Below, one piece after another: positions 1 to 64,000 of a stretch of DNA of 64,000 bases (position 1 is the first letter of the stretch; each line of letters starts with the position of its first letter). The position numbers and the translations under genes are program-made. Where the stretch lies: NCBI RefSeq assembly GCF_000189635.1, contig NW_002476212.1:310001-374000 (forward strand), written 5' to 3'. The notes below the pieces were generated by a model. The model made no database searches. It saw only the letters and a program-made list of their open reading frames with translations, and was not told the DNA's origin. This DNA is from Tetrahymena thermophila SB210. Its lineage: Eukaryota > Ciliophora > Oligohymenophorea > Hymenostomatida > Tetrahymenidae.

Positions 1-2361
1 ATTTAAAAAAATAACATATACTTAATGCAAAAGTAAATAAAAATATAACTGCATGAGCAATTTACAAATAAAGTTTTAATTTACCTTGTTTATCTTTGAT
101 ATTAACATCACTACTACTCAATAAATAACCAGCATTTTTTATAGCTTGGAAAGTATTATGCTAAGCTGCTGAAATAAGTTTTTATTACTTTACTAAGAGT
201 GTATTTTTAAACATTCTTGCCCTCAATTTTTCTAGATCATTTTGTCTTTATTATTCATCTTATTTTGTTTTCTTAAGCTCCGATTTTAAAGATTTTATAT
301 TTTAAGCTAAATTTTATGAGTTTTTTTATCTTTTAGTTTGTTATTATTGTGGAGTTAAATTTAATGAAGCTATTTATTCTTACATAGTCAACAGATTAAA
401 ATTTTTACTTCCATTTTTTACACTTTCAGAACCTTAAGTACTTAAAATTTTTCTTTAAAAATCATCTAGTTGTAGTAGATTTTAGCCTCTCCTGCTTTTG
501 TTTGTTTCTTAAAATATGGAAATATCTGTTTAAACATTTGTTGTCTTATTAAACATTGTAGAAGATCTGCTTAATTATATATTATTTTTTGGTAGTTAAG
601 CAGAACCACTACTTCTTTTATTTTCACCTTTCTCTTTATATTCTCTTAATTTTTCTATAAAGGAACTAAAATCCTATCTTTAAAATGTGTTGCCAACAAT
701 TGATTATGGCGATTAGGCACCTAGAGTAGTTGATACAAAAGTAGTATCTTATAGGTTTTAGCTCCTACTTTTCGAGAGTAAGCCTTTTTTTGCAGATTGC
801 ATTGGAGTACTGTTTTTTGTTCTATAATTTTAATCATCACTATCAACGCTTTGATTATCTCCAATAATGCTATCTTGCAATATCTCCTACTTATTTTTGA
901 ATTTCATATTAATCAAAATTTACCTTTCCCTTGGAGACATAGTATCTTTATGATTTTTTTTAGGTGTTGAAGGTTTTACTTTGTTTGTTTTTTACTCTTT
1001 TTATATTTAAAATAAAATTATTTAACTTTATTAAGCAAAATTGATAGAGAAAGTAATCAATTTAAAATTTATCCCCAGTTTTTGTTTTTTCAAAAAAGTT
1101 TGGATTATAAATAATAAAAATTTTTTGAAAATAAAATCAGGGTTTTGAAAAAAATATTTTAAATTACACTGCTCAAAAGATTGTAACTGCTAAGCGAAAC
1201 TACTTAAATGATTCATAAATGAGCTAGCTGCCATTTTAGTTTTGGTTCTTTTTATTAATTTGCTAATTTTCTATTCATCTAAAATTGCTGCTTTTTTTTT
1301 AGCAATTCTCATCCTATAATTTTTTTATATTATTATAGCTGCATGAGTTCTTATTTCATCTGTTATCCATGGATTTCTTTTAGGTAAGTCAAATTTATAT
1401 TCATTTTTTTAATTTTTTCCCCCATACTCTTCTGCAGCATCTAAAGGACCACTGGAGTAAAATGTCTGAAAGAGATCTTTTTTGTTCTTCATTATCGAAT
1501 TCTTGATAAACATTCTCTGTTTGACCATTTCTAATTGGATTTTTTATTATTATATAAAATAAATTAAAGATAAATTAATTTACTTTCTTTTTATTAGCTT
1601 AATTTTGCAATTTCTTATTAAGAAAGAATTATGCCATCAGTTTTCTAGTACTTTTAGTCATCAATTAAGTTTGAATTTAATATTAGCATTGAGCTTGGAT
1701 GGAAAAGTCTCTATGATTTTTCTATTGTTATTTCTTCTCCATTCTTAAGGCTGTACAAAGTTTTCAATTATTTATTTTTATCTGGGACTTATTTTGAATA
1801 AAATTCTTTGCATTTTTGAGAATGCAAAGTTAGATTTATTGGTAATTCGTTTTCAAATTTATCATTCAAACTTTTGCCAAAATTTTTCAGAAGATTATCT
1901 TATTTGATTACATGCATCTTTATTTCGTTTAATTTATATCCCTCGATTAGCTTTTCTATAATTTTATTTTTCATTAAATTAGAGTGGTAGTGCTCGCTTT
2001 TTTCTTCTTTTACCCTTTTAAGGTAGTCATTATTTTAGATTATTTTACCTGATATGCTTGCTTTTCTTTTCAAGTACTCATTTCTTTTTTCTTTAGCAAT
2101 TTCAATTAGTTTATTATACTTCATTATTATTTCTTCAGCTATGCCTGTCTCAATTTCATCTATTACTTACTCATCTAGGTTATTTATTATGTCTTAGACG
2201 TAGTTTTTATCAATATTTCTGTTAAGTAATTCATTTGTGGTAGCTAAAAATTATAACTCTTTATCTGTAAGTGCTTCTCTGTTTTTAAACTTTTCCATCA
2301 ACTATTCTCTGTACTGAGCAACTCCTTAATCTACTTAAACTTCCTAAATGATAGGTATCAT
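1..2361 (-). CDS. IQ-motif and ankyrin-repeat coiled-coil protein (3' end beyond left edge)
   Basis: Visible exons are complement(1584..2361) and complement(85..1530), joined by a 53-nt GTAA...TTAG intron (1531..1583). A second intron opens at 84 and runs off the edge. With TAA/TAG as Gln the frame is open for about 741 codons from ATG 2361. The first ~240 residues are charged and helical. An IQ motif follows the first intron: a THAAIIIQKNYRMRIAKKK block, the IQxxxR-type calmodulin site. Next comes a Ser/Gln-rich linker and a basic coiled coil. The last residues before the edge (AIKNAGYLLSSSDVNIKDKQG) look like the start of an ankyrin repeat, which the missing exon would complete. The IQ-plus-ankyrin order suggests an IQANK1-like protein, but that name is inference. 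A calmodulin-binding scaffold role is likely from the family only. Confidence 0.68.
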
Positions 2362-3027
2362 GCTCAAATTATACCTATTAAATAAAAAAAATAACTTAAA
2401 TACAATAAAACTAAATAATAAATTTTCTAATACTATATTCAAATAATAATTATTAATTGTGATTTAATAATTTTTTTAATTACTATTATACTAAATTATT
2501 TCATACTATATTTTGAAAAATGATCAACATTTTTAAAAAGTGCAAAATAATCTATATACATAAAGTGTTTTATTTATTTATTCTTAAATGTTTAGTTTTG
2601 TTAATAAACTATTTAAATAGATACATCAAAATTAATTTGAAAAAATACTAAGCTTGATATATTAAAAATTTCAATAAAGTAAAAAATAAAGTAAATAAAT
2701 AAATAGTGTAGATGATATAAAAATGATTTTATAATTTATTTTTATTGACCAAAAGTAATTCCTTAAAAACAAACAATAATGTTCTTTCACTCTTTAAATG
2801 ATTAGTCAATTAAATTTATAAATCAAATTAACCATAATTAAATTCATGGACTATAAAATCTTAAATGATTAAATATTAGAATTGCCTAAAATTACTATCA
2901 ATCACTAACTATTAACTACATTTTTAGAAATGTTGGAAACCAGATATTTTATTTTTTTGTCTTTTATTTTATTTTTGCATATCTCTAAATATAATTTAAT
3001 TTTTTAATATATATTTCATTTTCTGTA
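2362..3027. other. Intergenic, AT-rich
   Basis: Lies between the start of the IQ/ankyrin gene and the TGA of the next minus-strand gene. It holds A/T runs and short ATTTA/TAAAT repeats only. No open frame with conserved content, RNA gene or repeat was seen. It presumably carries the promoter of the IQ/ankyrin gene. Confidence 0.7.
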
Positions 3028-4349
3028 TCAGTGTATCAGTGATTTAAATAATTTTATTTATAATTAATAGTTTTTTTAAAGTTTTTGTGAAAGTTTTTTG
3101 TTATGAAAATACTTTCGATTTTATCCTAAATAATAAATTTTCAATTTTTATAAATTTTGTTAGTGTTTTTAAATATTAAATTGTTTATAAAACTTAAGTT
3201 GCTAATGAGTTTACCAATTGCTTGAGGGAATTTTTTAAGAAAGGTTATTCTTAATCTAAGCTTTTTTAAAATTAAAATGAGCCTCTGTTTCATTGTTCCA
3301 AATCAATGCTTCTTTTAGATCCTTACGGTTTCTAAAACTTTCTTTACTCTCTGCAATACTGGCACTGTTATCAGTTTGTGGAATGTCATCGTGTTTCACT
3401 ATTTTGAGATGAATGCTTTTTTTATTGGATTTTTACCTAATTTTAATGTTTTAGTTTTGCAATTATTTTTATTCTATTAGGTATTCAGTATTTTATGGGT
3501 GATGAATATTCTCAACCAAACATAATTTAATTTTTTTTTCCAAGTTATCATATTTGCTGTTTACTCTAATCCATTCTAAAATATCATTTTTTTTTGTTTA
3601 ATTATCTTTGAGGAACTATTTTATTTATAATTGCTCTTAGATTTCGATAGCTTTTTAATCTGTATTGCTATTATAATCAAAATTTTCAATTTGCTGATTA
3701 ATATTAGAGATGAGAGTGTAGACAATATACTTCTAGCGTTTTTCTATTTCTTAAATTTATTCAAGTTTCCTAAAATCTATTCCAAATTGTTTGCATATTT
3801 CATCATCTTTCAAGAAATCATATTTTTTAGAAGACTTAGCCAGCTTATTTACAAACCAAACAAAATCTTTTACCTAGGAGAATTCACTTACTTTCTTTAT
3901 AAGCTTTTACAACCTATAAATTTAAATATTAAATAAATAAATTTCCATTTAAAAGAAGATCTTTACCCTTATTTTTCATTTAATTATTTTTTATTAGAAG
4001 TAATTTCATTCTATTATTTATTTGAATTAGTACTACTAGTAGGAGTTTATTCTAAAGATTCTTTTTATGATGATTTTTCCATTAGTTATTAAATGAGCTA
4101 AGGCTTTCTTTTCAAGGTATAGGTCTATGAGGACTATGGTGATCTAGATTGCTAAAATTTCAATAAACTTTATTTCTACTTTTCCTATTAAATTTTTTGG
4201 ACTAAAAGCTCTTATTTTGACTAAAACATTTAATCATTTTAAGCTTAAAATTCTTTAAAGCAATTGTCTATCTGCTAGTAAGTCTATAATTATTCTTGAT
4301 CAATAGCCATATTCAAAATAGTTTACTTCCTATTTTGTAGAGCACTCAT
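3028..4349 (-). CDS. Unidentified basic coiled-coil protein, 422 aa
   Basis: Exons complement(3967..4349) and complement(3028..3913) are joined by a 53-nt intron (GTAAAG...TATAG). The frame is kept across the junction (383 + 886 = 1269 nt) and ends at TGA. The protein starts MSALQNRKQTILNMAID and is Gln- and Lys-rich. Residues about 15-75 are predicted coiled coil, followed by a Ser/Gln-rich stretch. A helical C-terminal half contains DFVWFVNKLAKSSKKYDFLKD and many Glu/Lys heptads. No catalytic motif, membrane segment or named domain was recognised. It lies between the IQ/ankyrin and myristoylated-protein genes on the same strand, with separate intergenic spaces and no sign of operon-like packing. 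Most internal Gln codons are TAA or TAG, so a standard-code search would miss it. Function unknown. Confidence 0.65.
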
Positions 4350-5473
4350 TCTGAAATAATAAATTAATAGTTTCTCTTATTTTAGTTATCAATTAATTTT
4401 TAAATAAATTTAATTTAGTAGAATTAACAAATAAATTAAGTTATTCCAATCTACAGAATGCATGAATAATTAATTTTTATTGTGTTTTCTGATTATATTT
4501 TTCTTTTATAATAATTGCTAATTTATTTTAATTAAATCTATAGTATAAAGACAGCCATATGTTTACTAATCTAAAATTTATTTATTTACTTGTTTGTAAA
4601 TTGTGTAAAATATTATTATTATTTTTATTCATTTCAATTATTGGTGATAAAATCAAATAAATTAAATAGATAGATAGAAAGAAAGAATAATGAATGTATT
4701 TCAAAATATACCTTACAAAATATAAATAAATTATTTTAAAACTCAACGAAATAAAATAAATTAATTTTCTAATCTATCAATTTTAATTATTCTTAAATTT
4801 TAAAAAAGTAAAATAATTTTTATGAAAATAAATTAGAAATAATTTATTGTTTTATTTACTTTAAAATAACAAACAAAGCAACAATTTATTTTATGATTAA
4901 TTATAAGATAGAATAATAATTTCATTTGATAGCTTTTTAAGTAAATAAACTCATTTTATAAAAAATAAAAATATTTTAAATGATTCTAAAATATTTTTGA
5001 AATTAAATTTTACTATTATAAAATTGTGCATATTTAATATGATTTAAAATTAAAAAATGTAATTTTTCTAAATATTTTTGATATTTTATTTAAATTTATT
5101 TTTAAAAATATTTATTGATACATTTTAAAATACTTATAAAGACATATAAAAACTCAAAATAAAAATGAAACTCACTCACTAACTAACTTTGTTTTATTTT
5201 TATTTATTTATTGTAAATAAATTTCTTTCTTTCTACTTATTTGAATAGACAGATAATAGGTAGGGTTTTTAATTTAAAATGAGACACTTCATTCACTTTT
5301 TAATAAAGTTAATTTGATTGAATTTTTAATAAGTTGAATTGAAAATAAGGTAAGAGAACAATCAAAGGAAAATTATAACACGATTATAATTACATAGATT
5401 TAATATAAACTTTATAAAATAATTTAATATAGTAGATTTATTAAGTAGAAAATTAATTTTTTGTTTATTTTTT
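4350..5473. other. Intergenic, very AT-rich with short direct repeats
   Basis: About 1.1 kb with no supportable gene. It contains short simple repeats, for example a GATA/GAAA run near 4668-4685, CACT/AACT repeats near 5172-5187 and TTTATTTATT runs near 5200. Nothing resembles a tRNA, snRNA or mobile element. Confidence 0.7.
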
Positions 5474-6406
5474 TCACTTCTTTTCTGATTTAGATTGGAG
5501 TAGCTTCTTAGCTTCCAAAAGCTTATTTATTAAACAAGCTTTCTTTTTCTTTTCTTCTTCTTCTTGCTTTCTCTTCTTTTCAGCTTCTTCTTTCAACTTC
5601 TTGATTTGAGCTGCATCGTATTTATCACCTGGATGACAGTCTTGCATAACATCAGCAAGATGTGTGTGCTTCTTATCAACAGCCTTCTTAGCTACTTCGT
5701 TGGCAGTTGCAAGAATATCAGGTACTTGCTTGACAATATCTTACATATTTTTGACAGCTTCAGTAACTAGTGTTTAGACATTTTTAAGCTTAGAGACTCC
5801 TGAAGCTAAGGTGGCGCTGTTTTTAGCAATATTGGATAAAGCTTTAGCTTTTTCTAAGGTACTGAGTGCGTCTAAGCATGATTTGCAATTCTCAGCCAAA
5901 TTTTTAGATTTTTCAGCAAGGTCAATTAAGTTCTTTAAGAGATCAGGTAATTATTTGACTCCTTCAATGCAAGTTTTGATATAGGTTTGGAGGGCTTTTT
6001 AAAACTTAGCATTTTAATTTTGAGAGCATTCAGGGTGGAAAATATCAGGATTGTTCTTGCAATATGAGCATTCGTTACCAAGGTCAACCTTCAAATAAGG
6101 AGAGCTGGAGTCAGCATTAAGATGACATTTACCAATATCACCTTCGTTGTTAGCAGCAAGAGTCCAGATCCAGACTTTGACAGCATCAATAAGAGTAGGA
6201 GGAGGAGGGCTCTTTAAGTAGTTAGTACTGGCTAAGTCGTGCATTATTTCAGTGGTATCTTCAAAACCAGCTCTTAACATCTCAGCTGTTTCTAAAAGAT
6301 TTTCACATGGACTAAAGAATGCATTAACATCATATGCAAAAGGAATCCAAATCATGTAAGACTTGATTTCTCTGTCTGCTTTATCTCTAGAACCGCCACA
6401 ACCCAT
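5474..6406 (-). CDS. Predicted N-myristoylated/palmitoylated cysteine-containing protein, 310 aa
   Basis: A single-exon frame from ATG 6406 to TGA 5474 (933 nt). The N-terminus MGCGGSR is a textbook dual-acylation signal: Gly2 for N-myristoylation and Cys3 for palmitoylation. This predicts a membrane-tethered cytoplasmic protein. Residues 15-130 form a Trp/Pro-containing globular region with several Cys, including CSYC near residue 113. The middle is an amphipathic helical region rich in Ala, Leu and Lys with a CKSC pair. The tail is a Lys/Glu-rich coiled coil that ends in SKSEKK. Codon use is visibly less AT-rich than in neighbouring genes and there is no intron, both usual signs of high expression in ciliates. 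I recognise no enzyme family. The start is secure because the acylation signal follows it directly. Confidence 0.85.
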
Positions 6407-7907
6407 TTCTATTTAATCTAAGGTAGATATTTATTTTTGCTTTTTTTTTTTAAAGATTATTGTTAGAATTTAATTATTATCTTTTTAAGATTCAATATGC
6501 AGACTAGAGATTTAAAACCAAGAAATTAATATTATAATCAAAAGAAAGCGCTGTGAGATCCAATAAAGTACTAATGTTGCATTTTTATTAAGATTAAGTA
6601 ATTTAAAAAAAATTTTAGTTTCTGTCTATATCTAAAATAATTGCGCACACAAAGCTAAAGACAAAAAACTAATTAGGATTAATAAGATTTAAATATTGAT
6701 TGAGTTAGGCTTTTTATATAATTTATTTGGACTCTTAACAATAAATATATTTAAATATTTAAACTACCCTTTCAAATAAGATTTACGTTATTTCTCACAC
6801 GCAGATCTTTAAAAAACGATATTTGTAAGTCAAAATGCAAAATTTTAACTTTATCTTTGTATTAATGAGAATTATTATTTTCATAGAGTTATTTATCTAT
6901 TTGTCTATAATTACAATTAATTAGATTGAGTAATCTTCAAACAAATAATTTAACTTAAAAATTGAATAGGTATTCAAAACTATTTTATTTTACTTAATTT
7001 TTTTCCCAAAATTATATCTTTTTAACATTATTTTCAAAGCCATTTCTTTTATTTTCATTAGAAAACATTAAATCTAATAAAATTTATTTAAAGGATATGT
7101 AAAAACTTCATATTATGTATTATCAAAAAAGAGTAAATAAAGCTGAAAAAAATTATTTGATCTTGCTAACATCAAAAAATTGATTAAATTGTCTAGGATA
7201 AAGGCTAATTTTTTTAATCGCAAATTCGATCTTTTTCTAAAAACTTAATATGATCTCACAGAAGATTAATAACATTAAATTTCACTTCATTATCAAAGTC
7301 TATTAAAATAACAGAGTTAAGACAGATAAAATATATATTCTCTCTTAAAATTAATCATTTGTTTTTGGCATCTTATAGCTGATTAGAATAATTTGTTCTC
7401 CGAAAATCTAAGCTCATATGCTTAAGATATTTTTAGAAAGATTATTAATTAATATATTTTCTCATTAAGCAACAAAAAAGAGTAATTTAAAATAATAGCA
7501 AAATTTAATAAACTATTTTTTACAAACATTTTTGTTAATTGATTACTTTTTTTTGATAGACAATATTGCTTTTTTGTAAAAATTAGGGTAACAAAGCAAA
7601 AATGAATGTATAATTTTTAGGAAAGATATTGAAATTTAATATAAAAAATTTTTTAAAAAGTTAAGTTTAATTATATAAAGATATAGCAATTTTATTAGGA
7701 ACTAACTAACAAACAGCAAACAAAAGAAATTTGAATGAACACAAAAATTAAAGAAAATTAATTCGATCCTTAGATTTTTAGCTGAAAACGAGTATAAAAA
7801 AATGAAATTTGAAATTTCCATTTATAGCAAATTTGTGAAGCGAGCTGTGAAACAAATCAACATTTATGTTGAATAGGCTTGATGAATAATCTTATTTTAG
7901 TATGTTT
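6407..7907. other. Intergenic, AT-rich
   Basis: About 1.5 kb between the myristoylated protein's start and the CCDC113 stop. I saw no conserved open frame on either strand, no tRNA or snRNA-like element and no long repeat. The short palindrome GAAATTTGAAATTTCC sits near 7804-7819. Confidence 0.65.
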
Positions 7908-10564
7908 TCATTTTTATTAGAATTATTAACTAGATTATAAGATTCTATTTGCTTTTTTATAAGCTAATTCAGCAATCTCTATCTTTCTTTCTAAATTTTA
8001 AATAGCATATAGCAACTATTGCTCTTTACTCTTGTACTGCACATACTTCATGATCTAAATTTCAACAAAAATAAGTTAAAATAGTTCAATAAATTTGAGT
8101 TTTATAGATTTTAAAGATTTTTATGTGAGTATTCATATGAAATTTTAAAAAAATTTATGAGCCAAAATAAAATAAGAAAGTATACACTATAATTTTATTT
8201 ACTATGATCAGATTAGAATTTATCTTTTTAATTATTTGGGAGTCATAAATTAATAAGATTCTAGAAATGCTTGAAATTTAAATAATTAAAAGCAAAATAG
8301 TAATTAAAATTTTAACAACTATTTGATTAATAAACTTTATAACGCATAATAATTAGCCTCAATTTATTTAAATTTCTGAGTTAACTCTAAAAATTATTCT
8401 ATATAGAGATAGAAAGAAATGCTTATAATAAATTTTACCTAAGGTACGTCATCTTAGTTATCTTACACGAAAATTTCTTTCTATTTATCATATATTTTTC
8501 TATCTTTTTCTAGCTTAGAAGTAACCTTTTTCACAGATTTTATCTATGCATCAATTTTTGAAATTTTCTTTTTTCTTTCTGACATTTGGCTTGCATATTC
8601 TTTACCTTTATCCAGCTCTTACTTTAAATTTTATTTCTCATCTTTAAGAGTTTAAGAGATTCTATCTATATTTGAAATATTATTGATAAAAGGTGAAAAG
8701 AAAAAGAAAAAAGACAACATCAGTTTATTAAAATTACAACTTATTTAATTAAAATCCAGTAGATTTTATTATTAGCTAACATATAATATATGTTATAGAT
8801 AATGAAAATTTTTTCGTTTACATAAGCTTGAATGTAATAGTGGGCTGATTATAAGTTTTCATAACTTAAAATCGAGCACTCTTACAATTCAATTATTTAT
8901 GGATATATTAAAGTAAGCTAACGTATTTTTCTATGGAAACATATTGATTAGTGTAAGGTAATTTATAATAAAACTTTCATTAAGCTTTTAAAAAAAATAT
9001 ATATTTCTCTTCTATTTCTAAAAACTTTTTATTTGATGAATTAATATGTTTTATTTTATTAAAAGCTAAGCCTTAAACTTTAAATATTAATATGATATAA
9101 TTAACTATTTTTGATGCTTTTATCAGCTTTTTAAATTAAAATTGAAATTATTTTTTGAAATTAATTCTGTTATTGGTTTATAAAATATTCGTTTTGTTTT
9201 TTATTAAGGACAAACCCTAAGTTAAATAAATGGTGATATTAAATTTATTTTAAAGCTTATCAGAAATAAATTATTTTCAATAACTCAACTTAAAGAGCAT
9301 TTATTTTGTATAAAAAATATAACTGAAGACCTTATCTTTTTTGTATATTTAAAATAAAAAAAATTTTACTTGTTGATATTTTTAAAGCTAGAAGCTTTTT
9401 ATTTTTATCATCGATTTCCTTTACATATTTCTTATTTTCGATTTATAATTAATAAAAATCAATGAATTTCAGGTCATCTCCCATTTCTTCTTTTTTTTAA
9501 ATTTAATTGTTAGTTTTTAAGATTTATCTTTCTAGGTTTGTTCTTTTAGATGAATACTTAGCAATCAAAGCATCCTTTTATCTTTCTTTCTCTTCAAAGA
9601 ATTTTATGATCTTTTCTGCTTCAATCTTACCAGTTCTACTATTTTCACCTCCTAAAAAATGGAAAAATAAGTTACAATTTATTGAATAGGGTTTATAAAG
9701 TAAAATGCTAGCTTAAAAATGATAATGTTATTTATTTTCACTCAAAAATAGATTAATTTGTAAAACTTAAATATTATTTTAAAATCTGAATTATTAAATG
9801 AAATATTTGATGGCTGCTAATGAAATATAAATTTATTTATTTATTTACCAACTAAAATTTCTCTTTAGAAATCAAACGCATCTTTTCTTATTTCAGTGAT
9901 TGCCATGTCTGTTTCTTCAAGAATAGCCTTTCATTTATTTATTTGTTTATGAATTGTGATTTTATAGTTGCTATTAATCATAATATTTTTATTTACTCTT
10001 AACGTTTCAAGAATTTAGTCTGATTTTATACGGCCATCATCAATTTACTTTTTCAAAGCATCTTATTCCTATTATGCTATTTCGAATTTTTCTTCGTTTG
10101 TCAAGAGTAAGCTCTTTTTATCAACATTTTTATCCTTTTTTTTTCCTTTCCCTTTTTTATCTTCCGAAACTTCATCTTCTTTTGCAATTTCCTTCCTGTT
10201 TCTCGCCAAATAAGCTTCAAACAATAAATTTTCTCTACGAATTTATTCCATATCTTTATAAAGCAATTCCTTTCATTAATAACAAAAATTTTAATAAAAA
10301 ATATTTAAACAATATCAAAAATAAAATTATTTTGTTTTCTATGCCTTTTTTCGCTGTAATTTTAAAGCTCAATATATATTTACGACATGATTTGACTTGC
10401 TACTTATTTTTTATTTATTTAATGCAATCAAATCATTACAAATGATGTATCCTAAGATCGATAATTAATTTAATAAACATTTTTACAAGCTTCTATGAAA
10501 GTTCTTCTACTGTGATGAGTTCCTGCTCTTCATCAGTAATTTCAGGATGCTTATCTTAATTCAT
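7908..10564 (-). CDS. CCDC113: CCDC113 (CFAP263) ciliary coiled-coil protein, 361 aa
   Basis: Six exons: complement(10487..10564, 9997..10269, 9849..9927, 9370..9651, 8439..8665, 7908..8054). They sum to 1086 nt and the phase is kept at every junction. The acidic N-terminus is followed by coiled coil. Family signatures are ENLLFEAYLARN (residues ~38-49), AITEIRKDAFDFQREILVG (~125-143), a GKIEAEKIIKFFEEKERQKD block, and a C-terminal block with YVQYKSKEQQLLYAIQNLER and KIEIAEL. These match the order and length of animal CCDC113 (377 aa in human). In Tetrahymena, CCDC113 pairs with CCDC96 on the axoneme near the nexin-dynein regulatory complex and radial spoke 3 and affects ciliary beating (published knowledge). 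The fourth intron is 704 nt, long for this region. The assignment rests on motif recall rather than a database search. Confidence 0.85.
8666..9369 (-). other. Long intron 4 of CCDC113
   Basis: A 704-nt GT...ATAG intron interrupting the coiled coil between KKLLALKIST and RISQTLKDE. It is AT-rich with no conserved frame or RNA-like element seen. It is more than ten times the ~50-nt introns common in this window. Confidence 0.75.
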
Positions 10565-11140
10565 TTTATTATCTTTATCCTATTCGTATTCTATAATGTA
10601 TAATTTATCCTCTAGTTGAGTTGATCAATATTAATTAATACTTTCTTTATCAATCAAATATATGAATTATTCAATACTAACTAACGAAATCAAATAAACA
10701 AATAAGCAAATAATTATCAAATCTGATATCTTAAATTAATTAATTAATTAAACTAAACAACTTTGTATTTTAAATGATAAGTTTCAAGTTTTATTTTTTG
10801 ATTTTTGAAAATTATTAATAACTTTCTAAATATTTTGTACTGGTAAGTTAAATTTACTTTAAAATATTTTAATTGCAAAAGATTAATTTATAAAAATATA
10901 AATCCACAATTTATTTATTAGTTGATTTATATCAATTAGATAAGCAAATTCCCTGATAAAATAAAATTTAAGTGTTAATATCAAACAAAATATTTGATTT
11001 AGCAATCAATTCGTTTTAAAAATATAATACAATAATAAAGAATATGTAATTAATTTTATTTATATATTTGATCTATCTTCTAAAGATTTAATTATTTGTA
11101 GTAGTAAGTCTATCTATCTATATATTTATTTGACAGTTCA
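10565..11140. other. Intergenic between SF-assemblin and CCDC113
   Basis: About 580 nt with no gene seen. It contains TTAATTAATTAATTAA near 10735-10750 and TATC/TATCTATC repeats near 11111-11120. Confidence 0.7.
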
Positions 11141-12344
11141 TCAAAATTGAGAAACAGTAGCAAGCTTAGTTACTAATGAATCGAATGTTGTAAGATATTA
11201 TGTCTCTATATCTTCTCTTTATTTTTAAAATTTATATATAAGTTTAAAATTAAAATATTAAATAAATAAACTACCTTGTTCTTCTTTCATTTTCAATTTC
11301 AGCTTTAACTCTTTAAATGACATCCTTAAGAGTATCGAGAGCAATAGTTGATTATTCTTCGCGAGTTGCCTTTTCCCTTTGAATAATTTCATTTATGGCT
11401 AAAACTTCAGAAGTAATTATCTTCATAATTTCCTAATCTTAAAGCTCTCTTTCCTTTGTTTATGTTATAATTGCTTCTGCAATTTTGGGAATATCATAAT
11501 TGAGATTTGAAGTAATAATATTGACTTCTTAATCTCTTTAATGGACTTCTTCAGCTATTTTATTCTTAACAGATTATGTTGTATCTTCAAAAGCTCTGAT
11601 AATACTATTTTCACCTTCCCTTCTTGTCTATAAGTATTTAAAGCAAAAATTTTATTTTTAAATCAATGTTTGAATGAATGTTTGTTTGTTTGTTTGTGAA
11701 TTCTAATAATAAAATTTTATTTTTTATAATTTAAGATTTACAAGAGATTCCTATTCTATTGCTTCAGAGAATTTTTGTGATATCTAACTGATAGATTTAT
11801 TTTGCTCTTCTTGTAGTTGATTATACTCAATTTTTTCTTTCTCATAAACCTTTTAAGCCTTTTGTAACTAAGTATTTATTTTTAAAAGGCTAATTAATTT
11901 AAAGACATTTATTTTTTTAAATTAAAAATATATTATTATCTTTCATTCCTAAATATTTATTTTTCATATTAAACGAATGAAATAATAACAAATAATCCAT
12001 TTTTAAATTACACTTTCTCTTATACTATTAAGCTTATTATCGAAATCAGAAGTTGATTGAGAGAATCTCTATTCTAACTCTTCTAAATTTTCCAAAGCAT
12101 TTTCGAATTTCAAGTATCTCTCTCTTTCTACTCCAATCTTTTTTATTTCATTTACATTTAGTTATTACTAAATTTAAAATATTGTTTAATATTCATACTT
12201 AAATATTAGCAAGCTTTTAAGCTATTTGATGAACTCTTTCTCTATGAGGAGAGCCTTGAGGAAGATCTTTTTTATTACATAAAACCAATAAATTAATAAT
12301 TCTAATCTAAATTAGAATAAATTACAAGATGCTGAAGAGTACAT
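11141..12344 (-). CDS. SF-assemblin / beta-giardin family protein, about 265 aa
   Basis: Six exons: complement(12326..12344, 12199..12266, 12012..12167, 11742..11867, 11275..11627, 11141..11216), total 798 nt and in phase. The short Ser/Pro head (MYSSASYLPQGSPHRERV) leads into an almost continuous coiled-coil rod. The rod has the family pattern: a VHQIAQKLANI start, RERYLKFENALENLEELEQR, then KAEIENERRTREDIETQYLT and a short hydrophobic tail. SF-assemblins make the striated fibres attached to basal bodies, so a cortical or rootlet role is expected. The intron after ...KLANIQ is only 31 nt as written (12168..12198). A 62-nt version with its acceptor 31 nt downstream (12137..12198) also keeps frame and would drop ten residues. 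Family assignment is strong; exact length is not. Confidence 0.85.
11676..11697. repeat. TTTG microsatellite
   Basis: A short TTTG tandem run of about five copies inside the intron between exons 4 and 5 of the SF-assemblin gene. Confidence 0.8.
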
Positions 12345-13297
12345 TTCTTTTTTCTTTTTGCTTATATTTATATTTAATATTCAATTCTTTATTTTTTAAC
12401 TAATAAATTATATTGATTTATTTATTTAGTTGCTTATTTGTTTGTTTGGTTGTTTGATATATCTTAATATCTTTGTTACAAATTATCTTTATGATAACTT
12501 GAATTCATATAATAAATTTTAAATTATGACATAAAGATTTTCTTTAATATTAATTGTAATTAAATAAGAAGAATAATTTCACTGGTTTTTGATTGAAAAT
12601 CTCATTTACTGTTATAATATTTTAAAATACTACAAAAACAACTTAAAATAATAATTATTTGAAATTTTTTATAACTCTAATTTAAATTTAGTATAAGATA
12701 AAAATAAAATATATGTGTTATTCATATCAAATTATTGCATTTACTTAAACTAAAACTGAAATATTTAAAAATCAACATTAATTGATTTTTTAAATTTAGT
12801 TTACAAAATTCAACATTTATATTATGTTTTATTTAAAAAAGAACATAATTTTATTATTTGTATGAATTTACAAATATCAAAACAGTTAATTGTATGAAGG
12901 CATTTGATTTGTTGTTGTAAATATTAGGTCGTATAAGGATATTATCTTAGCTAAAAATCATTTAAATAAAGTAAACCTTCAACATTTGAAGACCAAATTA
13001 ATCTAAATGATGATATACCATAATTTTCATATTTGCTTGTCAGTTTTAGATTTTGAATATTTTTAATATAAATAACTGAAATCCATAAATCTTAAAAAGA
13101 AGTCTAAATATAAACAAGCTTTAATTAGTGAGGATTAACTGTAATTAATATTTAGCTTTTTATGTGTTATTTTTTGAAAGTTATTTTATTTATTTAGAGT
13201 TAACTAAGAAGAATTTATTCTAAGTTATTTACTTTACAATAATAGAAAATTGTAGTGATGCATGTTTATCATCATTCATTCATTCTTTGGTTTATTT
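12345..13297. other. Intergenic, AT-rich
   Basis: About 950 nt upstream of the SF-assemblin gene and downstream of channel A. No supportable gene or RNA was seen. Confidence 0.65.
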
Positions 13298-16200
13298 TCA
13301 GAAATTATTTTTCATGTTGATTTTTGAAATAAAAGAAGATTGTTGCTTTTGACCTCTCTCAGTCATAAAATTCGTATTACTTTAATCTAATTATTATCTA
13401 TTAGAAGATTAATTAAAATTAAAACTATTATTTTAATCTACAATATCATTTGTATAACTTTTTTCATGAAAGCCTACATTGCCTTCATTAATACAATTGT
13501 TAGAAGCAGAGAAAGAGACATTAAAATTTAAATCATTAGTTTAATGTACTTATTAAATAGTGCCTTCTTTTTCTATATTTTCTTCTTAAGATTTATTAAA
13601 GGAAATACATGTTTTTTTGGCTTCATTAATAAATTTTTCCTAATTATTTAACATCAACTCATTTTGATTATTTTTTTCTGTTGAACTCTAATCGTACATA
13701 TTATTAGTAGCATTTTAAGTGACTTAATTGTCTGCTAATTAACTGAGGTCTTATTGATTCTCCTATTAAGAAATAGAGCTTGAAGAAGAGGATGAAGATG
13801 CTTCATCTTACAAAATAGTAAGAGTCTGTTTTTTGTTATAATATTCTAGTCCAATATTTTCTTTAGAAGCTTGTTTTGAGCTCTTTTTACCCTTGTTTGC
13901 TATTTAAATAATTCTAAGTTAATTGGTTCTAACTCTTTTCTATATCATTACATTGTCTTTAAATTTTTGTTAAAAATCTTCCTCCAATTTTTTCTTTTCT
14001 TCTTCTCTTTTTTACCTAATTTTATTGATAAATAAATGTAGTGTAATGATAAAAGTTAAATATTTTATTTACCTCTTCTTCTCTATAACGTTTTCTATAA
14101 TATTACTAATGTTGTGTTTAGGATAGTAAAATTTATAATTTCTCATAGTGTCATCGATTGAATCTTAACTTATAAGCTAGTTCTATATCAATAGCTGATT
14201 ATAGTATTATTATTATTAAGCAATTTATTCATTTCTTTTATCTCCTTCTAATTAATTTTGATTAGCTTGATAATTTTTATTTATTAGCATACTTTCAAAT
14301 TCTGTTCCTTTGTTTGAAAAAATAGAAGGATTCATATTATTTGGAAGTATTTACTTCCTATTATTAGCTGTTTTATGAGCATATTAAATTTTATTTTAAT
14401 TCATAATTTAAAGAAACATAGAAATTATGTCAACATTTTTTTAATCTTTTTACTATTCAGATATAGCTTATTCGTTTTTTTACCCATTTTACTTTTGTAG
14501 CTTTTTATAAAGAGACCAAATGCTACTACAATTTCTCTTTTATGAAAGCCTCCTCTAATCACTTAAATTAGTTTGCTAGTTTAATAATGATCTTCTAGTC
14601 ATTTTTGAATTGAGCTGCTATTTTTAATTAGTACTTTATGCTGGAACTATTATCTTGATCTGCTGCTCAATTTAATTTTTATTTTAATCATCTTGTTTAG
14701 TTTAAATATATTCTTCTAATTCAATATTTGAAAAACAGCGAGGCTTATCTATTTTAATCTCTATCTAATTTATGTTGTTATCTATATTATTACTCATGTT
14801 ATTACTAATTGAAGGTCTGATATTCTCTTCTTATTTATCATAGTCAGAAATGTCTAGACTTTCTTCAATGTTTAAAATCAAATTCTATTCATTATTTTAA
14901 TGAATTTGTTAATTTTAGCTATCTTAATTAAATTTTTTATTTGCATTGGCCGACTTTATTGATAAGTGTTTTCTGGTTGATCTCTATTCAAAAAATTTAC
15001 CCAACTCATTTTCTTAAATATTAAAATCTTTATTTTTTTCATCATTTCTACTATTGCTACGGCATTCAGTTTCGTTTTCATCATCATCATCGTAGTCGTC
15101 ATCTTCAAAATCAATATCAGAGGAAGACACAGATTCATCATTATCAGACTTTCCCATTTCTATAAAATATTTTCTAAAATAAGCTCTTATATCTTCCATA
15201 TTATCGTTAACGAAATCCTCCATTCTTACCTAACAATAATAATTTTTTGATAAAGTGCTGTCCTTTTTTTAGGGTTTCTTTCTTTTGTAGATTTATCTTT
15301 AATTATCTCTTCCAGTTGAAAACTGCCTAATAATATTAAACTTTGAAGGTACATAATGAATCAAAGGGCAAAGATATAATTAATGATCGTATTGCTAACA
15401 GCACTAACATTTACTCATAACAGAATTCTTTTCCTTACTGTAAAATATTTAGTCTCTGAGCATACAGTAAATTTCATGGTCATCAGGAAAATCTTTTAAA
15501 AGATTAAGAAAATCACTTCTTTTGATCTTTAATAAAGTAGTAAATTCTAGACTTCTTATGTTGATGTCTCTACTTTCGCCTGTAAAAAAGCTAATTTCAC
15601 CAAAAAATTTACCTGGTCCTACTGTATATAGAGAATTAATAGTTTTCATCTTTTTATTAAAAGGTGTTTTTTGGTAAGTGAATGCCTCAACTTATCCTTT
15701 TTCAATAAAGTATATAGATAAATCATCTTAATCACCTTTTAAATATATAATTTCTTCAGGTGTGCATCTTACTTCTTTAATCAAAGGTAATATTTTTTAC
15801 ACTATTGTATCACTAAAATTGTTGCTAAAAATGGGGCTTTCTCTTTTTTTTTTTAAAGAAGGTTTAAAAAATTATTAGACAAAAGCTATTAAAATTGATC
15901 AAAAAAATATTTAAAAATGCTATTTATTAATTGATAATACCTCAAAGCTATTTTATTTGCCTCCATCAAAAGTGTATCTTTTAATTTATGTGAGAGCTAG
16001 TCTAAAATTTTTAACTACAAGGATATTGTTAATTAAGTTGATGAATACAAAGTAATTAATTGTTTTTTACTTCTTAATCAGTATTGTTAGACTTTTCTTC
16101 TTTCCAATAGTATTCTAGATATTCTCTTACTTAATACTGCAAGTCTTTTGAAATCGTTTTATTAGTCATATAGTTATTAATAATAAACATATTAGCTTTT

Positions 16201-17595
16201 ATTTCATTGTCTAACTTAAAAAATTGTTCGAAAATATTCCCAATAGAATTTACACTATAAGCAAATTAACCGCATGCTATCATCATATTTACAATACATA
16301 GAAGCTTTTCTGCTACTGTCTTTGGAGAGATATCCCCGTACCCAACAGTGATCATCGTTACTGTTGAAAAGTAATATGAATATATATACTGTACATACCA
16401 ATCAGTATGAGAAATATCTACTGCATCCATCCAAGTATCAGTGCTTCCATTCTTAATTTGAATAAATCCAATTATAAGCCATGCTAGAGCGGAAATATGC
16501 AAATTTAAAACTATACTAAAAAGAAGTTTAACCAGAGAAATTATATTGCTTGTTAAAGCACTCAAAGGAAATTCTTCTTCAACCCTCTTAAATACTTTAT
16601 TGAATTAGTGAACCTTTTTTGTAAACAAACAAAAACAATTAAATACTAAAATAACTCGTTAGTCACTTGAAATAATTTATTTTAACAAGTTTAAATTTGA
16701 AATAAAATAATAAAAGAACTAAGCAAGCAAACAAAATTAATTATGAGCAAATGAATAAACATATATCTACTCTTTATAACTTAACTATTTTTAAATAAGC
16801 TTTAAATAAAGTTCAAATATTAAAAATAAATAAATATAAAATTAATATTTTTACCTTACAGAAGCAAGTAAGTATGACAAACCTGTAAGCCTGATAGGGC
16901 TATGAAGGATTAATGGTTTGGTAACTTAGGCAATAAATAAAGAGAGGGATGTTAGCTATTATATCATACTTAAAATCAGAGTGAAAATATTACATGAATA
17001 TTGTTTTTCTACTAAAAATTAGTACACCTTTTAAAAAGCAAGCAGTGTTTAAATTTACAAATATTTCAATAATTAAGCTTAAAGGAATAATAGAGTAGAC
17101 CAAAAGAGAAGGTACTAGTTGCATAAGATCGACTTAAAAAATAAGATGAATAGGTACAATAAAAATAATGCATATACTTTAAATCATTTAAGTAAGATCC
17201 CAGACTAGTTTTATTCGAGAAGATGGATTGAAAGGAGGAAATATTTTATTGAATCTTTCAATCAAACTGTCCTCTTTTTTCTCTGAGAAATCATCCGATT
17301 AATGCTTGGATTATGAATCTTCAGAAATTACAATAGAAAGGTCATTCAGCATTTTAAATTTTTCATTTTTAAGTTTTTAGTAGCGTCTTCCTGCTGTCTT
17401 ATCAATCATATTACCAATCTTTTACTTCAATTTAATATTTTAAAGAGCTGTTTTTAAATCTTTCTTATTAAAATCCATTAATTTATCTTCATTGAAATCA
17501 TTTTAATTTTTTTAATCAACTACCTACTCATTATTCCCGTTAATTTAAGTTAATTTATAGTTTCTTATTTAAAAAGTATTTTTATTTTATAACAT
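13298..17595 (-). CDS. Cyclic-nucleotide-binding-domain K+ channel A, 1281 aa
   Basis: Five exons: complement(16855..17595, 16071..16613, 15941..16014, 14073..15842, 13298..14015), 3846 nt and in phase. Order: cytoplasmic N-terminus (1-127); S1 near 128-153; S2 ~163-183 ending NLNTACF; S3 ~207-226; a weakly charged S4 ~236-258; S5; and pore with selectivity filter TVGYGD at 336-341, which marks a K+-selective channel. S6 contains MMIACGQFAYSVNSIG. A C-linker and a cNMP-binding fold follow (~454-590), with FFGE at 532-535 and Arg544 in the phosphate-binding cassette. A CCHC motif (C598, C601, H606, C611; 15368..15409) comes next. Then a conserved MEDFVNDNMEDIRAYFRKYF block, an acidic Asp run and a ~600-residue Asn/Gln-rich tail. 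It is a tandem paralogue of B and C. It should act as a membrane tetramer; the ligand is unknown. Confidence 0.94.
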
Positions 17596-18348
17596 TTTAA
17601 ACAAATTTTCTGTTTTTTCTTGTTTTATAAAGTTGCTTATTTAATAATTAATTAAGGCTAATAATTCTACTAGAAAAAATAGTTAAAATTTAGTAAGGAC
17701 TCAATTAATACAATTTAAAGAGGCAATCTAATCATAAATTATTATAAATTTTTTACTATTTAACTCTTGGAAACTATAAATCTTAGCCTAAATAAAATTA
17801 ATAGTTAGTTATTTTTAAAAAATAATTACCAAGAATATTTCATAGTTAAACAATATATTATTTAGGCTGACAAAAAATTATTTTTTTTTAATAACTTAAA
17901 AATTTAAGTTAATATATTTTTATTTTATTGAATTTTCATTTAAAATTAATAAAAGCTGTACCCCCATTTATTTAATTTTTCTGAGTAAAACAAACAATTA
18001 TTTTCTTCTTTCTATTTAATAAAAAATTATATAAAATATTTGTAACATTAAAGAATATAATATTGATACATGGTATAAAAGATTATTTTTATGATATATT
18101 TTTTGAATTAATTAAATTGCAGGTGTATTTTAAAAACCTATTACATTTTATGATGTACTTTTTATTTTATTTTTCGAAAATATAATGTAGGTATTTATTT
18201 AATAAGTGAAAGAGCTTACAAATAAAAGAAAAATTTTTAATAAAATTGTATTTTTTTGAATATTAGCTATTAAACAGAACATAGAACAAACAAACAAACA
18301 TTTATTTGATTGATATCATAGAAATTATTGAAAATTTGAAGTTTTATT
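17596..18348. other. Intergenic between channels A and B
   Basis: About 750 nt of AT-rich sequence upstream of channel A and after the channel B stop. It has a few TTATT and CAAACAAACAAACA-type repeats (near 18287-18300). No gene was seen. Confidence 0.7.
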
Positions 18349-21300
18349 TCAAATATTTTCATTGCTAAATTTTAATTTATGCATAGAAACACTCTCTGAT
18401 TGCTAACCAAAGTTGAGTTTTATGCTATCAAGATCACAAGTATCGTTACACTTGCTATATTTTGTTTGAAAAAATGAATTGTAAATTTTAAATTCTTTTT
18501 GTATTGGCTGTACATACATTTAATCATCTTATTCTATATCTTCATCGTTTTATTTATCTTCTTAATTAAGTTAAATGGTAGGGTCTCTTTTCAGATAATC
18601 TTTTTTTGATTAATTATCTTATATTTAAGAATTTGATTAGTTTTCTTTAAATTGTTCTTGATTCTATTATTTTAAAACTGAAAAGCGGTTTTTGGATGCT
18701 TGAGAGCTATTTTCTATTTTAGATGTTTCAGATGAACAACTACTTTAACCATCTTCTTCATTTATACTTTTACTTTTAGTGTTTAATTTAAAACTCATAA
18801 GTTTTTAAATTTTATCAAGCTTTCTGATGTCACTTGAAATTCTATTTAAAGGTCTTTTATAAGATCTATTAGCAATTTAAACAACCTTAACTTAACCTGT
18901 CTTAGCCCTAGGTTTAATATTAATATTCTAAAGTAATTACTTTTAAAAAATGAGCTCTATTCTTTTTTTTTCTTCCTCACGTTTTTATCTATATTGAAAA
19001 CATTAAAAAAAGAGGTAAAATAAAGTCTTGAAAATTTTTAAATTTAGAATTAGATTTTTGAAAAAAAAGCAAAGTTTAGTTTAGAAAAACTATTGTTTTA
19101 TGTAATATTAATTTATTTTTAATATTTATCTTAAATGATTTTAAACAATTTCTTTTTTCTTTAAAAAATAAATATCAAATTTTATAAAAACAATTGACAA
19201 AATTAAGTATTTGATAATAATTAACCATCAAATAGGAAGAAATAATAGAATAATATAAGTAAAAGAAAGAAATAAATGATTAATTACCTTCTCTTTTCTA
19301 AAACGTTTTCGATAATATTTGACAAGTTATGCTAAGGATAATAAAATTTATAATTTCTAGCTGTATCATCTATGGGCTCTTAAAAATTTTATTATTATTA
19401 ATTTTAGCTTTAAAACATCATGTTTATGGGTGATTACTCTCTTTGTTTATCTTACTCAGATTAATATGTTTGCTTTTTGATAAGATTATCTCTTTGATTT
19501 GTGTTAGCTTAGCCAAACAAATTACTTTACTATTATTACAAGTGCTAATTAGGATTTCCTAAAGAAGGTTATTTATTAAATTGATGATTAGGATTTCCGC
19601 CTAAATATTAATTTTAATTTAGTTTCATCAATTCAAGTATCGTTTCTAAAGGATCAATATTTCTCTCTCTAATTATGTCAAAAATAGATTAAGCAATACT
19701 ATTTATACTGCTTCCTCTATGTTTTTTCTATATACTAAAAATACTTTCACTCCTATTATTATGAATTTTCGACATCTTTTTTGTATTTATTGTGTTATGC
19801 CTTGATTGCTTTCTGGTAATACTCGATGGTATTATTACATTTTGTTAATCGCTAGTATTAATTTTTTCTTCTTCAGCTAAAATATTTTTACTTGAGCTGA
19901 CCAATTTATCTTCAGAGCTAACTTAACCTTTTTTTTAATTTTCTTAATTTTAATTATGAGCTTCTAAATCTTTACTTTATTAACTAACCATTTTTTAATC
20001 TAAGCCAATTACTATTTTCTATGAATGGTTGCTTGTGCTCAAAGCTAAATTTTATAATTGATTATTTATGTTTAAAGGATTTGACCTTTATGCTAAATTT
20101 AGAAATAGTTGAGATTTTTTTGACACTTAATTTTAAGGATCTATAAAATCTTCTTAATCACAATCTTCTAGCTCTTCTTCTTCTTCATCATCACCATACT
20201 CTTCAAATATGTCTGAAGAAGGTATTGAATCGTTTGAATCTATTCTTACCATTTCAATGAAATATTTCCTAAAGTAGGCTCTTATTTCTTCCATATTATC
20301 ATTTACAAAATCTTCCATCCTTACTTAATAGTCATAGTTGTGAAAATATGTATTTTCTTTCTTCTTGTCTCTCCTTCTTTTAATTTTTTCTCTTGGTTAA
20401 TCCCTGCCTGTAGAATGTAGTCTTATAATATTAAACTTATTCGGAACATTGTGTATTAAAGGACAATATGATATCGAATGTTCGAATTCATTGCAGCATT
20501 AACATTTACTCATAATAGAACTCTTTTCGCTATTAAATGTTGCAGAGTCTCGAATCATACAAAATATTTCAAAGTCATCTGGACTGTCTTTAAGTAAAGT
20601 CACTAAATCAGCTCTTTTAATTTTCAAGAGAGTAGTGAATTCTAAACTTCTTATGTTAATATCCCTAGGTTCTCCAGTAAAGAAGCTATACTCTCCAAAA
20701 AAATCACCTTTACCTATCGTATATAGAGAGTTGATAGTTTTCATTTTCTTGTTAAAAGGTGTCCTTTAATAAGTGAATGCTTCAACTTATCCTTTTTCAA
20801 TAAAATATATTGCAAAATCATCCTAATCACCCTTGAGATAAATAATTTCCTCAGGAGTACATCTAATTTCTTTAATCAATGGCACAGTCTTTTATATTAT
20901 TTACTCACTAAAATTTTTGCTGAAAATAGGACTCTCCCTATTCAATTAATGTGCAAAAGTTTTATTTTGGAATTTGAGAATATCAATTTAAAATCATAAT
21001 TGATATTAAATATACCATCGTACTCTTGAATAATTGAATAAGAGATGAAAAAAAAAAATAATTTTTCTAAAAAATTCTCTTTTCAATGAATTATCTTATT
21101 TATTTAGAGCAGTTAATAAAAATGTAGCATTGAAAAATGAAGGTGTAATTACTTATTTACTTATTTATGATTACAAATTTTTAAAAAAAATAATAAAATT
21201 CAATAAAAAAAAATATTAAGAAAAATTTCACTCTTATTTTAGAGAATAAAAGTAATCATATGAAAAAATTTTTAATCTTAATTAGAAATTCTCTTAATAT

Positions 21301-23033
21301 GGAATTCTCTTATTCAAGAACACTTACTGGTAGAAGATTTATTAGTTAAATTTACCTTAAAGCTATTTTATTAGCCTCCATTAATAGTGTTTCTTTCAAC
21401 TTATGTGAAAGTTAATTTAAAATTTTAACCTAATTATATTAAAAATAATAATGATAAATTTTGAATAGAAATATTGATTACTTCTAAATCTGTATTATTA
21501 GATTTCTCTTATTTCCAGTAATATTCTAAATATTCTCTAACTTAATATTATAAATTTTTAGATATTGTTTTATTTGTCATGTATCTATTGATGATCTTCA
21601 TATTTGCTTAAATTTCGTTATCAAGTCTAAAGAATTGTTCAAATATATTTCCGATTGAGTTTACACTATATGCAAATTGGCCACATGCTATCATCATATT
21701 TATAATACTTAATATTTTTTCTGCGATAGTGTGAGGAGAGATATCTCCATAGCCAACTGTTATCATAGTGACTGTGGAAAAGTAGTATGAATAAATATAT
21801 TAAACGTGCCATTCAGAATTTGCAATACTTGCTGCGTTCATCCAAGTATTAGTTTCTCCTTATTTAATTTAGATAAATCCTATGATAAGCCAAGCTAATG
21901 CTGAAATGTGCAAGTTTAAAATAATACTCAAAAAAAGTTTAACTAGTGAGATTATGTTACTAGTTTAAGTGCTTAGAGGAAATTCATCCTCTACCCTTTT
22001 AAACACTCTATTGAACTGATAAACCTATTAATTAATTAAATTTTTAAATAAATTGTTATCATATATAATTAATTAATTTTTATTGAATTGTCCTTCAAAA
22101 AGCCTAATTTTTAATAGTTTACCAAATAAGATAAAAGTAGATTATATTGGCTAATTTTTTAATCTATCTTTGTAAAAAACTGCATACTTTTAAAATCATT
22201 TTAAAATATTAGTTAATGTGAAAGTTACTTATTTGATAGAATTTAATGCTAAAGCTATTATTTAAATGTATCATTTTATTAATCAAATTTACTTTGTAGA
22301 AGCAAGTAAGCGTTATAAATCTATACAATTAGTACTATTAAGATGGATCTAACTTTGAATAACAAATGCAATAAATGAATAAGGGAACATTAGCTATAAT
22401 ATCGTACTTAAAATCTTGTCTTAAATAATTCTTAAAAATAATTTTTCTGTTATTTGTTAAGGTTCCTTTTAAGAAACAAGCAGTATTTAGATTCACAAAT
22501 ATATCAACCATTAGACTTAATGGTATGATAGTGTAGACAACATAGGGAGAAACTAATACCATAAGATCAATTTCAAAAATTAAATGAATAGGTACTATGA
22601 AAATAATACAAATACTAAAAAACATTTGGATAACATCCCATAAAAGCTTAATCCTAGAGCATGGGTTAAATGGAGGAAATAATTAATCCAACTTTTCCAA
22701 GAAACTAAGATCATTTTTATCTACTAAATATTCAATTTCGTTTTTAGAGCTCTACTTGTCTTATAAAATTATTGCTGCATCATTGAGCATTCTAAAATTT
22801 TCTTTTTTAAGCTTTTAGAGACGCCTAATAGCTGTTTTATCAACAATATTGCCTATTTTTTACTTGATTTTTATACTCTACAAAGCCTACTTTAGATCTC
22901 TTTTACTGTTACTTATATTGTTATCATTTTAAATTTTTTCTTTAGTTTTTAAGGTCATTTAGCCTTTCAGACTAACCTTCTAAGTGAAAAGCCTCAATTG
23001 TGCTTGATTTAGTTTGCTTTAATTATCTTACAT
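18349..23033 (-). CDS. Cyclic-nucleotide-binding-domain K+ channel B, 1215 aa
   Basis: Five exons: complement(22293..23033, 21482..22024, 21356..21429, 19288..20937, 18349..18988), 3648 nt and in phase. The first three exons are 741, 543 and 74 nt, exactly as in channel A, so intron positions were inherited from one ancestor. The filter is TVGYGD at 336-341. The cNMP-binding fold has FFGEYSFFTGEPRD. A CCHC motif KCQCCNEFEHSISYC at 20463..20504 has the same spacing as in A and C. The MEDFVNDNMEEIRAYFRKYF block and an acidic stretch follow. The tail is Asn/Gln/Ser-rich and much less conserved, but keeps NYKFYYPQHNLSNIIENVLE and the basic KREEEKK exon junction. S4 carries few Arg/Lys. Role by family: K+ conductance in the plasma or ciliary membrane, possibly modulated through the C-terminal sensor. 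Confidence 0.94.
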
Positions 23034-23371
23034 AAGTATAAAAATGAAATAATGGTCTTTAAATAAATAGTCTTTTTATTATTCTTACTTTTTAATTTTA
23101 ATTAAGTGAAAGGATTTGTAATAAAAACTAGTTATTTATGCTGATTTATTTAATACTATTTTGGTAGAATTAATACTGCTGTTATCAAACAGACTTCTTG
23201 AAATTACAATCAATATTTAATCACTGTTATAGTGATCTTATTTGAAATATTAAAATAACATAAATTATATGCAACAAATTTGTTTAATTTAACAATACAA
23301 ACAATCAACATACATTTTAAATAGTTAAATCTTCTTATTTATAATAGCTTTTATCATAATTAATTTATTTT
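23034..23371. other. Short intergenic between channels B and C
   Basis: Only 338 nt separate the channel B start from the channel C stop. It must contain the B promoter and the C 3' UTR. It is AT-rich with no other feature seen. Confidence 0.7.
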
Positions 23372-26298
23372 TCAATCCTTTACAAAGCTATTATATTTAC
23401 ATATTTTATTGTATTCTAATTCATTAATACTTTGTGCTTCATAATTTGCTTCAACATTTTTATACATGACTGCAAATGGGGATTAAGAATTGTTATGATT
23501 ATTACTTTTATCTTGGCAATCTTCCATTTACAACGTATTATATTTACTAAATTTTGATGCTGAAAGAGAGTCTACATCATTAAAAAGCAGTTGCATCTAA
23601 ATTTTATGGATAGGATCTTCTTTTTCAACTTCATCTTCAACTATATTTTCAATTTTCTTTAAACTTGTTTAGCTCTTAATATTCTACTTTTCTTATTGTT
23701 AATCATCACTGTTAGCTTTGCTTTAATCCAAATCTTCTTATTACTAATTGTTTAATTGTTTGTTGTTTTGACTGTCACAATCGAGATTTTTAAAAGATTT
23801 TTTAGATTTACGGGATGATTTTATTGTTTTTTATTTATCAAGGAAGACTTATGATTATTCTTCAGAGCTTTTAGATGAAGAATCATCATCATCTTAAAAT
23901 TAACTTGCTGCATTTAAATTTTTAGTTACTAACTTTTAAAAGTTTGTTATTTAAGATTATCTAGAAGCAGCAAATTTTGAAGACCTATTTGCAATCAGAA
24001 CTTTTTGTTAAGTTTACCTTACCCTTTTTGTTATCATGGCTGACTAGTTGAGTTACTATTAAAGGTGTGTTTCCATTTTTTTCCTCTCATCCTCTCTCTT
24101 TTATCTTATTTTATAATAAAATTTAAAACTAGCTCAAAAAATTTTTTCTAATTTTATCCAACATAAAAAATTTATCATATTTTTCTTCATCAATAACATT
24201 TTTCTACATAAATAACTGGAATTAGTTAAGAAATGCTTTTATTCAATAAATTGTTATTTTTTTGTAATTATTGATTGCAAATTTAGCAAATTTATAGGCT
24301 TTAATGTAAATGAAAAATTTTTTTTTTAAATTAAAAAAATGTTTTATTTTGTAAATTGGATTTATCAAAAGAAATCATAAACAAAAGAGATCATAAGCTT
24401 TGATAAATTAAATAAATACCTTCTTTTTTCTATAACATTATCAATAATGTTAGAGATGTTATGCTAGGGATAGTATAGCTTATAATTTCTCATGATATCA
24501 TCTATTGATTCATAATTTATAGCTAAACTTAAAAATGAATGATGACCATTCTCAGATGGCTTAGAATATTAAGTATTTTTTTGATAATTCATAAAATTTT
24601 CTCCTTATTATTAAAAAATTGGCTTGGGATTAGTAAATTATGTGCTGTTTCGATTTTATTTATGGTTATTTAAAATATTTGTGGTTAAGATATTATGTTT
24701 CTACATTTCTATTAAAGCAGTATCCAGATCGATATTTAAATTATTTATAAAATCTAAAATCTGTTATAGATGAGTTAAACTGCAAGATTAAATATTTTGT
24801 TTCTTATTATTCAGCTGCTGATTTACAGTACCTTATTTTTGATATTATAATTTTTAAAGTTTTTAAGAATTCAGAGTGGTTTATCTTGTTTTTTTCCTAG
24901 TGCCTGCTTTCCTATTTAAATTAATTATATTTTGTTCTTATGATTCTTAAATATTCTATCCTTCTTCTGCCTTTAAATTTATGCATGATTCATTTTCTTA
25001 TCCCTCCATAATCATTGAACAAGCAGGCTTTTTTATTTAAACTTAAAGCTAATTTATTTTATCATTAGATATTTAAGTATTCGTATTTTGCACATTTTCT
25101 TCACACTTGTCATATTCAAGACTACTAAGTATCATTTGAAAACTCTAATTATTTCCTAAATTTTAATTATTTGTCAAAGGTTAACTAACTTTCTAGCTTT
25201 CTAAGAGACTGAATCCTACATTCATATTTAAATTATTATTTTAAAATATAATATTTTTATTTATTTATTTATAATTTACTTTAAATGTTATTAATTGAAA
25301 TCTTTTATTGCTAAGTTCCAGTTTTGGTTATTTACGAATTAGTCTCACTTTTATTCTCATTTTAATTTATTTACAAAAATTTTTAAACTTCTTCTTCTGT
25401 GCATTTATGTTTTTTATCTATACTTTCTAAATTTTACATATCATCTTCAAAGTCTTCATCATCCTCGTCTTCATAACCTTCAAAATTAATATCTGAAGAA
25501 GGTATAGATTCATTTGAATCAAATCTGCCCATTTCAATAAAATATTTTCTAAAATATGCCTTAATTTCATCTAGGTAGTCATTCACAAAATCTTCAATCC
25601 TAACTTGGAGATCATAGTTATTATAAATTGCATGTTGACATTTTTTATTTCTGTTTCTTTTTTTTGTTTATCGTTTTTAATCTCTACCAGTTGAAAATTA
25701 TCTTATAACACTCAACTTCTATGGGACAAAATGAATAACTGGGCATAGAGATAATGAATGATCGTATCGGTCACAGCACTAACATTTGTTCATTATCGAG
25801 CTCTTTTCATTGTTATAAGTTGCTTCATCTTTAAGCATGCAAAAAACTTCATAATCATCAGGGTAATCTTTTAAAAGGTTTATGAAATCTCCTCTTTTTA
25901 TCACCAATAAAGTTGTAAATTCTAAACTTCTAAAATTAATATCTCTAGGTTCTCCAGTGAAAAAGCTATACTCACCAAAAAATTTTCCTGTGCTTAAAGT
26001 GAAAAGTGAGTTTACAGTCTTCATTTTTTTGTTAAAGGGAGTTTTTTAATATGTAAATGCCTCTACCTATCCTTTTTCAATAAAATATATCGATAAGTCA
26101 TCTTAGTCACCCTTCAGATAAATAATCTCTTCTGGAGTGCATCTTATTTCTTTTATTAGAGGAAGAATTTTTTATAGCACAGACTCACTAAATGTTGTAC
26201 TAAAAATAGGGCTTTCTCTTTTTTAAGTTAATCAAATAAATAATATTTAGTTTTTTCAGTATCATTTGTAAAGTGAATAAATTATATTTGAAAAGTAA

Positions 26299-26361
<63 letters not shown>

Positions 26362-27866
26362 ATTAATAAACACAAACCTGAGAGCTATTTTATTGGCTTC
26401 CATAAGCAGCGTATCTTTCAATTTATGTGATAACTATTCCAAAATTTTATTCTAATAAAAAGAAAATTGATTAAATACTATCATGTATGTTGAAAAAATT
26501 ATATACTTCTAATTCACTATTGTTTGCCTTTTCTTGTTTCCAGTAGTATTCCAAGTATTCCCTCACTTAATACTATAAATCTTTTGATATTGTTTTGTTG
26601 GTCATGTAATTATTTATTATTTTCATGTTAGCTTTAATTTCATTGTCTAATCTAAAAAATTATTCAAATATATTTCCTATCGAATTGACACTGTATGCAA
26701 ATTATCCACAAGCTATCATCATATTTACTATACAGAGTACCTTTTCTGCTACTGTTCTAGGAGAAATGTCACCATATCCAACAGTAATCATAGTAACAGT
26801 AGAAAAGTAATATGAATAAATATATTATACATACCAATCAGCGCTAGATATACTTGCTCCATCCATCCACGTATTTTAACATCCTTATTTGATTTAAATG
26901 AAACCCATAATCAACCATGCAAGAGCAGAAATGTGCAAATTTAAAATTATGCTAAACAGCAGCTTTATTAAAGAAATCACGTTGCTTGTAGTTGTGCTTA
27001 AAGGAAATTCATCTTCTATCCTTTTGAAAACCTTATCAAATTACAGAACCTTATTATTTATTTTATAAGTATTAATCTTTAATATTCATTTTTAAAAACA
27101 TTGATAATTAAATAGTTAATAGTTTATGATTGATTGTAGAAGTAGAATTAATGAAATAAATATATACTTTGTAAAAGATTGATAAAATAATGAACCTGTA
27201 AAATTGATAATCTTCTGATTAATCTGTCTTTACATAAATGAGACAATAAATGAAAAGAGGAATATTTGAAACAAGATCATATTTGAAGTCTTAAAGGAGG
27301 TAATTTTTTAGTATTATCGGTCTATTTGTTATTAGAACTCCTTTTAAAAAACAGGATGTATTCAAGTTGACAAATATTTCTATTATTAAGCTAACTGGTA
27401 TTATGGTATATACAATTACAGAAGGTACTAATTGCATTAAATCTATTTGGAATACGAGATGTATCGGAACTATAAAAATGATACAAATACTTAAAATCAT
27501 TTAGCTTATGTCCCAAATCAGCTTTATTCTAGAAGATGGATTAAATGGAGGAAATAATTTGTTTAATTTTTCTAAAAAACTGGCTTCTTTTTAATCTATA
27601 AAAAAGTCAGTTTAGTTTTTTGAATACTACTATTCTGGTACAACGATCGAAAGATCATTAAGCATCCTAAAATTTTCTTTTTTAAGCTTTTGATAACGTC
27701 TTGCTGCTGTTTTATCGACAACATTACCTATCTTTTATTTTAGCTTTATGCTTTGCAGTGCAGTTTTTAAATCCAATTTTGTTGGAATACTACCATTTTC
27801 TAAATTTGGATTGCTTTAAACTGTTTTGTTTATATCATAAACACTAAAGTTTTCTTTTGTAAACAT
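23372..27866 (-). CDS. Cyclic-nucleotide-binding-domain K+ channel C, 1260 aa
   Basis: Six exons: complement(27168..27866, 26507..27049, 26378..26451, 25280..26217, 24420..25215, 23372..24104), 3783 nt and in phase. Exons 2 and 3 keep the 543- and 74-nt lengths of A and B. The first exon is 42 nt shorter. C alone has an extra 64-nt intron (25216..25279) in the low-complexity tail. The filter TVGYGD is at 322-327. The cNMP-binding fold has FFGEYSFFTGEPRDINFRS. The CCHC motif KCQCCDRYDHSLSLC is at 25743..25784, with a conserved basic/acidic block after it. I chose ATG 27866 because no other ATG lies upstream in the open frame. The intron between exons 3 and 4 carries a long AAAT microsatellite. 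Same inferred role as A and B. Confidence 0.93.
26297..26364. repeat. AAAT tetranucleotide microsatellite
   Basis: About 16 nearly perfect copies of the 4-bp unit within the intron between exons 3 and 4 of channel C (26218..26377). It enlarges this intron compared with the matching site in B's shorter flanks. Likely length-variable. Confidence 0.95.
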
Positions 27867-28673
27867 GGTGTTTATCTTTTTCTCTTTGTTCTTCTTATCT
27901 TTCTGGTTTAATCTATAAAAGTTTAAAATCTCCTGCTGCTATTTTTAATAATAATAAATACAAGCTTATTGAATCTCCAATACCTTAACAATAAAGCTAA
28001 TTTTTTAATTTAATTATTTTCATATGTGAATGATATAGTGCTTTTTGATTTAAGGACAGTTTTTGTGTTAATTAACTTAATAATATTGCCAATTCTACGT
28101 AAATTAAAATTATTTGCATATTTTAAGTGTATTCAATTAAGTCAATTATCATCATTTACATTTACCCTTCCAAAGCCAGTTAAAATTTAATTCATATTAT
28201 ATTATAAGTTTTGATAAAAAAAAATATAATTAGAATTATTTCATTTTATTTGAATATTTATAAAAGAAATTTATTTAATTTAATTTTAAATATAACTTTC
28301 ATATACTTATAAATAATATTTAAAATGTAGATAGATATTACAGATCAATAAATTTTAGTTTTTGTATTAAAAAATTATAAATTTAAGCTTTTTGAAATTA
28401 CTTAAAATGTTATCTTAATTACATTTATTTAATAAAAACCAAGAAAATACATTAATGTCAATTTTCATGTTTTTCAAACAAAAAATAATTGACATACCTA
28501 TTTATTTTATTTATTTGGAGTTTTTGTTTGAAATAAAAAATTAATAATTTGTTGATGTTTTATTAAAATAAGAACAAATAATTTACAAATATATTTTACA
28601 AGAATTTGCTAAAGTTTTAACTATTATAACGAGTTAATTGATTTAAATATTTGATACGACTGGAATATGTTTT
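27867..28673. other. Intergenic upstream of channel C
   Basis: About 800 nt, AT-rich. The frame of channel C stays open for some way upstream without an ATG, so a longer first exon cannot be excluded. No other gene was seen. Confidence 0.6.
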
Positions 28674-29426
28674 TCAAACTAGTTGCTATAAAATAAAAAT
28701 ATTTTTATATAAATTCTAATCTTATTTAATTTTACCTCCTTAAGCTCTTCATGACCATCCTTCTAAATATTTTAGTTATACAAAATTAATTAATAGAAAT
28801 TCAAAATAAATATTAATTTTACCAAAAAAAGACTGAGTATTATGTAAAAAAATCCAATAACAAAAAGTATAAGCGAATAAATGAAAGGAGCAAGAAGAGA
28901 ATTAAACTCGTTATTAATAGAAAAAACGCTCATGCTAGATAAACTATTTATTTAATAGAATTTCATATTTATAAATTTAATAAATAAATGATTTTTTTAA
29001 TTTACAAAACGTTAAATATTCCTCTTCCAAGCAGAGTTGTTAGGAAAAAGAAATACTTCTCCATAAAGTCTCTTTTGAATTCTATCACTAAAAGCATTAC
29101 GCCTAAAAGTCTAATAAAAATATAAAATGTTATAATCAAAAAAGCTCGCAATTTATTCTAAAATGAATTATTTACATCATAAAAAATGGCATGAAAAAGT
29201 CGAAGCATTACCAAGTATCTAATATTTTAAATATTTATAAAGAGACTATTCTCCATACACCCGCAATAGCTAGAACTAGTCTTTTTTTTTTTAATCATTA
29301 ATGTCAATTATTGTTTTTTATTTTATCAATTAGATCATTTCAATAAAAATTTTAAAATAATTTATTGTTGGTTTACGCTGAACAAATGTTAATTATTTTG
29401 ATGACCTTGCCAGTAGTAGCAGACAT
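28674..29426 (-). CDS. Small four-helix COPI-associated (TVP15-like) membrane protein, 122 aa
   Basis: Seven tiny exons: complement(29377..29426, 29261..29280, 29176..29218, 29006..29110, 28823..28934, 28736..28762, 28674..28685), 369 nt with all phases agreeing. The product starts MSATTGKVIKIINICSALV and has four hydrophobic segments (near 10-23, 27-46, 55-72 and 85-110). It contains the family signature LGRGIFNVF after the second helix, preceded by an IEFKRDFMEKY loop. It ends in the charged tail KDGHEELKEQLV. This matches the COPI-associated/TVP15 family of small Golgi membrane proteins implicated in vesicle traffic. The exons are 12-112 nt, so ordinary gene finders would probably miss it. 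The 42-nt intron 2 uses a GTGTAT donor. Family call is by pattern, not by search. Confidence 0.84.
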
Positions 29427-29891
29427 ATTTAATTATCTCTTATTATTAAACTGTTATTTGTTTTTTAACTTGATTGAAAATTGATTAACCTTCTTTTATT
29501 TTAATTATTATTATTATTATTAATACTAAAAGTAATCTTGTAATAATGCATTACTTATAACCTAGTTAATTATCAATCAGCTTACATCTAAAAATATTAC
29601 ATAATATGTTTGCAATATTACTAATTGAGTTCAACCAAATATTTCAATTAGCTTACATTTATTCACTCTACAAATATATTAGCACAAAAAAAATTTTGCC
29701 ACTTAATCATACTTATTATTTCAATTTATTGCGAACTAATAATTTATTTATTATTCATCCATTAACACAAATTACATTTAACTATGATTTATTTTACATT
29801 TTTCATATTAATCAAAGTATAATAAAAAAATTTCAACAAAATAATTAAAAAATGTTAAAAATGATTTAGTTTTATCTTTTATTATAATTTA
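29427..29891. other. Intergenic between TVP15-like and pseudokinase genes
   Basis: About 465 nt. An 80-codon plus-strand frame (29606..29848) exists here, but it is low-complexity and shows no conserved feature, so I regard it as chance. No RNA or repeat was seen. Confidence 0.6.
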
Positions 29892-32836
29892 TCAATTTGA
29901 ATTTAAAAGTTTCTGTTTTAATTGCTTATCTAACTCCTCCAATTCTAATTTATAATATTATTGAGAATATTAATTTATTGTTAAGTTAAGAGAAAAAATT
30001 ATAATTTATTTATTATTTTCTAATTCATAGATTATTTTATTGAAAAAAAATTATTATTGATTTTTATTAAATGTAATAAAATTTACCTTATGTTAATAGT
30101 TGTATTGGAGAAGATAAATTTTTTTGAATTTAATGTTTATTTTTAGTTTCTAAGATTTAAGATCGGATGTAATTAATTGAATTTTTATTTGTATCAGTAA
30201 TATTAGTTGTATTTTATATTTAACTTTAATGATTATTTGTATTTCTTGTTGTTTTATTTTGGGTGTTAATTGTTGAAAATATTTTATTTTATTTTTCATT
30301 TTAAATGTTCATATTCATTCTTTTTTATGAAATTTAAGATAAATTAATAGACTTATTTTGAGATTAATTCTCATTTGTTGGATAAATTCTTTGCGAATAA
30401 CTTTACTGTTAACCGTTATCTAGTATTGAAAGCTTAATATTTGCCTTTTTTAATTCATTAAAAATTATAGTTTAATTCAAATTTTTAATATAATTTTACT
30501 TAAATCTATCCTATTACTTTTTACTGTATTTACGAATTATAATTGTTATGCATAGAATTTATGCTTGTAAAGTTAACTTAATCATTCAATCTGCATTTTA
30601 TTCTTTCGTCATCATAATTTTATTCATCGTTGCAATTTGTTACAGCTTTTAATATTTTTGTTATCGATTTATTTTGCTATTTAGGATTAAGAATATTTTC
30701 ATAAAATAACAATCCAATATCAACAAAACAGTCAGCAAATTAAAATTTTATCTCTTATTTAGGATCATTAACTTTTATTTTAAAAGTTAATTAATAAAAA
30801 TTTTTAAGATATGATTATATATTTAAAAATCATAAAATTAAAAATAATTATCTTGTTTGATGAGTTAACTATATTAATTTTATAAAATTTAAAAAGTTTT
30901 ATTTTATTTTTTATTTTAACTCTAAGTACTAAAAATTGAATAAATATTTATTTTAAAAATTATTTGTAAATGCTTAGTATATTCATGTAAATTTTTAATC
31001 TTTATTTATATAAATTAAAAAATAAGCTGAAAATCTACCTTCATCTTCTGGAGAGTTTTGAAATAAAAAATATAATTCTATATGAATAGGATTGATTTTC
31101 ATAGCTCTACTAAGCTTTTGTGAATCAAATTTTAGAGATACAGTATGATCGAATTCTATCTAGGATTTAGTATAACTGAATTTAGGTGATATAATTGTAG
31201 AAAATGAAAGAAAAGAAGAATCGTAGCATATATTAAATACAGCTTAAATAAATAATTGATTATTAGATTCTTCTTAGAATGTATGCAAGATATCTTACTC
31301 ATTTTATATTTTTTATTACTTTAAGGAATCAAACCAAGTTGCTTTTTTTAACTTGATGATATATTTTTCTAAGTTTTCATAATCAAATTAAATTAAATTT
31401 AATAAATTGATTGATAATTCACAATTTTTTTCTTCATTTTAAAATTTTTAGAACGAATTCATGTTATTTTTCTTTCTTTCTAATATTTCTTAATATGTAC
31501 TATGCTGAGAAAATTAACTATCACTATCTATGTCTTTCTACCACCAATCTTGCTTTTCTTATTCCTATACTATTTTTTATGATATTCCATTTTAATCTTC
31601 AACAAACTTATTGACCTCTTAGTGGAATATTTATGATTCCTCTAATAGACTCTTTAAGCTTGTTCTAATTTAAGGATCGAATTATAAGGTATTAAGAATG
31701 ACATATTTTTCATATTCAGTCCTGCAATTTAGTATGACAGTATTAATATAAGATATGTTATATAATTCACCTTTTGTTAATATTGCTTAATCTATTGCTT
31801 TTTAAATATCTTCCTCAATATAAATTATTTCTGACTTATCTGGAATTCCTAGAATTTCAAAATATTTTATAGCTTGTTAATTAAAATTTTCGCTTTCAAA
31901 AAGTGGCTTTTCAGTAATAAAGAGCTCACAAAAAATGCAACCTAAACTCCATATATCTGCCTTTTTTGCTTCTAAATACCTTAAAATTAAACAAAATAAA
32001 TAAATAAATTTTATTTCCTATTTACATATTAATAATATACAATTTATTTATAAGTTTTTTTCCATAGTTATACTAAAAGAATATTTCTGGAGCTGTGTAC
32101 TTAGCTTTGGTCTATTAAATAGCTGACAAGTGATAAGATTCTTCGATATCAATATTAAATGGTTTTAAATAAACCTTTTATTCATTTTAAATCCAAATAG
32201 ACTTAGGATTCAACTCAATATATTAAACATCTTGTTTTTTTTTATAAATATCATTTAATAATATAATAAAATTATATATATAGTTTTATACCTAAATCTT
32301 GTAAAAATTGCAAGCAATTTAATAGATTAATAAAAATGTCTAATTTAGTTTTCCTATTTATTTTGCAGAAGTGTAGCAAATCCACTAAACGAACAATATC
32401 TTGATGCTAAGTATCATCTTTGTAAGGCTCAACAACATAAAGATAAATATCTTTATTTAATTATTATTATTTCTTCAAAAGTAATTTATTTCTTTAAAAT
32501 TACCTCCATTTTCTAGCGATAAAAAAATATCATCTGCAATCACAATATTATTTTCGAAGCATTTCATTAAGCTAACAAACCTCTTTACTACTAAATCGCT
32601 TTTTATGCAAAACTCCTTTCTTGTAATCTTTATTTTTCTCCCAGTTTATTTTATGTTGCCATGCAGAATGTATCTATCTCTTACTAATTTTTCTAAACAT
32701 AAAAAATGTAAATGAAAAGGCTAAATGAATTTAAAAAAAGAATACAGTGAGTAATTTCATATTCATTTAATTGGATTTCGAAGTTTTTAAAAAACTAAGA
32801 TAGATTATACTATCTTATTAAATCTACGTCTGCCAT
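29892..32836 (-). CDS. Pseudokinase with C-terminal C2-like region, 750 aa
   Basis: Eight exons: complement(32746..32836, 32504..32692, 32292..32450, 32041..32230, 31039..31979, 30500..30771, 30087..30444, 29892..29944), 2253 nt and in phase. The C-lobe of a protein kinase fold is clear: APE at 193-195, ADIWSLGCIFCELF at 217-230, and a late RTSL near 'DPQIRTSLKSLL'. The catalytic loop reads YIELNPKS (150-157) where active kinases have HRDLKPxN. The Mg-binding DFG position reads PFN (170-172). Both catalytic Asp are therefore absent, and the N-lobe lacks a clear glycine loop. Residues ~430-570 have the beta-strand pattern of a C2 domain (QLFIQAVFNICYD, then IHIELYFLFQN, then CFVDIGLLFYE). A Gln/Asn-rich tail ends in a Leu/Lys helix. 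Likely a scaffold, not an enzyme. Partner unknown. Confidence 0.8.
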
Positions 32837-33749
32837 TTTATTTAACAAATGAAATTAGTAAAATTTCTTTAAAAAACAAATACAAATTAATTAATAACGC
32901 AAATTCAATTTATTTTCAAATTTAATAATTGAAAGCTCAAAAAAAAACAAACAGAAATGTGATTTAATTCTAAAATTCTCAAATACATTATCTATTTATA
33001 AGTCAAATACAAAATATTAATTCTACTTAAATGATAAAGGCAATTCAACATTCAAAGATAATTTCTTTATTCATCAGCATTGTAAAATAAATATTTAAAA
33101 AAAGTAAAATGCTTTTTAAGTCTTTATCAATTTAAAAATTTAATCTAAAAATGTTTAAGTAATTTATTTTTAAAATTATTTTTAATTTTTATTTAAATGT
33201 AGTTAATTTTTTAAAGTATAAGAACCTTAGGTCTTCCTTAGATTGATTACTCATTTAAATTTAAGGATATTACAAATAAAACTAACCATATCAAATTTAA
33301 ATAAAAAATAAATTAAAAAAAATATTTTTATAGAAAAATAAATTTTTAAAAAATGCATTAACTCTTACATTAATCTAAATAATTTAATAAGTTAAACTCA
33401 ATTATTTTTGAAAAATAACTATTCAATAATAATATTTGATTGAAATTTAAAATAACTAAATATAGATCATACATACATAATTAAATTTACAAATAAAAAT
33501 AATAATAATAAATGTTTATTTAATAAATAATAAAGAAAAGAAAAAAATTTATTTATTTGGAATAAATATATTTGGTTTTTAAATCAAATTTTTAACAAAT
33601 CATAAAATAATATACTTATTAGGTGTTTAATATTTGTTGAAACAGAAGCACCAATCTCACTATTCTAGATTAGATTTTATTATTAAAAGAACTTTAACTT
33701 TCTCATTAACTATAAGTGGCTAATAAATTTTTAATTTGTTCTAAGTTAA
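32837..33749. other. Intergenic, AT-rich
   Basis: About 900 nt between the pseudokinase start and the channel D stop. No gene, RNA or repeat beyond A/T runs was seen. Confidence 0.65.
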
Positions 33750-36700
33750 TCAATCATTTGCTTCAGATTTAAATTAAGATTTCTTTAATGTGCTCTGCAT
33801 ATGGAATGTTTTATCTTCTTATATATTATCTAGGCTAAATTTAGAGAATAAGCTAACACCATTTTTAAGGGATACAGGTGATCTAGAGGGAGTAACTAAT
33901 TTTTAGAATTTAGGAGAAATGAATTAATCTTCTTCATTTTGTTGAGATTAAATTGATAAATTATAATTTCTCGATGAACCATTTGCTAAGACAGGATCAA
34001 AGCTTGAACTTTCCAAAGAACCTATCTTTGAATCTATTTTCTTTTTGCTAACTAAGTTTGAGTTGAATCCAGGAGAATTTAAATTCTAATAAAAATCCTA
34101 ATTTGAGAATTTTTTAAATTTAGGGATGTTGACTAAAGTCATTTTGGTCATAATTTATCTTTGTCTTCTTATTATTTTTTGGTTTTAAATATCTACTGAT
34201 TGTTGCATTTAGTCTTGATTATCTTAGTTGCTAGTTTCTTAATCTTAGAATTTTTTAATTAAATTTTCTATTTTAGAATTACCTAAAATTTTTGTTCTCG
34301 TAAGATTTTATTTTAAAATTTCAGACCCTCTTTTTAAAAATCTTGTATGAAGTACATTTTTTCTTCTCTAGGGAGGAGATATGTTGCAAATTGTTTATCT
34401 TTTAGAAAAATCTTCACTATTTCCTTTGATCAATATAGACTGGTATCTGCTACTATTTTAATCTCTTTAGGAATTAATATAGTCAGTAATATTATCTTAA
34501 TACAAAAGTTGAGGCCTTAGGGATGGAGAAATATGATATTCATCCACCTTTTCTAATTGATACATGATATTTTAGAAGTTTCCATGTGGGAAGTAGTAAT
34601 TAAAATGTGCTAATACATCAAATCTCTTATCATCTATAATAGTGTCTTTAGATTCATCTTTATTATTATTAAAATCTAAGTTCACTCCTGCACTCACTAA
34701 ATTCTACAGTTAAGTGGAAAAATTATTATTTTATTCTTAATTCTAATCTTTATTAAAAAGCTTAAAAATGGAGAGAGGACTATTCACTTAAGGTTTAATT
34801 GAATTCTTTTTTTATTGCAAATACTCAAACAGTGCATTTTCTAGGTTTTGCTAGAAATTTGTTTATTAATTGTTGTTATTATTTCCATTAAATTTTGATA
34901 TAGGGCTATTAAATGGTGAAATATTATTATTATTATTATTTTTCTCATAAAAATTATGCACAGATTCTTATATTTTAAAGGAATTTTCGTTATTTTGCTA
35001 TAAATTATTTAATTCTCCTTTATTATAGCCACTTGGCTTTAAACTTGCTTTGAAATCACTGATTTGACTTTTGCTAAATTCTTATTGACTTTGAATGATT
35101 GAAAGACCAAATTTAAACTTATCAGAGCTTACATTATTTTTGCTATTTGAATTATACATCTTTTAATTCTGAAACTTTTGTGAGATACTTTGGGTATTTC
35201 CAAATTCCTTTCCGACTTCATCATTATCATCATCTTCATAATCATATGAATGAGAATGATTAATTACTAATTTAAAATCTTTATTTTAGCTTTATTATCT
35301 CCTTGGTTAATTTAATATTGAAATATCTTCATTTTAAGGGTTTTCAAAACAATTGCTTTAGTTCAATTTCATATGGTTATTATCATCCGAATCAATTGTT
35401 AAATCACTTTAGTTCATCAAATCATAATACCAGTCAAGTTCTAATAATCCTTAATTTTAGTTTTCAAAGTATTGGAGTGCCTTCTTTTTAGCAAAATTAT
35501 GTTAAAGCAAGGTTTGATATTTAAATTTTCTTCTCCTTCTCTAAATTAAATAATGTTTTAAAAATTATTTTTTAGAACTTAAATTTAATATTTAAAAATA
35601 AATATTTGGATAATTTAACTTTTTTAATAAATTCATAAAACTAAAAAAACTTTTCAAAAACTGATTAAGATTGAAGAATTATTTTAATTTATTAAAATAC
35701 TCCCTGATTATAATTGTGTGTTGTTCTTATAAAAGTGAAAAAAAAAAGAAATAAAATTACAAATTCTCTTTTCCTCATTTAAGGAGATGAAGTAAGATAC
35801 CTACAAATGATCTTTTATTTGTCAGGCGAATAATGAATCCATTAACAATTCTCTAGAAAATGATATGCAAAGCAAGATGGACACTTTTTTTGAATAATTT
35901 CTAATTCGTTGTAAAAAGTTAATTTATCTTTGATATAGCAAAATGTTTCATAGTCTTCCTTATGATCTTTCAATAAATTTAGGAAGTCTTCTCTGAATTT
36001 GATTTTAAATATTAACTGTATTAGAAAGTAGAATTGATAAATAATTAATTACCTCCTAATATAAAGCAATTTTGCAAAATCACGACTTCTTGCTGTGATC
36101 TTTCTATTAAACCCAGTAAAGAAATTCAATTCTCCAAAGTGTTCACCATCTTCATAGGACCTAATTACTTTTATTTTTGATGTAGCTCTACCTTACTAAT
36201 ACTTTTAATCAGCCATATCTATAATTTCATCAATGCTTCCTTTTTCTATGAAATAAATGCAACAATCATCTAATTCATTTTCTTAGTAGATCAGCTCTTC
36301 AGGAGTTGACCTTTTTTCCTTAATTAGCGGTACCACTTTTTGTATGAACTCTTATGAAAAATGATTACTGAAAAGCGGGGAGTTTGTAACTAGCTTATTT
36401 GCTTCAAACTTTAAGGATTCTCTAAGAAAATCAGACAATTGGTTGATAATTTAAGTTTCCATTTATGAATTATTTTAACTTTATTCTTTTAAGTAATATT
36501 CAACATATTGTCTAATTTAGTATTATAAGTCGGAGTTAATGTTTTTCATATTCATGTAATTCGTTATTACATATATATTTTCTTTTATTTCTGTTTCTGT
36601 TTTGAACACATCCTAAACTATAACACCAATTTAGTTCAAACTATAACCGAATTGTCCACAAGCTATAATCATAGTAATAATACATAATATAAGCTCTGGT

Positions 36701-37992
36701 GGTGTTTTAGGAACTATGTCTCCATACCCTACTGTAATCATGGTAACAGTGGAAAAGTAGTAGGCATACAAATATTAATGCTATAATTTTTATAAATTCA
36801 TTTTATATAAAATAAAAAAATATTTTATAATTCTTAAAATAATTTTGATGGATTGTTAAAATTTAAAAGTAAATATATTTAATGCTTATTAATTTATTTA
36901 TTTACCAACCAATCTTAATTCTACACTTTAGCAGCTTCTAGCCAAGTGATTGAATCTGGATATGTCTTTTTTTCTTAGATTGCCATGACAATCCAAATGC
37001 AAGAGAAAATGTGAGAAACAAAAATGATGTTCAATACCACCTTAAATAGATTGATAATGTTTCTTGTTGATCTTATCATATGAAAGTTTTCTTCAAATCT
37101 ATGCATAATTATTTAGAATTTCTGCAACCTGATAAAGAAAAGAAGCAAGATTGAACTAGGAAAATAGTTTTTATATTCTGAAAAAAAATGATAAGATAGA
37201 GAGTAAACAAAAAAAGGAACTATTGATATTAAATCCTTAAATAAGTGATTTTTATAATAATATTTCATAATGAGTAATCTATCTTTAACTTCTACACCTT
37301 TATCAAAAAATGCTGTATTCAAATTGATTAGAATGTCCAATAAAATTATGATCTAATTTATTAGATAATTAGTTAATATAAGCAAATTAATTGATCTCAA
37401 TTAATATAATTATTTTAATTATGAAATATTTAAAATTGTTACAGCTAAGAAGTATATAAGGTAATTTGGCATCAAGTTAATAAACTCTATTTGAAAAGTC
37501 ACATGAATAGGAATAAAGTAAAAGAGTGTCAAGTAGGATATAATTTAAAATATATCCCACACATCTTTGATAATGTGAGATGAGGGAATAACAGGAGCGT
37601 ATTCAAGTAGATTGCTCAGAATTCTTATTAAAGTATTTTATTTACTCTTTTCTTGTTCTCCTTAGTTAGCGATGGTGTTGCTAGACTAAAATATGTCTTC
37701 AACTTTCCTATCCTGTTAATTATTCAAAATTTTTAATAAAAAATGTTAATGACTTTAAATTTATTTTTACCTTATTATTCTGAATTTATTTAAATATCAA
37801 GGATTTGTCGTTTATCAATAAAAAATGCTAATCTTTCATATATTTATACCTAGTAGAAGGAGCCAACATTTTAAATTTTCTTGCTACTTCTTTTAGCTTT
37901 AATGTTTTGAAAAATTCTCTCATTCCTGATGTCTTTTTTATAGGGACATATTTCTCATTGTCGAGATGATTTATAATAGAATTTCTTTTCAT
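33750..37992 (-). CDS. Divergent cyclic-nucleotide-binding-domain K+ channel D, 1229 aa
   Basis: Six exons: complement(37771..37992, 37443..37712, 36906..37352, 36053..36780, 35761..35992, 33750..35540), 3690 nt and in phase. Intron positions differ from A-C, so D is an older paralogue. S1 includes FQIISYLTLFYFIPIH. S2 ends LINLNTAFF. S4 is weakly charged (IRLQKFQIIMHRF). The filter TVGYGD is at 329-334 and S6 contains TMIIACGQFGYSLNQIG. The C-linker is followed by a cNMP-binding fold with HFGELNFFTGFNRKITARS; the cassette Arg is kept. A CCHC-like motif KCPSCFAYHFLENC follows at 35845..35883, with one residue fewer between Cys and His than in A-C. The 600-residue tail is Asn/Ser-rich. The exon 4/5 junction was chosen because it gives YIRREDFLNLLKD, aligning with the KIKRSDFLNLLKD of A. 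Confidence 0.92.
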
Positions 37993-40232
37993 TATTTGTA
38001 ATGAAATTAAAATTGCGAAATGGTTATAAGTAAGATCTATGATGAAGAAACAGTGCTAATTTTCCTATAAAATAATTTTTGTAAACTATCCACTAGATTA
38101 TTTATTTATTGTTTCAATAGATATAGTGATAATTATTATATTATATTACTACTTCGTTGTTTCTACTATTTAATCAAATTGAAAAATTAATTAAAAAATT
38201 AGTATAGTTTTTTCCAAAAAATTTCCTTTTAAAAAGATAAAAAAATACACTTTTAATTAATTCAAACTTTACAAAAAAATATAAAAAAATTGATTGATTA
38301 CTAATTTTATGATGTTTTTATGGTATAATGCAAATATTATTTAAATATGTTAAAAAACACTTTTTCTTAGATCATTAATTGATCGTTTGATTATTCTTAA
38401 TTTTAATTTTAATAATAAGCTGGCGTTATTACTTTAAATTCAGTTTACTAATTATATGTTAATACAAGAAATAAAAAATTTGTTTCTAGAACTAAATAAA
38501 TATTTGAAAGCAAAAAGTATAACTAATTATTTTGATGGTTTATTTATTTTTATTTACATAGCAATTAAATTTTTTGTTTGATCAATATAACTTATTTACA
38601 GATACTATAGAATACGTATTTATAATTAGTAAATGAAACAAATTCTTCATACAAATTAGCTTAAATTAATTCATAATGACTCTTCCTTCTATGCTCAATT
38701 ATATCTTTTAAATAAAATTTCTGATATTTGTTATTTTAGTTACAAACTTAGTTTGTGGAATTATTTTTAAAAAGGCTGTAAGAAAAATAATATGTAACAA
38801 ATTATGTTTTTTTGAAAATTATTTTAAGCTCAAATAAATTTTTTTAAATTTATAAACTGAAATAATAAATGAAAACTAATCAAATTTTTGTTAAAGATAT
38901 TATAAGCTTTATAACTATTAAAAATTAATAGCAAATATGATACATCTATTTCCATAAAAATCAATTATAGTTAAACTATTAAACAAAAAAAACTGATTAA
39001 GATTTTTATGAATTGATTTTTAAAATCATCATTATAATTAATTAATCAAAATGCCATAAGCAAATTTTTTTGAAAATTATATATTTTTTTGATAATTTTT
39101 ATTAAATCACCTATACTTTCCTGTATTATAAAATATATCTGTAAAGACCTAGTCTTTAAATAAAAAATTGTTTTGATATAATAATTATTATTTTTATCTC
39201 ATAAATTAAAAGTAAAAGTAAATTTTAGATCCATCTAAATTAATTTTAATATATTTTTGTAGTTATAAAAATTTACCTATTTAATTTTCAAAATAAAATA
39301 ATTAATCAATTTATATAATAAAAAAAATATTACATTTTTTTATTAAGAATAAAATATAAATTTATTATTATAATTTATTCAATTAATTACTTTGACTGAT
39401 AAAAAATAGCTTAATTATTTAATATAAAATATTTTAAATTTACTTAATAGAACTTATTTACTTTTTTTAATTTTTTAAATTAGCTTATTTGCATTTTTAT
39501 AATCACTATTTATTCAATTAATAATTTGTATTTTAAATATTTTAAATATTTATAATAATTTTCAATTCATTTAAAACCTTTTTAATTTAAAAAAATTAAT
39601 AAAAAAAAATACCAAAATAAATTAAGGACACAGGCAAATTTGAAGTTAAAATATCATAAATTTTTATTATTTCTTTCATCATCTAAAATTATACGAATTT
39701 ATTAAATAAATTGTTAAAATTATAATATAAAAAATAATGTTTTTTATACAGTAAGTAAATAAACATAAAAGATAAGCTATTTATTAAACAATACTTACTT
39801 ATTAATTTAAGGAATGGATGAATACCAACAATAAATTCATATCTTTTTGTATTTATGAGAGGAATTAAATTGATCTACCAAAATTTAATTTTAATTTTGA
39901 TTTTTCTTTTTAAATAACATAGAAAGGAAAACTTATACAATTGTTGCTTTATATCAGTAATATTTATAAATAATCTTAACAGAAATCATTAAGCTCTTAA
40001 GGGTTTACTTAAGGTAAGGGAAACTTTTCATTTTATAAAAAATTCATTTTTCTAGAAAAATTTAAGATGATTTGATATGAAATGCTTCTGTAACGAAAAA
40101 TTTAAAATTGTTGATAGAATTTTTCTTTTTTTCTATTTATCTAATAAAAAAGATTTTTTTGATATCATTTGATTATAATTAAATCATTAATCTCAAAATC
40201 AATTAAAAATATATTTAGGATAAATAATATAA
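37993..40232. other. Divergent strand-switch intergenic region
   Basis: About 2.2 kb separating the minus-strand gene block from the plus-strand block. Channel D starts on one side and the MAPEG gene on the other, so both promoters should lie here. The sequence is extremely AT-rich, with A/T homopolymers and no conserved frame, RNA gene or recognisable ciliate chromosome-breakage sequence. Confidence 0.7.
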
Positions 40233-41001
40233 ATGGCCGTTGAAGTAAACACATTGAATTTCACTATTCCTAAAGACTTCGCCTGGGTACTTGCTGGCTT
40301 AGTTACTTTAAGTGCTTAGCTTTTCATAGTTAATATTGCTTACGTAGGAAGAGTCCGTACAAGAGTATTTAAGAATACAGATCTCTAAAAAGTTTTTGGT
40401 GATGACCATAAAAAGCACACTAATGCCACAATTAATCCTCTAGGATATCCAGATGTAAATATAATTAAATGCAAATATTTTACTTAAATGAATTATTATT
40501 TAAAAGTTTGGATAGGGCAGATATTCTGATCAACTCTCCTATGGGTAAAAGCAAATAATCAAACATTATTTTAATCATATTTTTATATACAAGTGATTGG
40601 TATGACTTTAACATAGCTTAAAGAATTCACTATACATTCATTGAGTTCTTTATTCCTTTCATTGTTATCTCTTTAGTAGCTGGTCTCTATAAGCCCTGTG
40701 TATATAAATTTATATATTTATTTAATTTGTATAAAAAGTAAATTTTAATATTTATATCACATATAGTACTCTGCCTACATCATATTTGGTGCAGTTTTTT
40801 CAAGAATATGTTTCCACATTGGATATGCTTCAGGAAACGCCCAACATCCTATCAGAGTTTTAGGAGCAGCTCTTCAAGACTTTTGTTTCCTTGCTAAGTA
40901 ATCAAAAATGCTTAATTTTTATTTCTAATAAGTATTTTCTAATCTAAAAAAGCTTAATTTTATCTGTCATGGGATTACTTTCTTGGTTAGGTTATATTTG
41001 A
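40233..41001 (+). CDS. MAPEG-family membrane protein (microsomal GST-like), 181 aa
   Basis: Five exons: 40233..40454, 40507..40544, 40594..40699, 40767..40897 and 40953..41001, total 546 nt and in phase. The protein has four hydrophobic segments: AWVLAGLVTLSAQLFIVNIAY, FFIPFIVISLVAGLY, AYIIFGAVFSRICFHIGY and FCFLANLILSVMGLLSW. The first loop is basic and is followed by the MAPEG signature DFNIAQRIHYTFIEFF, with Gln-Arg-x-His and the Glu that contact glutathione in microsomal GST3/LTC4 synthase relatives. A later GYASGNAQHPIRVLGA matches the family's GY...R..G segment. It is expected to be a trimeric endoplasmic reticulum or nuclear membrane enzyme that conjugates or reduces lipophilic substrates with glutathione. 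The substrate cannot be told from sequence. First gene of the plus-strand block. Confidence 0.9.
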
Positions 41002-41390
41002 AAGTTAATATATTTGCAAACCTATTTATAAAATTTATGTTTATAAAGTTGTATTTTATTAAATAAATTTAAAAAAACTATAATTTCAAAACAAAAATTC
41101 TTTTAAGACATAAATTCATTTTAAAAAATTATTCAGCGTTTAATAATATTTTAGCATTCAAATGCAAATAATATTTTTATTTTACTTTATACTCAATAAA
41201 ATAAAAAAAATATATTGTAATTGAATTTATATAAAAATTATTAATTTAAAATATCCATAGAAAATCTAGAGTAATAAATTATTATAATCTCAGATTTTAT
41301 TGATAATTGATTAAGAATCTCTTAAAATTAATTAATTAATATAAAATTTGATTAAAGATTACTTCATCATAAAATATTTATAAAGTAGAA
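41002..41390. other. Intergenic between MAPEG and LCMT1 genes
   Basis: About 390 nt, AT-rich, nothing else seen. Presumably contains the LCMT1 promoter. Confidence 0.7.
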
Positions 41391-42802
41391 ATGGATAATA
41401 ACTATAGCGTTGAAGATACAAATGCAGAAGCTATGGCAAGCAAGCTGTATGTGCTCACAATTAATAGTTCACAAATAAACATTAAAATCATATTAAAATA
41501 ATTAATAGTTCCGCAGTGCATAAAGGATACTTTTAGGATAATTTCGCAGAGGAGTTCGTTCACACTTAGGGAAGAAAAGATATTATAATTCATAGAGGAT
41601 ATTGGTCAAGAGTTAACATTTTTACTCTCTTAATTGAGAGATTCCTTTTAAACTCAAGTAACAGTCACTAATGAAATATACATTTTTATTTAGAAGGTTG
41701 ATTAACGATATCGAACTTCAAATTTTCTATGATCAATATTAAAAGAAGTATATAGAATTATATTATAAAATTAGAAAATGAGAAAAAGTAAATTATTTCC
41801 CTTGGTTGCGGATACGATACACACTACTATATCCTAAGAGAAAGCAAATAGTTTAAGGATCTTGATTTTCATTATGTAGAAATCGATTTGATTAATGTAG
41901 TCAAAAATAAGGTAAAAAGGATTAAGCAATTATTTTTCATATTTTAAGAGCAAAGAATGTCATAAAAATGTAATTCTTAAAATAAAAACAGATTAAAAGA
42001 ATACAAAATTCTAACAAAATCAAATAAGTGATTGGTGAGTTCACTCTTGATGGTAAATACATTATTTGAACTAAAAGATATTAATTTTATTTTTTTTTAT
42101 TCTCACTTAGATGCTAAATCTTCTCTTCATGCCAAAAATTATTCTCTTTATCCTTCTGATATAACTAAGATAGATGAGTTCAAAGAAAATCTAGTTAAAT
42201 GTGGAATTGACTTTTCGTAAATTCTTTCTTCTTTTCTTAAAATTTTATATTAAAATAAACCAAATAGTGTTCCTACTTTTATATTTGCTGAGTGTGTAAT
42301 GACATACATAGAAAGTAAATTTTCAGATGAACTATTGAAATCAATAGCTTCTACTTTTGACTTAGCTTATTTCTCAAGTTATGAAATGTTTAACCCTAAT
42401 GATCCCTTTGGCAAAATGATGGTCAAAAACTTCGATGTAAATAATATGAAAAAATTTTTAAAAAATTTATGATCTTTATCATTAAAATTTTAGAGAAAAG
42501 GGTGTCCTTTAGTTGGCATTCATGATTATCCCACCATAGAATCATAGCATGAAAGATTGACTAAACTAGGATTCAATACAAATGAAGTGTATCATATGCT
42601 AGATATTTATAATAAGTTTACAGATTAAAATGAAAGAAAAAGAATTGAAAAACTTGAAATGATGGATGAGTTTGAGGAGTGGATTATTATGTAATAGCAT
42701 TACTTCTTAAGTTTAGCTGTAAGGATAAGCAAAACCGCTCATGACAACCCTTAACTTTAAGAATTAATAAATAATTTAAAAATTAATACACAACACCATT
42801 GA
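41391..42802 (+). CDS. LCMT1: Leucine carboxyl methyltransferase 1 (PP2A methyltransferase), 357 aa
   Basis: Six exons: 41391..41446, 41509..41657, 41775..41911, 41956..42052, 42111..42436 and 42494..42802, total 1074 nt and in phase. Landmarks follow human LCMT1 (334 aa) in order. They are KLSAVHKGYFQDNF near 18; the IIHRGYWSRV motif; a SAM-binding IISLGCGYDTHY (75-86); the acidic HYVEIDLINV; FIFAECVMTYI before the active-site region; FSSYEMFNPNDPFGKMM; and MDEFEEWIIMQQHYFLSLAV near the end. The enzyme methylates the C-terminal leucine of the PP2A catalytic subunit with SAM and so controls holoenzyme assembly in the cytosol. The 117-nt intron 2 was chosen over shorter options because only it keeps the SLGCG frame and the expected spacing from IERFLLNS. 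Confidence 0.93.
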
Positions 42803-43118
42803 GAATAACAAAAAAAAACTTCAAAAAAATAAAAACAAATAAGTTGATTTTTAATTTATTTTTCAATTAAACACTTTTTTATGTAAAATGTAAGTACATA
42901 TTATATTTCTTAGTTATTCTTTTGAGTATTATTAGTTTTATAAAATTAAATTTTCTTCTTATTTATATCCTAAAATATCATTTATTCACTCTGTATTTTT
43001 TTATGCATTTTAATTTTCTTTATAAAAATTATAACTCTGATCAGAAATTTTTTAAATAAAAGTATCTTTTTAATAATAAATAGTAAATAAATAAATAAAA
43101 TAAAAATATACCAAAATA
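42803..43118. other. Intergenic between LCMT1 and ENGase
   Basis: 316 nt, AT-rich. Holds the LCMT1 3' end and ENGase promoter region. No other feature seen. Confidence 0.7.
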
Positions 43119-46100
43119 ATGGCAGAATAAACACTTTTTGAGCTTAAAGGAACTGTGGCTCTTCATAGTAGCTTATTAAATACAATTTATAGCATCATAA
43201 AATTAAACTTTTATTAGATTTAGTCAAAAGACATGGACCTATTGATAAGCAAGGTGATAATAAAGGATCAGAAAAATAGTTTTGTTTTAAATAACCAAAT
43301 AATTTGAAAATAGATTGTTTTACTTTAGAATTTTAGTTCTATCCTCTGCAAGTAACTATATTTTACAAAAAAGCAAATAAGGCAGAAATTTTATTTAATA
43401 ATTTAGAAGAGCAAAGGAAAAGATGAATAAAATATTTTAACTATTTTTAGCGATTAACAAATAATTTTGTAATTGAAGATAGTAGAATAAAGTCAACTTA
43501 GATTGTATCTAAAGTAATTTAATGAATGATTAAGATATGAAATGTGTTTAAATAAAATTTATTTTATCAAGGGAAAATGGAATAAGTGAATATAATATTG
43601 GATTTGTAAATGTAATGGAATAAAACATAGTTTTCATTCATATTTAAGAAGGAAAGGGATTTGCTTAGCTTAATAACTCTAAAATGGAAATTCAATCTCA
43701 TTAATTCTTAGCTAATGGAGTCAAATAAGGCTCTTCCAAATACATTTTGCATCTTTGTAAAACAAATTTAATATCAATTTGCTAAATAAAAGAATCATTA
43801 ATATTTTATTAAAGCAACCAAAGAAAAAAATAAGCATTACAGCGGAACAATAACAGACCTTTCAATTAAAGCTAACCATCAAAATATAGATTAGTAACTT
43901 TTGTCCTAAGCTCTGTTTGATAAAGTACAATCTCTTTAGAAAATTAACTAAAGTTAATTTCATGAAGACTATATTGAACCTATCAAGTCTTTACAAGAAT
44001 TGTATTATTTTGATTGCAGCAAAGACCCATTAAATGTATCAAAGGTTCCTTTGAAAAAATATAAGAGAAATGAAGTAAATTAAATTAATTTACATTTATT
44101 TAATATCAAATTTTATATTTAGAATAAATCAAAAGTTCTAGTTTGCCATGATATGATGGGAGGTTATATTTAAGATAACTACCAATGTGGCTACAAAGAT
44201 CCTATTCATAACTATAGATTTTTCGAATGGGGAATATGTGACTACTTTATTTACTTTAGTCATTATAGAGTGTCAATTCCTCCTCCCAGCTATATTGATA
44301 TTACACACTCAAAAGGAGTTAAATGTCTAGGTAAATAAATTAAATTTAATTATAATATTTTTTATATAATTTTTGCTTCTTTTAAAAACTTTATTTGAAA
44401 AATAATTTGAAGGCACTTTTATTACAGAGTGGGAAGAAGGCGAAAAAGAAAATGACCTGCTTTTAAAAGGACAATTTATTTCTAAAGAAAATAATTAGAT
44501 ATAGTTTCATTAAAATAAATATATCTACGCAGATAAGTTAATAGAAATATGCAAACATTATAAGTTTGATGGATACCTCATCAATATAGAAGCTAAGTAA
44601 AATTTGTATTAATTCATTAAAAATGCTTACTATTTTATTGAAAATTTACTAGAGTATCCAATTCTTATGAGTTAGCAGAGTGGACGAGATATTTGAGAGA
44701 TAAAATTCATGTGGAGGTGCCAGGATCAGTAATTATTTTTTATGATAGCATAATTTCTACAGGATAACTCTAATGGCAATCTTAACTCAACAATAATAAC
44801 AGAGTAAGACTTAAAAATTTTATTTTGAGAGTAAAAAAATTAATATAATTAAAATTTTTTTTAATTAAGATGTTTTTTGAAGTAAGTGACTTGTTTTTTA
44901 CTGATTACAAATGGTAAGTCTTTTAGCTTTAGTAATCAATGTAAAATGCAGGAAACAGAAAACTGGATGTCTTCACAGGTATAGATATTTTTGGCAGAGG
45001 TACCTATGGAGGTGGTAAATTTAATACGTCAGAAGCCTTGCATGTAATTTAAAATGAATGGATTTTATTTTTTAAATTAAGTTTCTTAAAAAAGGAAATC
45101 ATTAGAAATGGTTCTAGTGTTGCATTTTTTGCTCCTGGTTGGACTTATGAATGTGAAGGTGGAATGGAAAGTAAAGGTTGCTTTCTCAGAAGAGAATAAG
45201 AGTTTTGGCATGGTGTTTAATGTAATACATTTTTTGATCCAGCGAATGATAAATGGGATTACACACAACCATAATAAGGAAATCCACCAGCATGGGAACA
45301 TCTTAAAGAGGAAAATACATCAATAGCAGTGTAAAAATATACATTTATTACTACTTTTCAAAATTTATTTCCTTATTTATAAATTGAAAAGATCATCATT
45401 TTTCCCTAGCTTTAGATAATTTAGATATAATGTTCCATATGATGTTAACTTAAATGGCAAAACAATTTATTTTTCATTTTAAGTTAAGGGTACACCTCCT
45501 AAATCTAATGACTTATTTGTAAATTTTTAACACTTTTAATTAAAGCTCATAATTTTAAATGCTCTATACTTTAAAGGTTGCTTGCATAGATGCTTATGAA
45601 AACTATAGATTAGTTTACTCTGTAGACACTAAAAGTTAAATGCTAATTCAAAACGGAATGCCATTTATGTAAAGGTTTAATTAAGGTTTATTCTAAGAAA
45701 CGAAGACTGATTGGGAAGATATTTAATTAGAACTCACCATTCCTTAAATGAATGTATCTAGAATTACACATTTTGTTTTTTATCAAGTTGGATAAGATGT
45801 TGAGTATTGGGCAGGCTATTATGGTGCAAGGTAAAATAATTTTATTTAGACTTCAAATAAAGATTATCTCAAAATAAATTAGGTTTAAAAATGAAGACAT
45901 GGGTTTTAAAAGTTATGAGGAAAGAAAAGACTTATGCAAACATTTAAATGTACATTCTTAAAAGTCTTTGTAGAATTATAATTATATTTAATATTAAAAA
46001 ATTAAGACAAGAAGATGCTGTGAGTTACCAATACATACATTTTACAATGATGGAGTTGGAAAATATTATTTCATTGAAGGTGTTTAACAACATATTAATG

Positions 46101-47214
46101 ATGGAAATCTTTATCACAATAATATTCATGAATTTGATTTTGATTACCAGTTCTTCTCAAAGAAAGTAATTTTTTTTTTGTTAGCATTTCTGCAGAAATA
46201 AATATATTTTTATAGATTAAATCTAGCAAAATAAATAATAATCACAGTGTAAATTACACTCTTTCTATTGATGAAAGCTAAGGTTGGAATGGATTATCAT
46301 CTTTATAGTTAAAAGGACAACTAGATTAATCATCAGTAATTAATTAATTAAATGAAATTATATCAATTAATTAAAAATAACTTATTTTTAATCTTTTAAT
46401 CAGCCAATACTTATTAAGCTTTTGAAAACATCTATTAGTGATTGTGGAAAGGAGCTATTTGTAGATTTTAATTTAAAAAGCCCTTCTTAGGTATAAACAT
46501 TAATAATTTTTAAAATAAACAAATTATTATTAATTAATTCTATTTAATAAAAAAAAGTTTTTAGATGCAGATATTTTTGTAAGAAACTAAGCAAAGAATT
46601 TAGTATAAATGAAAAGAATGCTAAAAAAAGACAGAGGAAATAATTGGTTTACTTATTTCTATGGATTAGATACTCAAAAAGAGGATATTAAAGAAGTAAA
46701 GGGTGTTTATTTATAACTTAGAAGTAATCAAGCTGAAAAGTTTTAAATCAATATTGGTGGAATTTCATTATACAACGATTTAATAAAAAATTCATATAAA
46801 GATATCATGAAGAAAAGTGAATAGATAATAGAAAGCTGCAAAGCTGTTGAAAATGTTTAGAATATTTTAGAACCAAGTTAAAATATGTTGTTTTTTGATC
46901 TTCTGATTAAATTTAATATGGAAGAAGAGGTATACAGCAAAACGAAAATCATAAGAATTTTTGTGTAAAAAACAAAATTTTAATTTATATTTTAGTTAAA
47001 TAATCAAAATATTTATTTATTCATTTAAAGAAACAATTAATGGACAGAGAGCACTAAAAAGAAAGAAGTTCTACTTGAAAAGTTAAAGATAAGTTCAGCT
47101 CTACATTAATTTGAAGTTAAGGCACAAATTATTCTTGATAATGGATTTCATGTGCCATTAGAAATGATAAAGCCTTTTATAATAAAGACAAAGGAATAAA
47201 TCATAGAGTTATGA
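43119..47214 (+). CDS. ENGASE: Endo-beta-N-acetylglucosaminidase (GH85) with N-terminal LamG-like domain, 1015 aa
   Basis: Eighteen exons: 43119..43167, 43218..43351, 43407..43468, 43515..43756, 43815..44035, 44123..44330, 44413..44596, 44653..44803, 44870..45043, 45095..45330, 45392..45518, 45577..45830, 45883..45949, 46025..46165, 46216..46335, 46404..46490, 46558..46929 and 46996..47214 (3048 nt, in phase). The first ~190 residues resemble a LamG/concanavalin-like sandwich (CFTLEFQFYPL, NIVFIHIQEGKG, YSGTITDLSIKA). The GH85 domain starts ~237 with VLVCHDMMGGYIQDNYQCGY. It includes FDGYLINIE, where Asn363 and Glu365 are the expected catalytic pair, then GIDIFGRGTYGGGKF and LPIHTFYNDGVGKYY. 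The enzyme cleaves the chitobiose core of N-glycans on cytosolic glycoproteins or free glycans. No signal peptide is visible, which fits a cytosolic enzyme. The first five exon junctions are the least certain. Confidence 0.9.
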
Positions 47215-47743
47215 AATTTTATATTTTACAAAGTTAAAGAGCATATAAATAATAAAAAAATTAAGACTATAATATTTTCTGAAAATCTTTAAATAAATTA
47301 ATACATTTATTTTGTTGGTTTTTTATTTTTATTTAAGTTAATTTTAATATTAAATTGGTAAAAAAAGAGATTTTTGTATATTTTTGATGAATGTGATTTA
47401 AATATTGAGTTTTCATAATATATTTTTTATTATTTCAAATAAATAAAGTATTTATTCTATATTATAATATCTATTATATTTTTATTTTTAGCTAGCTTTA
47501 TAGATGTTCAACAACTCAAATGTAATGCCTTTTAATTATTTTGCAAAAATAAGATTCAATTAATACATTTTAAATTATACAGAAAGTTTTTTTAATATTT
47601 TTTGTTTTGATGCCAAAGAAATAATTAATTAGGTGTTTGATATACATAAAATAAAATAAAATTGATATTTTTGAAATATAGTCAAATAGAAAATATTAGG
47701 AAAAAGGATTTACAAAAAATAAGAATAGAATTTTTTTAGAGAA
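47215..47743. other. Intergenic between ENGase and TRAPPC11
   Basis: About 530 nt, AT-rich, no gene or RNA seen. Confidence 0.7.
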
Positions 47744-50700
47744 ATGTATTAGCAGTACTAAGGATAATTTTTTTAGCATGTTAGTATTATTGGAGAATAG
47801 TAGTATGCTATTGAGTTTAAGTCTAGATATGATGATTGCGATTAAAATCCTAAAGAAAAGTATTGAACATTTTCATCTTTTTTATCATAGTTTTATGAAT
47901 CAATCAATTAAATTTTTAGAACTTTATAAAAGTCTTAAAAATAACTAAAACATTTGTTAGTTGTTAGCATAAGTTATTTTAAATTAATTATTTTAAAAGT
48001 ATTTAGTTGAATATTGTTCAAAGAATCGAAGAATCCTCTGAATCTGGTATTACTTTTAATCAGATTAGAATAGGTGGAGATCAAGGCCTTCTTAAATAGG
48101 ATTGGGTTAGTAAAATTAGTGGAAAAAAACCTTCTGTAATAGTTTATCTTTTAGAAATGGTTCCAGGTAATGACGAATTTGATGCTTTCAATAATCTTAA
48201 ACTAATATGAATTTATAATATTACTATCTCAAATTATATAATTTCTCATTTAAAAATTTAAAAATTAATCTAGCACAAATGCAGGCATTATTTGCAAAAT
48301 TCTAAGAAACAAAAAGGATATTGTCAAGCAAAACTTCTAATAACTAGCAAAAAATGATGACAAAAGTGATTGTTATCCTCTTTTCTAAAGCAGGAGTTGG
48401 CCCAGAAGTAGATATTGCAAATGCTCAAATAAAACAAGCATTAGAAATAGATTCTAAAAATATTTTTAATTTGCCATTGACTCAAGATGCTATTTACTTA
48501 AATATTCGCAAAATAAAGAAGCTTATTGTAGAATATGCAAATAACTATTATGATGAAAAGTATAAAAAATATAAGAAAAACATATCAAAGCATAATGATC
48601 TTATTGCTAATGAAAAAAATTTGACTCTTCACTTCAAAATGGCTATCATAGACGAACAAAAGTAAATAATAAATTTTTATTACGTTAAACAAAATTAAAC
48701 TAAATTGAGTGGTGGTGAAAAATAATTTTTAAAAGATAATAAAATACATTTAAAATATTTTAATTGTAAAAATAAAATATCATTTATAAATAATTAAAAG
48801 TCTTAGGATAGATAAAGCAAAAAAGCATTATCAAAGTGCATATTCAGAATGTGAGAGCTTGATGACTTCCTATCGTATGCATGCAAATAAGACAATTATT
48901 CCAAACAATTAAGAAAGCATAGATTCTAACTATGAAATGATTATGAAACTTGAAGAACTTAGATATGTAAACAATAAACTTTTAATATACTTTTATGCCT
49001 GTATGAACTAAATTATATTTTTTATGATTTTTTGTTAAAAAAGATAGCAGATGCCATTAAAATCAGATAGCTTATTATTCTCATTCAAGAAAAGCAACAT
49101 CAAGAAGCAATTTAGCTATTTATCATCCACTATAAGAAGTTTAAGGAGAGTGTTGATTATTTTGATACTATTTTCTAATTTGAAGTAAATTAATTCAATT
49201 AAAAGAAATAAATAAATAAATAATTATTTATAAAATTTACTAAAATTTTTAGGAATATAAGTGGAGAACTGAATTATTCAAAGTCTTTATTACAGAGATG
49301 TAAAAAGAATCTTTAAACAAGAGTTCTTTTATAGATTAAAACCTTTTCAATTTGATTATAGTAAATTTAAAGTTATATTAAGTAATGATAATAAACTTTA
49401 AATAAATAAAAAAACAATTAATTAGGGATGTGTTATATATGGACATGAAAGATTTTTGCTATTCTAAGGATTTAAAAATATAGAATAAAATCAGAGTTCA
49501 GAATTTTAAGTTATTAAAAAGCCTCCTATTTATTTTGGAAGACAGAACTACATAGTCTAAGCAAGTCAAAGAGTTAGCTATAATGAATAAAAAGTACAAA
49601 TTACTAGGATGGTCAAGAACGAAAGATTGTTCTAAGAAAATAAAGAAATCGAAATGAATATGCTAAGCGAAAACCTTGCTTTCTTAAATATGTGTGAAGA
49701 ATTGTTCCCCTCAATGAGTGAGCGTTAAAAATTAATAATCTTATATAGAAGGTTATATAACTGTGCTTTGTCTCGTGACTTTGAATAGTTTGTTATGATA
49801 GCTGAAGAAATACTTCCTAAATTGTCAATTTATAAAATGAACGAAATTAAAATATGTAAATCAATAAAAATAAAATAAATTTAATTTTATAAAATATAAA
49901 TTTAAAAAAAGACATTTTAGAGACATATGAAGGCTTTTTAAACAGCAACAACTAACCAGAAAAGCTGTTAAATGTTAGTTTATAGCTTTTGATATAGAAG
50001 GAAGAAACGATTTAAGAAAAATAAGAGAGAGCTGTTGGCATTCTTAAATAATTAGAAAAATTACAAAAAAATGATGATGTTATGATTTAAATTGAAAAAG
50101 AAAACTTTGCTTTTAAAATTGAAATTGAGTTTTTACAAAACAGGATAAAAGCATTTGAAAAAAGCAATGCAGTTTTTAAATTTACTAATTTTACTCCTGC
50201 ACTCCAAATATATAAGAAAGTTGTGATAAATCTTAATGACACTACCTAAACCATTGAATTCGAAATGAACTTAGATAAAAATATAAACAGCTTTGAAAAA
50301 TAAATAGAATTTGTTGCAAATAATTTGAAAGTAAAAACCATCAGCATTGAAAGCATCGTTTTGTCATCTGAAATCACTTCATCTTCTGGAAAAAAACTTT
50401 CTTTAAATGTATTTGTACCTGCCACCATTCTAAAATATAGTAAATCATTTCAAATAATTAATTTTTTTACTAAGATTTTATTTAAAAGAAAATTATTCAT
50501 AGCTTCTGATAGAAAAGCCTCATGAACCCTCTGTTGAAATCTCATTCAAGAAGAAAGATTAAATTTTCTTAAACGAGCTTTTTAATTTACAAATTTGTTC
50601 TTCATAGTAAAATAGTTTCCAAGATTAAAAATTTTAAATGTATTTTATCTTTTTTAAATAGTTTAGATGGAACTACTGATTACCTTGTACTTAAAAATCC

Positions 50701-52072
50701 TCAATTATTTTTTTATGAGTGCATAGTTATAAAAGATAAAAGTAAATTCATTTCTAAATGAATCTAATAAATAAGAAAATAAATAAATAAATGATAATTA
50801 GATTAAACAATCACAGTTGATCACTCTGATAACGAAGTTTTTTAATTGAATGGACAACAAAAACTCCCTTTAAAAAGCTAATAGTTGATTCCACTTAACT
50901 TTGAAATAGGAGATTAAATCATTACTAAGCTAATGCTGAGGTATATATATAAAGTTATTTTCATAAATCTTTATTTATTTATTTAATTATTTTTTGATAA
51001 TAGAGTGAATAAGATGCAAGAGGATACTAAATTCCTAGCCCTTGTAAAATATTCTATATTCAATAAAAAGACAAATGTAGAAGAACCAAGATAAACTCAA
51101 AAAATCTTAGATATAAAAGTTAAACATCCATTCTCATTAAATACAAAATGGGGAGTCTCAAATAGTCAATAACAAAACTAAGAAACTAAAAAAAAAAATT
51201 AAATATAAGAAAAAAATGATTTAGTTTATCTCCCTTCTCATTAGCTTTGCAATTTATAAATAAAATTAACTTCATAGAGTAAAATTTAATTATCATATTA
51301 GAAAATCAAAATATGTTACCATAAATAAATAAATAAAAATAGTGGAAAATATGATTATCTACTCAGTGAAAGTCAACATGAATAAAGAAATCAATTAGAT
51401 CAGATTAATTAGAGATTTTAATACTTAAAGTAAATTTATTTAATAATCGTTTGTATAAAATAAAATTTATATTATTTTCATCTATCTTTTAGAATAAAGA
51501 CTGGCTTTACATGAAAGTCTTTCTCTCACGTAATATATTTAGACATTAAGCCACTCTCCTAAATTTAAATACGGAAACATATAAATTTAATATGCTACTC
51601 AAGATGATCTATAGGATAACAATTAACTAAATACTTATTAAGCTGATTTAAGCAATATTATTGTGGAATCTAAAGGAATTAAAGTAGAAGTAGAATATCC
51701 AGAAGTTGCCAAATTAGGTATTTAAATTTCTAACTTTATAATTTTAACTAATTAAATTAAAAATAATATTAATTAGGTGAGCTATTTGAAATGGTAGTTA
51801 AAATTACCAATATGTACACTAAGCCTTACGATTTAAAAATTATACTTAACGAAAGAGAATCAAAGAAGTTTTTATTATCTGGTAAAATAATTAGCAGAGA
51901 ATAAGTAGAATCTTAAAAAACAATTAAAGTATTCTACAAACTAATACCCGTTGAAATAGGAAGATTTAGACTACCTGGATTTTAAATAGAATAGAAATAT
52001 GAAGAAACGTACTCAATAATATATGATTCTCATAGCTAAAAACATATTGTCATTCTTCCTTAACTATCTTGA
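47744..52072 (+). CDS. TRAPPC11: TRAPPC11 (foie gras) trafficking-complex subunit, 1096 aa
   Basis: Fourteen exons: 47744..47859, 48000..48166, 48274..48661, 48807..48966, 49044..49184, 49253..49360, 49426..49855, 49912..50439, 50513..50606, 50662..50741, 50802..50940, 51004..51429, 51500..51717 and 51777..52072 (3291 nt, in phase). Length is close to human TRAPPC11 (1133 aa). The N-terminal part has KPSVIVYLLEM and VIVILFSKAGVGPEVD. The foie gras region shows YDEKYKKYKKNISKHND, LTLHFKMAIIDEQK and AKKHYQSAYSECESL, matching the YY..E..R.K.HK / HQFKIAFFSE / YR.AY pattern. EAIQLFIIHYKKFKES and WRTELFKVFITEM follow. The C-terminal half is beta-rich (gryzun-like). TRAPPC11 belongs to TRAPPIII and acts in ER-Golgi traffic and autophagy. 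The first exon and the tail are less conserved. Confidence 0.9.
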
Positions 52073-52740
52073 TTTATATTATTTAATTTATTTGATTAAA
52101 TATGTAATTTTTATAAAATTATCAGCTTTTAATTTATGCTAAATTTCTTTTAAACCTTATACCTATTACTTGTTTTTTATCTCTTTTATTTATTTTATTT
52201 TTAATTTTTACAAATATCCATCCTTATTAAGAAAATTAAAATTTATTTATTTTTAAATAAATTACTTTTTATTAATTAAATTAACTTTTCATACACTTAT
52301 TTGATGACATTTTCCACTATGTATTAAAACAAAAAATAAATTAATTTTTATAAAATTATATTTTAAACTTTATTTTTTTAAATTAATTTTTATAAATTAC
52401 ATTTTAAACTTTATTTTATTTGTAAAATTTAAAAAATATTACCAAACTTTAAATTAAAAAAAAATAATTTGATAACTTTCTTTAGATATAAAAAGGTCTT
52501 GACTCATTTCTTTATCTGTTTGTTATTAGCATAATAAAATATTTTAATTTGTTTAATATTAAACATAATTATATTTAATTATTTAATATCTAATATACTA
52601 ATTTAATTTACTTACTTGTATTGATTGTATAAGGTTTATTTATTATCTTTTTATATATTATTAAGCTTTATACTAATAAAGCAATGAAATTTGTAGATAT
52701 ATTAATACTTTTAAATTAATAAGTACTTAAAGGGGGAGCA

Positions 52741-52760
52741 GGTAGGTAGATAGGTAGGTG
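52741..52760. repeat. GGTA microsatellite
   Basis: GGTA repeated about five times with one GATA variant, following a G-rich AGGGGGAGCA. It is locally much more G-rich than its surroundings. Confidence 0.85.
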
Positions 52761-52832
52761 TCTTTTTCATAGATATCAAATAATTGAATTTTGAATTACT
52801 AATTAAACAAATATCTTATTTTTTGTTTAGAC

Positions 52833-53450
52833 TTTAAATGAGAAGAATGGGTTTGCTGCTAAATTAATTAAATATATTTTGATTTTTAATCTTTTTAGTT
52901 TAATTAGCTATTTCCCTAATTTTTGAATTGTTTACAACTTTTTAAAAAGTTTATTTCTTTTTTATAATAATAATATTTAAGATAATTTATTTTTTACTTA
53001 ATATTTGGCTGTTAATTTAAAAAATTTGTTTGTTTTAAATTATAAAAAAATATGCTTGAATTACTTACTATTTCAACATTAATTGATAAAATGATATTTA
53101 GACTTATTAATTAATTAATTATTTAATGTAAATTTAAATATTTTAAATGAGAAGAATGGGTTTGCTGCTAAATTAATTAAATATATTTTGATTTTTAATC
53201 TTTTTAGTTTAATTAGCTATTTCCCTAATTTTTGAATTGTTTACAACTTTTTAAAAAGTTTATTTCTTTTTTATAATAATAATATTTAAGATAATTTATT
53301 TTTTACTTAATATTTGGCTGTTAATTTAAAAAATTTGTTTGTTTTAAATTATAAAAAAATATGCTTAAATTACTTACTATTTCAACATTAATTGATAAAA
53401 TGATATTTAGACTTATTAATTAATTAATTATTTAATGTAAATTTAAATAT
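52833..53450. repeat. 309-bp tandem duplication
   Basis: Two adjacent copies, 52833..53141 and 53142..53450, are identical apart from one visible substitution (ATGCTTGAATT versus ATGCTTAAATT). The unit contains a relatively GC-rich start (GAGAAGAATGGGTTTGCTG) and is non-coding on both strands. Near-identity implies a recent duplication. Confidence 0.95.
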
Positions 53451-53570
53451 TAGTCATTATTTGATTGATTTGTTGCTGCTATCTTATTTATTATTTATTT
53501 ATTTTTGTAATGAGTTTTCTAAATTAAAAATATAATTTCCTTTTTAAACGATACTAAAAGCGTAGAAATA

Positions 53571-56500
53571 ATGAAAAATTCATATTTTTTACCACAGATT
53601 AACCATGCAAAATAATTGAATTAAGTTGAATTTTAAAACTTTAGAGCTAAAGATGAAACAGCAAAAGTGCATGGAAACAGAGGAAGTTCTACACCTAGAA
53701 GTTCACGAGTTAGTTAAACAACTTAAATAACTAATGGAACATTTGATTTAACTATTTCAAGAAATAGCAGCGATCCGTTTTTAATTAGCTACAAAAATGA
53801 TAAAATTTTAATGTAAAATATTTAAGAGGGAAAATATAAATTACTACACATGAGATCGCAATTGAATAATGTTCTGAACATATAAAGTAATTCTGTGAGT
53901 AGATCAACTATAAAAAGATCGTTTCATATTAAACCAGTAATAAATCAATCAAAAAGATCTTCTCTAATTAATATTGATATGAATTCTTAAACCGAAAACT
54001 AAAAAGAATAGTTAGAGGATCTATAATTTTAGAAGAATATGTTAGAAACTTTTTAAATACTTCCAAGAGACTAGGCCGTTATAAAATAAAGAGGAAAAAA
54101 ATCAATAGAATAATATTATAAACATTATAAAAGTCTTGATAGAACCTTACAACAAAATTAGCATTTCAATATTCCAAGTAAATAAATTAGTTCTACTTAC
54201 TTTATAATTAATAATGAAAAATAATAATTTTTAATGTAATTTTTACTCAATACATTATTAGATTCGGGTGTCACAGAAATGCTAGATAAGAGTGAAAAGC
54301 ACTTTGTGCTACCCTCGAAAGTGGGTATATTTAAAAAAGAGAAAACAGATAAAGACATCTTAAAGTTATAGTATTTTAAAAATATAAGTAATTTGTTTGA
54401 TAAAGTGTATAATTGTATAATATTTAGGTATATGAGATACGGAGATAAATATGCCTAACTTTTAACATCTGGAATAAGTGGATATAATAATATAAGTTAA
54501 TTCTAGCTGCAAAATAATAGAATCAGTTCTTAGAGCTCAAATGCTTTGATATAATAAATTATGAAAAATGCTAAAATTATCAATATAGCAAATAACAGAA
54601 TAGGCAAAATAGGGTGTGATTAAATTTCACAGTAAATTTCTTAAAAGTAGTGCAAGTAAAAAAATAAATAAATCATAAGAATTATTTGCTTAAAATTATT
54701 TTTTTTCATTTATTATATTGAAATATTTTAGAAAATTATTATTTATTTTAACAAATATTAATTAAATTAATTTAGAAAGTTATCCGTTTAATAAATATTA
54801 AATTTATTTACTTTAAATTCACAGAGTTATAATTTTGTATTTATTCTTACAATTTATTTTTAACACAACTTAAAAATTTTGTAAAAGGCTGGAAGTATTA
54901 AATTTAGGTGGGAATAAGCTAGGAGACACAGCAGTTAAAGATCTATTTTAATCTATTCTAAAAAACTAAAATTTAAGGATTCTCGACCTTTCTGATAATA
55001 ATTTAAGTGATAATGTTAGCTTTTATTTAGGCCAAATAGTTAAAAATTGTTTTATTTATGAACTCTATTTGGGCTGGAATTAACTCAAGGGTAGCAGTGG
55101 CTAAGAGATTTTTTCTGCTTTAATAGAGAATAATTACTTAAAAGTTATAGACCTATGTAATTTACTTAACTTTTTTGATCTATAAATTTGCTTTTCTTCT
55201 AGTATAATTTATTCATTAATTACATTTATTTGATATGTAGCGTGTAACAGCCTTGGTAAAGGCGGAAGCTGTGTAAGCGACATAGAAAATTTCATGCAAA
55301 AGAATACTGATGTTTGCCATATGGATTTAAGCAGCAATTTTTTTTCATATGAAGACTCTTTAGCTATTTCTAAAAGTCTAGAATCTAACAAAACAATTTA
55401 TGGTTTTCATTTTGAAGGAAATTATGGGTTTGTAGACTCTCGAGGATTTTTGGTAGTTTAAGAAAATTAGTAGTAATTACTGGTAGGTCTGCATAACAAG
55501 AGACAAATAAAAAGTAAATAAATATTTTGATTGTTTTTAAATGAATTTTAGAATTTATTAGGTGATTGATGTAAGGTATAAATTTAATTACCTTTTATAA
55601 ATTTTTGTAAAAAAAAAACAAATTCAAGTGTAAAGTTGCTTATCATGAATAAATGATATAAATTCAATGTAACATTATTAGATTTCATATATTAATTTTA
55701 TCTTACTTAATTATTTTTTATGGTTAAAAAGAGCAATAATTTAATTAAATCAAAAAGAATACAATTTACTCAAAATTTAATTTAATTGAGTCATTTAAAT
55801 TCTAATAGAATAATCTAAGATATTAAATTACGCAATTTGTTTTACATTAGATTTACATGAGCATCATATATGAATACTTGTTGAATCATTAAGCAAATAG
55901 AATTTTATTTTTAAATGCAAGCTTCACAAATTAATATTTCAAAATCTATTTTTTAGATAGATGCTTTTATGATTGATATTCTATGTTGTAAATTATTTCA
56001 GGTATCAATACATTAAACAGAGAAGTATACAGGTCAGATAGAGATGTAGATTTGGCTGATTGCTGTTGGATATGTGATGGCTGGCAGGAGTTGGAATTCA
56101 GATGGGACATAGGTAAAATTAAAATTAAAAAATTTTTAGTTTTACTATTGTACAAGCTTTCCCTAGTAAGGTTAAGCAGGTAAAAGCCTTGAAATGATAG
56201 TATAATAATACTAAGAATTTTTGCTATAATTTTTCTAGTAAGTTACTAATTCATTTCACCAAGTTACATATAAATTTACTTTTAAAGAATTGTAAATTTG
56301 TTATTTATTTTAAATGAGAATTTATACACAAAAATTATAAGCTATTACAAAAATTAAGATTACATATTTTAGCATATTTGAAATCAAACCAGTTTTAATT
56401 TACTTAATGTGTATTTAGCAAATAGTACTAAACCAAAAATAGTTTGAGCATTTTGCCAAAAAATCAAATTATCATGAAAAATTTTATGAAAAATAATGTT

Positions 56501-59500
56501 ATTTTCCTCAATTATTTAAAACATGAGTTAAGCATTTTAAAGTAAAAATCAACCATTAAACATTATGCTTCCTAACACTAAGATAAAAAAATTTATATAT
56601 CCAATAAATATTAAAAAATTTAAATATTTTTAAACAGCATGAAAGGTTAGAATAGTTTATTTACTTATTACATTCAAATTCAATTTCAAATTGAAAAAGC
56701 AAATTTTTTATTTATTCACATTTAAAATTTCAAAGAAAATAAATAATTATTTTGATTTATTAAAATTGTAAATAATGATAGAAGATGCAATTTTCGTTTA
56801 TATCTCTAGTTTTTTTTGAAGATTCTTGAAAGTTTGAATAAATTAATTTTATTAACAAGAATTTACTTTAACGAAAATTGTTTTTAATATATTGCTCAAA
56901 TAATCACTGATGCTTTAGATGCTTATTTTCTTAGATAGTAAAAATCAACTTTAGAATCAATTTGTAAATTGAATTTTTTAGAGACTTTGCTAAGGAAATA
57001 TTAAAGGTTTTTTTTAGAAAATATAAATGAGTCATTTATCATCATTTGTGCTCAAATTTACTACTTTTATCAATATTCATCCATAAAAGCAAAATAATAC
57101 CTAATAATGATAAATAAGCAAATGATTAACTTTTTTATCAAACTTTTAGAAGTTCATAAATATTAACTCTCAATAAATATAATTATGATTTTGATTTATA
57201 ATTTCCCATATTAAAAAAAATGTATCAACTACACTGTAAGCAAAATGTTTATTATTAATATCACTTTTATTAGATGATTTAGAATCAATCTGTGAAAATT
57301 CTTTCACTAAATTTAGGCAAAATATTTATGGTGTAAATTTTATTTCTAAGAAAGATTAAATATTATTCGAATGTATTTTTATTAATTCACCTTAACACAT
57401 AATAAATATAAATGTAATTTGTATTAATAATTCAATTTCCTCTTGTTATTAAAGCAATAAAAGACACGTATCTGTCTGCTTTTACAACAAATATTTCAAA
57501 AATAATTTTGGTTAAGGAATTTGCTCATTTTAAAGTTTTAAATATATTATTTTTTATTTACTTTTTGATAATAAGTTATTTATTTATTAGAGATATGGCA
57601 TATTAAGAATTAAATTAATAAAAAAATTAATTATTCCTTTTATATTGATTACATTGTGATTATAAATATTAGGGTTATCCGGTGAGTACAGCAGAGATCC
57701 TTTATTTATTCACTTTAATTTTGAAAATTTTCGATCAAACTATTTTGGAAAAAAGGATGGATAATAATAAAACTTTTTTTCATATAAGAGAATGATGCCC
57801 CCAGGAAACCTGGACTATTTCTACTCCAGCCAAGAAAACGAAATGATAGCAAAAAATCAACATAAGAAAAATTTGCTTGATTAAAAGCACATTAAAGTAA
57901 TATTCTAATTAAATTTTTTGCTTAACAAAACAATTTTAAATTTTAATTTTACTTTTACTGAAAATCTTTAAATTTTAATGATAACTATTTATTTATGTAT
58001 TGAATGTTTATTTTTGTTTATTACAACTGCAAAGTCTGCTAATATTTTAATTGATTGATGAGAAAAGAAAGTATAAATGAAAAATTTAACAAATGTAAAC
58101 TAAATTTTTTGAGTAATACGAAAAATTTAATTATCAAACAAAAAATACATTTTCAAGAATAAAATAAGTTGTGATTGAGAAAAATACACTTCATATTTTT
58201 GCATAAAAACTAAAACAATTAAAAATAAGTCGATAATTATTTGTTAATACTGATAAATAATATTTATAAAAAGTATTTTCTTTTTTATTTATTTGCATTT
58301 TTTGCTATTATAATTGAGTAAATATAAAATTAAAATTTAAAGAGGTAACTAAAATCCGTTTGAAAACTAACACTTGATAAAAAATATTTAATAAAGGATA
58401 GTTGCTTTTTAATGAAAAATAAAGTATATTCTAACAATAAAAAAAATTATTTACGATTATTACTTAAAAATAAATCCAGCAAAAGTTTATCATCGAATTT
58501 TTTTATTTAACCATGACTTACTTACAATCTTCCTGCATTTTAGTTTTTGTTTTTTAATAAAAGTCGGTGCAGATTTTTGATGGTACTACAAAGGATGTTT
58601 TATTAGAATAGATTAATCACTGTTACGTAGAAAAAAGTACAGGGGTTTTTACTAAGTATTATGAACCCTAGATTAGTCTTCTACCTCGAGTAAAAGATCC
58701 TGTCTACGTTCCACCAAAAAAAAGAAAAGAAAAAATAAAATGGACATTCCCTATTTCGTTAATGGCTTAATGGCGTTAAGATGATGACAATTTAATTACA
58801 AAGTGCTTTGAATTTGATTGGGAGTATTGCAAAATTCCAAGAATAATTAAAAATAAACCTGAAGATTTGTAAAAAGTAAAAGATTTCCTGTAGTAAAAAT
58901 ACAAGTACATAAAAGATACCTACAAGCATTATGCATCACAAAATCCAAGTAAATTAACAAAATCTATGACTTTCTGCTTAAACTAGCAAATTTTTGAAGC
59001 CACTCCTTTTTTTTTATTATGAAGAAAATTTAATCTGAAAAATGTTAATACAGTAATTTAATAATGTAAATCGAAGCAGTAAATATAAGAATCCAATTTA
59101 GAAATTTACATAAGTCTTCATAGACTATTACGTAAAAATTTAATTTGAATAGCATAAAAGAATTTTAATTCACACTAAAATTTTAATACTTTTGATAACG
59201 AATTACCTAATTCAAATAAAATTTAACAGAAAAGACAATAACCTTAGATGAAAATTTATTAATTAAGTTCGTTCACATAATAAAATTAAATGAGTAAATC
59301 TTAGTTTTTAAAATTTATATCATCGTAATTAATTCTTTTAGATTAAATGAGCCTAATGAATAAATCTTTTGGAATACTCTCTATTATCAGTACATCAATC
59401 AATCAATCTTTCTATCTCTCTCTCTATATATATTTATTTATTGATTGATTAATCACATTTTCGGTCGAGAGAAAAGTATTGGGTTGAATTCATATTCATA

Positions 59501-62500
59501 TTCAAATTAGATTTAGATTTATTATAAAGTGATTATAAAATGAATGTGTATTCCTTCGAAATAAGTTACTTAATATAACATGAAAGTTTTTCTATATAAT
59601 AAAATCATGATTTAAAAACATAGTTGCATTTTTAAGAAAAGCCAAAACGCCTTAATATTAACTGTGATTTAATAATCTAATTTACAATCACATTAACTTT
59701 TAACTTTCTCTTTATAATAAGCTTATATTTTAATTTTCTGATGAAATAAATGACAATGTTCATGAGTGTTTATTTCCCACACAAATTGCCTATTATTTTG
59801 CTTAATTTTAGCTTAATTTAATTGAAAGAGTCATTTACACTAATTAAATGTGATTCTCAAAGCTGGTTTTATTTTTTTTTTGATTGTCTATTTTTTATAA
59901 TGTCAAACAGTTAATAAATAAATCTAAAAGCTAAGATATGCTTAATAAGTTGATATATCTTTTTATTCTGAGTTATAATCATATTTGCTTTAGCTTACGA
60001 TAACTTCAGAAACAAGCAGAATAAAAATTTTCCTTAAATTTGATTTGATTTACTCATCTATAAAAAAATAAACAAAATTATATTTATAATCAATAGTTAG
60101 ATTGAAAAACCTACCCTTAAAAAAATATCTTTATTAGTTAATAAGCTATTTCACAAAATAAATCCCCCTAAATGCACATTAAATTTGTACTAAAATTAAT
60201 TTTGTAAAAGAATAGTTCGCATATTTGAAAATTGATGAATATTATGTTTGTAAATTAAATATATTAGGTTACAGATTTAAAGACAAGCTTATTTGTTTTG
60301 TATTATGAGTAATAAAGAGGTACTCTTGCTTTCTTAAATTATATTTTATTTGATTTCTGGCTATTCTTAATAATATTTTGATCAATTACCATCAATTTTT
60401 GTCAATTTTTCTAGTACTTTCATTTTAATTTAATTGCAAAGTAAGAAAAAATAATAATTGATTAGGCACAAAGAAGGAGTTTCCTACTTTTAATATAAAA
60501 ATTAAGTAAAATTAACAATGCAATCTTACTGTATAATAGGCAAATTTTTATTTTAATTCAGTAAATTTTGTTTCAATTCGATAATAGGCTTAAACTTTTT
60601 TTTAAATTTTAACTTTTTACAACAAAAAAATGCTTCACTGAACACAGAATTTATTTTATTTTAAACATAATAGATGAATATGCTGCTTCAATATTCAAAA
60701 AAAAAAAGTTAATTTCTTTTCCAAAATTCAATAAATAGATAGATTTTAATTAAATTCAGTAAATTAAAATGCTAGGCTTTTTTTCTATTTTAAACCAATT
60801 TTGAATAGAAAATGATAGATTTTGTTTTAAATATCATATATTTATAATATCAAAACAGTAAAAAATAAATTATCAATTTTAAGCTATTTTACAGCTATTA
60901 AAAATTTTAATATTTTGTAATCCAACTCGGATTTAATACTGTAAAATAAAATATATGTTGCTATTTTGCAATTTAATTTACTTTACATAAGCTAATTGAA
61001 TAATTATTTTATATATAGTTGGTGATGTATGGGCCATACAAAAACTTTAATTTACAGATCTGGTCAACTAAACAAATTTAATTGATAATAAAAATTTGAA
61101 AGACGCTGACGTTGATATCAAATGGACTGCAACAACTTCTATAGGAGATAAAGGAAATTTTAGGAACCCCGAAAGAGGTATTAACAAAAATTTAATAACA
61201 TTAATCAATTTATTAGTATTTAATTAATTAATTATCTTATGGTAAAATAAATTGCATAAATGGATAACCACTTAATTCTTTACTGCCTTAATATAACCAA
61301 GCAAGCAAGCATAAAATAAATTAATTTCAAATTTAAAAATAATCTTTAGAAAATATTTTTAATTTGAGATAAAGCATTTGGAAGTTGCTAAGTATTTAAT
61401 ATTTATGCGGTGAGCTTTGAATGCGTGATAAGTAAATAGCATGAAAAATTGTAATCTAATTTCAAACTAAATAAACTTAATGATAACATAAAGAAAAACA
61501 TATGATTTTTTACTTTTGCGAAAAAAATTATTAAATAATAGTAAATTTTAATTAACAATTTTTTTTGCATCTAGAAATTAATGATGTTATAAACGTCAAT
61601 TACCATTTTATTTATGACATATTCTATTTATGTTTACAGGAGATAGTTGTAAATTAATAAAAAAGAAAAAAAGAAATGCTCCTAATAGAATTTTTTTTCA
61701 TCATTTATTTATAGTTGTTTTATTTTTCTTGAGAGAACGAACTAGTTAGCTAGCGTGTATAAAACAATTAAGTATTTTATTGCAAATCCGGTTATGATAT
61801 ACAAAATATAATATAAAATATGAGGAAAACGCTACAGCCTTTTTGAAAAATATACAATTTTTATTTTAGAGATTTAATTAATTTAGTTAATTTATTGTTT
61901 TATTACATTCAGAAAATAGCTGATTCTTCTTATTTTACAGAGTAATAATTTTCTTACTTTTTAATGATTTGTTAAAATTGAAACCTTGACAGAATTTATG
62001 AAAGTCAGATTACATTTATACAGAAAATGAGATTTGAATTTATGGGATATTTTTTATTTTGATAATATAAAAGAATATTTTTCTTTAAATTAATGGATGT
62101 AGAATACATTGATTACAAATAGTTTCAGGTTGCTTTAACCATGTTTTTTGAAAAAGAAATATAGTTGATTTGTAACACTAAATTAGAAATATTCTATTAA
62201 TAAATAAAAAATAAATATACAAACAAGCAAATCATATTTTAAGTTTTCACTTTTTCACTTTCTTTCTATTTTAAAAAAATCTCTTCTACCCACCCTTTTA
62301 AGTTAAATGAATCAATAATCCAATTTATCTAAATCGGATTTAAAAAAACAACTACCTACTCATATGCAATAAGCTCGCTTGAATGAAATTTTATTAATAT
62401 ATTCAAGTTTATTTTACACTTACTTTCAGCATTTTAAAATGATAAAATTTTAAAATTTAAATCAATCATTTCTATATTATCTATACTTCATTTAAATTTT

Positions 62501-64000
62501 CTCAATTAATCTAGGAATTACTAGATACTAGCTTATGGAAGTGCTTGTAAGAATAGCAGAAGAAAAGTATATTTTGAAAAGCAAAAAGTCTACTACATAT
62601 TTTGAAGCTATAAGTCAGATGTGGGACGAACATCTAGAAAAGGAGTTCACCTCACACTCTCCACACACATGGAGAGAATAGAGGTACTGGAACGAAGAAT
62701 GCGATTACTGTCTTAAAAATTATAAACCTATCATAGAGCATATATATAGAAGACATTCTAAAAAAAAGGTTAAGCCAGGTAAATAAAATTTGCTTAAATT
62801 CTATACAATTCTATTATGTGTCCTTTAATCCTGATCTTCGCCTTTTCAAAATATTTTTTGAAAAATAGCTTTTTTTAGCTAAAATGTTGAGTCTGAAATT
62901 TAGTAATTTTTTTTTTTCTATAATAAAAATTATTAGGATAAAGTCCATTCATGTGTCTCGAAGAGCTAAATAGTAATACAATTTCCTACTATCATAATAT
63001 CAAAAATTTTGTTGTGATCAAATAATTTTTCAACTGGTTTTTGAAAGATACTAACACATCCAGACAAAAGACAGACCAGACCCCCTTTCAAAAATAAATT
63101 TTAATTTTTTAGTATCTGACAAGTGATTCTTAAAAACCTACCCTAAAGCGATTAATTTTTCATAAAAACAGAGATCATTTACAGAAATTTTGAAAAAGAA
63201 ATTAAAAATAATATAAAACTTGAATTAATTAGTTGGACTTAATTTAATAATATTCACTAAATGAGATTTTGAATTTACTCGCTTACTTGCTTAATATAAT
63301 GTTTGTTTTCCAATTTTAAATTGACTTCCTTGCATTATAAAAAAATATCCAAAAAAGTCTATTTCCTAACGCAACGACATTCGTTTCTCTCCTCAACAAA
63401 TAGCAAAATTATTAATTCAAATTTATTACATTTTCAAAAAAGTTTTTAAGAAAAAATGAATATTTGATGATTGCTTAACCTATTCTTACATTTAAAAAAT
63501 TTTAATTCTGATTTTTTAAACCGATTTTTCATGCTACAAATACATTAAAATTTATAATAAAGACATAATTGCTCTCTCAGGCCTATTAAACGATGACAAA
63601 TTTGGTAGCTAAGTTGCGAACTTTGCTTTCAATTTATCCATGATGACACAAGTAGATGAACAAACTTAAGACAGAATTTTTCAGATGAACATAGTTGAAT
63701 TTTATGAAGCTTTAGCTCGTATTGCTGAAGAAGCTAATTTATAACCCCTCCCTGGAATTCCAAATGTAATTAGAACTTATAAATTATATAAAAAAGATAT
63801 TAAAGGGAAACTTATACATTTTTTTTCCCATTTAAACTTTAAATCAATGAGGAGATTCCAACATATTTTAATTCAATCGATATTCTTTCTAAGTATAAAT
63901 TATTTTAAAATATTGTTAAATTCTAATTTTGGCAATTTCTCTATCTTGTTAAATACTCATCATTTTAAATCAATAAACATTAACAAATATTTAATTTTAC
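53571..64000 (+). CDS. Large leucine-rich-repeat protein with CWICDGW module (3' end beyond right edge)
   Basis: Visible exons: 53571..54177, 54262..54655, 54888..55156, 55241..55513, 56002..56112, 57673..57896, 58564..58948, 61019..61177, 62515..62778, 62937..62972, 63581..63765 and probably 63852..63892, about 980 codons in phase. The first ~200 residues are Ser/Gln-rich. Residues ~240-430 carry leucine-rich repeats (LEVLNLGGNKLGD, LRILDLSDNNLSD, IYELYLGWNQLKG, VCHMDLSSN), of the RNase-inhibitor-like type. Next is a Cys/Trp module DCCWICDGWQELEF. A region with CFEFDWEYCKIPRI and charged helices follows. Two related helical segments (MEVLVRIAEEKYI and FYEALARIAEEANL) come last. Introns in the second half are 488 to 2070 nt. 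The join after residue ~425 is inferred; a separate gene starting near 56 kb is the alternative. Confidence 0.72.
56113..57672 (+). other. Long intron in LRR gene (1560 nt)
   Basis: Bounded by ATAG|GTAAAATT and AATATTAG|GGTTATCC. AT-rich; no conserved frame or RNA gene was seen inside on either strand. Confidence 0.65.
58949..61018 (+). other. Longest intron in the window (2070 nt), LRR gene
   Basis: Runs from CCAA|GTAAATT to TATATAG|TTGGTGATG. AT-rich, with a TCTCTC/TATATA run near 59414-59435. No nested gene was recognised. Confidence 0.62.
61178..62514 (+). other. Long intron in LRR gene (1337 nt)
   Basis: Bounded by AGAG|GTATTAAC and AATCTAG|GAATTACT. AT-rich with no supportable internal feature. 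Confidence 0.62.
62973..63580 (+). other. Intron in LRR gene (608 nt)
   Basis: Follows a very small 36-nt exon and ends CTCTCAG|GCCTATT. The exon frame also stays open for some way into this intron, so alternative retention is possible but not supported by any motif. Confidence 0.6.

Follow-up and report, generated by a model that had tools for sequence, protein, structure and literature searches.

Do the K+ channels of the ciliate Tetrahymena thermophila carry a zinc-binding mini-domain behind their cyclic-nucleotide-binding domain (CNBD), and what might it do there? The question is raised by a stretch of 64,000 nucleotides of the SB210 genome (hereafter, the window), in which a preliminary description reported a motif resembling a CCHC zinc knuckle directly after the CNBD of four channels, A to D. 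We translated the minus strand with the ciliate code, in which TAA and TAG encode Gln, and recovered the motif where it had been placed, as C-x2-C-x4-H-x4-C in channels A, B and C and as C-x2-C-x3-H-x4-C in channel D (Table 1). The downstream CP-x-IH-x-VP that had been described reads CPLIHYVP in A, CPLIHNVP in B and CPVIHFVP in C; in D, where only the IH had been claimed, the sequence is CQWIHYSP. The pattern C..C.{3,4}H.{4}C occurs four times in the six frames of the window, in channels A to D only, and residue shuffles (n = 200) gave 0.05 matches on average and one at most. All four genes have a CNBD over the PF00027 cut-off, with the K+ selectivity filter TVGYGD 5' of it. The end of the PF00027 match of channel D, read by eye, probably runs into an intron.

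Table 1. Positions of channel features within the 64,000-nucleotide window.
Channel	Feature	Position	Strand	Basis
A	cNMP-binding domain (PF00027), phosphate cassette FGEISFFTGESRD	15494..15769	-	Pfam match
B	cNMP-binding domain (PF00027)	20586..20861	-	Pfam match
C	cNMP-binding domain (PF00027)	25863..26141	-	Pfam match
D	cNMP-binding domain (PF00027), P0004 residues 233-318	36049..36306	-	Pfam match
A	K+ selectivity filter TVGYGD	16332..16349	-	sequence
B	K+ selectivity filter TVGYGD	21743..21760	-	sequence
C	K+ selectivity filter TVGYGD	26768..26785	-	sequence
D	K+ selectivity filter TVGYGD	36718..36735	-	sequence
A	CCHC knuckle CQCCQQYDHQLYLC, C-x2-C-x4-H-x4-C	15368..15409	-	translated sequence
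B	CCHC knuckle CQCCNEFEHSISYC, C-x2-C-x4-H-x4-C	20463..20504	-	translated sequence
C	CCHC knuckle CQCCDRYDHSLSLC, C-x2-C-x4-H-x4-C	25743..25784	-	translated sequence
D	knuckle variant CPSCFAYHFLENC, C-x2-C-x3-H-x4-C	35845..35883	-	translated sequence
A	further conserved His (CPLIH)	15356-15358	-	translated sequence
B	further His	20451-20453	-	translated sequence
C	further His	25731-25733	-	translated sequence
D	further His	35833-35835	-	translated sequence
A	basic tail after knuckle (+18 to +59 from first Cys)	15230..15355	-	sequence
B	basic tail after knuckle	20325..20450	-	sequence
C	basic tail after knuckle	25605..25730	-	sequence

The motif extends well beyond these four genes. Among 150 CNBD matches listed for the same genome, 87 were readable, and we found the knuckle in 63 of these (52 of 76 when the CNBDs brought in by the window or by a motif-bearing query are set aside). 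The exact motif is present in 60 of the 87 CNBD tails, whereas shuffling the tails predicts 0.004, and the three further knuckles sit behind or across introns. In the 60 loci, the first Cys lies 25-30 aa past the end of PF00027 (26-28 in 58 of them). On a tree built from the CNBD columns only, the 63 knuckle-bearing CNBDs make up one side of a branch with support of 99/94, which recurs in 97% of the bootstrap trees. In other words, the trait changed a single time on the sampled CNBD tree. We had also tried to recognise these CNBDs by a phosphate-cassette pattern; it was too narrow, missing 21 of the 63, and we relied on the tree. Of the 24 CNBDs lacking the knuckle, some might have belonged to another channel class. 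This reading was dropped because the K+ filter was absent upstream of all seven that have at least 900 bp of upstream DNA. The knuckle is associated with K+ channels and is a family trait of a large ciliate K+-channel family. Beyond this genome, a scan of genome contigs returned three bacterial CNBDs, none with a knuckle behind it, and no CNBD match on viral contigs.

A motif-bearing query added 51 tail matches, bringing the knuckle-family loci that were read to 114 (an intron interrupts one of them, which we read by eye). All 63 readable CNBDs of the clade retain the four ligand residues, as do all 51 further tails. The exact spacing is found in 109 loci; besides the intron-split one, four, all among the further tails, have another loop length, and only the loop from the second Cys to the His varies (x3, x5, x9 and x9). 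Across 112 pairs of close paralogues, the ligand codons show 184 synonymous and 0 non-synonymous differences. For comparison, the other columns average 27 synonymous and 46 non-synonymous differences in the same pairs. The ligands are invariant within this genome and under purifying selection. The Cys and His residues do not vary freely among relatives, here paralogues from one genome, and the earlier proposal that this conservation reflects function is supported.

The tail around the knuckle had been described as poorly conserved, which holds only in part. Parts of it recur across the family, namely Pro at +14 (81 of 107 rows of the family tail alignment), His at +17 (89 of 107) and, after the knuckle, a basic stretch. 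The codon of this fifth His differs by 41 synonymous and 2 non-synonymous changes in the 112 pairs, a strong constraint on a residue that does not belong to a standard knuckle. Since channel D shifts the middle His, we considered a ligand set made of C-x2-C plus C-x3-H; as the main reading it was rejected because all 114 loci retain the His of H-x4-C, while 18 of 107 rows lack the fifth His. Channels A to C have an extra Cys within the knuckle (CxCC), and another ligand set is therefore possible.

By profile comparison, the motif is a CCHC zinc knuckle. The genome has 71 matches over threshold to Pfam zf-CCHC (PF00098), of which 45 are in these channel tails by hand count; two relatives score 29.0 and 30.7 bits, over the cut-off. 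A PDB search with a profile built on 40 tails picks out HIV nucleocapsid, LIN28, TUT4/7 and AIR2. With PF00098, the family of retroviral NC, LIN28, AIR2 and TUT4/7, the channel tails share the ligand spacing and the Pro after the last Cys, besides the matches of many relatives to the curated model and of the tail profile to solved knuckles. They differ from it in that the knuckle is single-copy and belongs to a membrane K+ channel, where it follows a CNBD, and in adding the near-invariant fifth His (C-x3-H). Channels A to D themselves have no zf-CCHC match at E <= 1, and a second search with the tails of A and D gave none either. In spacing, D alone of the four deviates. AlphaFold modelled channel A, with the B and C sequences, at pLDDT 32. 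A 75-residue piece with four rows reached a mean pLDDT of 63, and about 73 over the knuckle; Foldseek found no PDB chain resembling this model, and neither prediction is good enough to judge the geometry of the site.

We propose that each subunit carries one CCHC zinc knuckle just behind the C-helix of the CNBD, the lid over the cyclic nucleotide, whose placement here we take from known CNBDs. The first two Cys, the His and the final Cys would most likely coordinate a single Zn2+ inside one subunit, and binding of the metal as such is very probable. The end of the lid helix would then be anchored in a small, rigid knob, with the basic tail leading away from it, and the knob would probably serve as a docking or assembly surface. 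This structural and docking role, and its coupling to cyclic-nucleotide gating, are inferences. Taken as a whole, a structural zinc mini-domain behind the lid helix, anchoring the basic tail and coupled to docking and gating, has in our estimate a probability of roughly 60%.

The knuckle and the basic tail might instead bind single-stranded RNA or DNA by guanine stacking, with RNA serving the channel as ligand or tether. The kin retrieved from the PDB are mostly nucleic-acid binders, and an aromatic residue (F, Y or W) directly follows the first Cys in 52 of 107 rows, 20 of which also have Gly before the His. The tail is basic, its median net charge being +7 per 42 aa; the figure is +2 for 18 CNBD tails lacking the knuckle and +3.5 for a stretch of the CNBD in 60 of the knuckle proteins. 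However, the pair of aromatic and Gly is missing in 87 of 107 rows, channels A to D have neither residue, one isolated zinc knuckle is usually a weak binder, and a basic tail near the membrane has other uses (lipid, ER retention); we judge nucleic-acid binding unlikely. The knuckle is kept with or without the aromatic of RNA-binding type, in agreement with a structural role shared by every member. It would be a long shot that an ancestral CNBD K+ channel of ciliates gained the knuckle once, and that it survived more than 100 duplications because it makes these channels respond to RNA or be positioned by it. If so, members of the C22/C33 type, which have the aromatic, the Gly and the basic tail, would be genuine RNA-binding ion channels.

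Zinc could also lie between subunits, the Cys/His cluster being an assembly site as in the T1 domain of Kv channels. The knuckle has the position of the trimerising coiled coil that CNG channels have behind the C-helix, and the extra Cys of channels A to C and the fifth His could offer a ligand to a neighbour. Yet four ligands within 14 residues, nearly always at standard spacing, are enough for a metal held by one chain. The T1 site is similar in placing zinc in a cytosolic K+-channel domain, a placement predicted here, but it is N-terminal, inter-subunit and C3H1, with ligands far apart; we find such an assembly site distinctly unlikely. A thiol-rich CCHC site adjoining the gating lid might act as a redox or zinc sensor, its oxidised thiolates releasing Zn2+ and changing gating, but zinc knuckles mostly bind zinc tightly, and a sensor seems highly unlikely. 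Finally, there might be no metal site, the residues being kept by descent or packing as a disulphide or a hydrophobic turn; that a single genome and a single clade supply every row speaks for this. Against it, the ligand codons have changed only synonymously whereas the remaining columns on average vary freely, the His matches the Cys residues in its invariance, and the position is expected to be cytosolic; the absence of a metal is very hard to credit.

Animal HCN, CNG and KCNH channels and plant CNGC and Shaker-type channels share the plan of six transmembrane segments, a K+ or cation pore and a C-terminal CNBD. Behind the C-helix, animal and plant CNBD channels have a coiled coil, an IQ site, ankyrin repeats or other tails; to our knowledge, none of those named has a zinc knuckle. 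No literature title among the matches listed describes one on any channel. The knuckle provides a family marker and, through Cys-to-Ser changes, a clean mutational handle for studying assembly and gating. It also lets one ask directly whether ion channels are able to bind RNA, or to sense zinc or redox state. In Paramecium, K+-channel genes number several hundred (PMC3283738). The Tetrahymena K+-channel family is large too, and a fixed knuckle behind the gating lid is a part that defines it, unmentioned in the channel papers searched.

Kannan et al. 2007 (PMC2246266) named CNB families 'Channel_protozoa' and 'Channel_Tetrahym.', which are, like ours, eukaryote/protozoan channels. Compared by eye, the phosphate cassette of 'Channel_protozoa', GEISFFTGLPRTASARS, resembles that of channel A, GEISFFTGESRDINIRS, and features of the type of their CNB family 12, PF00027 and an upstream K+ filter, are present in the four window channels. 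The word zinc is absent from the main text of that article, and its CNB family table passage gives no zinc motif. Searching the C-terminal exon of channel C against the PDB with phmmer (E <= 0.001) returned only 7w5z. Its chain C, a 'Cyclic nucleotide-binding domain protein', is similar in having a CNBD followed by ECYNCKKIGHISSSCPKTH; it differs in that the entry is Tetrahymena complex IV. This chain is encoded in the same genome, at C422:131238.

Translation of the minus strand with the ciliate code (table 6) recovered the CCHC motif (C-x2-C-x4-H-x4-C, the knuckle, with its Cys, Cys, His and Cys ligands) in channels A-D at the coordinates of the preliminary description. These were the sole matches to C..C.{3,4}H.{4}C in a six-frame scan of the 64-kb window, against a mean of 0.05 matches after residue shuffling within frames. 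The four genes were also confirmed as cyclic nucleotide-binding domain (CNBD) channels: all have PF00027 above cut-off and a TVGYGD filter upstream of the CNBD, and because of these two features they are, by sequence, predicted K+ channels. The motif does lie behind the CNBD, its first Cys being 25-30 residues past the PF00027 end. We also observed a conserved block, QVR-x-EDFVND...I-x-AYFRKYFIEM followed by an acidic run, which begins around 60 residues past the first knuckle Cys in A-C.

Positions in the window of features in the tails of channels A-D
Feature	Channel	Window position
Knuckle	A	15368-15409
Knuckle	B	20463-20504
Knuckle	C	25743-25784
Knuckle	D	35845-35883
Fifth His	A	15356-15358
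Fifth His	B	20451-20453
Fifth His	C	25731-25733
Fifth His	D	35833-35835
QVR-x-EDFVND block	A	15155-15232
QVR-x-EDFVND block	B	20250-20327
QVR-x-EDFVND block	C	25530-25607

To assess the knuckle across the family, we searched the genome (101 Mb, 445 contigs, window included) with PF00027, which gave 151 matches; 150 were taken and the sequence was read for 87. The exact CX2CX4HX4C, and no other form, was found within 80 residues behind the CNBD in 60 of the 87, in frame with the CNBD end and without a stop between. Among the remaining 27, two (C89:12302 and C10:91785) have an exact knuckle in another frame, behind what we take for an intron. In C246:102123 the frame changes between the C-x2-C-x4-H and the last Cys, which is followed by CPHLH, in our reading a knuckle split by an intron. 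Including these three seeming intron cases (L006, L042, L080), 63/87 CNBDs bear the knuckle, or 52/76 without 11 pre-selected ones (three from the window and eight from loci brought in by the tail search, all knuckle-bearing). A genome search with the tail of channel C gave 123 places, 75 with sequence, of which 24 repeat CNBD rows. The spacing is exact in 47 of the 51 new places; in the other four every ligand is retained but the loop length differs (x3 in D, x5 in L019, x9 in L025 and L111). Only the CNBD set is without query bias, because the tail set came from a motif-holding query. Both sets combined, C-x2-C...H-x4-C is kept in 114/114 loci, paralogues of one genome, with exact spacing in 109; free variation of the Cys and His residues among relatives was thus not seen.

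In the 107 exact rows the ligands are invariant through row choice, and therefore codon comparison is the better test. In 112 pairs at ≥50% identity (from 89 rows, hence not independent), ligand codons showed 184 synonymous and 0 non-synonymous differences; the remaining 66 columns averaged 27 and 46. Standard CCHC knuckles have no fifth His, whereas in the channel knuckle one is near-invariant four residues past the last Cys (+17 from the first Cys; 89/107 rows; 41 synonymous, 2 non-synonymous). The Pro at +14 had 51 and 16. Conservation is also high upstream, with D at -24 in 58/60 and E at -22 in 52/60.

The cassette strings of the 24 knuckle-less CNBDs suggest to us regulatory subunits of kinases and CNBD proteins of other kinds. 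A K+ filter was found upstream of 0/7 of those with at least 900 bp of upstream DNA, and of 36/48 such knuckle loci (61 had too little upstream DNA to be counted); the other 12 showed no filter in 1500 bp, for which introns may be the reason. We built a tree of 81 CNBDs (tail excluded, six short CNBDs omitted), on which knuckle presence requires a single change (support 99/94, found in 97% of bootstrap trees). The tree has few columns and does not distinguish a gain from a loss. A quick tree gives the same split (support 95).

Judged by profile, the channel motif is a zinc knuckle. Pfam zf-CCHC matched 108 places in the genome, 71 above cut-off. Of the 108, 57 (37 above cut-off) are in CNBD-channel tails and a further 16 (8), counted by hand, inside tail matches, resulting in 73/108 and 45/71. 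A CNBD on the list assigns 47 of the 57; all but one of these 47 share its frame and lie 72-84 bases behind it. By hmmscan, two of six tails exceeded the zf-CCHC cut-off (29.0 and 30.7 bits), one was slightly below (19.3), and three (A, D and one C112 tail) had no zf-CCHC match. A profile from 40 tails matched 49 PDB sequences at E≤1; 7w5z_C ranked first, then TUT7, TUT4 and HIV nucleocapsid, with AIR2 and LIN28 lower. Judged by the match ranges, with alignments inspected for three, these known knuckle proteins are matched on their CCHC part. Outside channel tails there are 26 above-cut-off zf-CCHC matches. Seven of these form a single-frame stretch (G000:C356:22272-22775), which probably encodes a nucleic-acid-binding protein of the CNBP kind.

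The C-helix of HCN and CNG channels closes over the nucleotide, and from the distance between the PF00027 end and the first knuckle Cys we assume this Cys to lie behind that helix. Each subunit probably holds one structural Zn2+ there, which would make a rigid knob between the lid helix and a basic tail, and the knob may be used for docking or assembly. The tail has a median net charge of +7 per 42 residues, versus +2 for the 18 tails without a knuckle and +3.5 for a CNBD stretch taken from 60 of the same proteins. Alternatively, the knuckle may bind RNA. Of the aromatic and the Gly characteristic of RNA-binding knuckles, the aromatic is present in 52/107 rows and the two together in 20/107, but A-D have neither.

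The zf-CCHC knuckle and protozoan CNBD channels are each already known, the latter listed as CNB families by Kannan et al. (PMC2246266, consulted in part). Their combination was not found among the titles of the literature matches listed, nor mentioned in the portions consulted of PMC7576140, PMC8670190, PMC3283738 and PMC2246266; automatic domain annotation may well show it already. A channel-type CNBD-knuckle sequence does occur in Tetrahymena complex IV entry 7w5z, as chain C, named 'Cyclic nucleotide-binding domain protein'. A later paper, in the portion consulted, assigns COX3 to Ymf67/Ymf68 (PMC10060162), and chain C is possibly mis-assigned. Over 91 residues this Tetrahymena thermophila chain matches G000:C422:131238-131510 at 96%, with four TAA/TAG, and we take the genome searched to be that of T. 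thermophila. In the genome search with the channel C tail, this tail matched itself at only 93%, with five TAA/TAG in 68 residues, so TAA/TAG seem to be scored as mismatches; the 96% would then be 87/91, and the two sequences otherwise identical.
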